From Pseudomonas sp. G.S.17 (lineage in GTDB: Bacteria > Pseudomonadota > Gammaproteobacteria > Pseudomonadales > Pseudomonadaceae): 64,000 nucleotides of DNA. The position numbers were made by a program, and so were the translations under genes. Below are positions 1 through 64,000 of the stretch, piece after piece (positions within the stretch are counted from its first letter, which is position 1; the number at the start of each line of letters is the position of its first letter). Below the pieces are notes generated by a model that saw nothing but the letters and a program-made list of their open reading frames with translations, searched no databases and was not told the origin of the DNA. The stretch lies in NCBI RefSeq assembly GCF_038096165.1, contig NZ_CP151076.1, positions 4,089,501 through 4,153,500 on the forward strand, given 5' to 3'.

Positions 1-231
1 GGACAACAGCGTGGTTTGCTCCGGCCACCACTTGACCGTCGATTGCTCGGCGAAATGGTCCAGCAGGCAGTCGGTAAGGGTTTTTGCCGCATGTGCGAGC
101 GTTGCGACCTCCGGGTCGATGGTCAGCGTCGGATACAGCTCGCGCAACCCGTCCCGCAAGGCGGCGCTGGCCACGCTGCGCAGGGTCGGCCGGTGAGCAA
201 ATTGTTCTGCAACATCTAAGGCAATAGTCAT
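1..231 (-). CDS. N-terminal fragment of an unidentified protein, cut by the window edge
   Basis: A minus-strand reading frame starts at ATG 231-229 and stays open to base 1, giving 77 residues beginning MTIALDVAEQFAHRP. The only ribosome-site candidate is a weak GGA just before the ATG. The segment is mostly helical with no signal peptide and contains a KWWPEQ stretch. The style resembles the start of the very large dermonecrotic-toxin or NEL-type proteins common in this genus, but too little is visible to assign a family. It diverges from the transporter that begins at 521. Confidence 0.5.
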   Translation of the reverse strand, partial: MTIALDVAEQFAHRPTLRSVASAALRDGLRELYPTLTIDPEVATLAHAAKTLTDCLLDHFAEQSTVKWWPEQTTLLS

Positions 232-392
232 GTGATTCCAGCTTGCTTGTGAATGAGGACGATCAAGGCTTGGGGCCATGGGCGTATTTCACAGCAGCTA
301 AAACCATCGGTGAGTGCTGCAAGCGCTAAACAAATACCGCATCCCGCAAAGCCCAAACCGTGCCTCGAGATTGCGCGATGAAAGGCAGATGG

Positions 393-421
393 TTGTCATT
401 GCAGATCAATACACATATTGT
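393..421 (+). promoter_or_regulatory. possible sigma-70 promoter for the MFS gene
   Basis: TTGTCA (393-398) and TATTGT (416-421) are 17 bases apart, about 100 bases before the chosen start at 521. This is a pattern match only. Confidence 0.35.
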
Positions 422-520
422 TACAAATATGCTTCGCGTGCAGGCAGGAGCCTTGACCGGTGCAAACAGGACATAAATACAACGGATCCCCTAGATAAAA
501 AGCCTAAGCGAGTAATTCCA

Positions 521-1813
521 ATGGCCTCCAATACAGGCAAAGGCAAGGCGATTTTTCGCGTTGTCAGCGGCAACTTTCTTGAAATGTTCGACTTCATGGT
601 CTACGGCTTCTACGCCACGGCCATCGCCAAGACCTTCTTCCCGACCGACAGTGCGTTCGCCTCCCTGATGCTATCGCTGGCGACCTTTGGTGCCGGTTTC
701 CTCATGCGCCCGCTGGGGGCAATTTTTCTCGGTGCCTATATTGACCGTCACGGCCGTAAAAAAGGTCTGGTCGTCACCTTGGCATTGATGGCCATGGGCA
801 CCGTGCTGATTGCCTGCGTGCCCGGTTACGCAACGCTTGGCGTCGCAGCCCCGCTGCTGGTCCTGCTGGGTCGTTTGCTGCAGGGCTTTTCCGCTGGCGT
901 CGAGCTGGGTGGCGTTTCGGTGTATCTGGCGGAAATCTCCACGCCGGGTCGCAAGGGCTTTTTCGTCAGCTGGCAGTCCGCCAGCCAACAGGCTGCGGTG
1001 GTGTTTGCCGGTCTGCTGGGCGTTGGTCTGAATCACTGGCTCAGCCCGGAGCAAATGGGTGAATGGGGCTGGCGCGTGCCGTTCCTGATCGGCTGCCTGA
1101 TCGTGCCGGTGATTTTCGTGATCCGTCGCTCGATGGAAGAAACCCCGGAATTCCAGGCCCGTACTCATCGCCCGACCTTGGGCGAAGTGGTGCGCTCCAT
1201 CGGCCAGAACTTCGGGCTGGTGCTTGGCGGTATGGCGCTGGTGATCATGACCACGGTTTCGTTCTACCTGATCACGGCCTACACGCCGACGTTCGGCAAA
1301 AACGAGCTGCACCTGTCCGACCTCGACAGCTTGATCGTGACTGTGTGTGTCGGGATCTCGAACTTCATCTGGCTGCCGGTGATGGGCGCGTTTTCGGATC
1401 GTATCGGCCGCAAGCCGCTGCTGGTCGGCGCAACCGTTCTCGCAATTGCCACGGCCTACCCCGCCCTGTCGTGGCTGGTCGCGCATCCGAGCTTCGGCAA
1501 TCTGTTGATGGTCGAGTTGTGGTTGTCGTTCCTTTACGGTTCATACAACGGCGCGATGGTCGTGGCGCTGACCGAAATCATGCCGGTCGCCGTGCGCACT
1601 ACGGGCTTCTCCCTGGCCTATAGCCTGGCGACAGCAACCTTCGGCGGCTTTACCCCAGCGGCCTGCACGTACCTGATTCATGTGCTGGACAACAAGGCAG
1701 CACCGGGCATCTGGCTGACCGGCGCGGCGATTCTGGGTCTGGTGGCGACGCTTGTGCTGTTCCGCAAGGGTGGTCAGAAGCTTGAAGCGCCGGTGGGCGC
1801 GGTGGCGGGATAA
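521..1813 (+). CDS. tcuC: MFS citrate/tricarballylate:proton symporter
   Basis: A 430-residue inner-membrane permease of the metabolite:H+ symporter branch of the MFS. The sequence keeps [17 protein letters not shown] at the N-terminus, the loop signature DRHGRKKG between helices 2 and 3 with its second copy [10 protein letters not shown], and [20 protein letters not shown]. The last of these closely matches what I recall of TcuC and CitA. The frame is open from 314, but the upstream part is not transporter-like and the 430-residue form has the family length, so ATG 521 is chosen. The ribosome site is poor. No tcuA/tcuB or regulator is adjacent, so citrate, tricarballylate or a related tricarboxylate are all possible substrates. 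Confidence 0.85.
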
Positions 1814-1849
1814 TCTGACGCTGGTTTTTACGTTAGAGCCCCTATCTGT

Positions 1850-1940
1850 GTGGGAGCGAGCTTGCTCGCGAAGGATTTTTCAGACGCTGCAAATGTAGCG
1901 TCTGAACCGGCGCCTTCCCGGATAAATCCGGTCCCACGGG
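1850..1940. repeat. REP element plus hairpin module
   Basis: GTGGGAGCGAGCTTGCTCGC (REP, from 1850) is followed by a perfect hairpin CAGACGCT/AGCGTCTG (1881-1904). After that comes the module CGCCTTCCCGGATAAATCCG, continuing to GGTCCCACGGG. The last module is shared with the 131-bp repeats at 10511 and 57987. Confidence 0.8.
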
Positions 1941-1967
1941 TTACGCTCTACAGGTTTGTCAAAGTCA

Positions 1968-2007
1968 AAAAAACGCCCCGACCGGAAACCCGGTCGGGGC
2001 GTTTTTT
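1968..2007. terminator. bidirectional intrinsic terminator between tcuC and gap
   Basis: A 12-bp GC stem CGCCCCGACCGG (1974-1985) pairs with 1990-2001 across a 4-base loop, with A-runs before and T-runs after. It can stop transcription from both convergent genes. Confidence 0.9.
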
Positions 2008-2032
2008 GTAGGACCGGCTTTAGCCGGGAGAG
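2008..2032. repeat. REP element, GTAGGACCGGCTTTAGCCGG type
   Basis: A single copy of the REP subtype also seen in pairs at 38855-38947 and inside the start of urtC at 37842. Confidence 0.75.
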
Positions 2033-2062
2033 CTGCCTCGCGGCTAACGCCTCTCCTGTGTC

Positions 2063-3511
2063 TTACTTAGGAAACGCTGGTGGGTTGACGCCCGCCATGT
2101 CTTCCATCACACGAACCACCTGGCAGCTGTAACCGAATTCGTTGTCATACCAGACGTACAGGACAACCCGGTTATCGTTGGCGATGGTCGCTTCAGCATC
2201 GACAACACCGGCGTGACGCGAGCCAACGAAGTCGGTGGACACCACTTCCTGCGAATTGACGAAATCGATCTGCTTGTGCAGATCCGAGTGCAATGCCATG
2301 TAGCGCAGGTACTCGTTGATTTCTTCGCGGGTCGTCGACTTCTCAAGGTTGAGGTTGAGAATCGCCATGGAAACGTTCGGCGTTGGAACACGAATCGCGT
2401 TGCCGGTCAGTTTGCCAGCCAGTTCCGGCAGCGCCTTGGCGGCAGCGGTGGCAGCACCGGTTTCGGTGATGACCATGTTCAGCGCGGCACTACGACCACG
2501 GCGATCGCCTTTGTGGAAGTTATCGATCAGGTTCTGGTCGTTGGTGTACGAGTGAACCGTTTCGACGTGACCGTTGACGATGCCAAACTTGTCGTTCACG
2601 GCTTTAAGCACCGGCACGATGGCGTTTGTGGTGCAGGAAGCGGCGGAAACAATCTTGTCATCGGCAGTGATTTCGCCATGGTTGATGCCATGCACGATGT
2701 TCTTCAGCTTGCCTTTACCCGGCGCGGTCAGAACCACACGGTCGATGCCAGGGCAGGAAAGATGCTGTCCCAGGCCTTCGGCATCGCGCCATACGCCGGT
2801 GTTGTCTACCAGCAACGCGTTTTGAATGCCGTACTGGGTGTAATCCACCTCAGTCGGGTTCTTGGCGTAGATAACCTGAATCAGGTTGCCGTTGGCGGTG
2901 ATGGTGTTGTTGGCTTCGTCGATGGTAATGGTGCCATCGAACGGGCCATGCACCGAGTCACGACGCAACAGGCTGGCGCGCTTGACCAGATCGTTGTCGG
3001 CGCCTTTACGGACGACAATTGCACGCAGACGCAAGCCGTCGCCGCCACCGGTTTTCTCGATCAGGATCCGCGCCAGCAGGCGACCGATCCGACCAAAACC
3101 GTACAGCACGACGTCGGTGCCTTTGCGGCTGTTGGAGTTTTGCTGACCTACCACATCGGCCAACTCTTCACGCACGAACTGCTCGGCGGTTCGGCCGTTG
3201 CCTTCGGTTTTGAACTTCACGGCCAGCTTGCCCAGGTCCACCGAAGCGGCACCCAGTTTAAGCTCGCTCATCGCCTTGATGAGCGGGAAAGTCTCGTGTA
3301 CGGACAACTCACTCGCATCGGACTGGCGATGACGGGCAAAGCGGTGGGCTTTGAGTATCGCGATCACTGAACGGTTGATCAGGCTGCGGCCATAGATCGA
3401 GCTCACCACATTATTATTGCGGTAGAGCTGACCGATTAGCGGGATCATCGCTTCGGCTAGGGCTTCACGATCAATCCATTCACCAAGACACTGGTCGGGC
3501 TTCTGAGTCAC
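2063..3511 (-). CDS. gap: long-form glyceraldehyde-3-phosphate dehydrogenase
   Basis: NAD(P)-dependent oxidation of glyceraldehyde-3-phosphate to 1,3-bisphosphoglycerate, cytosolic. The 482-residue protein has a helical extension of about 130 residues before the usual GAPDH fold. The nucleotide-binding motif LYGFGRIGRL follows, then the catalytic site SAASCTTN with Cys at about residue 293. The extended form matches the PA3001-type enzyme of Pseudomonas. I start at GTG 3511-3509 because GGAAGG lies 5 bases before it. An in-frame ATG 15 bases further up has no ribosome site and would swallow this one. It lies divergent from mfd, as in P. aeruginosa. The role may be gluconeogenic, inferred from the paralogues typical of the genus. 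Confidence 0.95.
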   Translation of the reverse strand: MTQKPDQCLGEWIDREALAEAMIPLIGQLYRNNNVVSSIYGRSLINRSVIAILKAHRFARHRQSDASELSVHETFPLIKAMSELKLGAASVDLGKLAVKFKTEGNGRTAEQFVREELADVVGQQNSNSRKGTDVVLYGFGRIGRLLARILIEKTGGGDGLRLRAIVVRKGADNDLVKRASLLRRDSVHGPFDGTITIDEANNTITANGNLIQVIYAKNPTEVDYTQYGIQNALLVDNTGVWRDAEGLGQHLSCPGIDRVVLTAPGKGKLKNIVHGINHGEITADDKIVSAASCTTNAIVPVLKAVNDKFGIVNGHVETVHSYTNDQNLIDNFHKGDRRGRSAALNMVITETGAATAAAKALPELAGKLTGNAIRVPTPNVSMAILNLNLEKSTTREEINEYLRYMALHSDLHKQIDFVNSQEVVSTDFVGSRHAGVVDAEATIANDNRVVLYVWYDNEFGYSCQVVRVMEDMAGVNPPAFPK

Positions 3512-3695
3512 GGGAACCTTCCACATGTAGGGGCTGAAAAAAGGGGCTACATTATGCCGCCGCCTTTGTTTATGAGCAATGCACGGCTATCAGATTACAC
3601 GGCACTACATTTTTCCGGCTCTCGTAAAACAGACAACCGATACCTGCGTTAGTTACAATCGCCGCCCCGTCGCAACGCTTGGAGCTCTATCTTCC

Positions 3696-7148
<3,453 letters not shown>

Positions 7149-7159
7149 AGGATTCATCC

Positions 7160-7684
7160 ATGCGTGTGTTTCGTTCACTCCTGCTGTTGCTGACGCTGGT
7201 TGCGCCAACAGCTTTCGCCGATGGCAGCTATCAGGTCGAGATGATCCTGTTCCGCCAGTTGGGCGAACCGGCCGCGACGCGTCAGTTCGCGCCCGAGGGC
7301 TGGGCAGCCGACGCGCAAAGGATCGACGCGCTAAACGAGCGCAGCGTCGCCCTGAACGAACTGGCCAGCAAGCTTGAAGCCAGTGGCACCTATAAAGTGC
7401 TGCTGCACCGGGCCTGGAGCCAGAATCTGACAGCCGAGCCCGGCAAAATGGCGATCAGCAGCGGCCAGGAGCAGTTGGGGCACTTCCCGATTGAAGGCAC
7501 GTTGAGCATCGGTATTGCGCGCTTCACCGACATCGCGGCAGACTTCTGGGTCAACCAGCTCGATAGCCATGGCGTTCTGATCAGCAGCGAGCGCATGAAA
7601 CAGACAACCCGGGTAAAAAACGGGGAATTGATCTACATGGACTACGGAAGTCTGGCCATGCTGATCAAGATTGCACCCCTGTAA
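7160..7684 (+). CDS. CsiV-family periplasmic protein
   Basis: A 174-residue exported protein. The signal peptide MRVFRSLLLLLTLVAPTAFA is followed by YQVEMILFRQL, the typical start of the CsiV family (described in Vibrio as a cell-wall-synthesis partner of LpoA). GAAGGA is 7 bases before ATG 7160; an earlier in-frame ATG at 7145 overlaps the mfd stop and has no signal-peptide logic. It directly follows mfd, matching the PA3003 position. The family assignment rests on motif and context only. Its partner in Pseudomonas cell-wall synthesis is not known to me. Confidence 0.75.
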   Translation: MRVFRSLLLLLTLVAPTAFADGSYQVEMILFRQLGEPAATRQFAPEGWAADAQRIDALNERSVALNELASKLEASGTYKVLLHRAWSQNLTAEPGKMAISSGQEQLGHFPIEGTLSIGIARFTDIAADFWVNQLDSHGVLISSERMKQTTRVKNGELIYMDYGSLAMLIKIAPL

Positions 7685-7689
7685 CCATC

Positions 7690-7720
7690 AAGGAGCGCAT
7701 AGCGCGTTCCTTGCCCTTTT
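7690..7720 (+). terminator. probable intrinsic terminator after the mfd operon
   Basis: AAGGAGCGC and GCGCGTTCCTT can pair with a 2-base bulge, and a CCCTTTT tract follows. The hairpin is imperfect. Confidence 0.5.
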
Positions 7721-7752
7721 GAGCATCGCTACGGCGTAGGCTGTCCAGAACT

Positions 7753-10494
7753 GTGTCGTCCAATCTCGAAAAAGTCCTCGCCCTGGCGTGGACAGACAAC
7801 TTTACCGACAAGACTCTTGAGCGGGGGCTCGACTACGCCCTGCAACAACGCATCATCCTTGAAGAACTCAATCCCGATCTGGTCCGCACCGCGTGTCGGG
7901 GTTCCGGTCTGGAGATCTATCAGCAGACGTTGATGTTCAAGGATCCAGGCCGATTCAAGAACACCCTGATCTGCAAATGCACCTGCCCGGTGCGGGAAAA
8001 CTGCAAACACTGCGCGGCGGCCTTGTACTACCTGCAGGACCCGACGAATCAACCGTCGATTCTGGCGGTGCTGAATGAGTCACGACGCGAGGCGCCACCC
8101 CGGGTCGAACCCAAACCCGCGCTGCCCGAACGGCTGATCGACACCATCAAGCCCAAACCAAGGCTGATCCTGGCGAGTATCGAATACAGCGCCTACGAAC
8201 CACGTAACGGTCGCATGCAGCGTCATATCCAGCACCGCGCGGCGCTGGCGTTCGGTTACGGCGAGCATTTCGCCATTGGCACGGCCAATGTCAGCATTCT
8301 GGTCAGTTCCCTGGGCAGCGATCTGGTTAATCAGAAAAGCGACATCATCGAGCATCATCCGACCGAAACCCTGCGCATTCGACGCCGGGGCGAAGACGAA
8401 CGCCAACAGCGCCAGGTGTTGCAGGACATGGGCTTCAGGGTCGCGACCCGGCAAAGCAAGGCGCTGCCCGAAACCGCCGGCGACATGTTCGAACTGCCCA
8501 ACGACAAGGCCTGGCTGAATTTCGTGCTCAAGGATTTGCCCCGCCTGGAAGAACAAGGCTGGGATATCGAGATCACCGATGAATTCGCCTTCGACGTCAC
8601 GCCTGTCGATGACTGGTACGCGGTCATCGACGAAGAAGCCGAGCGTGACTGGTTTGATCTGGAACTGGGCATCATCGTCAATGGCGAGCGCCTGAGCCTG
8701 CTGCCGATCCTGATCAATCTGATTCGTACCCATCCGGAATTGATGAGCGCGGCCGGCATCGCCAAGCGCGCTGACGACGAGCAACTGCTGGTGCAGATCA
8801 ATCACTTCACCCAGCGTGGCGGTGGCCCGATCCAGATCGCCCTGCCCTACGGCCGGCTCAAGCCGGTGCTGGCAACCCTCGGTGATTTCTACTGGCGCGA
8901 CGAAGGCAACAACGCGCTGCGCATGAACAACGCCGACGCGACGCGCCTGGGCGAACTCGAAGACTTGCCACTGAGCTGGCAAGGTGGCGACCGCCTGCGC
9001 CAGTTCGCCGACCGACTGGCCAATATCAAGGACGCACCGGTGGTGGTGCCGGACGACCTGAACGCTACATTGCGGCCGTATCAGCTCGAAGGCCTGAGCT
9101 GGATGCAATCGCTGCGGGAACTAGAAGTCGGCGGCGTGCTGGCCGATGACATGGGCCTGGGCAAGACTTTGCAGACCCTGGCGCACTTGCTGATGGAAAA
9201 ACAGGCCGGGCGTCTGGATCGCCCTGCCTTGGCAGTGATGCCTACCAGCCTGATCCCCAACTGGATGGACGAAGCGGAAAACTTCACGCCGCAGCTCAAG
9301 GTGCTGGCCCTGTACGGCGCCAATCGCTCGCAGGACTTTGCCAATCTGCAGGATTACGACCTGATCCTGACCACTTATGCCCTGCTGCCGCGTGATGTCG
9401 AGGTTTTGGCCAAACAGCCGCTGCACACGCTGATTCTCGATGAAGCGCAATACATCAAGAACCCCAACAGCAAGGCTGCCCAGGCCGCTCGCGAATTGAA
9501 CGCCCGCCAGCGTTTGTGCCTGAGCGGTACGCCGCTGGAAAACCACCTGGGCGAGCTGTGGTCGCTGTTCCACTTCCTGATGCCGGGCTGGCTGGGCAGC
9601 AGCAAGGAATTCAACAGCAACTACCGCAATCCCATCGAGAAGCACGGCAACATGGATCGCCTGCAGCACCTGAACGCGCGGATCAAGCCGTTCCTGCTGC
9701 GCCGCACCAAGGAACAGGTGGCCACCGAACTGCCGCCGAAAACCGAAATCATCCACTGGGTCGAACTCAACGACGCCCAGCGCGACGTGTACGAAACCGT
9801 ACGTCTGGCCATGGACAAGAAAGTCCGCGACGAAATCACCCGCAAAGGCGTGGCGCGCAGCCAGAACATCATCCTCGAAGCGCTGCTCAAGCTGCGTCAG
9901 GTGTGCTGCGATCTGCGTCTGGTCAACAGTGAACAGGCCAATCCGCGTCACGGCAGTTCAGCCAAGCTGCACAGCCTGATGGAAATGTTCGAAGAGCTGC
10001 TGGCTGAAGGTCGCAAGATCCTGCTGTTCTCGCAATTCACCTCGATGCTCACGCTGATCGAAGCCGAACTCAAACAGCGCGGCATCGAGTATGCGTTGCT
10101 GACCGGTGCGACCCGGGATCGTCGCACGCCCGTGCAAGCCTTTCAGGCCGGCAAGCTGCCGATCTTCCTGATCAGTCTGAAAGCCGGCGGCACCGGTCTG
10201 AACCTGACGGCGGCCGACACCGTGATTCATTACGACCCGTGGTGGAATCCGGCGGCGGAAAACCAGGCCACCGACCGCGCGTATCGCATCGGTCAGGACA
10301 AGCCGGTGTTCGTCTACAAGATGATTGCCCGAGGCACCGTCGAAGAGAAAATCCAGCGCTTGCAGCAGGAAAAATCAGCGCTGGCAGCGGGTGTCCTGGA
10401 CGGTCGGATGACTGGCGACTGGAAGCTGCAAAGCGAGGACATCGCGGCACTGTTCGCGCCGCTGCCGTTGCCAGCGAAGAAGGTCAAGCGTTAA
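7753..10494 (+). CDS. SWIM zinc-finger SNF2-family helicase
   Basis: A 913-residue ATP-dependent nucleic-acid translocase of the SNF2/RapA type. A SWIM zinc finger lies near residue 74 (CKCTCPVRENCKHC). A long central region follows, then the SNF2 core with DDMGLGKT (Walker A, about 466), LILDEAQYIKN (about 563) and LSGTPLENHLGELWS. The helicase C domain has GGTGLNLTAAD and ATDRAYRIGQ. The start is GTG 7753 with a weak ribosome site; no better start keeps the SWIM region. It is a single gene downstream of the mfd-csiV terminator and followed by repeats. SNF2-SWIM proteins of this kind are widespread in Pseudomonas, and their substrate is not established as far as I know. Confidence 0.9.
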   Translation: MSSNLEKVLALAWTDNFTDKTLERGLDYALQQRIILEELNPDLVRTACRGSGLEIYQQTLMFKDPGRFKNTLICKCTCPVRENCKHCAAALYYLQDPTNQPSILAVLNESRREAPPRVEPKPALPERLIDTIKPKPRLILASIEYSAYEPRNGRMQRHIQHRAALAFGYGEHFAIGTANVSILVSSLGSDLVNQKSDIIEHHPTETLRIRRRGEDERQQRQVLQDMGFRVATRQSKALPETAGDMFELPNDKAWLNFVLKDLPRLEEQGWDIEITDEFAFDVTPVDDWYAVIDEEAERDWFDLELGIIVNGERLSLLPILINLIRTHPELMSAAGIAKRADDEQLLVQINHFTQRGGGPIQIALPYGRLKPVLATLGDFYWRDEGNNALRMNNADATRLGELEDLPLSWQGGDRLRQFADRLANIKDAPVVVPDDLNATLRPYQLEGLSWMQSLRELEVGGVLADDMGLGKTLQTLAHLLMEKQAGRLDRPALAVMPTSLIPNWMDEAENFTPQLKVLALYGANRSQDFANLQDYDLILTTYALLPRDVEVLAKQPLHTLILDEAQYIKNPNSKAAQAARELNARQRLCLSGTPLENHLGELWSLFHFLMPGWLGSSKEFNSNYRNPIEKHGNMDRLQHLNARIKPFLLRRTKEQVATELPPKTEIIHWVELNDAQRDVYETVRLAMDKKVRDEITRKGVARSQNIILEALLKLRQVCCDLRLVNSEQANPRHGSSAKLHSLMEMFEELLAEGRKILLFSQFTSMLTLIEAELKQRGIEYALLTGATRDRRTPVQAFQAGKLPIFLISLKAGGTGLNLTAADTVIHYDPWWNPAAENQATDRAYRIGQDKPVFVYKMIARGTVEEKIQRLQQEKSALAAGVLDGRMTGDWKLQSEDIAALFAPLPLPAKKVKR

Positions 10495-10510
10495 GCAATG
10501 TATCAACCAA

Positions 10511-10641
10511 GTGGGAGATTCTATGTTTGAGGGCAACCCACAGATGCCGCAGATGTGGCGTCTGCACCGACGCCTTCCCGGATAAATCCGGTCCCACGGG
10601 ATGACCGCATTTCACCTGTGGGAGCAAGCTTGCTTGCGAAG
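10511..10641. repeat. 131-bp composite repeat, copy A
   Basis: Runs from GTGGGAGATTCT through a GCAGA/TCTGC hairpin and the module CCTTCCCGGATAAATCCGG to a terminal REP (GTGGGAGCAAGCTTGC). The segment 57987-58117 is the reverse complement with 8 mismatches by my count. It is non-coding and lies just after the helicase gene. Confidence 0.85.
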
Positions 10642-10683
10642 GCAATAGTTCAGGCCCGACAAATCTCCCGGATCTTCTGACAT

Positions 10684-10707
10684 CTTCGCGAGCAAGCTCG
10701 CTCCAAC
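10684..10707. repeat. REP element, inverted relative to copy A
   Basis: CTTCGCGAGCAAGCTCGCTC closes the gap before mtnP and faces the REP at the end of the 131-bp repeat. Confidence 0.75.
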
Positions 10708-10710
10708 AGG

Positions 10711-11460
<750 letters not shown>

Positions 11461-12471
11461 TTAGTCGATCAGTTGCGCAGCACGCAGCGCTTCGAGCGCC
11501 GCCAGCCAGCGCGGATGTTGGCGGTATTCTGTATTGGCGTATGCCTGGCCGCGCATGCGTGCGATGCGCGGCGAAGGCTTGACCTTCAGCCGTTGTGCCG
11601 CAGTGAGCGCCAGCTCGGCAGCCGCACGGTCGTTGCACACCAGCCCCATGTCGCAGCCGGCACTCAATGCCGCTTCGATACGACTGGCCGCGTCGCCAAC
11701 CACATGCGCGCCCGCCATGGAAAGATCATCGCTGAAGATCACCCCGTCAAACTGCAGCTCGCCGCGCAGAATGTCCTGCAACCAGCGGCGGGAAAAACCT
11801 GCCGGCTGCGAATCAACCTTGGGATAGATCACATGCGCGGGCATCACGGCGGCCAGCTGCTTGCTCAAGCGTGCAAAGGGCACCAGATCATTGGCGCGAA
11901 TCTGCTCCAGACTGCGCTCGTCGGTGGGAATCGCTACGTGGGAATCGGCTTCAGCCCAGCCGTGACCGGGAAAATGCTTGCCGGTGGCGGCCATTCCCGC
12001 AGCGTTCATGCCCCGAATGAACGCTCCAGCGAGCAACGCTGCCCGCTCGGGGTCACCCTCGAAGGCACGACTGCCGACCACGGCACTGCGCTGATAATCC
12101 AGATCCAGCACCGGCGCAAAGCTCAGGTCCAGGCCCACCGCGAGCACTTCGGTGGCCATCAGCCAGCCGCAGTGCCCGGCGAGGATTTCGGCGTTCGGAT
12201 TGTCGGCAATTGCGCGCATGGCCGGCAAACGCACGAAGCCCTGGCGTAAGCGCTGCACACGCCCGCCTTCCTGATCGACGGCCAGCAACAGGTCCGGGCG
12301 AACCGCGCGAATCGCTGCGCTCAGCTCCCGAACCTGACGCGGGTGTTCAATGTTGCGAGCAAAAATGATCAGGCCACCCACTTCGGGCTGACGCAGAAAC
12401 TGGCGATCTTCGGCGGTCAACCACGTGCCGGCGACATCCACCATCAAAGAGCCTTGCAGGCCGTAACTCAT
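11461..12471 (-). CDS. nagZ: beta-N-acetylhexosaminidase NagZ
   Basis: Cytosolic glycoside hydrolase family 3 enzyme that removes N-acetylglucosamine from imported anhydro-muropeptides. This step feeds peptidoglycan recycling and AmpR-controlled beta-lactamase induction. The 336-residue product has the family signature KHFPGHGWAEADSHV, with the histidine of the catalytic Asp-His pair, and LLLAVDQEGGRVQRLRQGF near the N-terminus, VIFSDDLSM further on. It is nearly identical in layout to the P. aeruginosa enzyme. The annotated ATG has no clear ribosome site; a hairpin sits 4 bases upstream (see 12475). Confidence 0.97.
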   Translation of the reverse strand: MSYGLQGSLMVDVAGTWLTAEDRQFLRQPEVGGLIIFARNIEHPRQVRELSAAIRAVRPDLLLAVDQEGGRVQRLRQGFVRLPAMRAIADNPNAEILAGHCGWLMATEVLAVGLDLSFAPVLDLDYQRSAVVGSRAFEGDPERAALLAGAFIRGMNAAGMAATGKHFPGHGWAEADSHVAIPTDERSLEQIRANDLVPFARLSKQLAAVMPAHVIYPKVDSQPAGFSRRWLQDILRGELQFDGVIFSDDLSMAGAHVVGDAASRIEAALSAGCDMGLVCNDRAAAELALTAAQRLKVKPSPRIARMRGQAYANTEYRQHPRWLAALEALRAAQLID

Positions 12472-12474
12472 ATG

Positions 12475-12511
12475 AAAACACCATTGCCTATATCCAATCC
12501 GGGCAATGGTG
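12475..12511 (-). terminator. hairpin with T-run between psrA and nagZ
   Basis: CACCATTGCC (12479-12488) pairs perfectly with GGCAATGGTG (12502-12511). Read on the minus strand it is followed by TTTTC and then the nagZ ATG. It looks like an intrinsic terminator after psrA, but its position would also hide the nagZ ribosome site. Confidence 0.6.
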
Positions 12512-12545
12512 CTTGATCATCGAGTCTGGCGCAATGCGCGAAGGG

Positions 12546-13262
12546 TCAGGCCTTGGCAGTCGCGGGGACGCTGGTGCTGCTTTTGGTACGCGGCTTGAGC
12601 TGCGCCGAGATCATCGCGGCATCGCTGACGCCGGTTTCAGCGCGCATGCCGGCGGCGAGAAACGGCACCATGAGGCGCATGACCTGTTCAATAGAGGTAT
12701 TCACCCCGAAATCGGTTTCGGCGATGGCCCGCAATGCCTTGATCCCGGACATGCTGAAGGCTGCAGCGCCGAGCATGAAGTGCACGCGCCAGAACAGTTC
12801 GATAGGCGGAATACGCGGCGCGGCTTCGTTGACCAGCGTCATGTAGCGGCGGAACACCTTGCCGTACATGTCTTCCAGGTAGCGCCGCAAATGGCCTTGG
12901 CTCTGGCTGAAGGCCAAACCCAGCAGGCGCATGAAAATCGACAGATCGTTACCGCTGCGTGGCTGAACCACCAGCGCCTGTTCGACGAGGATTTCCAGCA
13001 GCTCTTCAAGCGTCGGCTTGTTTTCCGGCTTGGCCTGGCGTCGCTCCAGCTCACGATCAAGGCTGATGCAGAACGGCCCGAGGAAGCGCGAGAAAACCGC
13101 CTGAATCAGGGCTTTCTTGGAACCAAAGTGATAATTCACCGCAGCCAGATTCACCGATGCCTTGCTGGTAATCAGCCGCAACGATGTTTCGGCAAAACCT
13201 TTTTCCGCGAATAACTGCTCGGCAGCATCGAGAATGCGTTCAACTGTTTCCGACTGGGCCAT
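12546..13262 (-). CDS. psrA: TetR-family fatty-acid-responsive regulator PsrA
   Basis: A 238-residue DNA-binding protein. The N-terminal HTH region is AEKGFAETSLRLITSKASVN plus LAAVNYHFGSKKALIQ, followed by the PsrA-type ligand domain (FMRLLGLAFSQSQGHLRRYL). In Pseudomonas PsrA represses itself and the fad genes, is released by long-chain acyl ligands and activates rpoS. The start is ATG 13262 (MAQSETVERIL), with AGGAA 5 bases upstream; a longer frame to 13283 crosses the operator. A consensus operator and a promoter lie directly upstream, and the likely target fadBA is in this window. Confidence 0.96.
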   Translation of the reverse strand: MAQSETVERILDAAEQLFAEKGFAETSLRLITSKASVNLAAVNYHFGSKKALIQAVFSRFLGPFCISLDRELERRQAKPENKPTLEELLEILVEQALVVQPRSGNDLSIFMRLLGLAFSQSQGHLRRYLEDMYGKVFRRYMTLVNEAAPRIPPIELFWRVHFMLGAAAFSMSGIKALRAIAETDFGVNTSIEQVMRLMVPFLAAGMRAETGVSDAAMISAQLKPRTKSSTSVPATAKA

Positions 13263-13276
13263 GGTTTCCTGCCTGA

Positions 13277-13290
13277 CAAACACTTGTTTG
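13277..13290. promoter_or_regulatory. PsrA operator (autoregulation)
   Basis: CAAACACTTGTTTG matches the published PsrA consensus (G/C)AAAC-N2-4-GTTT(G/C) exactly and is a near-perfect palindrome. It lies between the psrA -10 and the start codon, where binding would block transcription. Confidence 0.85.
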
Positions 13291-13291
13291 A

Positions 13292-13321
13292 AACATACGT
13301 ATTACACGGGTTACTTGTCAA
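13292..13321 (-). promoter_or_regulatory. psrA promoter
   Basis: On the minus strand TTGACA (13321-13316) and TATGTT (13297-13292) are separated by 18 bases. The PsrA box begins immediately downstream. Confidence 0.6.
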
Positions 13322-13479
13322 GTCTGGCCGTTCACTTTCTGCCTGTACGGTCACGCATTTAACCATATCGGCTGGCCCCTGTAGCCGTTAGCTGACGACC
13401 GCTTGCAAAGCCCGAATCCACCCTTCCCGAGTACCGCCTGGCAGCGGAAACAAAAAGGACGATTGCCAAGACGCAATCA

Positions 13480-13514
13480 CTGTATATAATCCCAGTCACT
13501 GTATAAAAAGCCAG
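13480..13514 (+). promoter_or_regulatory. two tandem LexA (SOS) boxes before lexA
   Basis: CTGTATATAATCCCAG (13480-13495) and CTGTATAAAAAGCCAG (13499-13514) both fit CTG-N10-CAG with the usual TATA core. Three bases separate them, and the lexA ATG follows 10 bases later. Confidence 0.95.
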
Positions 13515-13524
13515 AGCGCTCAAC

Positions 13525-14133
13525 ATGATCAAACTGACGCCACGCCAAGCAGAAATTCTGGGTTTCATCAAACGTTGCCTTGAAGACAACGGTTATCCGC
13601 CTACCCGTGCGGAAATCGCCCAGGAGCTGGGTTTCAAATCACCCAACGCTGCAGAAGAACACTTGAAGGCCCTTGCCCGCAAAGGCGCTATCGAAATGAC
13701 TCCCGGCGCTTCCCGGGGCATCCGTATTCCGGGCTTCGAGGCCAAGGCCGACGAGAGCAGCCTGCCGATCATCGGGCGGGTTGCAGCCGGCGCGCCGATC
13801 CTTGCCCAGCAACATATTGAAGAATCCTGCAACATCAACCCTGCGTTTTTCCATCCCAGTGCCGACTACCTGTTAAGGGTGCATGGCATGAGCATGAAAG
13901 ATGTCGGCATTCTCGATGGCGATCTGATTGCCGTGCACACGACGCGCGAGGCCCGCAATGGCCAGATCGTTGTGGCACGCATCGGTGATGAAGTAACAGT
14001 GAAGCGCTTCAAGCGTGAAGGCAGCAAAGTCTGGCTGATCGCTGAAAACCCGGATTTCGCCCCGATCGAAGTGAACCTCAAAGATCAGGATCTGGTTATC
14101 GAAGGCTTGAGCGTCGGCGTGATTCGCCGTTAA
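13525..14133 (+). CDS. lexA: SOS repressor LexA
   Basis: A 202-residue repressor of the DNA-damage response. A winged-helix domain with [21 protein letters not shown] is followed by the S24 autoprotease domain. The cleavage site is Ala88-Gly89 in RVAAGAP, with catalytic Ser123 in HGMSMKD and Lys160 in VTVKRF, the same 37-residue spacing as in E. coli. Two LexA boxes precede it, and sulA follows 9 bases after the stop, forming the SOS operon usual in Pseudomonas. The ribosome site is weak. Confidence 0.98.
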
Positions 14134-14142
14134 GGAGACATT

Positions 14143-14613
14143 ATGCAGTTCACCCAAACACCGCATGCGCAATTGCCGCTGTTCGAGGCATTCATGGCGC
14201 AGCCCATCGCCCCGATGCTCCAGGTTCCGGTCGAAACAAGCTGGAACAATGAGCCAGAAGTGTTCAGCGAATTGTCATTGCGCGGCGCTACCGGGAACTG
14301 CCTGAGTCTTCTGGCACCGATTCTGCGGGAACTCAGCGAGGACAAGGATGCCCGCTGGCTCACGTTGATCGCACCGCCCTCAAGCCTGACGCAAACCTGG
14401 CTACGAGATGCCGGGCTCAATCGCGAGCGGATTCTGTTGCTGCAACCACGGGGCACACAGAGTGCACTGGAATTGACACGTGAAGCTCTGCGCCTGGGGC
14501 GCAGTCACACGGTTGTAAGCTGGATCAATCCGATCAATGCAGCAGCGCGTCAACAGTTGATTGGCGCGGCAAGGACTGGAGATGCGCAAAGCTTGAACAT
14601 CCGCCTTGGCTGA
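14143..14613 (+). CDS. sulA: SOS cell-division inhibitor SulA
   Basis: A 156-residue inhibitor expected to bind FtsZ and stop division during the SOS response. The SulA/RecA-like core is visible as WLTLIAPPSSLTQTWLRDAGL and HTVVSWINPINAAARQQL. AAGGAGA lies 4 bases before the ATG. It is co-transcribed with lexA, so the two LexA boxes control it. The length is slightly below the E. coli protein. Confidence 0.93.
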   Translation: MQFTQTPHAQLPLFEAFMAQPIAPMLQVPVETSWNNEPEVFSELSLRGATGNCLSLLAPILRELSEDKDARWLTLIAPPSSLTQTWLRDAGLNRERILLLQPRGTQSALELTREALRLGRSHTVVSWINPINAAARQQLIGAARTGDAQSLNIRLG

Positions 14614-14619
14614 AGCGGA

Positions 14620-14853
14620 TCAATGGAGTACGCGGGGACCGGCGTCTTTCTCAAGTTCGCCTTCAGCCATGCGACCGGCCATCTGAACCCCAACGCTCAA
14701 CATCGCTTTGGCGACTTCAACGTGTTGACCCTGCAGAAAGGCCTTGGCGTCCTCGGAAAAATTCAAGGTCACCAATGAGCCCTCGTCTTCGGCACGACGA
14801 AGCTCGATACGGCCATCAGGCAGTTCGACAATTTCCAAAAATGATGTAGGCAT
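14620..14853 (-). CDS. conserved small hypothetical protein (PA3009 position)
   Basis: A 77-residue cytosolic protein beginning MPTSFLEIVELPDGRIELRR. GGAG is 8 bases before ATG 14853, preferred to an upstream in-frame ATG at 14880 that lacks one. It has a beta-rich N-terminal half and a helical C-terminal half with no catalytic motif. It sits convergent to sulA, 6 bases apart, and the location matches PA3009. The function is unknown. Confidence 0.8.
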   Translation of the reverse strand: MPTSFLEIVELPDGRIELRRAEDEGSLVTLNFSEDAKAFLQGQHVEVAKAMLSVGVQMAGRMAEGELEKDAGPRVLH

Positions 14854-14926
14854 CAGCAATACTCCACGAAAGGCCGGCATTGTAGCAGCCAGTCGACTCA
14901 GGCCCTAGCCCATCCATCATTGCGTT

Positions 14927-15448
14927 TCAGCACTCGCTCAGACCTTCGCGAAAGCGAATGGCCAAACCTTTGAGCTGCTGACGCCAGCTTTCCAGCTCTT
15001 CACGACCCAGTTCCGGCACCGGTTCTTCATCGAGATTGACCGCCACGATCAGCGGCTGGGTAACGTCGCCCTTGGGCTTTTTCGGGGCGCGAGGCGGCTG
15101 GAACAGCGCGTTGTAGGCTGCCAGCAACTGGGCGAGCCAGGTTTCGCGATGCTGGGCCAGTTCGATCAGCTCGGCCATTTCCGGGATTGCTATCGCATCC
15201 AGCACTTCCTGGGTCAGCAGCAGCTCGGCGCGCGGCGCATTGGCCTGCGGCAGCCGGTAGAAGCCTGCAATCTCATGACACAAACCCAGCAGCGCGCCAT
15301 ACAGATGGAACAGTGCAGATTCGCGCTCGGCCTGGACCAGCGCCTGGGAATTCATCGCACGGCCTTCCTGAGCCTTGCCCAGGGCTTCAAGTGCCAGACC
15401 TGCGAAATAAATCTTCTGATTGGTGCGGGTATAGAGTTCGTGGGCCAT
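14927..15448 (-). CDS. conserved helical hypothetical protein (PA3010 position)
   Basis: A 173-residue cytosolic, strongly helical protein starting MAHELYTRTNQKIYFAGLAL. GGAGGA is about 7 bases before ATG 15448; the frame continues upstream to 15523 without a ribosome site. I believe it belongs to the family annotated DUF6586 in Pseudomonas, but that is from memory. It lies between the lexA-sulA locus and topA. No function is known to me. Confidence 0.8.
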   Translation of the reverse strand: MAHELYTRTNQKIYFAGLALEALGKAQEGRAMNSQALVQAERESALFHLYGALLGLCHEIAGFYRLPQANAPRAELLLTQEVLDAIAIPEMAELIELAQHRETWLAQLLAAYNALFQPPRAPKKPKGDVTQPLIVAVNLDEEPVPELGREELESWRQQLKGLAIRFREGLSEC

Positions 15449-15497
15449 GACGGCATCCTCCATAACGTGAAATAAGACGAGCACTACCAGAATGGCG

Positions 15498-15533
15498 AAA
15501 AACCCCCGATGCGACCAGCGCAACGAGGGTTTG
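15498..15533 (-). terminator. intrinsic terminator of topA
   Basis: Read on the minus strand, AAACCCTCG pairs with CGGGGGTTT with one wobble or mismatch, and the stem ends in a run of five T. It lies 47 bases after the topA stop. Confidence 0.7.
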
Positions 15534-15579
15534 CGTTGATTGATGCCAGCTGCTCCGCAGAGCAGCTCAAGTTAGTGCA

Positions 15580-18192
15580 TCAACGCTTGTCTTCGACTTT
15601 CCAGGCCTTGCCATCGTAGAACGCGCGCCAGCCGGTCGGCTTGCCTTCCACTTCGGTCTGTACATATTGCTCTTTGGTCTTGCGGCTGTAACGAATCACC
15701 GCTGGACGCCCATCCGGATCTTTCTTCGGTGCTTCACAGAGGAAGTGGTACTTCGGATCGATCTCGTCTTTGTGCGGCGCAATTTCCATGACCAACGGCG
15801 CACGGGTTTCGCGGTTTTTCGGGAACTGGCTGGCGGCCAGGAACAAGCCCGAAGCGCCGTCACGCAGGATATAGGTGTCGTCGACCTTGTCGCATTTGAG
15901 TTCCGGCATCTTCACCGGGTCCATCTTCGGCGGCGCCGCGTCACCGCTCTTGAGCAGCTTGCGCGTGTTTTTGCATTCGGCATTGGTGCAACCGAAGAAC
16001 TTGCCGAAACGGCCGGTCTTGAGCTGCATTTCGCTGCCGCACTTGTCGCATTCCAGGCTCGGACCTTCGTAGCCCTTGATACGATAAGTGCCCTCTTCGA
16101 CTTCGAAGCCTGTGCAATCCGGGTTGTTACCGCAGATGTGCAGCTTGCGCTTCTCGTCCAGCAGATAAGCGTCCATTGCCGTATTACAGATATGGCAGCG
16201 ATGCTTGCCGCGCAGTACGCGGGACTCGGATTCACCCTCGTCGTCCTCGGCAATTTCATCGCCGGGCGTCAGATTGACCGTGGCCTTGCAGCGTTCTTTC
16301 GGCGGCAGGCTGTAGCCTGAACAGCCGAGGAATACGCCGGTGGATGCCGTACGAATCTGCATCGGACGCCCGCAAACCTTGCAAGGAATGTCAGTCATCA
16401 CCGGTTCGTTGGAACGCATGCCGCTGTCAGGCGCTTCGGCTACTTCCAGCTTCTTCTTAAAGTCACCGTAGAACTCGTCGAGCACGTTCTTCCAGTCACG
16501 CTCGCCCTGGGCGACGTCATCGAGGTTTTCTTCCATGCCGGCGGTGAAGCCGTAGTCCATCAGGTTGGAGAAGCTCTCGGACAGACGCTCGGTGACGATA
16601 TCGCCCATTTTTTCCGAGTAGAAGCGGCGGTTATGCAGCGCTACGTAGCCACGGTCCTGAATGGTCGAGATGATCGCTGCGTAGGTCGAAGGACGACCGA
16701 TGCCGCGTTTTTCCATCTCTTTTACCAGGCTCGCTTCCGAATAACGCGCAGGCGGCTTGGTGAAATGCTGGCTTGGGTCGAGCTTGATCAGTTTCAGGGT
16801 GTCGCCCTGAGCCATGTCCGGCAGGACGTCGTCATCGCCGGGCTTGGTCATTTGCGGCAGAACGCGGGTGTAACCGTCGAACTTCAGGATGCGGCCCTTG
16901 GCGCGCAGCTCGAAGGTACCGGCAGCAACGCTGACCGTGGTCGACAGGTATTGCGCTGGCGGCATCTGGCACGCCACGAATTGGCGCCAGATCAACTCGT
17001 ACAGGCGCTCAGCGTCGCGCTCCATGCCCGTCAGCTTGCTCGGGTGGGTATTGACGTCAGAAGGACGAATCGCTTCGTGAGCCTCCTGTGCACCCTCTTT
17101 GCTGCTGTAGACGTTCGGCGATTCCGGCAGGTACTTCTTGCCGAACTCGGTTTCGATGTAATCCCGCGCCATGCTGACCGCGTCAGCCGACAGGTTGGTG
17201 GAGTCGGTACGCATGTAAGTGATGTGGCCCGCTTCGTACAAACGCTGCGCCATCATCATGGTTTTCTTCACGCCGAAGCCCAGGCGATTGCTGGCTGCCT
17301 GTTGCAACGTCGACGTAATGAAGGGTGCCGAAGGCTTGCTGCTGGTCGGCTTGTCTTCACGTTTGGCGATGCTGTAGGCGGACGCCTTGAGCTTCTCCAG
17401 CGCGGCCATGGCCGAGGCTTCGTTCAGCGGCTTGAAGGCCTCGCCGTTTTCTCGAGCCACTTCGAAGCGCACATTGGCGCCCTTGGCGGTGCCCAGGTCG
17501 GCGTGAATTTCCCAATACTCTTCAGGGTTGAACGCACGAATTTCACGTTCCCGCTCGACCACCAGCTTCACGGCAACCGATTGCACGCGACCGGCAGACA
17601 GGCCACGGGCGACTTTCTGCCAGAGCAGCGGCGACACCATGTAACCCACAACCCGGTCGAGGAAGCGCCGCGCCTGCTGAGCATTCACTCGATCAATATC
17701 GAGTTCGCCCGGCTTGGAGAATGCTTCCTGGATGGCTTTCTTGGTGATTTCGTTGAACACCACGCGCTTGTAGCGGCTGTCATCACCACCAATGGCTTCG
17801 CGCAGGTGCCAGGCAATGGCTTCCCCCTCGCGATCCAAGTCGGTTGCGAGATAGATGATGTCAGCATCCTTGGCGAGCCGGCGCAGCTCTTCAATCACCT
17901 TCTCCTTGCCGGGAAGGATTTCGTACTTGGCTTTCCAGCCATGGTCCGGATCGACACCCATGCGCGAGACCAGCTGACGCTTGGCCTTCTCCTTGGGAGT
18001 AAGCACTGGCCCGTCGCCCGCGGCAGCTTTGCCTCGCTTGGCGGCAGGGTCTTTGCTGGCGCTAGCCGAACCGCTGGTGGGCAGGTCTCGGATATGGCCG
18101 ATACTCGACTTCACCACGTACTGGTTGCCCAAATACTTGTTGATGGTCTTGGCCTTAGCCGGGGATTCCACGATGACCAGCGATTTGCCCAT
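15580..18192 (-). CDS. topA: DNA topoisomerase I
   Basis: An 870-residue type IA topoisomerase that relaxes negative supercoils. The N-terminal Toprim domain has [17 protein letters not shown] and the acidic cluster [16 protein letters not shown]. The active-site tyrosine is in [12 protein letters not shown] (about residue 326). The C-terminal third holds the zinc-ribbon repeats ([43 protein letters not shown]). The length fits the family, and the position after the PA3010-like gene is as in P. aeruginosa. Confidence 0.98.
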
Positions 18193-18306
18193 GGATCAGA
18201 AAATTCCTGAATACTGAAAATGAAAGACGGTTGGAGCCTGTCGAGGCCCCGCTATATATAGTGGCTACAACCCGAGGTCAAGCACGGGGTTGTCTTCGAT
18301 CACGAT

Positions 18307-18543
18307 TCACGGCCTGGAAAAGAGACTCGGTTCGGCCTGGACCAAAGCAAAGCGCGGCACTTGCTCGCCGTCAACCTCCACCGACTCCAGAAACATTTCC
18401 AATGGGCGCACCCACAGACCGTAATCGCCATACAAGGCTTGGTAAAACACCACGTCTTCTTCGGTCTCGGAGTGCCTGGCAACACTGAATACGCGGTACT
18501 CGGGGCCTTTGTAATGGCGGTAGAGCCCTGGCTGTAATTTCAT
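18307..18543 (-). CDS. DUF1653 domain protein
   Basis: A 78-residue protein consisting of one DUF1653 domain: GLYRHYKGPEYRVFSVARHS, then VVFYQALYGDYGLWVRPLEM. The start is ATG 18543 with GAGG 8 bases upstream; the frame runs on to 18774 but the extra part is not conserved-looking. DUF1653 proteins are small beta-rich proteins of unknown role. The location between topA and fadA matches PA3012. Confidence 0.88.
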   Translation of the reverse strand: MKLQPGLYRHYKGPEYRVFSVARHSETEEDVVFYQALYGDYGLWVRPLEMFLESVEVDGEQVPRFALVQAEPSLFSRP

Positions 18544-18604
18544 GCTGCTGTCCTCGCAAGACACATTGGAAAACAATTCTATAAAACAGCTTTTGCCAAA
18601 ATAC

Positions 18605-18631
18605 AAAAGCCGGGGCACTTGGCCCCGGCTT
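18605..18631 (-). terminator. intrinsic terminator of fadBA
   Basis: AAGCCGGGGC (18607-18616) pairs with GCCCCGGCTT (18622-18631). On the minus strand the stem ends in TTTTGT, 16 bases after the fadA stop. Confidence 0.88.
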
Positions 18632-18647
18632 GCGTCACCCTGACAAA

Positions 18648-19844
<1,197 letters not shown>

Positions 19845-21992
19845 TTAACCGAAGAAGCTCTGGCCGTTTTTGGCCATCTCACGCAGCTTCGCAGTCGGGT
19901 GGTACAAGGCGCCCAAGTCAGCATATTGGTCAGCCAGGGCGACGAACTCAGCGACGCCGATCGAGTCGATGTAACGCAACGCACCGCCACGGAACGGAGG
20001 GAAACCGATGCCGTAGATCAAGCCCATATCGGCTTCTGCGGCGGTATCGACGATGCCGTCTTCCAGGCAACGCACGGTTTCCAGGCACAGCGGGATCATC
20101 ATCCAGTTGATGATGTCCTCGTCGGATACTTCGCGCTGTTCGTAGATGACCGGCTTGAGCACTTCAAGCACAGCGGCATCGGTGACTTTCTTCGGCTTGC
20201 CCTTCTTGTCGGTCTCGTAGGCGTAGAAACCTTTGCCATTCTTCTGGCCCAGGCGCTTGGCTTCGTAGAGCGCGTCGATGGCAGAGCGACGGTCATCCTT
20301 CATGCGATCCGGGAAGCCTTCGGCCATCACGTCACGACCATGGTGGCCGGTGTCGATGCCGACCACGTCCATCAAATACGCCGGACCCATTGGCCAGCCG
20401 AATTTTTCCATGACCTTGTCGATGCGCACGAAATCCACGCCCGCGCTGACCAGTCTGGCGAAACCGCCGAAGTACGGGAACAGCACGCGGTTGACCAAAA
20501 AGCCCGGGCAGTCATTGACCACAATCGGGTTCTTGCCCATTTTCTTGGCGTAGGCCACGGTGGTCGCGATGGCGACTTCACTGGACTTCTCGCCACGGAT
20601 CACTTCAACCAGCGGCATCATGTGCACCGGGTTGAAGAAGTGCATGCCGACGAAGTTTTCCGGGCGCTTGAGGGCTTTGGCCAACAGGCTGATGGAAATC
20701 GTCGAGGTGTTGGACGCCAGAATGGTGTCTTCGCCCACCTGGGACTCGACTTCGGCCAATACCGCTTGCTTGACTTTGGGGTTCTCGACGACGGCTTCAA
20801 CCACCAGATCGACATTACCAAAATCGCCGTAAGACAGCGTCGGACGAATCGCGTTAAGCGCTTCAGCCATTTTCGGCACGGTCAGACGGCCTTTTTCAAC
20901 GCGACTGCCGAGTAATTTGGCTGCTTCGTTCAGACCCAGCTGAATGGCGTCTTCGCGGATGTCCTTCATCAGGATCGGCGTGCCTTTGACCGCCGATTGA
21001 TAGGCAATACCGCCGCCCATGATGCCAGCGCCCAATACGGCCGCCTGTTTCACGTCCTTGGCGACTTCGTCGTAGATCTTGGCTTTCTTTTTCAGTTCCT
21101 GATCGTTCAGGAACAGACCGATAAGACTCTGCGCCGCAGAAGTCTTGGCCATTTTCACGAAGCCGGCGGCTTCGATTTCCAGCGCCTTGTCACGACCGAA
21201 GTTCGCGGCTTTCTGGATGGTCTTGATCGCTTCCACCGGCGCCGGATAGTTCGGACCGGCTTGACCGGCAACGAAACCCTTGGCGGTTTCAAAAGCCATC
21301 ATCTGCTCGATGGCGTTCAGCTTGAGCTTGTCCAGCTTCGGCTGGCGCTTGGCCTTGTGATCGAACTCGCCGGAAATGGCGCGTTTGATCAGGTCCAGGG
21401 CTGCCTCTTGCAGTTTTTCTGGTGCGACTACGGCGTCGACTGCGCCGACTTTCAGCGCGTCTTCAGCACGGTTCTCTTTACCAGAAGCAATCCACTCGAT
21501 GGCGTTATCGGCACCGATGATCCGTGGCAGGCGAACCGTGCCGCCGAAGCCGGGGTAGAGACCGAGTTTGACTTCCGGCAGGCCGATCCTGGCGCTGCTG
21601 GACATGACGCGGTAGTCAGCGGCCAGGCACATTTCCAGGCCACCGCCCAACGCGACGCCATTGATGGCAACTACGGTCGGTACACCAAGGTCTTCAAAGT
21701 CGCTGAAAATCCGGTTGGCTTCCAGATTGCCCGCCAATAGCTCGGCGTCCGGCAATTTGAAGTTTTCGACGAATTCGGTGATGTCAGCCCCGACGATAAA
21801 CACGTCTTTGCCGCTGGTGACGATCACACCCTTGATCAAACCATCAGCCTTGATGGTGTCCACGGCCTGACGCAGGTCGTTGAGGGTGAGACGGTTGAAC
21901 TTGTTGACGGACTCACCCTTGAGATCGAAATTCAATTCGACGATGCCACTTTCAAGAGCCTTAACCGTGATGGCTTTACCTTCGTAAATCAT
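19845..21992 (-). CDS. fadB: fatty-acid oxidation complex alpha subunit FadB
   Basis: Multifunctional 715-residue protein with enoyl-CoA hydratase/isomerase activity at the N-terminus and 3-hydroxyacyl-CoA dehydrogenase activity in the C-terminal half. The crotonase fold shows [19 protein letters not shown] and [18 protein letters not shown]. The dehydrogenase shows [38 protein letters not shown] and [23 protein letters not shown] 21992 ([13 protein letters not shown]) is chosen for its GGAG 8 bases upstream; a frame to 22031 adds 13 residues without support. A near-consensus PsrA site lies about 170 bases upstream. Confidence 0.98.
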
Positions 21993-22153
21993 CAACTGAT
22001 CTCCACGATATGGAAGCTGAACAATACACACCGGACGCTGGTTCTGGCGTGACTACGACGTCACCGTCGATGAAGCGCCAAATCACCAGGCACACCCGCC
22101 GGTGTAGTAGCCGGGATTTTGTAAGAGCGGTCTGACGGACCAAACGCTCAATT

Positions 22154-22167
22154 CATACGGCCGTTTG
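22154..22167. promoter_or_regulatory. probable PsrA site upstream of fadBA
   Basis: CATACGGCCGTTTG fits (G/C)AAAC-N4-GTTT(G/C) with one mismatch. It lies in the fadB upstream region close to a possible -35/-10 pair on the minus strand. PsrA control of fadBA is known in P. aeruginosa. Confidence 0.6.
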
Positions 22168-22417
22168 ATTTGGAAGTGCCTACCTTCTGCCAAATCCGGA
22201 TAATTGTCAATTCGGCTAAACGCCAATAAAACCGGGAAATGATCGCCATCTTCGCAAGGAACCGTCCCGGTCAGCGACCATGATTGGCAGTCATTCAGCG
22301 CGTTTATCGTGAACAAACGGTGATAAACCCGGACAGGTTTTTGCACCGATGCGGGTCACGCAAGAAAAAAAGTGAAGGAATCGCGACAAAACGGCGCAGA
22401 AGGTCTACATTCAGCGC

Positions 22418-22552
22418 ACTGCACAAGACAACGGAACCGGTCATCGGACCCCGCTGCTCTAGCCCGCGTTTTTTTCGGCATTGCACCGAGATGCGCTACA
22501 GATTATCGGCCTGCCTGGCCAACCCCAGCCCGATGTTGTTGTCGGGCTTTTT
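22418..22552 (+). ncRNA. candidate intergenic small RNA
   Basis: The 586-base gap between fadB and the next gene contains no credible coding frame. Its right end carries a plus-strand intrinsic terminator with no gene to serve. CTACATT (22405-22411) resembles a sigma-S/sigma-70 extended -10, which would start a transcript near 22418 and give about 135 nt. An internal CGGTCATCGGACCCCGCTG stretch can form a further stem. The exact 5' end is inferred, and I cannot match it to a named sRNA. Confidence 0.45.
22527..22552 (+). terminator. intrinsic terminator of the candidate sRNA
   Basis: AGCCCGA (22527-22533) pairs with TCGGGCT (22542-22548) over an 8-base loop and ends in five T. It points away from fadB, and the next gene is on the opposite strand. 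Confidence 0.85.
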
Positions 22553-22578
22553 AATGCCTGAAATTCAGCCCATGGGCC

Positions 22579-23016
22579 TCAAGCCAGGGCTTTCAGCACC
22601 GCAGCAATACGCTGTAATACTTCAGCCTCACCCCGCTCGGCCCAATACAGGGCGATCATTTGCTCGTCAGCCTCGACCTTGAACACATCCGCAGGCAGCG
22701 TGTTGAATTGAGTCAACAAGCGCTCGTCCTCGCAGGGCTCGCGCCAGCGATTGAGCCAGACGCCGGCCTCAGTCTGCCAGTAAACCCAGGATGCGGCTTT
22801 TTCCACACGGCGCGGCCGATGATATTGCGCACAAGGGCTTGGCGGCTCCTTGGGCAACCAGTGCGGCCACTCCTGCGGCGCCAGTTGCATGGCCAGCCCC
22901 ATGCGCCGCGCCTCCATGCGTAATGCCATTCTGCCGCTCTGTTGCCGCGACGGCCGCAGCCACACCAATGGGCTAAGCATCACACCAACGATTGACAGGA
23001 TTATCCAGAACGTCAT
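22579..23016 (-). CDS. membrane-anchored hypothetical protein (PA3016 position)
   Basis: A 145-residue protein with one N-terminal membrane helix (FWIILSIVGVMLSPLVWL) followed by a basic, Trp-rich soluble part (WPHWLPKEPP, WVYWQTEAGVWLNRW). It has no catalytic motif. The ATG at 23016 has only a weak AAGG upstream. It lies divergent from the universal stress protein, 110 bases away, with possible shared promoter space. The role is unknown. Confidence 0.75.
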   Translation of the reverse strand: MTFWIILSIVGVMLSPLVWLRPSRQQSGRMALRMEARRMGLAMQLAPQEWPHWLPKEPPSPCAQYHRPRRVEKAASWVYWQTEAGVWLNRWREPCEDERLLTQFNTLPADVFKVEADEQMIALYWAERGEAEVLQRIAAVLKALA

Positions 23017-23126
23017 ATTGCTTGCTGCCTTTTTATCCGCTTACCCATGGATGAAGATAATGGCCTGCCCAGACGGGCGTTAAAGAGCCATACTGAATGC
23101 ATCGCAAACCTCCGGAGGACTTCCTC

Positions 23127-23567
23127 ATGAAGTATGAACACGTTCTGGTCGCCATTGACCTCACTGATGAGTGCAGCCCTGTACTTGCCCGCGGTCGCGA
23201 GGTAGCAGTGCGCAACGGCGCCAAGCTTTCTCTGGTGCATATCGTTGAACCCATGGCCATGGCCTTCGGCGGCGACGTGCCCATGGACCTTTCGCAGCTA
23301 CAACAACAGCAGTTCGATCAGGCCAAGGACAAACTGGCAGCTTTGGGGGTCGATTATCCTGAAGTCAAACTGGGCGACTCCCACCTTCTCTACGGGCAAC
23401 CACGCCAGGGGATTCAAGACCTGGCTAAACAGCAAAACTGCGACCTGATCGTGGTCGGCAGTCACGGTCGTCACGGCCTTGCCCTGCTCCTCGGCTCGAC
23501 CGCCAATGACGTGCTGCACGGCGCGCCCTGTGACGTGCTGGCCGTACGCCTGAAAAAAGCTGAATAA
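23127..23567 (+). CDS. universal stress protein, UspA family
   Basis: A single 146-residue Usp domain. The N-terminal strand is HVLVAIDLTDE, and the ATP-binding signature G-2x-G-9x-G(S/T) is seen in GSHGRHGLALLLGSTAND. The protein is therefore probably an ATP-binding dimer. GGAGGA lies 7 bases before ATG 23127. It is a monocistronic gene between its own upstream region and a strong bidirectional terminator. The location matches PA3017. Confidence 0.95.
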   Translation: MKYEHVLVAIDLTDECSPVLARGREVAVRNGAKLSLVHIVEPMAMAFGGDVPMDLSQLQQQQFDQAKDKLAALGVDYPEVKLGDSHLLYGQPRQGIQDLAKQQNCDLIVVGSHGRHGLALLLGSTANDVLHGAPCDVLAVRLKKAE

Positions 23568-23594
23568 CTGCCAGCCCCATCGCAGCCCGGCAGC

Positions 23595-23631
23595 AAAAAA
23601 GCCCGGATCATTGAATGATCCGGGCTTTTTT
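23595..23631. terminator. bidirectional terminator between usp and uup
   Basis: GCCCGGATCATT (from 23601) and AATGATCCGGGC form a long stem flanked by A6 and T6, serving both convergent genes. Confidence 0.95.
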
Positions 23632-23650
23632 ACGGCAACGCCAAACGCAT

Positions 23651-25561
23651 TCAGGCGTCCAGTTCAGCCCAACGCTCCAGCAAACCGTCAAGCTGAGCCT
23701 GGCGGTTTTCCAGCTGGGCCAGCACGGCGGCGGTCTGTTCGGCAGGACGCTGGTAGAAACCCGCTTCGGCCATTTCAGCATTCAGGGCCGCCATCTGCGC
23801 TTCGACTTCGTCGATTTGCTCAGGCAACGCTTCCAGCTCGCGCTGCAGCTTGTAGCTGAGCTTTTTCTTGGCAACCGGCATGTCCTTGGCAGCAACAGGC
23901 GTCGCTTCGACCACTGCGGTGGCCAGCTCGGCTTTGCCTGACTTGGTATCGGTCACGCCCAGCAGACGTGGCGAACCACCCTGACGCAGCCAGTCCTGAT
24001 AGCCACCGACGTATTCACGAACCTTGCCTTCACCTTCGAACACCAGCGTGCTGGTGACGACGTTGTCGAGGAATGCCCTGTCGTGACTGACCATCAACAC
24101 GGTGCCCTTGAAGGTCAGCAGCACTTCTTCCAGCAACTCCAGGGTTTCAACGTCCAGGTCGTTGGTGGGTTCGTCGAGCACCAGCAGGTTCGCTGGCTTG
24201 CTGAACAGTTTGGCCAGCAACAAGCGCGCACGCTCACCGCCGGACAGCGCCTTGACCGGTGTCCGCGCACGTTGCGGGCTGAACAGGAAGTCGCCCAGAT
24301 AGCTCAGCACGTGTCGGCTCTGGCCGTCGATATCGATGAAGTCACGCCCTTCGGCGACGTTATCGATAACGGTTTTTTCCAGATCCAGCTGATGGCGCAA
24401 CTGGTCGAAGTAAGCCACGTCCAGACGTGTGCCGACCTCAACCGAGCCGTTGGTCGGCTGCAGGTTATCAAGCATCAGCTTGAGCAAGGTGGTCTTGCCA
24501 GTACCGTTGGCGCCGAGCAGACCGATACGGTCTTCGCGCTGCAGAACCATGGAGAAATCCTTGATCAACATCGGGCCGCCCGGGTGAGCGAAGCTGACGT
24601 TGTCGAGGACCATGACCTGCTTGCCGGATTTATCGGCGGTATCGAGCTGGATATTGGCCTTGCCGGTACGCTCGCGACGTTCGCTGCGCTCTACACGCAA
24701 CTCTTTAAGGGCACGCACGCGGCCTTCGTTACGGGTACGACGGGCCTTGATGCCCTGGCGAATCCAGACTTCTTCCTGGGCCAGACGCTTGTCGAACAGC
24801 GCGTTGGCGGTCTCTTCCGCCGAGAGCATGGCTTCCTTGTGGACCAGGAAGCTGGCGTAGTCGCCATTCCAGTCGATCAGGCCGCCACGATCCAGTTCCA
24901 GAATCCGGGTTGCCAGGTTCTGCAGGAAGGAACGGTCGTGCGTGATGAACAACACGGCGCCCTGGAAACCCATCAAGGCTTCTTCGAGCCAGGCGATGGC
25001 GCCGATGTCCAGGTGGTTGGTTGGCTCATCGAGCAGCAGCAGATCCGGCTCGGACACCAGCGCCTGAGCAAGCAGCACGCGACGACGCCAGCCGCCGGAC
25101 AACTCGGCCAGGGTCTTGTCGGCCGGCAATTGCAGGCGACTCAGGGTGCTGTCGACCAGTTGCTGCAGACGCCAGCCGTCACGGGCTTCGAGGTCCTGCT
25201 GCACATGCATCAGCTTGTCGAGGTCTTCCTCGGTCACGCAGTTCTGCGCCAGATGATGGTATTGCGCGAGCAAGGCGCCAACGCCATCCAGGCCTTCGGC
25301 TACGACGTCGAATACAGTCCGCTCGTCGGCCACCGGCAATTCCTGGGGCAGTTCACCGATCTTGAGCCCCGGCGCACGCCAGACAGCCCCGTCATCAGGC
25401 TTTTGCACACCTTTGACCAGCTTCAACATGCTGGACTTGCCAGTACCGTTTCGGCCGATGATGCACACCCGCTCACCACGGGCAATTTGCCAGGACACCT
25501 TGTCCAACAACGGCATGGCGCCGAAAGCAAGGGACACATCGGTGAATTTGAGCAGGGTCAT
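23651..25561 (-). CDS. uup: ABC-F ATPase Uup
   Basis: Cytosolic ABC-F protein, 636 residues, with two ATPase domains and no membrane part. Domain 1 has GRNGTGKSSM and LSGGWRRRVLLAQALVSEPD, with LLDEPTNHLD. Domain 2 has GANGTGKTTLL, LSGGERARLLLAKLF and LDEPTNDLD. Between them is the charged ABC-F linker, and the C-terminus is a coiled coil (LQRELEALPEQIDEVEAQM) of the Uup type that binds DNA or ribosomes. ATG 25561 has GGAG 6 bases upstream. Uup affects tandem-repeat excision and ribosome function in E. coli; its role here is inferred. Confidence 0.93.
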   Translation of the reverse strand: MTLLKFTDVSLAFGAMPLLDKVSWQIARGERVCIIGRNGTGKSSMLKLVKGVQKPDDGAVWRAPGLKIGELPQELPVADERTVFDVVAEGLDGVGALLAQYHHLAQNCVTEEDLDKLMHVQQDLEARDGWRLQQLVDSTLSRLQLPADKTLAELSGGWRRRVLLAQALVSEPDLLLLDEPTNHLDIGAIAWLEEALMGFQGAVLFITHDRSFLQNLATRILELDRGGLIDWNGDYASFLVHKEAMLSAEETANALFDKRLAQEEVWIRQGIKARRTRNEGRVRALKELRVERSERRERTGKANIQLDTADKSGKQVMVLDNVSFAHPGGPMLIKDFSMVLQREDRIGLLGANGTGKTTLLKLMLDNLQPTNGSVEVGTRLDVAYFDQLRHQLDLEKTVIDNVAEGRDFIDIDGQSRHVLSYLGDFLFSPQRARTPVKALSGGERARLLLAKLFSKPANLLVLDEPTNDLDVETLELLEEVLLTFKGTVLMVSHDRAFLDNVVTSTLVFEGEGKVREYVGGYQDWLRQGGSPRLLGVTDTKSGKAELATAVVEATPVAAKDMPVAKKKLSYKLQRELEALPEQIDEVEAQMAALNAEMAEAGFYQRPAEQTAAVLAQLENRQAQLDGLLERWAELDA

Positions 25562-25776
25562 GAGCTTCTCCAAAAACTGGGGGCGCATTCTACCTGAGAT
25601 AGCGGGCCTATGTGGGCTTTCAGTGATGATTGACCGGGCACCATGGGAGCGATTGCCTCCTTATATAGCCGTGATTTATTTCCAAGTGCGAAACCCCCGT
25701 CGGCAATGCTTTCACCCGGAGCTGGCAAAAGGCTAAGCTAGCGGCACTTTTCACGATTCATCTGCTCGGAAGTCTC

Positions 25777-27705
25777 ATGCGCAGTCGCTTGTTCGGTCTT
25801 TTCTCCTGCCTCATCCTCTCGGCAACCGTGGCCCAGAGCACCTACGCCGCGGATCTTGGCCAGCAACGCCAATATTACGATGAGGCCAAGCGCGCGCTGG
25901 CCAAAGGCGACACCGGTCCTTATCGGATGTACGCCGCTGAACTCGCCGACTATCCGCTGGAGCCCTATCTGGCCTACGACGAGCTGACCGCCCGACTGAA
26001 AAGCGCCAGCAACCCGGAAATCGAGAAGTTCCTGGCCGAGCATGGCGACCTGCCTCAGGCCAACTGGATGAAATTGCGCTGGTTGCGCTCGCTGGCCGAA
26101 CGCGGCGACTGGCAACCCTTCGTCAAGTATTACGACCCGAAGATGAATTTCGTCGAACTCGACTGCCTGTACGGCCAATACCTGCTGGGCCACGGCAAGA
26201 AAGCCGAGGGCTATGCGAGCGCTGAAAAACTGTGGATGACTGGCAAGACGCTGCCGGATGCCTGTGACGGCTTCTTTGCGCAGTGGGCGGCCGACGGCCA
26301 GTTGCCCGAGCAGAAACGCTGGCAGCGCGCCAAGCTGGCGGCCACCGCTGGCAATTACAGCCTGGCAACAACACTGGTCAACAGCCTCAACAGCCTGGCC
26401 CCGCAAGGCAGATTGCTGCTGGCGGTGGCGAAGAAGCCGGAAATGCTCAACAACCCGGGCCAGTTCGCCCCGGTGGATGAAGCCATGTCCGATGTCGTCG
26501 GCCTTGGCCTGCGACGTCTGGCGAAACAGGACCCGCAGAAAGCCCTGGAAATGCTCGACGGCTACGCGACCACCATGCACTTCTCCCGGGAAGAACAGGT
26601 GCAGATCGCCAAGGAAATCGGCTTGACCCTGGCCCGCCGCTACGATGGCCGCGCGCTGGAAGTGATGACCAAGTACGACCCGGAGCTGCGGGATAACACC
26701 GTGACCGAATGGCGTCTGCGCCTGCTGTTGCGGCTTGGCCGCTGGGAAGACGCTTACGAGCTGACCCGCCGCCTGCCCAAGGATCTGGCCGACACCAATC
26801 GCTGGCGTTATTGGGAAGCGCGCTCGCTGGAACTTGCCCAACCCGGCAGCCCGTTGATTGCCAACCTCTATAAAGGCGTGGCGAAAGAGCGGGATTTCTA
26901 CGGATTCCTCGCCGCCGACCGCACGCAAAGTTCCTATCAGCTCAACAACAAGCCGCTGCTGCTCAGTCAGGCGCTGATCACCAAAGTGCGCAATACACCC
27001 GGCGTGCGTCGCGCTCTGGAATTTCATGCGCGCGGGCAGATCGTCGACGGTCGCCGTGAGTGGTACCACGTCAGTCGTTCGTTCAGCCGTGATGAAATGG
27101 TCGCTCAGGCCAAACTGGCCTACGACCTGAAATGGTACTTCCCGGCCATCCGCACCATCAGCCAGGCGCAATATTGGGACGATCTGGATATCCGCTTCCC
27201 GATGGCCCACCGCGAAACGCTGGTCCGTGAAGCGCAGCTGCGTGGTCTGCATTCAAGCTGGGTGTTCGCGATTACCCGCCAGGAAAGCGCCTTCATGGAC
27301 GATGCCCGCTCCGGCGTCGGCGCCAGCGGCCTGATGCAATTGATGCCGGCCACGGCCAAGGAAACTGCGCGCAAGTTCAGCATTCCGCTGGCATCGCCTC
27401 AGCAAGTGCTGGACCCGGACACCAACATCCAGCTGGGCGCGGCGTATCTGAGCCAGGTGCATAGCCAGTTCAACGGTAACCGCGTGCTGGCATCGGCGGC
27501 TTACAACGCAGGCCCAGGCCGCGTTCGCCAATGGCTCAAGGGCGCCAATCACCTGGCCTTTGATGTCTGGGTGGAAAGCATCCCTTTCGACGAAACCCGC
27601 CAGTACGTGCAGAACGTGTTGTCTTATTCGGTGATCTACGGACAAAAGCTCAACTCACCGCAGCCGCTGGTGGATTGGCATGAGCGGTTTTTCGATGATT
27701 TGTGA
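25777..27705 (+). CDS. slt: soluble lytic murein transglycosylase
   Basis: Periplasmic enzyme that cuts glycan strands to 1,6-anhydro-muropeptides, the substrates later handled by NagZ. The 642-residue precursor has a signal peptide ending near TYAADLG and a long superhelical TPR-like region. A C-terminal SLT domain has catalytic Glu in AITRQESAFM (about residue 503), followed by GASGLMQLMPATAKETA and AYNAGPGRVRQWL. GGAAG precedes the ATG. It diverges from uup, as at PA3019-PA3020. Confidence 0.97.
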   Translation: MRSRLFGLFSCLILSATVAQSTYAADLGQQRQYYDEAKRALAKGDTGPYRMYAAELADYPLEPYLAYDELTARLKSASNPEIEKFLAEHGDLPQANWMKLRWLRSLAERGDWQPFVKYYDPKMNFVELDCLYGQYLLGHGKKAEGYASAEKLWMTGKTLPDACDGFFAQWAADGQLPEQKRWQRAKLAATAGNYSLATTLVNSLNSLAPQGRLLLAVAKKPEMLNNPGQFAPVDEAMSDVVGLGLRRLAKQDPQKALEMLDGYATTMHFSREEQVQIAKEIGLTLARRYDGRALEVMTKYDPELRDNTVTEWRLRLLLRLGRWEDAYELTRRLPKDLADTNRWRYWEARSLELAQPGSPLIANLYKGVAKERDFYGFLAADRTQSSYQLNNKPLLLSQALITKVRNTPGVRRALEFHARGQIVDGRREWYHVSRSFSRDEMVAQAKLAYDLKWYFPAIRTISQAQYWDDLDIRFPMAHRETLVREAQLRGLHSSWVFAITRQESAFMDDARSGVGASGLMQLMPATAKETARKFSIPLASPQQVLDPDTNIQLGAAYLSQVHSQFNGNRVLASAAYNAGPGRVRQWLKGANHLAFDVWVESIPFDETRQYVQNVLSYSVIYGQKLNSPQPLVDWHERFFDDL

Positions 27706-27716
27706 GTGCTGAATTT

Positions 27717-27758
27717 GTTGGAGCGAGCGGGCGGCGTCCCGACTTGCCCGCGAAGAGG
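27717..27758. repeat. REP-like element
   Basis: TTGTTGGAGCGAGCGGGCGG followed by CTTGCCCGCGAAG is a degenerate member of the REP subtype also seen at 33719 and 62072. It lies between slt and the convergent MOSC gene. Confidence 0.55.
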
Positions 27759-27832
27759 ATTACGCGGTGGGTCTAACCTACCGTGGCGCCTGCTTCGCGG
27801 CCGTCGTAACCTCCGAACGCTCCCACAGACAA

Positions 27833-28642
27833 TCACTCCAGAATTTCAACCGGCATCCCTACTTCAATCACACCGCGCCCATCACTGACCATGTTCTGCC
27901 CAAACCACACATCCCCTTCACGCTCGCGATAGGTCTTGAGGGTGGTCAGGGGTTCGCGGTCGGCGTTGCGCTCGCCGGTGGCCGGGTCGATGGTGGTCAG
28001 GATGCAGCGCGTGCAACCTTTGAGCAGGCGGAATTCGATGTCGCCGATGCGGATGCGCTTCCAGCCGTCCTCAGCAAAGGCTTCAGCGCCTTCGACCACC
28101 AGGTTCGGACGAAAACGCAGCATCTCTTGCGGGCGGCCGATCCTGGCAGACAAGTCATCCAGCGATGCCTGACCAATCAACAGCAAGGGAAACCCATCAG
28201 CGAAGCCGACCTTGTCATCGATGGTGCCGTAACCACTGGGCAACCAGCGCGCACGATCCGCGGGCACATAAACCATGCGCGTCGGCTTGCCGATGAAGTC
28301 GCTGACCCAGCGCGCCGCTTCGTCACCGGCATCCGGTACGCGCAGGGTATCGCGCCACAGCGTGACGCCACGCAAGGTGGGCTCGCTGTTCTCGGGAAGT
28401 GGCACATCAAGGGACGAATAACCAGGCGCCGACAGCGTGACGCCGCCACTGGCGTTCCACAGCACGGAAAGTTGCGACATGTGCGGCAAGGCGCGCTGGG
28501 TCAGGAAGCGACCGCTGTTTTCTTCCACCAGCATCCAGCGTCGATCGCCGACCATCCCCAGTTCGTCAAACGCCGCCCGCTGCAACACATGGGCCTTGCA
28601 GGATTTGAGGGGGAATTGATAGAGCGCACTGAGATGCAACAT
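27833..28642 (-). CDS. MOSC-domain oxidoreductase, YcbX-like
   Basis: A 269-residue protein with an N-terminal MOSC beta-barrel (LSALYQFPLKSCKAHVL) and a C-terminal MOSC domain. The conserved cysteine of the latter is in LLKGCTRCILTTIDPATGE. MOSC domains bind a molybdenum-cofactor sulfur. The family includes YcbX and mARC proteins that reduce N-hydroxylated compounds with a redox partner. Unlike E. coli YcbX there is no C-terminal 2Fe-2S domain, so a separate electron donor is required. ATG 28642 has AAGGA 7 bases upstream; the frame to 28690 is discarded. Confidence 0.87.
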   Translation of the reverse strand: MLHLSALYQFPLKSCKAHVLQRAAFDELGMVGDRRWMLVEENSGRFLTQRALPHMSQLSVLWNASGGVTLSAPGYSSLDVPLPENSEPTLRGVTLWRDTLRVPDAGDEAARWVSDFIGKPTRMVYVPADRARWLPSGYGTIDDKVGFADGFPLLLIGQASLDDLSARIGRPQEMLRFRPNLVVEGAEAFAEDGWKRIRIGDIEFRLLKGCTRCILTTIDPATGERNADREPLTTLKTYREREGDVWFGQNMVSDGRGVIEVGMPVEILE

Positions 28643-28724
28643 GGCCTGATCCTTGTGTGGCAGGTGATAAGCGAAGGCTCGGAGAGCCACAAGCTTATAC
28701 GAACCTGCCAGGGATCAGACAGAC

Positions 28725-28759
28725 AAAAACGGCCTGCCCGAGCGGGGATTCAGCCAGGC
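28725..28759 (-). terminator. probable cheV terminator
   Basis: On the minus strand GCCTGGC and GGGCAGGC can pair around a loop and are followed by CGTTTTTG, 8 bases after the cheV stop. The stem is imperfect. Confidence 0.5.
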
Positions 28760-28766
28760 ACAAACA

Positions 28767-29696
28767 TCAGCCGTGGATCATCGTCAGGCGCTCGCGCACC
28801 ACATCCACCAACTTGTCGGGCTGGAATTTGGAGAGGAAGTTGTCGCAGCCGACCTTTTTCACCATGGATTCGTTGAAACTGCCGGAAAGCGAGGTGTGCA
28901 GCACGACATATAATTCGCGCAGGCGCGGATCGTTACGGATTTCAGTGGTCAGACGATAACCGTCCATTTCCGGCATTTCGGCATCGGTAAAGATCATCAG
29001 CAGTTTGTCGGTCATGACTTCGCCACTGTCCGCCCAGCCCTTGAGCATGTTCAGTGCCTTGAGGCCGTCGCTGGCCACATGCAGCTTCACGCCGAGCTGA
29101 GACAAGGTGTCACGCAACTGGCTGAGCGCCACTTTGGAATCGTCGACCAGCAGGATTTCACGGCCACGGGCACGCTCGAGAATCGGATCTTCGAGCTTCT
29201 CGCGGGAGACCTTGGCGTTGTACGGCACGATTTCGGCGAGGACTTTTTCCACGTCGATGATTTCCACCAGCTGGTCATCGACCTTGCTGATGGCAGTCAG
29301 GTAATGCTGGCGCCCGGCGCTGGCTGGTGGCGGCAGGATCGACTCCCAGTTCATGTTGACGATGCGGTCCACGCCACCGACCAGAAATGCCTGAACCGAA
29401 CGGTTGTATTCAGTCACGATGATCGTGCTGGTTGGCCCCGGCACCAGCGGGCGCATGCCGATTGCCTGGGAAAGGTCGATCACCGGCAATGTCTGGCCGC
29501 GCAGGTTGACCACACCGCAGACGAACGCATGCCGCTGGGGCATCAGGGTCAGCTTCGGCAGCTGGAGCACTTCCTGGACCTTGAACACGTTGATGGCGAA
29601 TAACTGCCGACCCGCCAGGCGAAACATGAGAATTTCCAGGCGGTTCTCGCCCACCAGCTGTGTGCGTTGATCTACCGAGTCGAGAATGCCAGCCAT
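28767..29696 (-). CDS. cheV: chemotaxis coupling protein CheV
   Basis: A 309-residue cytoplasmic chemotaxis protein with an N-terminal CheW domain (LAGRQLFAINVFKVQEVLQL, GVVNLRGQTLPVIDL). A C-terminal receiver domain (EILLVDDSKVALSQLRD) has the phosphoacceptor Asp in FTDAEMPEMDG. CheV couples receptors to CheA and is tuned by phosphorylation. GGAG lies 6 bases before the ATG. A sigma-28-type promoter lies 45 bases upstream, which fits flagellar-regulon control. Confidence 0.95.
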   Translation of the reverse strand: MAGILDSVDQRTQLVGENRLEILMFRLAGRQLFAINVFKVQEVLQLPKLTLMPQRHAFVCGVVNLRGQTLPVIDLSQAIGMRPLVPGPTSTIIVTEYNRSVQAFLVGGVDRIVNMNWESILPPPASAGRQHYLTAISKVDDQLVEIIDVEKVLAEIVPYNAKVSREKLEDPILERARGREILLVDDSKVALSQLRDTLSQLGVKLHVASDGLKALNMLKGWADSGEVMTDKLLMIFTDAEMPEMDGYRLTTEIRNDPRLRELYVVLHTSLSGSFNESMVKKVGCDNFLSKFQPDKLVDVVRERLTMIHG

Positions 29697-29740
29697 GTAT
29701 AGCTCCAGAAGCGTGGGTCACAGTGAGTCCGCTAGACCTG

Positions 29741-29768
29741 TTATCGGCTGATGTGAGCGAGACCTTAA
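29741..29768 (-). promoter_or_regulatory. sigma-28 (FliA) type promoter of cheV
   Basis: On the minus strand the -10 element GCCGATAA (29748-29741) is an exact match to the flagellar consensus. TTAAGG (29768-29763) lies 14 bases upstream in the -35 position. Confidence 0.7.
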
Positions 29769-29986
29769 TCACAATAAAATGCCACGTCCCAGGCTTGATG
29801 TCACATTAACACCATCGCTTGTGGGAATTTTCTTTCAGCGTGTCTGAGCACGGCAAATGGGAGACCGGTCAAGTTTTGGTGAACTTCAGAATCGGCCTAC
29901 AGACTTCCATTGGAAATCCACATTTACTGGCAGCCACTCGCTGAACGCGAGCCCCAGTCGCCGGCCATGAAATGTGGAGATCAAGC

Positions 29987-30511
29987 ATGCTGAACGGCCT
30001 TCAATGGCAAGACAGGTATCCCGAATTTCTCAGCGAAACCCAGGCGCTGCTGAGCCGCTTGCAGGAATGCCTGCTGCACCTGGAGCTGATCAACGACGAT
30101 CAAGACGCCATTGACGGTCTGATCGCCACCTTGCACAAACTCAGCAACGCGGCAGAAAACGCTGCGGTTGCCGGCGTTGCGGACTTCTCCCGACAATTGC
30201 TGAGTGTGTTGAGTGCCGCAATGCTCGACAGGCATTTCCAGGACAATGCGTTGCTGGTGTTGAAAGACTGTTTCGCCCTGCTCGCCTGGCAGCTCGAACT
30301 GATCGATCCCCGCGACGGGCTGTTAATGCTCGACGACAGCGAACAGCGCGAGCTGCTGGCGAATCTCACGTCCGCCACCCGGCCTGTACCAAGCGTGACG
30401 GACGCAGGAAAATGCTCGTTCCAACGGGTGCCGGTGTTTGCTGCGCGACAACGCGGCGTCTGGACGACATGTCCTCTCCCACCGGAAGATCCAGAGGGTC
30501 AGTCCGCGTGA
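29987..30511 (+). CDS. Hpt-like or helical hypothetical protein
   Basis: A 174-residue protein starting MLNGLQWQDRYPEFLSET at ATG 29987, with GGAG 7 bases upstream. The first 130 residues are helical. ATLHKLSNAAENAAVAGVAD resembles the helix around the phosphorylated histidine of Hpt or CheA P1 domains, where the usual motif is H-x-x-K/L-G/N. The last 40 residues (from about ATRPVP) look unstructured. It diverges from cheV, which supports a chemotaxis or phosphorelay role, but the match is weak. Its 3' end overlaps the yegS 3' end by 13 bases. Confidence 0.6.
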   Translation: MLNGLQWQDRYPEFLSETQALLSRLQECLLHLELINDDQDAIDGLIATLHKLSNAAENAAVAGVADFSRQLLSVLSAAMLDRHFQDNALLVLKDCFALLAWQLELIDPRDGLLMLDDSEQRELLANLTSATRPVPSVTDAGKCSFQRVPVFAARQRGVWTTCPLPPEDPEGQSA

Positions 30512-31410
30512 GCAATGTGCCGGCGCGTCGTGAACAGCGCAGAATCGGCCGGCAGATGCACATACAGCGCTGCCGGACGGGCCGAAAATCGGAGGTTTTC
30601 GCCTGACAACGGCTCGCCGTCCAGATTTATATCCAGCCCTTGCGCCGACTTCAGTTCGACCCAGGGCAGGCGCGCGCGAATGAACATGTTGTCGATGCCC
30701 AACCCGCCTTCCAGCAATCCTCTCAGCGTCCCGACCAGTTCCTGAGGTGCGGGCAAAATGCTGATATCGAGCAAGCCATCATCGGCCAGCGCAGTCGGGC
30801 ACAGCACGTGTCCACCACCGGCTTGTCGACCATTGCCGATGCCCAGTGCCAGCAGGTCGCCGCGCCAGCGGAAATCCGGACCATTCAATTCGCCATAGGC
30901 CGTACTCAGTTCACTGAAGCGTGTCAGCCCGGTGAACAGATAAGCGGCACCGCCCAGGACCTTTTTCAGGTCTTCCGAGGTGTTGGCGGTGACCTGGCTA
31001 CCGAAACCGCCGGTTGCCATGTTGAGAAATATCTTGCCGTCGACTTCGCCGAGATCCACCGGGCGCGCAGGCACAGCCAGCAAGTCCAGCGCCGCCTTCG
31101 GTTCCAGCGGTATGCCCGCCGCTCGCGCGAAATCATTGGCGGTGCCCAACGGCATGATGGTTAGCTCGGCGTCGCTATCTGCCAGGGCTTCGGCGATGTC
31201 GCGCAACGTACCGTCGCCGCCACCCGCGATGATTTGCGTGTGCCCCGCCGCCAGCGCTTCCTTTACCAGGCGTTGCGCATCGCCGCCCTCCCAGGTGACA
31301 CGTACGTCCAGCTCCCAACCTTCATTGCGCTTGTCCGTCACGGCGGCGCGCACTTCTTCATTGAGTGCCTGCTTGCCGTGCAGAATTAGCATCGCTTTTC
31401 GACCTGTCAT
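30499..31410 (-). CDS. yegS: lipid kinase YegS
   Basis: Diacylglycerol-kinase-like enzyme of 303 residues in the YegS/BmrU family. Visible motifs are IIAGGGDGTLRDIAEAL (nucleotide site), MPLGTANDFARAAGIP and a C-terminal metal-site region around NLDGEPLSGENLRF. E. coli YegS phosphorylates phosphatidylglycerol in vitro. ATG 31410 overlaps by one base the stop of a 40-codon ORF upstream (TGATG), and GGGAGG lies inside that ORF, so translation is probably coupled. Position matches PA3023. Confidence 0.93.
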   Translation of the reverse strand: MTGRKAMLILHGKQALNEEVRAAVTDKRNEGWELDVRVTWEGGDAQRLVKEALAAGHTQIIAGGGDGTLRDIAEALADSDAELTIMPLGTANDFARAAGIPLEPKAALDLLAVPARPVDLGEVDGKIFLNMATGGFGSQVTANTSEDLKKVLGGAAYLFTGLTRFSELSTAYGELNGPDFRWRGDLLALGIGNGRQAGGGHVLCPTALADDGLLDISILPAPQELVGTLRGLLEGGLGIDNMFIRARLPWVELKSAQGLDINLDGEPLSGENLRFSARPAALYVHLPADSALFTTRRHIAHAD

Positions 31411-31532
31411 CAACGCGCCCTCCCCTCTGATTCAATGCGCAAGATGTTGACCCCAGCGAAAGAAAAAAAGCCCTTCAATCGCAGAATAATTTCTCCCGCG
31501 CGGCTGATTTCTTCATACATGTCCCGTTTCAT
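31410..31532 (-). CDS. 40-residue small protein coupled to yegS
   Basis: The frame begins at ATG 31532 and ends at TGA 31412-31410, sharing the A with the yegS ATG. A very strong ribosome site (GGGAGGGAG, ending 8 bases before the ATG) precedes it. The peptide starts MKRDMYEEISRAGEIILRLK and continues GFFSFAGVNILRIESEGRAR. This is a basic amphipathic first half, a short hydrophobic centre and a charged tail. It could be a functional small protein or a leader that delivers ribosomes to yegS. No family is recognised. Confidence 0.65.
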   Translation of the reverse strand: MKRDMYEEISRAGEIILRLKGFFSFAGVNILRIESEGRAR

Positions 31533-31552
31533 GAGCTTTACTCCCTCCCAAA

Positions 31553-31582
31553 TATCTGTTCGAGGGTGATTCACTCAGTCAA
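31553..31582 (-). promoter_or_regulatory. possible promoter of the small ORF-yegS operon
   Basis: On the minus strand TTGACT (31582-31577) and CAGATA (31558-31553) are 18 bases apart, just before the ribosome site of the small ORF. Confidence 0.45.
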
Positions 31583-31713
31583 ATAGAAGCGCACTGCGTT
31601 TTGAGTGCATGCCGGACGGGAAATATCAGCAAAACGACAGGTGGAGTCGTAAAAAACGCGCACAAGCCAAAATACTGACTATATTTTTATCCTTTACAGC
31701 AAGTGACGTTTTA

Positions 31714-31743
31714 TTGACCACCCAACGCTTATTCAGGTATGTC
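31714..31743 (+). promoter_or_regulatory. possible promoter of the pslB-like gene
   Basis: TTGACC (31714-31719) and TATGTC (31738-31743) are 18 bases apart. The -10 is poor, so this is tentative. Confidence 0.3.
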
Positions 31744-31784
31744 GTCGAAAAAGGGCTGTGTGGTTCGACACTGACAACCCTTAC

Positions 31785-31807
31785 GCACTGTCCCCGCAGT
31801 GCTTTTT
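31785..31807 (+). terminator. terminator-like hairpin in the pslB-like leader
   Basis: GCACTG (31785-31790) pairs with CAGTGC (31797-31802) across a 6-base loop and is followed by TTTTT. It lies only 18 bases before the ATG at 31826, so it may act as an attenuator or end a short leader RNA. The 6-bp stem is modest. Confidence 0.5.
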
Positions 31808-31825
31808 CACTCGTGAGGCTAATTG

Positions 31826-33283
31826 ATGAGCACCCTCATCCCTTGCATCATCGCCGGCGGCGCCGGCACCCGGTTATGGCCGGTGTCCCGCGAAGCCATG
31901 CCAAAACCCTTCATACGCCTTCCCGACGGCGAAAGCCTGCTGCAGAAAACCTTCATGCGTGCCGTAGGGCTGCCCGACGTTGATCGCTTGCTCACCGTAA
32001 CCAATCGAGAAGTGTACTTCCGCACGGTTGACGACTATCGGCAGCTGAACAAAACCCGGGTCGCGCTGGATTTCGTCCTTGAGCCCTTTGGCCGCAATAC
32101 CGCACCGGCAGTGGCTGCCGCCGCATTGCACGTGGCCCGCCTGTATGGCGAAGACGCCCAGTTGCTGATTCTGCCGGCGGACCATTTAATTGCCGACGTT
32201 GCGGCCTTCTCTGCAGCGGTCCAGCAGGCACGAGTTCTGGCTGACCAGGGCTGGCTGGTGACCTTCGGGATTTTGCCGGACAAGGCGGAAACCGGTTTCG
32301 GCTACATCGAAAAAGGTCAGTCGTTGAACGAGCACGGCTATCAGGTCGCGCGTTTTGTTGAAAAACCGGACGCCGCCACCGCGCAAAGCTATCTGGACGG
32401 AGGCCTGCATTTATGGAATGCCGGCATGTTTTGCATGCGCGCCGATACCCTGTTGAGCGAGTTTCAGGAGCATGCGCCGCAGATCCTCGCGGCGGTCCAG
32501 CAATGCCTTGAGCAAAGCACCAGCAAGCAAGGCAATCACGAACTGCAACTGGAACTGGACAGCCATTCCTTTGCCCTGGCGCCGGACATTTCCATTGACT
32601 ACGCGCTGATGGAACGCTCGCAAAAGGTCGCGGTGATCCCTTGCCAGTTAGGCTGGAGCGATATCGGCTCCTGGCAGGCCTTGCGCGAACTGACCCCGGT
32701 CGATGAGCTGGGCAACCAGTGCAACGGTCAGACCGTGCTGCACGACGTAACCAACTGTTACATCGACTCGCCGAATCGCCTGGTCGGTGGCATCGGCCTG
32801 GATGACCTGATCATCATCGACACGCCGGATGCCTTGCTGATCGCCGATGGCAAGCGCACTCAGGATGTGAAAGTCATCGCACAGGAACTCAAGCGCCAGG
32901 GCCATGATGCCTATCGCCTGCATCGCACGGTCACCCGGCCATGGGGCACTTATACCGTGCTGGAGGAAGGCAAGCGCTTCAAGATCAAACGCATCGTGGT
33001 CCGGCCCCAGGCATCGCTTTCATTGCAAATGCATCACCATCGCAGCGAGCACTGGATTGTCGTCAGCGGCATGGCCAGGGTCACCAATAACGACGCCGAA
33101 TTCATGCTCGACACCAATGAGTCCACATTCATCAAACCCGGACACACCCATCGCCTGGTCAATCCGGGGGTCATCGATCTGGTGATGATCGAGGTGCAGA
33201 GCGGCGAATACCTCGGTGAAGACGACATCGTGCGTTTCACCGATATCTATGGCCGTGTGCCCACCGAAGCGGCCAAGGTCTAG
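31826..33283 (+). CDS. bifunctional mannose-1-phosphate guanylyltransferase / mannose-6-phosphate isomerase, PslB-like
   Basis: A 485-residue cytosolic type II enzyme that makes GDP-mannose for exopolysaccharide. The N-terminal nucleotidyltransferase signature is IIAGGAGTRLWPVSREAMPK. FVEKPD and the GWSDIGSW box follow. The C-terminal cupin isomerase has SLQMHHHRSEHWIVVSG with metal-binding histidines. The N-terminus resembles PslB rather than AlgA (AlgA has GGNGSRLWPLSR). GAGG is 7 bases before ATG 31826. No other psl, alg or glycosyltransferase genes are near, so it is an orphan copy, and which polymer it serves is open. Confidence 0.88.
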   Translation: MSTLIPCIIAGGAGTRLWPVSREAMPKPFIRLPDGESLLQKTFMRAVGLPDVDRLLTVTNREVYFRTVDDYRQLNKTRVALDFVLEPFGRNTAPAVAAAALHVARLYGEDAQLLILPADHLIADVAAFSAAVQQARVLADQGWLVTFGILPDKAETGFGYIEKGQSLNEHGYQVARFVEKPDAATAQSYLDGGLHLWNAGMFCMRADTLLSEFQEHAPQILAAVQQCLEQSTSKQGNHELQLELDSHSFALAPDISIDYALMERSQKVAVIPCQLGWSDIGSWQALRELTPVDELGNQCNGQTVLHDVTNCYIDSPNRLVGGIGLDDLIIIDTPDALLIADGKRTQDVKVIAQELKRQGHDAYRLHRTVTRPWGTYTVLEEGKRFKIKRIVVRPQASLSLQMHHHRSEHWIVVSGMARVTNNDAEFMLDTNESTFIKPGHTHRLVNPGVIDLVMIEVQSGEYLGEDDIVRFTDIYGRVPTEAAKV

Positions 33284-33343
33284 GGAACCTAACGCAGTCC
33301 TGCCGCGCGTGCTGGTGGCAGGCCTGATCCTGTGATCCGCGTG

Positions 33344-33691
33344 TCAATGACTGATCATCCATGGCCTTCCTGCCGTCTTGCCTTTCAGCGCATGAGGATT
33401 GGCCTTGGTCGGCAGCACGGTTTTGCTCGGCGCACAGCAGCTGCAACCGCTGGGGTGGCGCTTGCTTTCCTGATACTCGGCCACGGTTTTGGGGGCGTTG
33501 GCGCTGCGTTCGTTGGTTTCGATGGCGCGGCGCTTGTTGCCTGACACCGTACTCAAACCCGGCGCCGACAAAATCACCCGCATGCTCGACTCGCCGCATT
33601 GCGGGCAGGCGCAAGGCATGCCGCTTTCGGCCATGGGTTTGAGCGCCGTGAAATCGCCACAGCTGGGGCAATCGAATTCGTACATGGGCAT
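33344..33691 (-). CDS. fmdB: FmdB-family zinc-ribbon protein
   Basis: A 115-residue protein. The N-terminal FmdB zinc ribbon is YEFDCPSCGDFTALK then CACPQCGESSMRV (two CxxC pairs). A basic tail follows with a second cysteine group (SGCSCCAPSK). FmdB was named as a putative regulator in the formamidase operon of Methylophilus. ATG 33691 has AGGGA 7 bases upstream; longer frames are discarded. It follows fmdA after a REP pair, which supports the name. The regulatory role is inferred from the literature, not the sequence. Confidence 0.85.
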   Translation of the reverse strand: MPMYEFDCPSCGDFTALKPMAESGMPCACPQCGESSMRVILSAPGLSTVSGNKRRAIETNERSANAPKTVAEYQESKRHPSGCSCCAPSKTVLPTKANPHALKGKTAGRPWMISH

Positions 33692-33718
33692 GGGCAAATC
33701 CCTGAAAGTTGTTGAAAT

Positions 33719-33812
33719 CTTGTTGGGGCGAGGCTTGCCCGCGAACCAGTCGCCTCGGTGTATCAGGCATCCCGCGTTATCGCTCTTCGCGGGCAAGCCT
33801 CGCTCCAACAAG
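33719..33812. repeat. inverted REP pair between fmdA and fmdB
   Basis: CTTGTTGGGGCGAGGCTTGC at the left end and CTTCGCGGGCAAGCCTCGCT at the right end are inverted copies that can form a long cruciform or mRNA hairpin. Confidence 0.85.
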
Positions 33813-33818
33813 TAGAAC

Positions 33819-35048
33819 CTACAAATCGTAGGCAATCGGCAAATCCACCAACCCATCAATAAATCGGGTCGGGCCGTTGGCGTTGGGGTTGATGTCGAAC
33901 TGGAAGATTTCCGTCGGCAGCCACAAGGTCGCGCAGGCGTTGGGGATATCGACGATACCGCTGATATGCCCTTGCACCGGCGCAGAGCCAAGCAACGCAT
34001 AACCCTGGGCCGGGGAGTAGCCAAACTTGGTCAGGTAGTTGATCGCGTTCAGGCATGCCTGGCGGTAGGCGATGTTGACGTCCAGGTAATGCTGCTTGCC
34101 GGCCTCGTCCACCGAGATGCCTTCGAAGATCAGGTATTTGTTGTAGTTGGGCACGATGGGGCTGGGCTTGAACACCGGGTTCTTGATGCCGTATTTCTCC
34201 ATGCCGCCCTTGATCAGCTCGACGCGCATGTGCACCCAACCGGCCATTTCGATGGCGCCGCAAAAGGTGATTTCACCGTCGCCCTGGCTGAAGTGCAAAT
34301 CGCCCACCGACAGGCCCGCGCCGTCCACGTAAACCGGGAAGAACACCTTCGAGCCGCGCGACAAATCCTTGATGTCGCAGTTGCCGCCATGCTCACGGGG
34401 CGGCACGGTCCGCGCGCCGGTTGCGGCCGCCAGATCACGGGCCGGACCTTTGAGCTTGCCCAGATGCGCGGTTGCAGCAGAGGGCGGATTGGCCAGCGGC
34501 GGCACGCGGGTCGGGTTGGTGTCGATCAGCTCCTGCTCGCGCTTGTTCCATTCGGCGAGCATCTTGTGATCCGGCAGGCAACCGATCAGACCGGGATGGA
34601 TAAGACCGGCGAACTCCACACCCGGAATGTGCCGGGAGCTGGTCATCATGCCCTTGAAATCCCAGATGGCTTTTTGCGCCGACGGGAAGTGATCGGTCAG
34701 GAAGCCGCCGCCGTTATTGCGCGAGAAAAACCCGTTGAAGCCCCATTGGGAATCGGCACGTGCGCCGATGTCGAGCAGGTCCACCACCAGCAAGTCACCC
34801 GGCTCGGCGCCATGCACGCCAATCGGCCCGGACAGGTAATGCACGGTGGACAGGTCCACATCGCGCACATCGCTGGCGTCGTCGTTGTTCTTGATCGCGC
34901 CCGCGGTCCAGTCGTAGGTTTCGAGGATGAAGTCATCGCCCGGCTTGACCCACGCGGCCATGGGAATGTCCGGATGCCAGCGGTTGTGGATGTTTTCGTT
35001 TTCGGTGACAGGCTGGTTGAGGTCGACTTTGATCAGAGTTTCGGTCAT
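33819..35048 (-). CDS. fmdA: formamidase FmdA
   Basis: Amidohydrolase of the FmdA/AmdA family (409 residues), expected to hydrolyse formamide or short amides to the acid and ammonium in the cytosol. The sequence shows HNRWHPDIPMAAWVKPGDDF, VHYLSGPIGVHGAEPGDLLV, the HGGNCDIKDLSRGS segment and DLHFSQGDGEITFCGAIEMA, all typical of this family. AGGAG lies 7 bases before the ATG. It sits downstream of the five-gene ABC transporter and upstream of fmdB, all on the minus strand, so imported amide would be used directly. Exact substrate range cannot be read from sequence. Confidence 0.93.
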   Translation of the reverse strand: MTETLIKVDLNQPVTENENIHNRWHPDIPMAAWVKPGDDFILETYDWTAGAIKNNDDASDVRDVDLSTVHYLSGPIGVHGAEPGDLLVVDLLDIGARADSQWGFNGFFSRNNGGGFLTDHFPSAQKAIWDFKGMMTSSRHIPGVEFAGLIHPGLIGCLPDHKMLAEWNKREQELIDTNPTRVPPLANPPSAATAHLGKLKGPARDLAAATGARTVPPREHGGNCDIKDLSRGSKVFFPVYVDGAGLSVGDLHFSQGDGEITFCGAIEMAGWVHMRVELIKGGMEKYGIKNPVFKPSPIVPNYNKYLIFEGISVDEAGKQHYLDVNIAYRQACLNAINYLTKFGYSPAQGYALLGSAPVQGHISGIVDIPNACATLWLPTEIFQFDINPNANGPTRFIDGLVDLPIAYDL

Positions 35049-35106
35049 GGCGTATCTCCTGGGTTAGAGAGTGAATTCGGTCAATCAAGAGTGATCGGAT
35101 CGACGC

Positions 35107-35170
35107 TTTCGCGAGCAAGCTCGCTCCCACATGTGAAGTGCGGCCAGTGGGAGCGAGCTTGCTCGCGAAG
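35107..35170. repeat. inverted REP pair between urtE and fmdA
   Basis: TTCGCGAGCAAGCTCGCTCC and GTGGGAGCGAGCTTGCTCGC face each other 17 bases apart. Confidence 0.9.
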
Positions 35171-35204
35171 AGGTCGGCTCAAACAACAAAGCTGCCGGCA
35201 TAAA

Positions 35205-35894
35205 TCACACCGACAAATACCGGCTGATCGTCGCTTCATCGACATTGGCCCGGGTCTCTTCGATGACGAAGCGGCCCTTCTCGATGACCAGGAAGCGATC
35301 AGCGATTTCCAGGGTGAACGACAGCACTTGCTCGGAGACCACGATGGTCAGGTTGCGCAAGGTGCGGATTTCTTTGAGGGTGCGGGCGATGTCCTTGATG
35401 ATCGACGGCTGGATGCCTTCGGTGGGTTCGTCCAGCAACAAAACCTTGGGGTTGGTCGCCAGCGCCCGGGCAATCGCCAGTTGCTGCTGTTGCCCGCCGG
35501 ACAGGTTGCCGCCGCGCCGACCGCGCATGTCGTAGAGCACCGGGAACAGCGCGTAGAGGTCTTCCGGAACGATGCCGCGAGCCGACGCGGGCAAGCCGGT
35601 CTGAATGTTTTCCAGCACGCTCATGGCCGGAAAAATCATTCGGCCTTGCGGGACGTAAGCCATGCCGTGCTCGACCCGCGAGTGGGTTTCCATGCCGGAA
35701 ACTTCCACGCCCGCCACCTGAATTTGCCCGCCCCATTGTGGGAGGATGCCCATCAAACTCTTGAACAGCGTGGTCTTGCCCATGCCGTTGCGGCCCATGA
35801 CCGCGACGATTTCCTGCTTCTCGACGTTAAGGTCCAGGTCATGAAGAATCTGGCTCTGGCCATAACCGCACGCCAGCTGATTGATCTTGAACAT
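35205..35894 (-). CDS. urtE: urea/amide ABC transporter ATP-binding subunit UrtE
   Basis: A 229-residue ATPase of the LivF/UrtE branch. Walker A is GRNGMGKTTLFKSLMG, the signature is LSGGQQQQLAIARAL and Walker B is VLLLDEPTEGIQPS. The phrase AYVPQGRMIFPAMSV is characteristic of UrtE. AAGGAG is 7 bases before ATG 35894; the long frame upstream to 36107 is a shadow of urtD. It is the fifth transporter gene, 13 bases after urtD. Confidence 0.94.
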   Translation of the reverse strand: MFKINQLACGYGQSQILHDLDLNVEKQEIVAVMGRNGMGKTTLFKSLMGILPQWGGQIQVAGVEVSGMETHSRVEHGMAYVPQGRMIFPAMSVLENIQTGLPASARGIVPEDLYALFPVLYDMRGRRGGNLSGGQQQQLAIARALATNPKVLLLDEPTEGIQPSIIKDIARTLKEIRTLRNLTIVVSEQVLSFTLEIADRFLVIEKGRFVIEETRANVDEATISRYLSV

Positions 35895-35907
35895 GCCGCG
35901 CTCCTTA

Positions 35908-36669
35908 TTAATGGCCCAGATACACTTCGATAACTTTCGGGTTTTTCTGCACCGACTCCATGCTGCCTTCGGCCAGGACCTTGCCTTGGTGCAGCACCGT
36001 GACCTTGTGCGCGATACTTTTGACGAATTCCATGTCGTGCTCGATGACCAGCACCGAGCGGCCCTGGCTGATGCGATTGAGCAACTCGGCGGTCTGCGAA
36101 CGCTCACTGACGCTCATGCCCGCGACCGGCTCGTCGAGCATCAACAGCTCCGGGTCCTGCATCAGCAACATGCCGATTTCCAGCCACTGTTTCTGGCCGT
36201 GGGACAGCAAACCGGCCTGCTGCTGGAGCAATTCGCCGAGGAAGATATCCGCCGCCACTTCGTTGACCCGCGCCACCACTTCGGCCGTACGCTTGAAGAA
36301 CAGCGCACCGAACACCGAGCGGCCTGCTGGAAAAGACATTTCCAGGTTTTCGAACACGCTCAAATTGTCGTAGATCGATGGGGTCTGGAACTTGCGGCCG
36401 ACCCCGGCGCGAACGATGTCGTACTCATGCATTTTGGTCAGCTCGCGCCCGTCGAACTGGATGCTGCCACTGGTGGCGCGGGTCTTGCCGCAGATCAGGT
36501 CGAGCACCGTGGTCTTGCCAGCTCCGTTGGGGCCGATCACCACGCGCACTTCATTGCGGTCGATGTACAGATTCAGGTCGTCCACCGCCTTGAAACCGTC
36601 GAAGGAAACCGTCAGCCCTTCGATGGCCAGCACCGGTTTGTGCATCTGAAAAGCGGTTGGGCCGCTCAT
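35908..36669 (-). CDS. urtD: urea/amide ABC transporter ATP-binding subunit UrtD
   Basis: A 253-residue ATPase of the LivG/UrtD branch. Walker A is GPNGAGKTTVLDLICG, followed by GVGRKFQTPSIYDNLSV. The signature is degenerate (LLSHGQKQWLEIGMLL instead of LSGGQ), which is normal for UrtD. Walker B is LLMLDEPVAGMS, and VLVIEHDMEFVKSIA follows. Its ATG overlaps the urtC stop by 4 bases, indicating translational coupling. Confidence 0.95.
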   Translation of the reverse strand: MSGPTAFQMHKPVLAIEGLTVSFDGFKAVDDLNLYIDRNEVRVVIGPNGAGKTTVLDLICGKTRATSGSIQFDGRELTKMHEYDIVRAGVGRKFQTPSIYDNLSVFENLEMSFPAGRSVFGALFFKRTAEVVARVNEVAADIFLGELLQQQAGLLSHGQKQWLEIGMLLMQDPELLMLDEPVAGMSVSERSQTAELLNRISQGRSVLVIEHDMEFVKSIAHKVTVLHQGKVLAEGSMESVQKNPKVIEVYLGH

Positions 36670-37883
36670 GGCTGAGTCTCCATGGAAGTGGCGGCGGTCT
36701 TGGAGGGCGTCGCGACAGGCCCCGGCGGCGGCGTAATGACGACCGCTCTGGCAATCACCGGCTCGGGTTTGTGCAGCACGCGGTCAAACCATTTGCGACC
36801 GTGGCTTTCCCACAACCCGGCCAGGCCGTTGGGGAAATACATGACCACGGCGATGAACAAGCCGCCCATCAGGTACAGCCACAACTCAGGGAAGGATTCG
36901 GAGAAATAGGTCTTGCCGTAGTTGACCAGCAGCGAGCCATACACAGCACCGAGCAGCGACATACGCCCGCCCACTGCGGCGAAAATCACCATCTCGATGG
37001 AGGGCACGATGCCCACGAACGACGGCGACATGAAGCCCACTTGCAAGGCGAACATCGCCCCGCCAATCGCCGAAAACGCTGCCGCGACGCAATAGACGAA
37101 GATCTTGAAACTGGCCACGTCGTAGCCGGAGAAACGCACGCGTTCTTCCTTGTCGCGCATGGCCATCAGCAAGCGGCCGAGCTTGGACGCCAGGATGAAT
37201 TTGCCGATCAGAATGCAGCCGAACAGTAAGGCGGCGTTGATGAAATACAAGGCCAGCTTGGCGCTGTCGTCGCGGATGTCCCAGCCCAGCAGCGTCTTCA
37301 GATCGGTGATGCCGTTGACGCCACCAGTCAGGCCTTGCTGGCCGATGATCAGCACCGTCAGGATCAGCGCGATGGCCTGGGTGACGATGGAGAAATACAC
37401 GTCGCCGACCCGACGCTTGAACATTGCCAGGCCGATCACCAACGCCAGCAATACCGGCACGGCGATCACCGCAATCACCGTGAAGGTGAAGCTGTGAAAC
37501 GGCACCCATAACCAGGGCAGTTCGGTGATCTGGTTCCAGTCCATGAAGTCCGGAATACCGGGCGTGGACTGGATTTTGGTGCTTTGCGGGTCAGAGGCTT
37601 CCAGCTTGAGAAACATCGCCATGCAGTAACCGCCAAGGCCGAAAAACACGCCCTGCCCCAGGCTGAGAATCCCGCCGTAGCCCCAGCACAACACCAGGCC
37701 GACCGCGACAAACGCGTAGGTCAGGTATTTGCCGACCATGTTCAGGCGAAACGCATCGAGGGTCAGTGGGAACACCACCAGAATCAGCACGGCGAGGATC
37801 AACAGGCCGATCACACCCTGCCGGCCGCCGAGCATACCGGCCCCCTCCCGGCTAAAGCCGGTCCTACGGTTCAGAGCATTCAT
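36666..37883 (-). CDS. urtC: urea/amide ABC transporter permease UrtC
   Basis: A 405-residue inner-membrane permease of the LivM/UrtC family with about ten hydrophobic segments. Typical stretches are CWGYGGILSLGQGVFFGLGG and the loop RDKEERVRFSGYDVASFKIF. It forms the channel with UrtB. The N-terminus is odd: residues 6-15 (RRTGFSREGA) are the translation of a REP element at 37842-37867. ATG 37883 has GAGG 7 bases upstream. A second start at codon 17 (MLGGRQGVIG) has GGGAGGGGG supplied by the REP itself, so the true start could be either. The C-terminal tail is Pro/Thr-rich. Confidence 0.93.
   Translation of the reverse strand: MNALNRRTGFSREGAGMLGGRQGVIGLLILAVLILVVFPLTLDAFRLNMVGKYLTYAFVAVGLVLCWGYGGILSLGQGVFFGLGGYCMAMFLKLEASDPQSTKIQSTPGIPDFMDWNQITELPWLWVPFHSFTFTVIAVIAVPVLLALVIGLAMFKRRVGDVYFSIVTQAIALILTVLIIGQQGLTGGVNGITDLKTLLGWDIRDDSAKLALYFINAALLFGCILIGKFILASKLGRLLMAMRDKEERVRFSGYDVASFKIFVYCVAAAFSAIGGAMFALQVGFMSPSFVGIVPSIEMVIFAAVGGRMSLLGAVYGSLLVNYGKTYFSESFPELWLYLMGGLFIAVVMYFPNGLAGLWESHGRKWFDRVLHKPEPVIARAVVITPPPGPVATPSKTAATSMETQP
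37842..37867. repeat. REP element within the 5' end of urtC
   Basis: CCCTCCCGGCTAAAGCCGGT then CCTAC is the same REP subtype as at 38922-38947, but here it lies in the reading frame of urtC. Confidence 0.85.
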
Positions 37884-37893
37884 GGGGCCGCCT

Positions 37894-38811
37894 CTATTTA
37901 CGTACTTTGCTGGAAAACAACCCTTGCGGGCGCATCAACAGAATCAGAATCACCGCCGACAGGGTCAGCACCTTGGCCATGGAACCGCTCATGAAGAATT
38001 CGGAAATCGACTGCGTCTGAGCGATGGCAAATGCTGAGGCAATGGTGCCGAACAGGCTTTGCGCGCCGCCGAACACCACCACCAGAAAGGTGTCGACGAT
38101 GTACAGCGAACCAGCGGTGGGCCCGGTGGAGCCGATGGTGGTGAACGCGGCACCGGCCACCCCGGCCACGCCGCAACCCAGGGCGAAGGTCATGCGGTCG
38201 ACCTTGCGGGTATTGATCCCCACGGCGCGGCTCATGATGCGGTTCTGTACCGTGGCCCGAACATGCAGGCCCCAACGGGTGCGATACAGCATCAGGAAAA
38301 TCGTCGCCGTCAGCAGAACCGTCAGGCCCATGACGAACAGGCCATTACGCGGAATCTCGATGGCATCGCTCAGACTCACCGAACCCATCAACCATTCCGG
38401 CGGCGTGGCGCTGACTTCCCGAGCGCCGAAGATCGACCGAAAGCCCTGCTGCATCACCAGCGACAAACCCCAGGTGGCGAGCAACGTATCCAGCGGACGA
38501 TGGTACAAGCGGCTGATCATCACCGACTCGACGACCCAACCCACCGCACCGGCCACCACGAATGACAACGCGATGGCGAAGAAGAAGTAATAAGGCTGCA
38601 TGGACGGCATGTACTGCAGCGTCAGGCTGGACATGACGTAAGTGGTGTAAGCGCCGATGGTGAGAAATTCGCCATGGGCCATGTTGATAACGCCCATCTG
38701 GCCAAAAATGATCGCCAGCCCCAGGGCCATCAGCAGCAGGACGCAGAACACGGAAAGCCCGTTGAACCCCTGCATCGCCGCGATGGCACCAAATTCCGAT
38801 AGCCATTCCAT
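37894..38811 (-). CDS. urtB: urea/amide ABC transporter permease UrtB
   Basis: A 305-residue inner-membrane permease of the LivH/UrtB family. Conserved parts are IIFGQMGVINMAHGEFLTIG, TLLATWGLSLVMQQGFRSIF and QSLFGTIASAFAIAQT. Many proteobacterial UrtB proteins carry a large extra N-terminal periplasmic region, which is absent here. That fits an amide-type (FmdE-like) permease as well as a short urea permease. It is separated from urtA by 158 bases containing a REP pair, and urtC follows 10 bases after its stop. Confidence 0.94.
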   Translation of the reverse strand: MEWLSEFGAIAAMQGFNGLSVFCVLLLMALGLAIIFGQMGVINMAHGEFLTIGAYTTYVMSSLTLQYMPSMQPYYFFFAIALSFVVAGAVGWVVESVMISRLYHRPLDTLLATWGLSLVMQQGFRSIFGAREVSATPPEWLMGSVSLSDAIEIPRNGLFVMGLTVLLTATIFLMLYRTRWGLHVRATVQNRIMSRAVGINTRKVDRMTFALGCGVAGVAGAAFTTIGSTGPTAGSLYIVDTFLVVVFGGAQSLFGTIASAFAIAQTQSISEFFMSGSMAKVLTLSAVILILLMRPQGLFSSKVRK

Positions 38812-38854
38812 GATGATGGTCTCCGAGGTGGAAAAGTGCGGTTGTGGCAGCGTC

Positions 38855-38947
38855 GTAGGACCGGCTTTAGCCGGGAGGGCTATTTGCGAAACAGCACATG
38901 ATTTGCGGTGAGTGAACTGACGCCCTCCCGGCTAAAGCCGGTCCTAC
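38855..38947. repeat. inverted REP pair between urtA and urtB
   Basis: GTAGGACCGGCTTTAGCCGG at the left and CCCTCCCGGCTAAAGCCGGT at the right are inverted copies about 40 bases apart. A hairpin here could protect the urtA mRNA. Confidence 0.9.
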
Positions 38948-38969
38948 AACGTCCCGCGAGGCTGCGCTG

Positions 38970-40214
38970 TTACTGATAGCCTTTAGGAAACGGATTCGGC
39001 TCGATCAGCTCCGACTCGTAGATGACTTTGAACTGGCCGTCGGCCTGAACTTCGCCAATGCGCGTCTTGCTCCACAGGTGATGGTTTTCGTGGATTTTCA
39101 CGTAGCCTTCAGGTGCGGTTTTCAGCTCGATGCCAGGGGATGCAGCGACCACCTTGTCGACGTCGAAGCTGCCGGCTTTCTCAACGGCGGCTTTCCACAA
39201 CCACGGGCCCAGGTAAGCGGCCTGAGTCACGTCGCCCATCACCGAATCCTTGCCGTACTTGGCCTTGAAGCTGTCGACGAAGGCTTTGTTGTTGGGGTTG
39301 TCCAGGCTCTGGAAGTACTTCATCGACGCGAAGAAGCCCTTCATGTTTTCGCCGCCGATACCCAGCAGTTCGTCTTCGGTGACCGACAGCGTCAGCAAGG
39401 TCTGCTTGGTGGAGTCAACGCCTGCCGCCTTGAGCTGTTTGTAGAAGGCAACGTTGGAACCGCCGACGACCGCAGCGAACACCACATCAGGTTTTTTCAG
39501 CTTGACCTTGTTGATCAGCGAGCCGAACTGGGTGTTGCCCAGCGGGTAGTAATCCTCGCCAACCACGGTGCCGTGCAGCACGTTTTCAATGTGCTTGCGG
39601 GCAATTTTCATCGAGGTGCGCGGCCAGATGTAATCCGAGCCGATCAGGTAAAAGGTCTTGGCGCCTTTGGTCTTGGCGATCCAGTCCAGGCTGGCGAGAA
39701 TTTGCTGCGTAGCTTCCTGGCCGGTGTAGATCACGTTTTTCGACTGTTCCAGGCCTTCATAAAACGTCGGGTAATACAGCAGGCCGTTTTCTTTCTCGAA
39801 CACTGGCAACACCGCTTTGCGCGATGCCGACGTCCAGCAACCGAACACCGCCGCTACCTTGTCGCCGACCAGCAGCTTCTTGGCTTTCTCGGCAAAGGTT
39901 GGCCAGTCCGACGCGCCGTCTTCCTGTACGACTTTGATCTGCCGACCGAGGATGCCACCCGAAGCGTTGATCTGATCGATGGCCAGACGCTCGGCCTGGA
40001 TCGAACCGGTCTCGGAAATCGCCATGGTGCCGGTCGCCGAATGCAGTTGGCCCACGGTTACTTCAGTCGCGGTAACGGCAAGTCCGGTGGTGTTGGCGTC
40101 ATCGGCCCAAGCCACCTGGCCAAATACACCTGCCGCAATCAGCGAGAGCGCAGCTGCGCCCAACGCCAATCGACGCGGCAAAAAACGTTTGGCGCCTGTC
40201 AGTCGTGAATCCAT
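38970..40214 (-). CDS. urtA: urea/short-chain amide substrate-binding protein UrtA
   Basis: Periplasmic binding protein of 414 residues (LivJ/AmiC-like, type I fold). ATG 40214 has GGAG 7 bases upstream and is followed by a twin-arginine-like stretch (AKRFLPRRLALGAAALSL) and an AWADD processing site. Family segments include LHSATGTMAISETGSIQAE, AAVFGCWTSASRKAVLPVFE and LLYYPTFYEGLEQSKNVIYT, seen in urea and amide binders alike. It is first in the urtABCDE-fmdA-fmdB series. A triple palindrome lies about 100 bases upstream. Urea versus formamide/acetamide cannot be decided from the sequence. Confidence 0.93.
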   Translation of the reverse strand: MDSRLTGAKRFLPRRLALGAAALSLIAAGVFGQVAWADDANTTGLAVTATEVTVGQLHSATGTMAISETGSIQAERLAIDQINASGGILGRQIKVVQEDGASDWPTFAEKAKKLLVGDKVAAVFGCWTSASRKAVLPVFEKENGLLYYPTFYEGLEQSKNVIYTGQEATQQILASLDWIAKTKGAKTFYLIGSDYIWPRTSMKIARKHIENVLHGTVVGEDYYPLGNTQFGSLINKVKLKKPDVVFAAVVGGSNVAFYKQLKAAGVDSTKQTLLTLSVTEDELLGIGGENMKGFFASMKYFQSLDNPNNKAFVDSFKAKYGKDSVMGDVTQAAYLGPWLWKAAVEKAGSFDVDKVVAASPGIELKTAPEGYVKIHENHHLWSKTRIGEVQADGQFKVIYESELIEPNPFPKGYQ

Positions 40215-40315
40215 GTTCCCGCTCCTGTGCTGGTGGTTCGCCGAGATCCGGTAAAGGCGTCGTGGCGAGGTTGGAGCAAGCATGAAGTCGCGGGACAAAA
40301 GCCGGTATACGCACC

Positions 40316-40346
40316 ATGACGTACCGGGCTACGTCATTTGACGTAG
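40316..40346. promoter_or_regulatory. triple TGACGTA palindrome upstream of urtA
   Basis: ATGACGTA (40316-40323), TACGTCAT (40330-40337) and TGACGTAG (40339-40346) alternate in orientation. The last two lie within a perfect inverted repeat CTACGTCA-TT-TGACGTAG. The block is about 100 bases before the urtA start and lies between urtA and the divergent sensor-kinase gene. It is the best candidate binding site for the LuxR-type regulator encoded at 43950. Confidence 0.65.
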
Positions 40347-40396
40347 GGCCGGATAGGGGCAAAGCGAGGATGATTGCGCGCCTAGACACCCAACCC

Positions 40397-40486
40397 GTGG
40401 GAGCGAGCTTGCTCGCGAAGACAGTGTCTCAAACCGGGAAGATGCGCCTGATGTACTGACCTCTTCGCGAGCAAGCTCGCTCCCAC
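40397..40486. repeat. inverted REP pair between urtA and the sensor-kinase gene
   Basis: GTGGGAGCGAGCTTGCTCGC (from 40397) and CTTCGCGAGCAAGCTCGCTC (from 40463) are inverted copies. Confidence 0.9.
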
Positions 40487-40573
40487 GGTCGCGGTGATCA
40501 AAAGGCATCCCCCAGGCACGGAAGTTGCTGTCGCCAACTCCATAACCCTAAACATCCTTCTCAGGAATCCGCC

Positions 40574-43500
40574 GTGCGACCCTCCGGCTCTCAACGCATC
40601 GTCAAGGTGCGCCGCGATTACAACAGTCTGGTCGCCGACGAGACCATGGAGGACTACGCCTTACGCTTCACGCCGAAATCCTTTCGCAAGTGGTCGGAAT
40701 TCCGCATCGCCAACACCGCTGTCGGTGCAGTTTCGTTTCTGGCGCTGGAAGCCATCGGCGGCGCGCTGGTCATGAGTTACGGCTTCACCAACACCTTGTG
40801 GGCGATCCTCGCCACGGCGCTGGTGATTTTCCTCACCGGCCTGCCGATCAGCTACTACGCGGCCCGCTACGGCGTGGACATGGACTTGCTGACCCGTGGC
40901 GCGGGCTTTGGCTACATCGGTTCGACCATTACTTCGCTGATCTACGCCAGTTTCACCTTCCTGTTTTTCGCCCTCGAAGCGGCAATCATGGCCTTGGCCA
41001 TCGAGCTGTATTTCCACATTCCACTAGCCATGGCCTATGTGATTTGCTCGATCATCGTCATCCCGCTGGTGGCCTACGGCATCACCCTGATCAGCCGTCT
41101 CCAGATGTGGTCGCAACCGTTGTGGCTGACCTTGTTGCTGGTGCCCTACATCTTCGTGATCTGGAAAAACCCCGAAGCGCTCTCCGACCTGACCAGTTTT
41201 GCCGGGCGTGAAGGCGAAGGCGGCACCTTCAATCTGCTGTTTTTTGGTGCAGCGTTCAGCGTGGCGCTGTCGTTAGTGACACAGATTGGCGAACAGGTGG
41301 ACTACCTGCGCTTCCTGCCGGAGAAAACCCGCAAAAACCGCAAGCGCTGGTGGGCCGCGCTGCTCATGGCCGGGCCGGGCTGGATCATTCCCGGCGCGAT
41401 CAAGATCATGGCGGGCGCGTTCCTGGCGTTTCTCGCCCTGCAACACGAAGTGCCCATCGAACGCGCCGCCGAGCCGACGCAGATGTATCTGGTCGCGTTT
41501 CGCTATGTGTTCAGCTCGCCGGAATGGGCGCTGGCGGCCATGGTGCTGTTCGTGATCATTTCCCAGATCAAGATCAACCTGACCAATGCTTACGCCGGTT
41601 CCCTGGCCTGGTCGAACTTCTTCGCCAGGGTCACACACAGCCATCCCGGACGTGTCGTGTGGCTGGTGTTCAACGTGGCGATTGCCCTGATCCTCATGGA
41701 ATTGGGGGTCTTCGACGCCATTGAACAAGTGCTCGGTCTGTACGCCAACGTGGCCATCGCCTGGATCGGCACGCTGGTTGCCGATCTGGTGATCAACAAA
41801 CCGCTGGGCCTGTCGCCCAAATACATCGAATTCAAGCGCGCGCACTTGTACGACATCAATCCGGTGGGCGTCGGCGCTATGTCGATTGCCTCGCTGCTGT
41901 CGATCAGTGCCCATTTCGGGGCATTCGGCGCCCTGGCGCAGACCGCCCCGCCGCTGATTTCCCTGACCACCGCGCTGATCGTCGCACCGCTGATCGCCTG
42001 GTGGACCAAGGGCAAGTACTACATCGCCCGCACCAGCGACCCGTTGCAGCTGTTTCCCCTCGGCCAGCAGACCAGCCTGCGCTGCGGCCTGTGCAGTAAT
42101 GAATTCGAAACCCCGGACATGGCGTATTGCCCGGCCTACAGCTCGCCGATCTGTTCGCTGTGCTGCTCCCTCGACGCGCGTTGCGCCGACCAATGCAAAA
42201 GCCGCGCGCGCCTGTCGATGCAGTTTGAAGACGCCATCAGCCGACTGTTGCCGAAATTACCACTGCACTACCTGCACACCCGACTCGCCCAGTATCTGGG
42301 TTTGCTGACGGTGTTGTTGCTAACGATATCCGGCGCGCTGGCGGTGATTTACGGTCAGGTTTCCCACAGCCTGATCGACCAGTCTCCGACGGTGCATCAC
42401 ACGCTTTTCCTGGCGTTCCTCAAGGCGTTTTTCACCCTGTGCGTGTTCGCTGGAATCCTCGCCTGGTGGGTGGTGCTGACCCGGGAAAGCCGCCGCGTCG
42501 CCCTGGAAGAGTCGGATCGCCAGACCTCATTGCTGATGCAGGAAATCGCCGCCCACGACAAGACCGACCAAGCCCTGCAAAAAGCCAAGGAAGCCTCCGA
42601 GGCTGCCAATGCGGCGAAGAGCCGCTACGTCACCGGGCTGTCCCACGAGTTGCGTACGCCGCTGAACAGTATTCTCGGTTTCACCCAGATTTTACAACGC
42701 GACGCCGCAACTCCCGCCCACCAGCAAGACCCGTTGGCGACCATTCTGCGCAGCAGCTCGCATCTGCTGTCGTTGATCGACGGCCTGCTGGATGTGGCCA
42801 AGATCGAAGCGGGCAAGTTGCGTCTGGAACCTTCGGAAATCCTCTTTCAGGAATTCCTCCACGACCTCGAACATATGTTCGCCCCCACCGCCCGGGAAAA
42901 AGGCCTGGGCTTTCGCCTGGACGTGGTCGGCCGCATGCCCGCCGTGGTGCGCGGCGATGAGAAACGCGTACGGCAAATCCTGATCAACCTGCTGGGCAAC
43001 GCGGTGAATTTCACCGACAGCGGTGAAGTCTGCCTACGGGTCAGCTATCGGCGGGAAACCGCGATTTTCGACATCGTGGACACCGGCATCGGCATCGCCC
43101 CACAACAGATCGAACGGATTTTCCAGCCGTTCGAGCGCGGCGGACTGGTTCGCCAGGACAACGGCGTCGGCCTGGGTTTGACCATCACCCGCATGCTCAC
43201 CTCGTTGATGGGCGGCGCGCTGTCGGTGACCAGCCAGCCTGACGAAGGCACGCATTTTCAGGTACGGCTGTTTCTCTCCGAAGTGCGTGTGCCCAAGGCG
43301 GTGATCCATGTCGATCACGATGTGATGGGCTACGAAGGTCCACGCCGACTGGTGCTGGTGGTGGACGACCACATTGAACATCGCAAGGTCATCAGCGGCA
43401 TGCTCACACCGTTGGGTTTTGAGGTCGCCCAAGCGGCCAATGGCCAGGAAGCGATTCGTCAGGTGTCATTGCTGCATCCGGATCTGATCCTCATGGACCT

Positions 43501-43975
43501 GTCGATGCCGGACATGGACGGCTGGGAAACCAGCCGCCTGATCCGCCGCAACGCGCTGTCGCTGGCGCCGATCATCATTATTTCCGCCAACGCCAACCCC
43601 TTCGCCGACGACAAGGAGCGCAGTCTTCCCGAGGTCTGCAACGATTACCTGGCCAAACCGGTGCATATCCAGCAACTGCTCGACCGCATGCAGCATCACC
43701 TGCAACTGCACTGGCTGCGCCGGCTGCGCCCCGCGCCACTGATCAAACTGCCCTGGACGCTGCCGCCGCGTCAGGATCTGGAAGATCTGTACGAACTCTG
43801 TGGCTTGGGTTATGTGCGCGGCATTCAAGCCAAACTCGACGCCATCGAACGTGACAGCCAGCACAGCGCCAGCTTTGTCGCCGACCTGCGGATGCTCGCC
43901 AAAGGCTTCCGACTCGATGAACTCAGCCTGCAACTCAAGGAGGCCCTCAATGAACGCCCTGACTCAACCCGCTGA
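40574..43975 (+). CDS. NCS1-transporter / hybrid histidine kinase fusion
   Basis: A 1,133-residue membrane sensor. Residues about 20-490 form a CodB/NCS1-type nucleobase:cation symporter domain with about 12 helices (ISYYAARYGVDMDLLTRGAG; AGPGWIIPGAIKIMAG). A cysteine cluster follows at about 503-545 (CGLCSNEF, then CSLCCSLDARCADQCK), possibly metal-binding. Two more helices lead to a kinase core with phospho-His 691 in SHELRTPLNSILGF, the N box (INLLGNAVNFTDSG) and G boxes. A receiver domain has Asp975 in LMDLSMPDMDGW. The start is GTG 40574 with AGGA 7 bases upstream. Its 3' end overlaps the response regulator by 26 bases. It resembles CbrA in design (transporter fused to kinase), but with NCS1 instead of SLC5. 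It probably senses urea, amides or a related nitrogen source. Confidence 0.9.
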   Translation: MRPSGSQRIVKVRRDYNSLVADETMEDYALRFTPKSFRKWSEFRIANTAVGAVSFLALEAIGGALVMSYGFTNTLWAILATALVIFLTGLPISYYAARYGVDMDLLTRGAGFGYIGSTITSLIYASFTFLFFALEAAIMALAIELYFHIPLAMAYVICSIIVIPLVAYGITLISRLQMWSQPLWLTLLLVPYIFVIWKNPEALSDLTSFAGREGEGGTFNLLFFGAAFSVALSLVTQIGEQVDYLRFLPEKTRKNRKRWWAALLMAGPGWIIPGAIKIMAGAFLAFLALQHEVPIERAAEPTQMYLVAFRYVFSSPEWALAAMVLFVIISQIKINLTNAYAGSLAWSNFFARVTHSHPGRVVWLVFNVAIALILMELGVFDAIEQVLGLYANVAIAWIGTLVADLVINKPLGLSPKYIEFKRAHLYDINPVGVGAMSIASLLSISAHFGAFGALAQTAPPLISLTTALIVAPLIAWWTKGKYYIARTSDPLQLFPLGQQTSLRCGLCSNEFETPDMAYCPAYSSPICSLCCSLDARCADQCKSRARLSMQFEDAISRLLPKLPLHYLHTRLAQYLGLLTVLLLTISGALAVIYGQVSHSLIDQSPTVHHTLFLAFLKAFFTLCVFAGILAWWVVLTRESRRVALEESDRQTSLLMQEIAAHDKTDQALQKAKEASEAANAAKSRYVTGLSHELRTPLNSILGFTQILQRDAATPAHQQDPLATILRSSSHLLSLIDGLLDVAKIEAGKLRLEPSEILFQEFLHDLEHMFAPTAREKGLGFRLDVVGRMPAVVRGDEKRVRQILINLLGNAVNFTDSGEVCLRVSYRRETAIFDIVDTGIGIAPQQIERIFQPFERGGLVRQDNGVGLGLTITRMLTSLMGGALSVTSQPDEGTHFQVRLFLSEVRVPKAVIHVDHDVMGYEGPRRLVLVVDDHIEHRKVISGMLTPLGFEVAQAANGQEAIRQVSLLHPDLILMDLSMPDMDGWETSRLIRRNALSLAPIIIISANANPFADDKERSLPEVCNDYLAKPVHIQQLLDRMQHHLQLHWLRRLRPAPLIKLPWTLPPRQDLEDLYELCGLGYVRGIQAKLDAIERDSQHSASFVADLRMLAKGFRLDELSLQLKEALNERPDSTR

Positions 43976-44627
43976 AAACGGTGTGATCCTGATTGTCGAC
44001 GACACGCCGGACAATCTGGCTTTGCTCTCCGACGCGCTTGATGAAGCTGGCTACATGGTCCTCGTCGCACTGGACGGCACCAGCGCCCTGAACCGCATCC
44101 AGCGTCGCCGCCCGGACCTGATCCTGCTCGACGCCATGATGCCCGGCCTCGACGGCTTCGAAACCTGCCGACGCATCAAAGCCCAGCCCGACACCGCCAA
44201 CATCCCGGTGCTGTTCATGACCGCCCTGACCGACAGCGAACACGTGGTCAAAGGCTTCGAAGCCGGTGCCATCGACTACGTGACCAAACCCATCATCTGC
44301 AACGAAGTCCTGGCCCGCGTCGCCTCCCACCTGCGCACCGCCCGCATCCTGCAATCGGCACGCAACGCCTCACAATCCGCCAGCCTGGGCTTCAACGACA
44401 AACCCGCCTACGGCAAACTCTCCAGCCGCTTCCAACTCACCGAACGCGAAATCGAAGTACTGCGCTGGGTCGCCTGCGGCAAAACCAACAAAGACATCGG
44501 CGACATCCTCCAACTCAGCCCCCGCACCGTGAACAAACACCTGGAGCATATTTATATAAAGCTTGGGGTCGAGACGAGAACGGCGGCGACATCGGTGGCG
44601 TTGGCGGCGATGACGGATAGGGTTTGA
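43950..44627 (+). CDS. LuxR/NarL-type response regulator
   Basis: A 225-residue response regulator. The receiver domain (ILIVDDTPDNLALLSDALDE) has Asp61 in LLLDAMMPGLDGFE and the switch Lys in DYVTKPI. A GerE/LuxR HTH lies at about 160-225 (LTEREIEVLRWVACGKTNKD and LQLSPRTVNKHLEHIYIKLG). AAGGAGG is 6 bases before the ATG, inside the kinase gene, so the pair is translationally coupled. It is the cognate partner of the NCS1-kinase fusion and the likely activator at the palindromes upstream of urtA. Confidence 0.93.
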   Translation: MNALTQPAENGVILIVDDTPDNLALLSDALDEAGYMVLVALDGTSALNRIQRRRPDLILLDAMMPGLDGFETCRRIKAQPDTANIPVLFMTALTDSEHVVKGFEAGAIDYVTKPIICNEVLARVASHLRTARILQSARNASQSASLGFNDKPAYGKLSSRFQLTEREIEVLRWVACGKTNKDIGDILQLSPRTVNKHLEHIYIKLGVETRTAATSVALAAMTDRV

Positions 44628-44632
44628 AAGTA

Positions 44633-44657
44633 GGCTACTGTTCGGTAGCCCGGCTTT
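44633..44657 (+). terminator. intrinsic terminator of the kinase-regulator operon
   Basis: GGCTAC (44633-44638) pairs with GTAGCC (44645-44650) over a 6-base loop, followed by CGGCTTTTATT. Confidence 0.65.
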
Positions 44658-44678
44658 TATTGTTTGTAGGCCATACAT

Positions 44679-45341
44679 TTAAACTCGCGTTTTAGGTAAC
44701 GCCCGAATTTCGTAACTCTCCGCTTCCAGTTCTAGCTGACCATAATAGAAAGCGCCTTGATATTGGCTGCTTACCATGACTCTGGCGCAATCAAGCTCGG
44801 CAGAATCCTTCACCCGACTAAATTCCAGAAGCGCACCGCCCCGGAAAATACAGTCTGCTGAAACGGGTTCGTTGTCACGGTTGTAGAAGTTGAATTTTTG
44901 TATACCGTTTATTTTAAAGGTGAAGGGTTGATATGGATTATGATTATCGTCCAGCGTTGTTAAGCTCAGCTCGAATGCATCGCTTTTGAAAACCCTTTCC
45001 AGACGCATCCGCTTAAGCGATAAAAATACGCGTAAGGTTGGGCTGAAAGCGCGCGATTGGAGTGGCTGGCAAAATACATAGAAAAGATCAATCACGGGTT
45101 TTAACGCAGCAAAACCGAACGCGAAAGCGGCCAGTGACGCAAGAAGCATCCCGACAGGTGCGCAAGCACCGCGCCGCCGTGCGACTCTATAAGTGCAAAC
45201 ATCAGGATCACGTATAGGCTCTGATACAACCCAGAAGGTGGCAACGCAAAAAGTTGTGAATAGCAAAAATATCCATAGCGTCCTCTCTACATTTTCAAGG
45301 CGTTCCCAACGTTCACCAAGGCGAAGATTTTTTAAACTCAT
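44679..45341 (-). CDS. membrane protein, possible second T6SS immunity factor
   Basis: A 220-residue protein with two N-terminal membrane helices (LWIFLLFTTFCVATFWVV and GMLLASLAAFAFGFAALKPV) and a soluble, beta-rich C-terminal part (LSLTTLDDNHNPYQPFTFKI). No family is recognised. It is the last gene of the vgrG operon, 5 bases after the preceding gene, and its DNA is visibly more AT-rich than the core genes, with a weak ribosome site. Position and composition are typical of an immunity or accessory protein for the pore-type effector, but this is inference. Confidence 0.7.
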   Translation of the reverse strand: MSLKNLRLGERWERLENVERTLWIFLLFTTFCVATFWVVSEPIRDPDVCTYRVARRRGACAPVGMLLASLAAFAFGFAALKPVIDLFYVFCQPLQSRAFSPTLRVFLSLKRMRLERVFKSDAFELSLTTLDDNHNPYQPFTFKINGIQKFNFYNRDNEPVSADCIFRGGALLEFSRVKDSAELDCARVMVSSQYQGAFYYGQLELEAESYEIRALPKTRV

Positions 45342-45346
45342 AAGAC

Positions 45347-46417
45347 TTAGTCCACATACCGAACATGCCGCGCCATCAGGTTCGGGCGTTTGAAGGTGTC
45401 GATGTTGTCGATATTTTCTAGCAGCTGGATTAGCTGCTGCTTGTAGGTTTCATCGTCCATGTCGATCCAGAAGCGCGGGTTGCGGCCGGTTTTCAGGTCG
45501 TGGGCGGCGGTGGTCGGGTCCAGGTGGCGAAACTCTTCATAGCGCGGCAAATCCGGCAGCGGGCGGCTGGTGTCCATGTAGTTCTGCAGGAAATCCCACA
45601 AAGCGCAGGGCATTTGCCAGCGGTTATCCAGGTTCACCAACGACGAGAAATTGATCACGATGTCCCTATAACGGTGGGCGATGCACAACACATGATTCAT
45701 CGAACCCTGCCGATCCGGCCCCGACTCCAGATAAGCATCGAACTCGTAAAACGGCGCAGTAATTTCGCCAATAGTGCCGTTCTTTTTGTATTCGCCGTTA
45801 TTGTTGTAATCGAATAGCGTGACCAGACCGGTGCGGCGGTTTAGCTCCCAGATGGGGCCTCGGGAGGGTTTTACCCAGAGCTTGGGGAATTTCCTCAAGA
45901 TTAATGAGGCTGCGGCCCATGCTACATATAACGGAAGCATCGTCACGTAAAACGTTTCATCGAACAAACCCCATAATGCCTCGAAATAAGGCTCGCGAGA
46001 CTTTGCTGCTAATGCAAGCGCAGTAAGAATGTATATGGGAGTAAATATCAGAGACCACCCTTTCCCAAAAATATACAAGTACGACCAAAATTGGGAGCGT
46101 GAAGACCAGAGCGAAAACCTGAACCGCTCATGGTCGTGCCGATCATGAAAATCTACATGTTCGTAAGGCGCAGGAACGTAAGTACCGGCCGCAATTTTCT
46201 CTTGGCGTTCTTTACGCATATCTTCACGAAAACGTAGGTTGTTCGGCGAGCGCCGTCGCATAAATGCGTCCGGTGCAAGGCTCAGCGCCCGCCCCCACGG
46301 TAAGCGCTTTTTGCTAAAACGCCTGAGCCATGACCGCTCCGTTGAAGCTTGTTGCTTAGGAATGCCGTCTGAACGATAAGCGGTATCTGCATAGTAAGGC
46401 GTCTTCTGGGTACTCAT
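45347..46417 (-). CDS. membrane protein, likely cognate immunity of the T6SS effector (DUF6708-like)
   Basis: A 356-residue protein with a long charged N-terminus (WGRALSLAPDAFMRRRSPNN), two central membrane helices (SLIFTPIYILTALALAA and YVTMLPLYVAWAAASLIL) and a cytosolic or periplasmic C-terminal domain. The latter begins GPIWELNRRTGLVTLFDYNN. I believe it belongs to the family listed as DUF6708, often found next to BTH_I2691-type effectors, but that is from memory. Its ATG overlaps the effector stop by 4 bases (ATGA), so the two proteins are made together. A membrane location is what immunity to a pore-forming toxin requires. Confidence 0.7.
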   Translation of the reverse strand: MSTQKTPYYADTAYRSDGIPKQQASTERSWLRRFSKKRLPWGRALSLAPDAFMRRRSPNNLRFREDMRKERQEKIAAGTYVPAPYEHVDFHDRHDHERFRFSLWSSRSQFWSYLYIFGKGWSLIFTPIYILTALALAAKSREPYFEALWGLFDETFYVTMLPLYVAWAAASLILRKFPKLWVKPSRGPIWELNRRTGLVTLFDYNNNGEYKKNGTIGEITAPFYEFDAYLESGPDRQGSMNHVLCIAHRYRDIVINFSSLVNLDNRWQMPCALWDFLQNYMDTSRPLPDLPRYEEFRHLDPTTAAHDLKTGRNPRFWIDMDDETYKQQLIQLLENIDNIDTFKRPNLMARHVRYVD

Positions 46418-49400
46418 TTCGCGGTCTTCGCCCGATTCTCGGTTTCGTCGGCCCAGAACAGCCGTTTGGTAACTTCAAAATCGGGTCTGGCGTAAGTCGA
46501 CCCGAAGGGGGTTGGATCTTTGGGCGGTGGCGCCGGAAAGACCCAGGTACGCTGCCCGTCATTGAGCGACAATTGAGCGCGCACGCGCCATACGTGATAG
46601 ACCTCGGGCAAGTTTTGCGCAGGTTCCGCCTTATAGGAGAAAGGTGTTTTGACGAACAGCTCCAGGGCGCCCGGCAATAGCCGATAGGCAACTGGCGTTA
46701 CAGCTATCTGCGAGCTGCTGGTCTTGCTGCGGTCGCTGTATTGATCGAAAAAGACTTCAAAGCTTTTCAGATTGAGGAAAGCCTGAGTCCCGAACTCGCC
46801 CGGTCCATTCAATAACCCGCTCAAATTACTTTCAATACGAATTCGCGTATTGGCGCTGCGCACCGGAAAAGGTACCGTGGCGCGAAAATCCAGCAGGCCG
46901 TCAGCAACGTATTCAGGGTTGCGGTCGATACTGATTCGGATATCGGCGAACAGACTGACCAGATAGTAGAAGGCATTCTGAGGGTCTTGCAGGTGTGGCG
47001 CGACATTATGCTGATCGTCGCCAAAGGGCCCTTTTTTTAGCCAGTCGTCGATGGGCTTGCTGCTCAGCCAGTACGACAATCCTGCGCCAGTGGCAATCAA
47101 TAACAGCGCAGCCCAACCCATAGGACTCAAACCAAGGAAGGTGCTGCCCCCAGCGACAACACTACCCAAAGCCGCCGTCAACCCGCCGGAAGCCATGACT
47201 AGTTGGCCTATATAGGCATCATCACCCCACCTGTAGGAATGCCACGCGTCGTAAATACTGATCCCGGTAAAAAGCAAACCTGCTCCAATCTGGCTGAACA
47301 AGCGAGCGCTGTACTCCTTAACTAGATACTCGCTTAAGGGACCCAGAAGCCGCTCCGCGAATGCTTCCGGAATGGTAAGCACAGTTTTGCGTCCAGCTGC
47401 CAAGACAGAATTACTACCAGCCAGCTTCACAGTCAGCGCCTCGAATGCGATAGCCAAATCAAGTCCCGCGCCCGCAACCCCGACAAAGCCACGAAGCCCC
47501 TCCTTCTCCCTAACCGTCTGTTCCCATCCGTCAAACTCATTACTCAGATTGTAAATCTCCAACCCCACAATCAGACCCGCCACGATCACCGAATCCAACA
47601 CGCGAAAAGCCGTACTGTCCCGCATCGAATCCCGCAGCTTGATCGCACTCTCCAGCCCACTCAGCTTGTCTGCCTTGTCCGCCGCGCGCTTGGCCACGTC
47701 TTGTTGCCAAGCGTCGTTAAACCGTTGATTGAGTCGGCTAACTGTCATGGCCGTACGGTGGTTGCGCGGGATGCCGAGCACGATTCGTTCTGGGGGCAGA
47801 TCCGGCTGCGGCCGAGCAAAACCGTGATCCTCGGCGGGGGATTTCATGACGCCATTCTGGTTGCGATAAACCCCGTATGCCTGTGCAGAGCGGCCGATGT
47901 TCTCGGGCATGTCGTCCAGGCCGAAAACGTAATAGGCCTTTCTCCGGGCGTCAGCGTGAGACAGGAAGTGCAGGTCGCCAAAGGTTTGCGGCAACATGCC
48001 GCGCAGTTGGGCGAGGCTGCGTCGATGCGCCGCTTCGTTCAGTCGAAAGCGTTTGGCAGCAGGGTCTTGCAGTGCAATGTGTTGCGCGCCATGGACCGCT
48101 CGTTCGGCGGCTTCGAGGGCGCCTTGCAGGTTTTCATTGATCGCGACCAGCGCAGCCGCGCCGGCCTTCGCTTCAAGGGTCAGGGTAGTATTGAGGCCCC
48201 CGCTTTTCAGCAAACTCGCCAAAAACATTGCATCGATCGTCGAGTACGCACCAGCGGGAGCAACACTGTCCTGTTCGGTACTGGCCAGTTCCGTCGCCCG
48301 AAAAGTGCCGTCGCCTTGATTGACCTCCGGGTTGGCGGGTGCCTGATATGGCGCGTCGAGATCCTGTTGCCCGGCATCCGGCCAGAGCATGCGGTGCATT
48401 GGATGTTGCGGGTCATTGCTGACGTGGGCGATCCACTGTTGGCCGACGCTGGCGTCGGGGCTGTAGAGGCTGAGGCCGGTCATGGCGTCGGTGATGTCGC
48501 CGCTGGCGGCCAACGGGTCGTAGCCCGACGGGCCCAGCGCCAGGGTGACGAACAGTTGGCTGACAAAATGAAAAGCCGCCGCGTATTTGAAGCCATCGAG
48601 GCTCAGGTGGTCGGCGAGGCATTGTTCAGTCTGCCGTTGTTGCAGGCACTCGCTGAGCAGCGATTGGCTCATTTCCTGCTGACGCCACAGCTGGGCGCGT
48701 TCGCTGCTGGCGGTGAAGCGGTTGATATCCAGCCGGCTCTTTTCCTTGAGCATGTCGAGTTGCTGATGCAGCGGGTTCTTCTTGCCGCCGATGGATTGCG
48801 GAACAATCAGTTGTTGCACCAGCAAGGCGCTGGCGTGATGCGGATAGCGCTGCGCCCGCTCGCCGCACAGTTCCAGCAGGTGACGCTGGTCATAAATCCG
48901 GGTGCTCAGATGCCGCAGGCGGTACTGGGTGTCGAGCAGCATCACGCCGTAGAGCGCGCGGGATCGCGCCGTTTGCAACACGTCTGCCGCAGGCGGTTGA
49001 GCCGTCCACAGGCCCGCATCGCCTTGGGTATTCGGGTCGACGATGTGCTCAAGGCATTGTGCCCAGGCGCCGATTTCCAGCGGCAATGGCACGTAAGGCG
49101 CGGTCCCCGCTTCACATAGCCGCACATGTTTGCGGGCAGCGCTGAATGCATTTGCCAGAAACTCTCCGCTCAGGTCGCACAGGTAGCGCGCTGGCTGGTC
49201 GATCATCCACTCAAAACCGGTCTGGCGCGCGCGTTGCGGGGCCGGGACTGACAGCGGAAAAGCGCCGCGATTGAGGTTCAACCAGGTGATATGGGCTCTA
49301 CTGGCCGCAGCCTGATTCTCCTTGTCACGCACATCAAAATTGCTGAAAGCGTCCAGCATGGCCACGCCATCCGGTCGGTTGGCAAAGACCGTTTTGGAGC

Positions 49401-50136
49401 GTTCTTTCGAGACCCGCAGGTCCGGGCTTTGACAGCGCTGACGACGCAACGCCGAGTCGCTTTCCAGACGCTGCAATCGAGCCCCGCTCAGCTGCACTTC
49501 GCTGAAACACAGTTGCGCGTCTACCGGTCGATCATTCCAGTTGGATGGTAACCAGATGTCGTCCAAAGCCTTGCCGGTAGCGAGGCGCGCTTCGTCGCCG
49601 AATCCCTCACCCTCGCGAAATTTCTCCAGTTCGATATCGTGATAGGTGGTGCGCTCGTCGCTGATCCGGACTTCCAGTTCACGCCACAGCCTGCCGTCGA
49701 CGAAGACATAAATAAACCCGGCGCGGCACAACACGGGAGTGCCATGATCGTGAGCGCTGTTGACGCCGGGCAGGGCCACAAAGGGCAGCACCGGGACGAT
49801 CTGGTTCCACTGTTGATCGAGTTGCCTCTTCGTAATGCGGGTTTCCGGAAGCGGCAACAGGATCGGCTTGCCCTGTGTGGTCTCGATTTCCAGCATCAGG
49901 CGATGCTTGGGCTCGCCGGACCAGTCCCAGACATGCAAGGCGCTGGGCGCGCACATGTAAGCGGTGACGATTTCGGGACGGTCTTGCGCGGTAACTGCAT
50001 CCAGCCGTTTGCTGGCGTCTTTCTCGTAGAAAGCCAGGCGTTGGGTCGAAGGATGATGCGTGCCAACCACCTGAACGATGAGTTTGTTGATTTCGCAGCA
50101 CGGGCCACGGCTCAGGGTGCCAACGGGATTAGGCAT
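46414..50136 (-). CDS. T6SS effector, VasX/BTH_I2691-like, putative membrane-targeting toxin
   Basis: A 1,240-residue protein. The N-terminal 300 residues (SRGPCCEINKLIVQVVGTHH, AGFIYVFVDGRLWRELEV) match the start of VasX-type toxins. The middle is helical and lacks a signal peptide. From about residue 860 several hydrophobic segments occur (VIVAGLIVGLEIYNL, VAGAGLDLAIAFEAL, IGAGLLFTGISIYDAW, MGWAALLLIATGAGLSYWL), as in colicin-like pore formers. The C-terminal 200 residues are beta-rich. AGGAG is 7 bases before ATG 50136, which comes just after the adaptor stop. Delivery on the neighbouring VgrG with the DUF4123 adaptor is inferred from the operon. The mechanism is not shown by catalytic residues. 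Confidence 0.82.
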   Translation of the reverse strand: MPNPVGTLSRGPCCEINKLIVQVVGTHHPSTQRLAFYEKDASKRLDAVTAQDRPEIVTAYMCAPSALHVWDWSGEPKHRLMLEIETTQGKPILLPLPETRITKRQLDQQWNQIVPVLPFVALPGVNSAHDHGTPVLCRAGFIYVFVDGRLWRELEVRISDERTTYHDIELEKFREGEGFGDEARLATGKALDDIWLPSNWNDRPVDAQLCFSEVQLSGARLQRLESDSALRRQRCQSPDLRVSKERSKTVFANRPDGVAMLDAFSNFDVRDKENQAAASRAHITWLNLNRGAFPLSVPAPQRARQTGFEWMIDQPARYLCDLSGEFLANAFSAARKHVRLCEAGTAPYVPLPLEIGAWAQCLEHIVDPNTQGDAGLWTAQPPAADVLQTARSRALYGVMLLDTQYRLRHLSTRIYDQRHLLELCGERAQRYPHHASALLVQQLIVPQSIGGKKNPLHQQLDMLKEKSRLDINRFTASSERAQLWRQQEMSQSLLSECLQQRQTEQCLADHLSLDGFKYAAAFHFVSQLFVTLALGPSGYDPLAASGDITDAMTGLSLYSPDASVGQQWIAHVSNDPQHPMHRMLWPDAGQQDLDAPYQAPANPEVNQGDGTFRATELASTEQDSVAPAGAYSTIDAMFLASLLKSGGLNTTLTLEAKAGAAALVAINENLQGALEAAERAVHGAQHIALQDPAAKRFRLNEAAHRRSLAQLRGMLPQTFGDLHFLSHADARRKAYYVFGLDDMPENIGRSAQAYGVYRNQNGVMKSPAEDHGFARPQPDLPPERIVLGIPRNHRTAMTVSRLNQRFNDAWQQDVAKRAADKADKLSGLESAIKLRDSMRDSTAFRVLDSVIVAGLIVGLEIYNLSNEFDGWEQTVREKEGLRGFVGVAGAGLDLAIAFEALTVKLAGSNSVLAAGRKTVLTIPEAFAERLLGPLSEYLVKEYSARLFSQIGAGLLFTGISIYDAWHSYRWGDDAYIGQLVMASGGLTAALGSVVAGGSTFLGLSPMGWAALLLIATGAGLSYWLSSKPIDDWLKKGPFGDDQHNVAPHLQDPQNAFYYLVSLFADIRISIDRNPEYVADGLLDFRATVPFPVRSANTRIRIESNLSGLLNGPGEFGTQAFLNLKSFEVFFDQYSDRSKTSSSQIAVTPVAYRLLPGALELFVKTPFSYKAEPAQNLPEVYHVWRVRAQLSLNDGQRTWVFPAPPPKDPTPFGSTYARPDFEVTKRLFWADETENRAKTAK

Positions 50137-50137
50137 G

Positions 50138-50737
50138 TCAGGACTCCTGTCCGGTCGAAGGTTGTTGGAGATGGGATTGCAGGTAGACGGAGCGCTCTTG
50201 CTGCTGGCGTTCCAGCGCTTGCTGCTGGCCGCTGCTCAACGCTGATTGATGACCAACAGCCAGTGCCTGCCACCCGTTGGCCGCCAGGTTTTCCAGCGCG
50301 TGCCACTTCATCTGCCCTGTCGCTTTATCCGCCCAGCTACCGCCATACCAGCTCAGGTGCGTCAGCGGTCCCAGCCAGAATTTCAGTTCGCTGGCGGTAC
50401 ATGCGGGGAAGAAATAGCTCGCAGTGGTGGGGTTCGAATAGCGCAGCACGCCCTTGCGGTTTTGGTCGATATTGAGGAACAGGATCTGCCGTAAATGAGC
50501 CAGCACTGCGGTTGTCGAATGTTCGCTGCGCAGAATCAGGCCGGGCCATTGCTCGGGGGCTTGCTGGATCGCGGCGAACAGTTTCGAACCGTCGTCCTTG
50601 ACCAGCAAAGGGCTCTGCTCGTCATAGGCCGCCAATGGCGTTGAGTCGAAGAGCCGGGTCAAGTCAGGCAGCGCAACCTGCCGATAAAGGTTGGGTAGCA
50701 GATGCTCGGTGCGCTCCAGCAACAACCACGCGTTCAT
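50138..50737 (-). CDS. DUF4123 T6SS effector-loading adaptor
   Basis: A 199-residue cytosolic protein beginning MNAWLLLERTEHLLPNLYRQ. It has the DUF4123 pattern: LTRLFDSTPLAAYDEQSPLL, then PGLILRSEHSTTAVLAHLRQ and RKGVLRYSNPTTASYFFPAC. These adaptors (Tap/VasW type) load an effector onto its VgrG. GGAGG is 6 bases before ATG 50737, which overlaps the vgrG stop by 4 bases. The effector follows with no gap, placing it between carrier and cargo as expected. A longer frame to 50824 is a shadow. Confidence 0.9.
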   Translation of the reverse strand: MNAWLLLERTEHLLPNLYRQVALPDLTRLFDSTPLAAYDEQSPLLVKDDGSKLFAAIQQAPEQWPGLILRSEHSTTAVLAHLRQILFLNIDQNRKGVLRYSNPTTASYFFPACTASELKFWLGPLTHLSWYGGSWADKATGQMKWHALENLAANGWQALAVGHQSALSSGQQQALERQQQERSVYLQSHLQQPSTGQES

Positions 50738-52842
50738 TGCTTGCCTCCCGCGCCCAGTGCTTGCGCGCATGGGCAGTCCGGCAACGGACATTCCATAGGC
50801 GTCTTGCCTTGCGGCTTCTGGCATAGCTCGACAATCGGCGCATCACCCGCCAACACCGCAGGCAATGCCGCGCTGATACCCTGGCTGTCCGGTGGCAAAG
50901 AAGCAGACGCAGCGAGCGCAGTCTGTTTTGCAACGGCCATCGGCATTCCAGGCACTGCGGGCAGCCCCGGCATCGGCGCACCACCCAGGAAGATCGGCAC
51001 GCTACTGAAAATCCCTACGGGTGTGATATTGATCCACTGTCCGCCGGCTTTGATGGTCGCAGTCATGCCTGCATCAATAACCACGTCCAGCTTCGAGTTG
51101 AGATGCACCTGCCCGGCTGCACTGACCAGATAACTTGATGCGCTGATGTGCTGATTGCCCACCACCGTCAGGGAATCGTCTGCCAAGACCTGTGTCTTGC
51201 GCGGTCCGAGGGTCAGGTGATGTTCTTCGCCTTGCAGTTCATGGCTGGACAGCCCCGTGACCAGGACGCTGCGCTGGTTGTCGACCTGGATCGACTGGTC
51301 GTTGAGCACATGTTCTTTCCAGTCGCGTTGCGCGCGGATGGCGATTTCTTCCTGGCCCTGGCGGTCCTCGATTTTCAGTTCGTTATAACCACCGCCGCCG
51401 GGGCTACTGTGGGTCTTGAGCAAAGTCTGGGTTTTCTGCGCGGGCAGGTCCAGCGGGATGCGCGTGCTGGCGTTGGGCAGGCAGGCCTGCACGTAAGGCT
51501 GGTCGGGATCGGCCTCGAAATAACCGATCACCACTTCCATGCCGACCCGAGGAATCATCGCCGTGCCGTATTGGTCGTGGGCCCAGCCGGTGGCGACCCG
51601 CAGCCAGCAACTGGCGTGTTCGTCTTGCACACCTTCGCGGTCCCAGTAGAACTTGACCTTGACCCGACCGTACGCATCGCAATGAATCTCTTCGCCCGGC
51701 GGGCCGCTGACGATGGCGTGTTGGCTGCCAAGAATGCGCGGTTTGGGATGTTTCAGTGGCGGGCGAAACGGCGTCAGGCCGGGGATCGCTTCGAAGCGGT
51801 TTTGGTAGCCCTGACTGAACTCGCCGGGCTGCGCGGCGCGGTCGCTGTATTCTTCCAGCACCTGCGGCTGTTTGCCTTCATGAACCACGGAAACCAGCAG
51901 CCACTGGGCATTCCAGTCCTCACGGGGATGCTCGGCGAGGGTCAGCAGATGGCCGCTGAGCAGGGCCGGCTGATCGCTTTTGCCGCTGGCCAGTTGATAG
52001 TCGCTGCGATGCCGTTCCAGCACGGTTTGCGCCTGACGCGCGCCGATCTGCCGGTCATTGAACGGCGCCGGATACCGATAATCCTCAAGGTCCACGCGCC
52101 CGTCCGCCAGCTTCGCACTGGCCAGCATGTCGATCCCGGGTTGTTCGAAATCGTAGGTCTGGCGACTGACTTTGCCGGTGCGGGTGGCGAGGCGCACGCT
52201 GAAGGCGTTGATCACCGGCGCTTGGGCCACCAGCCCGTTGCCTTGCAGGTAGGCCGTAGGATGTTTCAGGTTGGGCAGTGCGACAGGATCGTCGGCGAAG
52301 ATCAGCAGGTGCCGATCGCGGCTGTGCTCAAAGTGGAAGGACAAACCCTCTTCTTCGCACAGGCGACGTAGGAAATGCAGGTCGGTTTCGTGGTACTGGG
52401 TGCAGTAGTCGCGCGGCGGGCAGCTTTTGCTGCTCAGGCGGAACGCAAACTCATCGGCGAGAATGCCGTGGTCCTTGAGCACCAGGGCGATGATTTCCGG
52501 CACGCTCTTATTCTGGAAAATCCGGTGATTGTGCCGATGCTCCAGGCGCAGCAGATTCGGCACCAGCCGGATGAAATAGTGGGTGAAACGCTTGCCGGAA
52601 TCGCCTTGGGCAATCTCGCCGATCTGCCCGTGCAGCCCGTTGCCCACAGCGTCAAAGGCCAGAAACGCCTGCCGATGCAGCAGGTCTTCAAGCGCGAGGT
52701 TGGCCCGTTCGCTGACCAGCTCGATACGCACACTGAAGGGCCGGCTGACGGCCTCTTTAGCGGTGAAACTCAGGACGCGAAGCTGATGCTCAACCCCCGC
52801 GATATCCAGCGTGAACGTGGCTTGGTTGGCGGGGGTGAGCAT
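50734..52842 (-). CDS. vgrG: type VI secretion spike protein VgrG
   Basis: A 702-residue spike-tip protein. The gp27-like N-terminus (FTLDIAGVEHQLRVLSFTAK, YHETDLHFLRRLCEEEGLSF) leads to the gp5 OB region (GRVKVKFYWDRE, SCWLRVATGWAHDQYGTAMI, PRVGMEVVIGYFEADPDQP). The DUF2345 beta-helix follows (RAQRDWKEHVLNDQSIQVDN). A C-terminal tail of about 80 residues ends with a Cys-rich CPLPDCPCAQ, and may bind the cargo. AAGGA is 7 bases before ATG 52842; the frame to 52893 is discarded. No enzymatic extension and no T6SS core genes are nearby, so it is an orphan vgrG island that relies on a secretion machine encoded elsewhere. Confidence 0.95.
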   Translation of the reverse strand: MLTPANQATFTLDIAGVEHQLRVLSFTAKEAVSRPFSVRIELVSERANLALEDLLHRQAFLAFDAVGNGLHGQIGEIAQGDSGKRFTHYFIRLVPNLLRLEHRHNHRIFQNKSVPEIIALVLKDHGILADEFAFRLSSKSCPPRDYCTQYHETDLHFLRRLCEEEGLSFHFEHSRDRHLLIFADDPVALPNLKHPTAYLQGNGLVAQAPVINAFSVRLATRTGKVSRQTYDFEQPGIDMLASAKLADGRVDLEDYRYPAPFNDRQIGARQAQTVLERHRSDYQLASGKSDQPALLSGHLLTLAEHPREDWNAQWLLVSVVHEGKQPQVLEEYSDRAAQPGEFSQGYQNRFEAIPGLTPFRPPLKHPKPRILGSQHAIVSGPPGEEIHCDAYGRVKVKFYWDREGVQDEHASCWLRVATGWAHDQYGTAMIPRVGMEVVIGYFEADPDQPYVQACLPNASTRIPLDLPAQKTQTLLKTHSSPGGGGYNELKIEDRQGQEEIAIRAQRDWKEHVLNDQSIQVDNQRSVLVTGLSSHELQGEEHHLTLGPRKTQVLADDSLTVVGNQHISASSYLVSAAGQVHLNSKLDVVIDAGMTATIKAGGQWINITPVGIFSSVPIFLGGAPMPGLPAVPGMPMAVAKQTALAASASLPPDSQGISAALPAVLAGDAPIVELCQKPQGKTPMECPLPDCPCAQALGAGGKQ

Positions 52843-53046
52843 GGGCAAGTCCTTGGCCTGGGGAAAGGCAGAACTTTGCGCGTCGACAACCAATGTGTAA
52901 GTCGGAATCGTGGGACGTTAGTTGTGGGATGTTTCCTAAAGAGGATGCGATCTGGCCCTATCCAATCCGAGATCAAACATTCCCCAAACGAAACCCCCGC
53001 CGCGTTGCCCAACGTATTGACCCCCATCGCAACGGAGACTGCCCAG

Positions 53047-53196
53047 ATGACTCAGGAATCGAAACGCAAAGACCTGGACCACAAACCGGAAAATGCCGGC
53101 AAGGTTGGCGAGGACAACAAGCAACTTAATCAGCAGGGCGAGCAGCCGCGTCCCGGTACGCCACCGGATCCGAAGCAGCGTCCGAAAGACGCTTGA
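53047..53196 (+). CDS. 49-residue hydrophilic small protein
   Basis: The frame starts at ATG 53047 (MTQESKRKDLDHKPENAGKV) and is rich in Lys, Glu, Gln and Pro with no hydrophobic stretch, so it is probably disordered. GGAG lies 9 bases before the ATG. It lies between the divergent vgrG operon and the convergent lysR gene. Similar short disordered proteins are annotated as hypothetical in Pseudomonas; no function is known to me. Confidence 0.6.
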   Translation: MTQESKRKDLDHKPENAGKVGEDNKQLNQQGEQPRPGTPPDPKQRPKDA

Positions 53197-53206
53197 ATCC
53201 TTGGGT

Positions 53207-54145
53207 TCAAAGCAGGCCTTGCTCGGCGCAGACCTTGACGATCTGTTCGCGGAACCATGCGTTGGCTTCATCCTGCGTGGCCTGTTCACTCCAGACCATG
53301 TTCAGGGTAAAACCGGGCAAGTCGGCGGGCAGTTCGCACACTGCAACCCAGGGTTCATTACCCAGCAGGGTCTGGATACGCCGGGGCATGGTCAACACAA
53401 AATCGGTGTCGACCACCATTTGCAGGGCGGCGGTGTAGCTGTTGGCGCGAGCCATGATCTGGCGCTGCAGATCCTGACGTTGCAGCCAGGCGTCCACCAG
53501 ATTGGTGTCGGAAGTCCAGGTGACGGGGTAGACGTGGGGGCGCGCCGCAAAAGTTTTGGCGTCGATGGCGGCCGTCGCTGGCGCGAACTCGCGGTCCATG
53601 ACGCAGACCAGATCATCCTCCAGCAGGACTTGGGACATCAGCCCTGTAGGAATACGCTCGAAATCCGGACTGAAACACAGCGCCAGATCAATAATGTTGT
53701 CCCGCAGACCGTCGACCGGCAGTTCTTTTTCAAGGGTGCGGACTTCGACGGTGACCGCGTAGCCAGAGGCAATGAAACTGCGCATCAGATGGGGCAGCAC
53801 CAGCAACTGGAAAAATTCTGGCGCACAGACGGTGAACATGGTTTGACGGTTCGCCGGATCGAACAGTTCCAGGCCGGATTGGCACAGTTCGAAACGCTGC
53901 AGGATCAGCAGCACATGACCATGCATGGCGCTGGCCTTGCGGGTCGGGCGCATGCCATTGCGGGTGCAGATGAACAGTTCGTCGTCAAAGTGCGTGCGCA
54001 GCTTTTTCAAGCTGTTGCTGACGGCAGCCTGGCTGACATCCAGCACGTCCGCCACCAGGGTGAGGTTGCGCTGCTCGTACATCGCAACGAAAACCGTCAG
54101 ATCCTGCATATCCACCTTTTTCGGCACATTATTGTTGTTGTGCAT
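53207..54145 (-). CDS. LysR-family transcriptional regulator
   Basis: A 312-residue regulator. The N-terminal winged HTH reads DLTVFVAMYEQRNLTLVADV, LDVSQAAVSNSLKKLRTHFD and DELFICTRNGMRPTRKA. A periplasmic-binding-like effector domain follows (IDLALCFSPDFERIPTGLMS). The start may be ATG 54145 or the internal ATG of MQDLTVF 36 bases later. It resembles the LeuO/NodD side of the family. Its stop is 10 bases from the small ORF on the other strand. Neighbours give no clear target. Confidence 0.92.
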   Translation of the reverse strand: MHNNNNVPKKVDMQDLTVFVAMYEQRNLTLVADVLDVSQAAVSNSLKKLRTHFDDELFICTRNGMRPTRKASAMHGHVLLILQRFELCQSGLELFDPANRQTMFTVCAPEFFQLLVLPHLMRSFIASGYAVTVEVRTLEKELPVDGLRDNIIDLALCFSPDFERIPTGLMSQVLLEDDLVCVMDREFAPATAAIDAKTFAARPHVYPVTWTSDTNLVDAWLQRQDLQRQIMARANSYTAALQMVVDTDFVLTMPRRIQTLLGNEPWVAVCELPADLPGFTLNMVWSEQATQDEANAWFREQIVKVCAEQGLL

Positions 54146-54211
54146 GGACTACTTCCAGACGCCGCGACCGGGAAATCAGGTCAGCCCGAAGACAATAACA
54201 TCAAAGTGCAA

Positions 54212-55312
54212 TCACGCTCCATCTAGACCTTCGGCGTGTCGACGCCCACACCGAAAGCCGCCGGTCCGGGCGGCCGCTACCTCTTTGACCCCTTCTACAC
54301 CCAGCCACCACGCGTGCCCTCGGTTCGGGTAATCCATGTAGAACGGCTGCCCCATTTGCGGCGTGGTGATGGAGACATTTTTCTCCCACGCCAGGGCAAG
54401 AATTCGGTCGAACGGTTCATGCCAGGCATGCATCGCCAGGTCGAACGTGCCGTTGTGGATCGGCAACAGCCATTTGCCCCGCAGGTCGATATGCGCCTGG
54501 AGGGTTTCTTCCGGCTGCATGTGCACGTTGGGCCAATCGACGTTGTAGGCGCCGGTTTCCATCAGGGTCAGATCGAATGGTCCGTACTGCTCGCCAATGG
54601 TCTTGAAGCCATCGAAGTAGCCGGTATCGCCGCTGAAAAAGATCCGCTGGCGCTCGTCATGCATGACCCATGAGGCCCACATCGTGCGATTGCCGTCACG
54701 CAACGAACGTCCGGAAAAATGCTGCGCCGGGGTCGCGACGAAGTGCATGCCGTGCACTTCTGTCGACTGCCACCAATCCAGTTGCCGCACCTTCTCGGCA
54801 GGCACGCCCCACTCGATCAAGGTATCGCCCACGCCGAGCGGCGTGAGGAAATGCTCGGTCTTGGCCATCAATGCCTTGATGGTCATGTGGTCCAGGTGGT
54901 CGTAATGATTGTGGGAAAGGATCACCGCCTTGAGCGGCGGTAATTCTTCAAGGCTGATCGGTGGCCGATGAAAACGTTTCGGCCCGGCCCATTGCACTGG
55001 CGAAGCGCGTTCGGCGAACACCGGATCGGTCAGCCAGAACACCCCGTGCAATTTGAGCAGCACCGTGGAGTGACCCAGCCGAAACACACTGTTGTCCGGC
55101 GCGGCAAGCAATTGCTGGCGCGACACCGGCTGGACCGGAATTTCGCCGGCCGGGCGTGTGAATTTGGGCTTGTTGAACACCGCATCCCAGAACACTCCCA
55201 GCGTCCGAAAAAACCCCAGGCGGGTCATGGACGCCTTGTTGCGGTAGCGGCCTTCATGCTTCTGCAAGGTCGGCAAGGCTTGGGCTGGCGAGGTCGGATT
55301 GGTTTTGGCCAT
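54212..55312 (-). CDS. MBL-fold metal-dependent hydrolase, UlaG/NAPE-PLD-like
   Basis: A 366-residue metallo-beta-lactamase-fold enzyme. The metal ligands are visible in AVILSHNHYDHLDHMT (HxHxDH), ATPAQHFSGRSLRDGN and FFSGDTGYFDGF, with a final His in LPIHNGTFDLAMHAW. The layout matches N-acyl-phosphatidylethanolamine phospholipase-D-like and UlaG-like lactonases, but the substrate is unknown. AGGAG precedes the ATG by 10 bases. It is divergent from a TetR gene with a palindromic operator between them, so it is probably repressed by that protein. Confidence 0.88.
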   Translation of the reverse strand: MAKTNPTSPAQALPTLQKHEGRYRNKASMTRLGFFRTLGVFWDAVFNKPKFTRPAGEIPVQPVSRQQLLAAPDNSVFRLGHSTVLLKLHGVFWLTDPVFAERASPVQWAGPKRFHRPPISLEELPPLKAVILSHNHYDHLDHMTIKALMAKTEHFLTPLGVGDTLIEWGVPAEKVRQLDWWQSTEVHGMHFVATPAQHFSGRSLRDGNRTMWASWVMHDERQRIFFSGDTGYFDGFKTIGEQYGPFDLTLMETGAYNVDWPNVHMQPEETLQAHIDLRGKWLLPIHNGTFDLAMHAWHEPFDRILALAWEKNVSITTPQMGQPFYMDYPNRGHAWWLGVEGVKEVAAARTGGFRCGRRHAEGLDGA

Positions 55313-55398
55313 GATTTGCTGACTCCTGGATAGTTCGTCAATCCTGTCGAGCCATTAAACACTGGCGACGGTGACAACGATGTGTAACAGTGCTTTAC

Positions 55399-55413
55399 AC
55401 TACACGGTGTAGT
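55399..55413. promoter_or_regulatory. palindromic operator between the MBL gene and tetR
   Basis: ACTACAC-G-GTGTAGT is a perfect 7+1+7 inverted repeat in the 179-base divergent gap. Typical TetR sites are palindromes of this size, so control of both genes is likely. Confidence 0.7.
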
Positions 55414-55491
55414 TTTAAGCTTGCATGAATCAAGATGACAAGTAAACTGCTGAGTGTAATTTTCTCTAAACGCCTGTTTGAAGCGAGACCT

Positions 55492-56127
55492 ATGACAGCT
55501 CCCCTGCGCCTCACCGACCGAAAACGCGAAGCTATTGTCCTGGCAGCCATTGCCGAGTTTCGCGAGCACGGTTTCGAAGTGACCAGCATGGATCGCATTG
55601 CGGCGCGGGCAGAAGTGTCAAAACGCACGGTATACAACCACTTCCCCAGCAAGGAAGAGTTATTCGCGGAAATCCTTCAGCGGCTCTGGCACCGGATCGG
55701 CGAGCTGCCTGACTCGGCGTATCGGTCCGGCGTCGACCTGCGCCAACAGCTGCGCGCCATGTTGCAGAGCAAAATGCGCACCCTCAGTGACAGCAATTGT
55801 CTGGATCTGGCCCGGGTAGCCTTGGGCGCGACCATTCATTCACCGGAACGCGCCCAGGCCTGGCTGGCGCGTCTGGATGAGCGTGAGGAAACCTTCAGCG
55901 CCTGGATTCGTGCCGCGCAGGCCGATGGCCGAGTGAAAACTGCCGACCCGACCTTTGCCGCCAACCAGATGCATGCCCTGCTCAAGGCCTTTGCGTTCTG
56001 GCCTCAGGTCACGTTTAACGAACCCGTACTGAGCGCCGACAAGCAACGGGATGTGATCGAATCAGCCTTGGATCTGTTTCTCGGCTGGTATGAAATCCCG
56101 GCCGACGCCACCGCTACGCCGACTTAA
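55492..56127 (+). CDS. TetR/AcrR-family transcriptional regulator
   Basis: A 211-residue repressor. The N-terminal HTH is AIVLAAIAEFREHGFEVTSM and IAARAEVSKRTVYNHFPSKE. A helical ligand domain of the AefR-like C-terminal type follows (LDLARVALGATIHSPERAQA). ATG 55492 begins MTAPLRLTDRKREA; a frame from 55435 would run through the promoter region. The palindrome at 55399 is 78 bases upstream. The gene end overlaps the convergent PfpI gene by 4 bases. Confidence 0.93.
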   Translation: MTAPLRLTDRKREAIVLAAIAEFREHGFEVTSMDRIAARAEVSKRTVYNHFPSKEELFAEILQRLWHRIGELPDSAYRSGVDLRQQLRAMLQSKMRTLSDSNCLDLARVALGATIHSPERAQAWLARLDEREETFSAWIRAAQADGRVKTADPTFAANQMHALLKAFAFWPQVTFNEPVLSADKQRDVIESALDLFLGWYEIPADATATPT

Positions 56128-56804
56128 GCCTGACCTTCTGCGACCCGCTCGACGATGGCGCGACGTTGGGCCATCGCTTGCTGGCCGCGCTCCCGCGCAA
56201 GGGCGAGCACTTCAGCTGGCGCGGTATCGGGATGACCGGCGTTGAACGGCGGCGCGGGAGCATATTCAAGTTGCAGCTGGACCGTCTGGGCATGCAGCTC
56301 ATCGAACAGCTCGCTGGCCAGGGTCAGGGCGAAATCGATGCCGGCTGTCACGCCGCCTCCGGTCATCAGGTTGCCGTCGCGCACCACTCGCTCATGCACG
56401 GCAATGGCGCCAAACTTCTCCAGCAAGTCATGTGACGCCCAATGCGTCGTCGCGCGCTTGCCTTGCAACAATCCCGCAGCCCCCAGCACCAGCGCGCCGG
56501 TACATACCGAGGTCAGGTATTTCACGGTCGCGCCCTGCCGCTTGATAAACGCCAGGGTCTCGGCGTCTTCCAGCAACACATCGATGCCCTTGCCACCGGG
56601 AATACACAGCACATCCAGCGCGGGGCAGTCGGTAAAGGTCTGCGTCGGTTGCAACGCCAGGCCGGTGCTGGACAGCAGCGGGTCGAGATTTTTCCACACC
56701 AAATGCACGCGCACATCGGGCAGCGTCGCGAATACTTCGTAAGGGCCGGTCAGGTCCAGCTGCTGCACGCTTGGGAAAACCAGCAAACCTATATGAAGGG
56801 TCAT
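56124..56804 (-). CDS. DJ-1/PfpI-family protein, isonitrile-hydratase-like
   Basis: A 226-residue single-domain DJ-1/PfpI protein. IGLLVFPSVQQLDLTGPYEV opens the fold. The nucleophile Cys is in YLTSVCTGALVLGAAGLLQG and the domain ends with LMTGGGVTAGIDFALTL. Length and motifs match the isonitrile hydratase (InhA) of P. putida, which turns isonitriles into N-formamides. CGGAG lies 6 bases before ATG 56804. It diverges from a GlxA-type regulator that carries a related domain, probably its controller. The enzymatic assignment is family-level. Confidence 0.82.
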   Translation of the reverse strand: MTLHIGLLVFPSVQQLDLTGPYEVFATLPDVRVHLVWKNLDPLLSSTGLALQPTQTFTDCPALDVLCIPGGKGIDVLLEDAETLAFIKRQGATVKYLTSVCTGALVLGAAGLLQGKRATTHWASHDLLEKFGAIAVHERVVRDGNLMTGGGVTAGIDFALTLASELFDELHAQTVQLQLEYAPAPPFNAGHPDTAPAEVLALARERGQQAMAQRRAIVERVAEGQA

Positions 56805-56923
56805 GGGTAGCTCCGTTTCAAGATTGATATCAGAAGTGGACGCATCTAAAGTAGCCCGTCTGGATTTGGCGGGTACGCCATACAACCCACCAATCACGCC
56901 AATTTTTCTCCCGATTTTCTTCG

Positions 56924-57916
56924 ATGAGTGCCAGCATGACCGACTCGCCAAAGACCGTGCACATCCTCGCGTTCCCGAACGTGCAATTGCTGGACGTTTG
57001 CGGCCCCTTGCAAGTCTTCGCCTCGGCCAATCTCCAGGCGGCTCAGCAAGGCATGCCGCCCGCCTATGGGCTGAAGGTGATTGCCGTCGCACAACACGGC
57101 GTAGAGTCTTCCGCTGGTCTGGGCCTGCAAACCTGGCCGTTGCCGGATGCCGACGAGCCCACCCATACCCTGATCGTCGCCGGTGGTCGCGGCGTGCATG
57201 TGGCCGCAACCGATCCGCAGCTGGTGCAATGGCTGCGAATTCGTGCGCAAAGCGCGCGGCGCGTGGCATCGGTGTGTACCGGTGCTTTCCTGCTGGCGGC
57301 AACCGGGCTGCTGGACGGTCGTGCGGTGGTCACTCACTGGAATAGTTGCGAAGAACTGGCGCGGCGTTTTCCGGCCCTGCGGGTCGATCCTGATCCGATT
57401 TTCCTCAATGACCAGCACTTCTGGACATCTGCCGGGGTGACCGCCGGGATTGACCTGGCCTTGGCGCTGGTGGAAGCAGATCTCGGTCATGCCATGGCGC
57501 TGGCGGTCGCTCGGGACCTGGTGGTGTTTCTCAAGCGTCCGGGCGGCCAATCGCAGTTCAGCAACGCACTTTCCTTGCAGACCAGCGGCGGCGATACACG
57601 GTTCGCCAGCCTGCACGCCTGGGTCAACGAGCATCTGGCCGGCGACCTTTCAGTGTCGACGCTGGCGGCGCAGGCGGGAATGAGTGAGCGCAGTTTCGTC
57701 CGCCACTATCGCGCCCAGACCGGCAGCACTCCCGCCAAGGCCGTCGAACAGCTGCGTGTCGAAGCGGCGCGTCGCCTGCTGGCGGACAGCACAATGCCCG
57801 TCAAGCGTATCGCCGTGCGCTGCGGCTTTGGCACAGAAGAAACCCTGCGCCGCAGCCTGCTACGAGCGCTGGCGGTGACGCCGCAGGCTTATCGCGAGCG
57901 GTTCAGCAGGGTTTGA
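56924..57916 (+). CDS. GlxA-family transcriptional regulator (DJ-1/PfpI domain + AraC HTH)
   Basis: A 330-residue regulator. Residues about 10-190 form a DJ-1/PfpI-like sensor domain (HILAFPNVQLLDVCGPLQVF; ASVCTGAFLLAATGLLDGRA). Residues about 225-325 form an AraC DNA-binding domain (LSVSTLAAQAGMSERSFVRH; PVKRIAVRCGFGTEETLRRS). The start is ATG 56924 or 56936; neither has a good ribosome site. It is divergent from the isonitrile-hydratase-like gene, 119 bases apart, so it probably controls that gene and itself. Confidence 0.93.
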   Translation: MSASMTDSPKTVHILAFPNVQLLDVCGPLQVFASANLQAAQQGMPPAYGLKVIAVAQHGVESSAGLGLQTWPLPDADEPTHTLIVAGGRGVHVAATDPQLVQWLRIRAQSARRVASVCTGAFLLAATGLLDGRAVVTHWNSCEELARRFPALRVDPDPIFLNDQHFWTSAGVTAGIDLALALVEADLGHAMALAVARDLVVFLKRPGGQSQFSNALSLQTSGGDTRFASLHAWVNEHLAGDLSVSTLAAQAGMSERSFVRHYRAQTGSTPAKAVEQLRVEAARRLLADSTMPVKRIAVRCGFGTEETLRRSLLRALAVTPQAYRERFSRV

Positions 57917-57947
57917 AGCTGGATGTACGTAGGCATCAACGCCTCGC

Positions 57948-57972
57948 TGTAGGAGCCAACTTGTTGGCGAGG
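57948..57972. repeat. REP element, GTAGGAGCCAACTTGTTGGCGA subtype
   Basis: TGTAGGAGCCAACTTGTTGG followed by CGAG, next to the second copy of the 131-bp repeat. Confidence 0.65.
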
Positions 57973-57986
57973 CCTCGTTTCAGAAG

Positions 57987-58117
57987 CTTCGCGAGCAAGC
58001 TCGCTCCCACAGGTGGAATGCGGTCATCCCGTGGGACCGGTTTTATCCGGGAAGGCGTCGGTGCAGACGCCACATCTGCAGCACCTGTGGGTGGCCCTCA
58101 AACGTAGAATCTCCCAC
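57987..58117. repeat. 131-bp composite repeat, copy B (inverted relative to copy A)
   Basis: Begins with a REP (CTTCGCGAGCAAGCTCGCTC) and ends with AGAATCTCCCAC. The reverse complement aligns end to end with 10511-10641 with 8 mismatches counted by eye and no gap. It lies in the 474-base gap before the gntP operon and contains no coding frame. Confidence 0.85.
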
Positions 58118-58171
58118 ACAAGTTCGCTCCCGCAGATTTGACATCGCCTCAAGGAAATTAATTTTCATTTA

Positions 58172-58218
58172 TTGATATTTATTTCAGTTTTCGTGTAAAT
58201 TAATTTCATAACGAAAAC
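58172..58218 (+). promoter_or_regulatory. promoter and 8-bp inverted-repeat operator of the gntP-rpiR operon
   Basis: TTGATA (58172-58177) and GTAAAT (58195-58200) are 17 bases apart. GTTTTCGT (58187-58194) and ACGAAAAC (58211-58218) form a perfect inverted repeat around the -10. A repressor bound there would block transcription, and the RpiR protein encoded in the operon is the obvious candidate. Confidence 0.6.
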
Positions 58219-58390
58219 AGAGATAACAATAATGATTACCTGTGATCGCACCATCTGCTGCACCTTTGCTCCGTCCTGCGAGCCTTTAGCGATACCTCTG
58301 CCGAGATCTTCTGGAACGCCGCTGCCTTGATGGGTTAACGCCCACTGAGTTGCGTTTTTCAAACCTCCCTCTTGAGCAAGGAACCGCTGT

Positions 58391-59740
58391 ATGCCGCCCT
58401 CTTCTGGCCTGTCGCTGCTGATTTACGCTGCTGTCGCGATCATCGCCCTGATTGTCCTGATCGCGCGTTATCGTCTTAATCCATTCATTGTCATCACGCT
58501 TATATCCATTGGCCTGGCGCTGGTCGCCGGTATGCCGGCCACCGGCGTGGTCTCGGCCTATGAAGGCGGCGTCGGCAAAACCCTTGGGCACATCGCGCTG
58601 GTGGTGGCGTTGGGCACCATGCTTGGCAAGATGATGGCCGAATCAGGCGGTGCCGAGCAGGTGGCGCGCACGCTGATCGACCGCTTCGGCGAGCGCAATG
58701 CCCACTGGGCGATGGTTTGCATCGCATTCCTGGTCGGCCTGCCGCTATTCTTCGAAGTCGGCTTCGTGCTGTTGGTGCCGATTGCCTTCACCGTGGCGCG
58801 TCGCGTCGGGGTGTCGATTCTGATGGTCGGCTTGCCGATGGTGGCCGGTTTGTCGGTGGTGCACGCCTTGGTGCCGCCGCATCCCGCCGCGATGCTGGCG
58901 GTGCTGGCGTATCAGGCGTCAGTGGGGCAAACGCTGTTCTACGCGATTCTGGTCGGCATTCCGACGGCGATTATCGCCGGGCCGCTCTACGCCAAATTCA
59001 TCGTGCCGCGTATCCAGCTGGCCGACGATAATCCGCTGGCCAAGCAGTTTCTGGACCGCGAACCGCGCGCGAAACTGCCCAGCTTCGGCCTGACCATGAC
59101 CACGATTCTGCTGCCGGTGGTGTTGATGTTGCTGGGCGGTTGGGCCAACCTGATCAGCACGCCGGGCAGCGCCTTCAACAGCTTCCTGCTGTTCGTCGGC
59201 AACTCGGTGATCGCCCTGCTGCTGGCGACATTGCTGAGCTTCTGGACGCTGGGTATCGCTCAGGGTTTCAGCCGCGACTCGATCCTGAAATTCACTAATG
59301 AATGCCTGGCCCCCACCGCGAGCATTACGCTGTTGGTCGGCGCGGGTGGCGGTTTGAACCGGATTCTGGTCGACAGTGGTGTGACCAACGAAATCGTTGG
59401 CCTGGCTCAGGATTTCCATCTGTCGCCGCTGCTCATGGGCTGGCTGTTTGCGGCCTTGATGCGCATCGCCACCGGCTCGGCAACGGTGGCAATGACCACC
59501 GCATCAGGTATTGTCGCCCCCGTTGCGCTGGGGCTTGGTTATCCGCACCCGGAACTGCTGGTGTTGGCCACCGGCGCAGGCTCGGTGATTTTTTCCCACG
59601 TCAACGACGGTGGTTTCTGGCTTATCAAGGAGTATTTCAACATGACCGTGGCGCAAACCTTCAAGACCTGGACGGTGCTGGAGACGCTGATTTCCGTGAT
59701 CGCGTTCGCCTTCACCCTGGTTCTGGCGCAGGTACTCTGA
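58391..59740 (+). CDS. GntP-family proton symporter
   Basis: A 449-residue inner-membrane permease with about 12-14 helices of the gluconate:H+ (GntP) family. Signatures include GGVGKTLGHIALVVALGTML, VHALVPPHPAAMLAVLAY and LVGAGGGLNRILVDSGVTNE. The family also includes transporters for D-serine and other hydroxy or amino acids. Here the operon with a D-aminoacylase suggests N-acyl-D-amino acids or their products rather than gluconate. AAGGA precedes the ATG by 8 bases. The next gene starts on the base after its stop. Confidence 0.92.
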   Translation: MPPSSGLSLLIYAAVAIIALIVLIARYRLNPFIVITLISIGLALVAGMPATGVVSAYEGGVGKTLGHIALVVALGTMLGKMMAESGGAEQVARTLIDRFGERNAHWAMVCIAFLVGLPLFFEVGFVLLVPIAFTVARRVGVSILMVGLPMVAGLSVVHALVPPHPAAMLAVLAYQASVGQTLFYAILVGIPTAIIAGPLYAKFIVPRIQLADDNPLAKQFLDREPRAKLPSFGLTMTTILLPVVLMLLGGWANLISTPGSAFNSFLLFVGNSVIALLLATLLSFWTLGIAQGFSRDSILKFTNECLAPTASITLLVGAGGGLNRILVDSGVTNEIVGLAQDFHLSPLLMGWLFAALMRIATGSATVAMTTASGIVAPVALGLGYPHPELLVLATGAGSVIFSHVNDGGFWLIKEYFNMTVAQTFKTWTVLETLISVIAFAFTLVLAQVL

Positions 59741-60601
59741 GTGGACATTCTTTACCAGATCCGCGCGCGCCAGGATTCATTCAGCGCCGGTGAAGGACGC
59801 ATCGCCAAACTGATTCTCAGCGATGTGGCCTTCGCCGCCAGTGCCAGCCTGGAAGAACTGGCGGCGCAGGCCGAAGTCAGCAGCGCTACGTTGTCGCGGT
59901 TCGCCCGCAGCGTGGGTTGCCGTGATTTGCGCGACCTGCGCCTGCAACTGGCTCAGGCCACCGGGGTTGGCAGCCGGTTTCTGAACCCGGAACGCGCACC
60001 CGAGCAATCGGCCTTTTTCAGCCAGATCGTCAGCGACATTGAATCGACGTTGCGCCAACACCTGGCGGGTTTCGACGAAGCGCGCTTCGCAGCGGCCGTT
60101 GGCCTGTTGAGCGGCGCGCGAATGATCCACGCGTTTGGCATGGGCGGCTGCTCCAGCCTGTGCAGCGAAGAACTGCAAACCCGACTGGTACGCCTCGGCT
60201 ATCCCATCGCCGCCTGTCGTGATCCGGTGATGATGCGTTTGATCGCCGCCACGCTGGGCGCCGAACAGAGTCTGATTGCCTGCTCGCTGAGCGGTCGCAC
60301 TCCGGAACTGCTGGAAGCCGTGAAGCTGGCGCGCAGCTATGGCACGAAAATTCTGGCGATTACCTTGCCCGATTCGCCTTTGGCGCAGCTCGCCGACGTG
60401 CTGCTGCCCCTGCAAATCGCCGAAACCAATTTCATCTACAAACCCACGGCAGCGCGCTACGGCATGCTGCTGACCATCGACGTGCTGGCCACTGAACTGG
60501 CCCTGGTCGCCCCTGAAGAAAATCAGGAACGCCTGCGGCGGATCAAGCTCGCCCTCGATGACTACCGCGGCGGCGAAGATGGCTTGCCGCTTGGAGACTG
60601 A
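59741..60601 (+). CDS. RpiR-family transcriptional regulator (HTH + SIS)
   Basis: A 286-residue regulator. The N-terminal RpiR HTH reads GEGRIAKLILSDVAFAASAS and LEELAAQAEVSSATLSRFAR. A C-terminal SIS sugar-phosphate-binding domain follows (MIHAFGMGGCSSLCSEELQT; LIACSLSGRTPELLEAVKLA). The start is GTG 59741, immediately after the gntP stop, so translation is coupled. Being inside the operon, it probably represses its own promoter through the GTTTTCGT inverted repeat at 58187. Confidence 0.92.
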   Translation: MDILYQIRARQDSFSAGEGRIAKLILSDVAFAASASLEELAAQAEVSSATLSRFARSVGCRDLRDLRLQLAQATGVGSRFLNPERAPEQSAFFSQIVSDIESTLRQHLAGFDEARFAAAVGLLSGARMIHAFGMGGCSSLCSEELQTRLVRLGYPIAACRDPVMMRLIAATLGAEQSLIACSLSGRTPELLEAVKLARSYGTKILAITLPDSPLAQLADVLLPLQIAETNFIYKPTAARYGMLLTIDVLATELALVAPEENQERLRRIKLALDDYRGGEDGLPLGD

Positions 60602-60604
60602 ATC

Positions 60605-62071
60605 ATGCTTTACGACCTGATCATCCGCGATGCGCTGGTCATTGATGGCAGCGATACCCCGGGCTTTCGCGCCGATGTGGCTATTCGTGAAGGACGCATC
60701 CAGCGCATCGGCAGCCTCGACGGCGTGTCCGCCAGCGAAGAAATCAATGCGGCAGGCCGCGTACTGGCACCAGGCTTCATCGACGTGCATACCCATGACG
60801 ACACCGTGGTGATTCGCAAGCCCGACATGTTGCCCAAGATTACCCAGGGCGTGACCACCGTGATTGTCGGCAATTGCGGGATCAGTGCGGCGCCGGTGAA
60901 ACTGGCGGGCGATCCGCCTGATCCGATGAACCTGCTGGGCACGGCCGACGCATTCGTCTACCCACGCTTTATTGATTACCGCAACGCCGTGGACAAGGCC
61001 CGCCCGGCAGTGAACGTCGCCGCGTTGATCGGCCACACGGCGCTGCGCAGCAATCACATGGCGGATCTGCTGCGCACCGCCACCGCCGAAGAAATCAGCG
61101 CCATGCGCGAGCAACTGCGCGATAGCCTGGAAGCCGGTGCGCTGGGGCTGTCCACCGGCTTGGCGTATGCCTCGGCCTTTTGCGCCGAAACCGATGAGGT
61201 CAAGCAGTTGGCCGAAGAGTTGACGGCGTTCGGCGCGGTGTACACCACGCACTTGCGCAGTGAATTCGAACCGGTGCTGGAAGCCATGGATGAGGCGTTC
61301 GCCATTGGCCGTCACGCCAAGGCGCCGGTGGTGATCTCGCATTTGAAATGTGCCGGCGCGGGAAACTGGGGGCGCAGTCCGCAACTATTGGCGGCCCTGG
61401 AAAAAGCCGCGCTGGATCATCCCGTGGGTTGTGACTGTTATCCGTATGCCGCCAGTTCTTCAACGCTGGATCTGAAGCAGGTCACCGATGCCTTCCGCAT
61501 CACGATTACCTGGTCGACGCCGTATCCGGATCAGGGCGGCCGCGACTTGCAGGACATCGCCGCCGACTGGAATCTTTCGCTGCAGGACACGGCCCGCAAA
61601 CTACAACCCGCAGGTGCGGTGTACTACGGCATGGATGAGCAGGACGTACAAAATATCCTGCGTCATCCGCTGTCGATGATCGGCTCCGACGGCTTGCCGG
61701 AAGACCCGTTTCCGCACCCACGGTTATGGGGCGCGTTCCCCCGAGTGCTCGGGCATTTCAGCCGCGACCTTGGCCTGTTCCCGCTGCACACCGCCGTACA
61801 CAAGATGACCGGGCTTTCTGCAGCGCGATTCGGGCTGCATGAGCGCGGGCTGATTCGCGAAGGTTATTGGGCTGATCTGGTGTTGTTCGACCCTGAAACT
61901 GTGCGCGACATCGCGGATTTCAAAGACCCGCAACGAGCGGCTGAAGGTATCGATGGCGTGTGGGTCAACGGGCAACTGGGCTATGCCGATGGCAAGGCTC
62001 AGGGCGAACGGCAGGGCAAATTCCTGCCGCGTGAAGGGTCGTTGGTGGCGGGATTCACGAAGGCCGAATAA
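60605..62071 (+). CDS. N-acyl-D-amino-acid deacylase (D-aminoacylase)
   Basis: A 488-residue zinc amidohydrolase that splits N-acyl-D-amino acids into acid and D-amino acid. The N-terminal motif FIDVHTHDD carries two metal ligands. The Cys of VGNCGISAAP is the unusual ligand of D-aminoacylases. Histidines in TTHLRSEF and ISHLKCAG and the Asp of MIGSDGLPED complete the site. The C-terminal beta-sandwich returns with GYWADLVLFDPETV. The ATG follows the rpiR stop by 3 bases. With the GntP permease it forms a catabolic unit for acylated D-amino acids. Confidence 0.92.
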   Translation: MLYDLIIRDALVIDGSDTPGFRADVAIREGRIQRIGSLDGVSASEEINAAGRVLAPGFIDVHTHDDTVVIRKPDMLPKITQGVTTVIVGNCGISAAPVKLAGDPPDPMNLLGTADAFVYPRFIDYRNAVDKARPAVNVAALIGHTALRSNHMADLLRTATAEEISAMREQLRDSLEAGALGLSTGLAYASAFCAETDEVKQLAEELTAFGAVYTTHLRSEFEPVLEAMDEAFAIGRHAKAPVVISHLKCAGAGNWGRSPQLLAALEKAALDHPVGCDCYPYAASSSTLDLKQVTDAFRITITWSTPYPDQGGRDLQDIAADWNLSLQDTARKLQPAGAVYYGMDEQDVQNILRHPLSMIGSDGLPEDPFPHPRLWGAFPRVLGHFSRDLGLFPLHTAVHKMTGLSAARFGLHERGLIREGYWADLVLFDPETVRDIADFKDPQRAAEGIDGVWVNGQLGYADGKAQGERQGKFLPREGSLVAGFTKAE

Positions 62072-62158
62072 TTGTTGGAGGCTCGCCCGCGAACAACGAT
62101 GACGCGGTGGAACTGGAACAGCGAGGCGCCTGATTCGCGGGCAAGCCTCGCTCCAACG
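62072..62158. repeat. inverted REP pair between D-aminoacylase and fahA
   Basis: TTGTTGGAGGCTCGCCCGCG and TTCGCGGGCAAGCCTCGCTC are inverted and somewhat diverged. They fill the convergent gap and can act as a bidirectional mRNA end. Confidence 0.8.
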
Positions 62159-62163
62159 AATCA

Positions 62164-63462
62164 TCAGCCCACCACAACACCTCGGCATTCACCGAACCCG
62201 ATGGACACCTGGCCTTCGCGCTTGCAGCGGGCGCGCAGGATCACTTCATCGCCGTCTTCAAGGAAGCGCCGCACTTCGCCGCTCGGCAAGGTGACGGTAG
62301 TTTTCCCGCCTTCGGTCATTTCCAGCAGGCTGCCGAACTGACCGGCCTGCGGACCGGACAACGTGCCGGTGCCGAACAGATCACCGGGCTGCAACTTGCA
62401 GCCGTTGACGCTGTGGTGGGTGACCATCTGCGCCAGGGTCCAGTACATATTCAGCGTGTTGCTCAGGGCCAGGCGCTCGGCGGGCAAGCCTTGCTCCTTC
62501 ATCTGGCGTGTCAGCAGCAGGACTTCCAGTTCGATATCCAGCGCGCCGTTCCGCTGATCCGCTGTATCAAGCAGGTACGGCAGCGGCTGCGGATCGCCTT
62601 CAGGCCGTGCGGGTTGCGGGCTGCGGAATGGCGCGAGGGCTTCCGCCGTCACCACCCAGGGCGACACTGTGGTGGCGAAGCTTTTCGACAGAAACGGACC
62701 CAGCGGCTGGTATTCCCAGGCCTGGATATCCCGCGCCGACCAGTCGTTGAGCAGACATAGACCGGCAATGTGTTGCGGCGCCTCGGCGATATCGATTGCC
62801 TCGCTGCTGGCATTACCCGGCCCAATCCACACGCCCATTTCCAGCTCATAATCCAGCCGTTTGCAGGGACCAAACTGCGGCACGTCCTGACCCGGCGGCA
62901 GCGTCTGGCCGTTGGGCCGCTTGACGGGCGCGCCCGAGACACACAGCGTCGAGGCGCGGCCGTGATAGGCAATCGGCACATATTTATAGTTGGGCAGCAG
63001 CGGATTGTCGGGGCGGAACAGCTTGCCGACATTCATGGCGTGATGAATGCCAACGTAGAAATCGGTGTAATCGCCGACCCGCGCCGGCAGGTGCATCTGG
63101 CACTCGCTCATCGGGTGCAGCAACGCATCGATTGCTGCTTGCAGGCGCGCGCGCTGCGGGCTGTTTTCATCCAGCAGATGTAGCAACTCACGACGCAACG
63201 CCTGACGTGCGCCCGCGCCCAGAGCGAAGAAATCATTCAACTGATCGCGGCTGGCGGCTTCGGCGGCGGCTCGTGCGGCACCGTTGAAAAAACCCGCTTC
63301 GAGGGCGGCCTGCAGATCAAAAATCGAATCACCAATGGCCACGCCGCCGCGTGGGGCCAAGCCTGGGCGACTGAACACACCCAAGGGCAGATTCTGCAAC
63401 GGGAAATCAGCGTGGCCGTTGGCGGACTCGATCCAGCTGCGAGTGTTTGAAGAAGCATTCAT
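62164..63462 (-). CDS. fahA: fumarylacetoacetase
   Basis: Last enzyme of tyrosine/homogentisate breakdown, cutting fumarylacetoacetate to fumarate and acetoacetate. The 432-residue product has an N-terminal SH3-like part ([13 protein letters not shown]) and the FAH domain. The latter shows [20 protein letters not shown] with the catalytic His, [15 protein letters not shown] and [20 protein letters not shown] with metal ligands. Its ATG overlaps the hmgA stop by 4 bases, giving a coupled operon. In related genomes maiA follows, but here the next gene is convergent. Confidence 0.97.
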
Positions 63463-64000
63463 TGCGGCATTTCCCTGTTGAAAGTCTTGGCCATGCCGGT
63501 CCAGCAGGCGTCGTAGTCGGGTTGCAGTTGCGGGCATTCCAGCGCGAAGCGGCTGGGGCGCAACACCTTGCCGGTCTCGAACATGAAGGCCATGGTGTTT
63601 TCGATCTTGTGCGGTTGCAGTGGCGCGGCGACAGCTTTTTCCGCCGTGGCGTTATCCGGCCCGTGGGCGCTCATGCAGTTGTGCAGCGAAGCACCGCCCG
63701 GCATGAACCCTTCGGCCTTGGCGTCGTAGGCACCGTCGATCAGGCCCATGAATTCGTTCATCAGATTGCGATGGAACCACGGCGGGCGGAAGGTGTTTTC
63801 CGCCACCATCCAGCGCGGCGGGAAGATCACGAAATCGATATTGGCTTGGCCATGCACAGCACCCGGCGCCGTCAGCACGGTAAAAATCGACGGATCGGGA
63901 TGGTCAAAACTCACTGTGCCAATGGTGTTGAAACGACGCAGGTCATACTTGTATGGCACGTTATTGCCATGCCAGCCCACCACGTCGAACGGCGAGTGAT
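63459..64000 (-). CDS. hmgA: homogentisate 1,2-dioxygenase, C-terminal part (runs past the window)
   Basis: The frame is open to base 64000; its 5' end lies beyond the window. About 180 C-terminal residues are visible, starting [19 protein letters not shown]. The iron ligands are present: His and Glu in [12 protein letters not shown] and His in [10 protein letters not shown]. The enzyme opens the homogentisate ring to maleylacetoacetate in the cytosol. The order hmgA-fahA with a 4-base overlap is standard for Pseudomonas. Confidence 0.97.

Follow-up and report, generated by a model that had tools for sequence, protein, structure and literature searches.

A transporter-like kinase beside urea and formamidase genes

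What does a membrane histidine kinase that begins with a transporter-like module sense, and which genes does it control? We examined this question for a locus of Pseudomonas sp. G.S.17, using a window of 64,000 nucleotides (the whole stretch of DNA that was analyzed). In the reading that we prefer, with a probability of roughly 0.7, the kinase and the adjoining regulator form a two-component system that controls the acquisition of urea and short amides, and the main role of the NCS1-like module is that of a receptor, within the membrane, for urea and/or a short amide. The features of the locus are listed here with their coordinates in the window and their strand.

33344..33691, minus: fmdB-type zinc-ribbon protein
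33819..35048, minus: fmdA, formamidase (NCBIfam equivalog, 755 bits against a cut-off of 500)
35205..35894, minus: urtE (curated cut-off passed; start picked within the longer frame 35205-36107)
35908..36669, minus: urtD (curated cut-off passed)
36666..37883, minus: urtC (curated cut-off passed)
37894..38811, minus: urtB (curated cut-off passed)
38970..40214, minus: urtA (curated cut-off passed; start best placed at 40214)
40308..40323, no strand: second, imperfect predicted operator TACGCACCATGACGTA, 22 bp center to center from the first
40330..40345, no strand: first predicted operator TACGTCATTTGACGTA, sole exact match in the host genome
40514..40529, plus: sigma-54-like element AGGCACGGAAGTTGCT, 44 bp 5' of the kinase
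40574..43975, plus: NCS1-like hybrid histidine kinase, 1133 aa (open frame as in the preliminary description)
40646..42016, plus: NCS1-like module, residues about 25-481 (range aligned to CodB, by homology)
42083..42196, plus: eight-Cys linker, residues 504-541 (invariant in 81/81 sequences; weak matches to two-zinc-type folds)
42281..42460, plus: two further hydrophobic helices, residues about 570-629
42614..43276, plus: HisKA and HATPase_c, with H691 (domain matches)
43352..43690, plus: receiver domain, with D975 (domain match)
43950..44627, plus: LuxR/NarL-type response regulator, receiver plus GerE (ATG at 43950 overlaps the kinase end)

The preliminary description of this DNA had placed a kinase, a Cys cluster, and a receiver on one chain, next to a LuxR-type regulator and divergent from urtABCDE, fmdA, and fmdB. 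Comparison with homologues and domain models bore out this layout: HisKA, HATPase_c, and receiver domains were found in the kinase, the eight Cys recurred in every sequence compared, and the regulator gene, with its receiver and GerE domains, overlaps the end of the kinase gene. All five subunits of the UrtABCDE urea ABC transporter, as well as FmdA, scored above curated thresholds, and a zinc ribbon was found in FmdB. The host genome also encodes a separate urease.

The NCS1/CodB-type domain that had been proposed for the N-terminal part stood as a fold but not as a direct Pfam match. Based on a predicted model, the module keeps a complete NCS1 fold of the CodB/Mhp1 type; NCS1 structures fit it best (CodB, 34.7; Mhp1, 27.1 to 29.3), and lower fits were obtained with SLC5-type chains (CHT1, 22.8; SiaT, 21.8; DUR3, 21.8). 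The Pfam search that had been suggested found HATPase_c but no Transp_cyt_pur domain, either in the window kinase at E ≤ 10 or in 70 module rows at E ≤ 0.1; the link to that family is indirect, through homologous permeases that do match the model. Because there is no direct match, we call the module NCS1-like. Some members bear source names (JGI) of the purine-cytosine permease-like type. The SLC5 solute/sodium symporter domain gave no Pfam match in the kinase or homologue rows, and the same was true of the STAC linker, for which the library may contain no model; the eight-Cys segment occupies that place.

Mean column identity of the module was 88% in 23 Pseudomonas rows and 67% in 70 rows. 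D62 of the regulator was present in 69/69 aligned regulators, and a regulator frame started at −400 to +1500 bases from the kinase end in 68 of the 80 listed loci. The alignments comprised the window plus 69 of the 80 loci (A2) and the window plus 53 loci (A4).

Gene neighborhoods and distribution

To characterize the neighborhoods of homologues, we collected at least 80 named loci, each with flanks of up to 10 kb. By tblastn of the flanks, at least one of urt, ure, fmdA, and amiE lay near the kinase in 70 of the 80 listed loci (urt in 49, ure in 34, fmdA in 30, and amiE in 16). None of the four was found in the flanks of the other 10 (L099, L101, L103, L107, L108, L115, L123, L127, L131, and L145; the contig of L107 starts at the kinase), and all 10 of these genomes carry urease and urtA elsewhere. 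Besides the kinase and regulator, the families present in at least 8 of the 80 listed loci were urt, fmd, ure, amiE, and hupE, with no nucleobase or hydantoin family among them. Representatives of ureA, B, C, E, F, G, and hupE matched their Pfam families; that of amiE matched CN_hydrolase, the finer name being our own assignment. At one locus, L146, urtABCDE-fmdA is divergent from the kinase and ureABCEFG follows the regulator.

The family is large, with at least 8000 proteins matched at E ≤ 1e-5. A kinase match at E ≤ 1e-60 was found in 65 of 397 Pseudomonadota genomes, six of which had two. Within Pseudomonas, 25 of 119 genomes carry the full-length module; 9 of 34 genomes had only weak permease matches (E from 2.6e-32 to 1.4e-6) and were not scored as kinase bearing. 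The formamidase gene fmdA (E ≤ 1e-100) was found in 25 of the 119 genomes, and these are exactly the kinase-bearing ones (Fisher P = 3e-26, a value that ignores shared ancestry).

The co-occurrence extends to genomes in which the genes are apart. In 4 of the 25, fmdA lies away from the kinase locus: 12 kb away in G067, 1.1 Mb away in G117, and on a different contig from the kinase in G048 and G093, where an assembly break is possible. No urtE was found within 1.5 kb upstream of fmdA in G067, G117, or G048, and thus fmdAB is a separate unit in these three. The preliminary description had inferred a regulatory link between the kinase and the urt and fmd genes, which consistent linkage of homologues to unrelated genes would have spoken against. 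No such linkage was seen, and the neighborhoods, the co-occurrence, and the operators described below support the link.

Two kinase clades with different predicted operators

A quick tree of 70 modules, made without bootstrap, split them into 30 and 40 rows (SH-aLRT, 100). The first clade consists of 29 fmd-linked rows plus L076, and the second of urease-linked or unlinked rows plus the second kinase of L113. The L076 kinase belongs to the first clade and adjoins urease genes. L113, a Curvibacter contig, has a kinase-regulator pair beside urtAB at 2179-6520 and a second pair at 9881-14439; with both paralogues on one contig, it was excluded from the two-clade operator counts. Most of the differences by which the clades can be told apart are conservative, and the invariant polar residues of the module are identical in both.

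By comparison of the loci, each clade has its own predicted operator, an inverted repeat of 7-2-7 geometry that is conserved at the presumed target genes and whose sites were placed by position. For the first clade, the half-sites TACGTCA/TGACGTA occurred in 36 of 37 urtA-kinase intergenic regions (the window plus 36 loci; shuffle expectation, 0.4), and the exact palindrome TACGTCA-NN-TGACGTA in 20 of 36 loci. The host genome has the exact palindrome once (40330-40345), with one further site at 1 mismatch and two at 2 mismatches. Across Pseudomonas, 22 of 119 genomes contain the exact palindrome, 21 of the 25 that bear the kinase versus 1 of the 94 others; in all 21 it lies 147 to 443 bp upstream of the kinase. 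The one genome with an exact palindrome and no kinase is G045.

A relaxed form, TACGTYRNNYRACGTA, yielded 43 sites in the 25 kinase-bearing genomes, versus 6 for a reversed control pattern. Of these, 41 were at the predicted targets (23 at the kinase and 18 upstream of fmdA, at distances of 67 to 97 bp) and 2 were elsewhere, in agreement with control of urt and fmd by the kinase. Where fmdA is displaced from urt (G117, G067, and G048), it too has a relaxed site upstream. No relaxed site was found in the genome of G023, at the kinase of G090, or at fmdA in 7 of the 25 genomes, including that of the window and G093, which gives only 37 upstream bases. By neighbor class, the relaxed motif was found at 36/36 fmd-linked, 0/33 urease-linked, and 0/11 other loci; the reversed control gave 0.

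The second-clade pattern, TACGCCA-NN-TGGCGTA, was derived from de novo repeats. It occurred with at most 1 mismatch in 9 of 43 second-clade loci (0 to 1 for three control palindromes) and with at most 2 mismatches in 13 of 43 (3 for each control). Among second-clade loci bearing urt, 11 of 13 showed the pattern upstream of urtA with no more than 2 mismatches. When up to 3 mismatches were allowed, urtA was also preceded by a site in 10/10 kinase-bearing genomes with urtA outside the flanks (5 at 1 mismatch, 3 at 2, and 2 at 3), against a background in which 3.25% of random 450-bp windows reach at most 3 mismatches and 0.45% at most 1. It is important to note that in these ten genomes the first-clade pattern fits equally well in 4, a control palindrome that differs at one base of each half-site comes within 3 mismatches in 7, and an unrelated control stays at 4 to 6. 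Genome-wide, the pattern is weak (14 of 65 kinase-bearing genomes of both clades versus 27 of 332 others).

The recognition helix of the regulator, covered in 68 of the 80 loci, reads RTVNKHLEH in nearly all first-clade members and MTVKKHLER, ATVKKHLER, or RTVHKHLEH in the second clade. Several second-clade rows retain RTVNKHLEH, and the covariation between helix and operator is therefore only partial.

Proposed nitrogen gating and mechanism

We scored a sigma-54-like element as a match to at least 10 of 12 consensus bases in the 200 bp preceding the kinase. Such an element was found at 48 of 79 loci (shuffle expectation, 0.9), one of the 80 having been excluded for fewer than 100 upstream bases. 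The fmd-linked, urease-linked, and other loci contributed 21/36, 24/33, and 3/10, respectively, versus 0.48, 0.34, and 0.04 in shuffles. The kinase-regulator operon is probably read from a sigma-54 promoter, and the inducer would therefore be sensed under nitrogen limitation.

In the mechanism that we propose, expression of the kinase-regulator operon would start under nitrogen limitation. Binding of urea and/or a short amide would then change the conformation of the NCS1-like module, and the eight-Cys linker and two further helices would relay this change to the kinase, leading to autophosphorylation on H691. From there the phosphate may go straight to D62 of the LuxR-type regulator or take a route through D975 and an unlinked phosphotransferase. 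Binding of the regulator would occur at the 7-2-7 operators in the urtA-kinase intergenic region and, for many relatives, at those preceding fmdA as well; in the first clade the regulator would activate, rather than repress, urtABCDE and fmdA, and in the second it would turn on the urease-type urt genes. As for the ligand, urea, or urea together with short amides, seems favored over amides alone because the invariant polar residues of the module are shared by the two clades and each clade is associated with urea genes.

Alternative explanations

The regulon could be right and the sensor wrong. The NCS1-like module may be mainly a working transporter whose substrate is urea, an amide, or some other small solute, only modulating a kinase that answers a different cytoplasmic or metabolic signal; we regard this as rather unlikely, though it is the likeliest of the alternatives. 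The predicted retention of the full NCS1 fold fits it, and according to PMC7096432 the SLC5 part of CbrA binds and transports L-histidine yet is not essential for kinase activity or signaling, so that sensing by the NCS1-like module is not to be assumed. The presumed substrate already has an ABC transporter encoded next to the kinase, however, which would make a second uptake route less needed. If the module did bind a more usual NCS1 substrate, the ligand would be a nucleobase, hydantoin, allantoin, or the like, with the urea and amide genes downstream in its breakdown. Characterized NCS1 proteins do carry nucleobases and hydantoins, and some stand-alone relatives adjoin an aldehyde-dehydrogenase-like gene, but the absence of such families from the recurrent neighbors makes this improbable.

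The kinase might instead control other genes and be only carried along with urt and ure, the palindromes belonging to another regulator. The operators were placed by position and not by binding, and an unlinked urt regulator could exist; set against this are the near confinement of the exact palindrome to kinase-bearing genomes and the sites at displaced fmdA and, in kinase-bearing genomes, at urtA outside the flanks, which leave this possibility very unlikely. Least likely of all is that the linker itself senses metal or redox state and that the NCS1-like module is just a membrane scaffold. Urease needs nickel, and the eight invariant Cys and their weak matches to two-zinc domains would suit a metal sensor, but the module is conserved as strongly as the linker, which would be unexpected of an idle scaffold.

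Relation to known systems and significance

Parts of the system have counterparts elsewhere. An FmdDEF-type amide/urea ABC transporter of Methylophilus was reportedly described by Mills et al. in 1998; as there, urea/amide ABC transporter genes lie here beside a formamidase gene, and in addition there are a dedicated kinase-regulator pair and predicted operators, unlike in that system. NarL recognizes the 7-2-7 geometry, and like NarL/FixJ-type regulators ours combines a receiver with GerE and has 7-2-7 inverted repeats at its presumed targets, but the half-site (TACGTCA, or TACGCCA in the second clade) and the regulon are different. Unlike the NCS1 transporters CodB and Mhp1, the module is fused to a kinase and missed by the Pfam model.

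The closest described kind is the SLC5/STAC kinases (CbrA/CbrB, CrbS/CrbR, and RpuS/RpuR), in which, according to PMC9100948 and PMC7096432, a transporter-like domain is fused to a histidine kinase, some have a C-terminal receiver and an adjoining LuxR-type regulator, and transport and catabolic genes are controlled. The protein studied here shares this plan, a complete transporter-like domain included, and differs in that the transporter part is NCS1-like and not SLC5, an eight-Cys segment and two helices stand in place of STAC/PAS, and the predicted targets are urea/amide genes and not acetate, pyruvate, or histidine genes. We infer that it is a nitrogen-gated urea/amide receptor kinase that belongs among transporter-fused kinases such as CbrA and CrbS. 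Among the part of the full-text search matches that was listed (titles, abstract openings, and passages), we found no description of an NCS1-type kinase. In the passages seen, Table 4 of the Dechloromonas aromatica paper (PMC2907700) and the Ectopseudomonas guguanensis genome paper (PMC13296017) each place such a kinase beside urt genes, neither naming a transporter part nor testing the kinase; both are probable family members because of their gene order and, in Dechloromonas, a length of 1131 aa.

A wider proposal, to which we give slightly less than even odds, is that these proteins form a widespread class of receptor kinases, in which NCS1 has been turned into a urea/short-amide receptor with a FYVE/RING-like two-zinc linker, and which comprises two paralogous lineages, formamidase linked and urease linked, with distinct 7-2-7 operators and sometimes close together in one genome. 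If true, a second transporter family would have been recruited to a kinase fusion so far described for the SLC5 type. A large protein family, found across many soil and water bacteria, has a sensor end that Pfam leaves unlabeled; the predicted operators open its regulon to direct testing, and comparison of the two clades would serve as a natural experiment on the divergence of sensor, regulator, and operator that follows duplication.

Kinase relatives and individual loci

The C-terminal tail of the kinase beyond the receiver (residues about 1045-1133) had no matches in a Pfam search. In sequence comparison, four proteins (P0160, P0185, P0195, and P0216) were 64-67% identical to the NCS1 module and carried cyanobacterial names (Spirulina, Leptolyngbya, Oscillatoria, and Leptolyngbyaceae), which would reflect either transfer or contamination.

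A Curvibacter contig (L113, 2179-14439) carried two kinase-regulator pairs in the same orientation, one of which adjoined fmd-type urtAB. On a Pseudomonas MAG contig (L076, 2-13011), a kinase of the first (fmd-linked) clade adjoined ureABC and ureEFG rather than urt-fmd, and a search of this contig for the relaxed first-clade site found none. Among the 119 Pseudomonas genomes compared, only G045 (locus L161) had the exact palindrome and lacked the kinase.

Flanking features in the window

REP-like inverted repeats (GTGGGAGCGAGCTTGCTCGCGA) lie in two intergenic gaps, the second in the place occupied in many relatives by the predicted fmdA operator:

about 40398-40486, urtA-kinase gap
about 35108-35172, urtE-fmdA gap

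Convergent with the LuxR-type regulator gene is a gene group at 44679-52893 (-):

50734-52893, (-), VgrG-like gene
50138-50824, (-), DUF4123 protein
46414-50136, (-), 1240-aa protein, weak VasX_N match below the cut-off

The frames at 45347-46417 and 44679-45341 (both -) had no Pfam matches. The group is possibly a type VI secretion cargo module.
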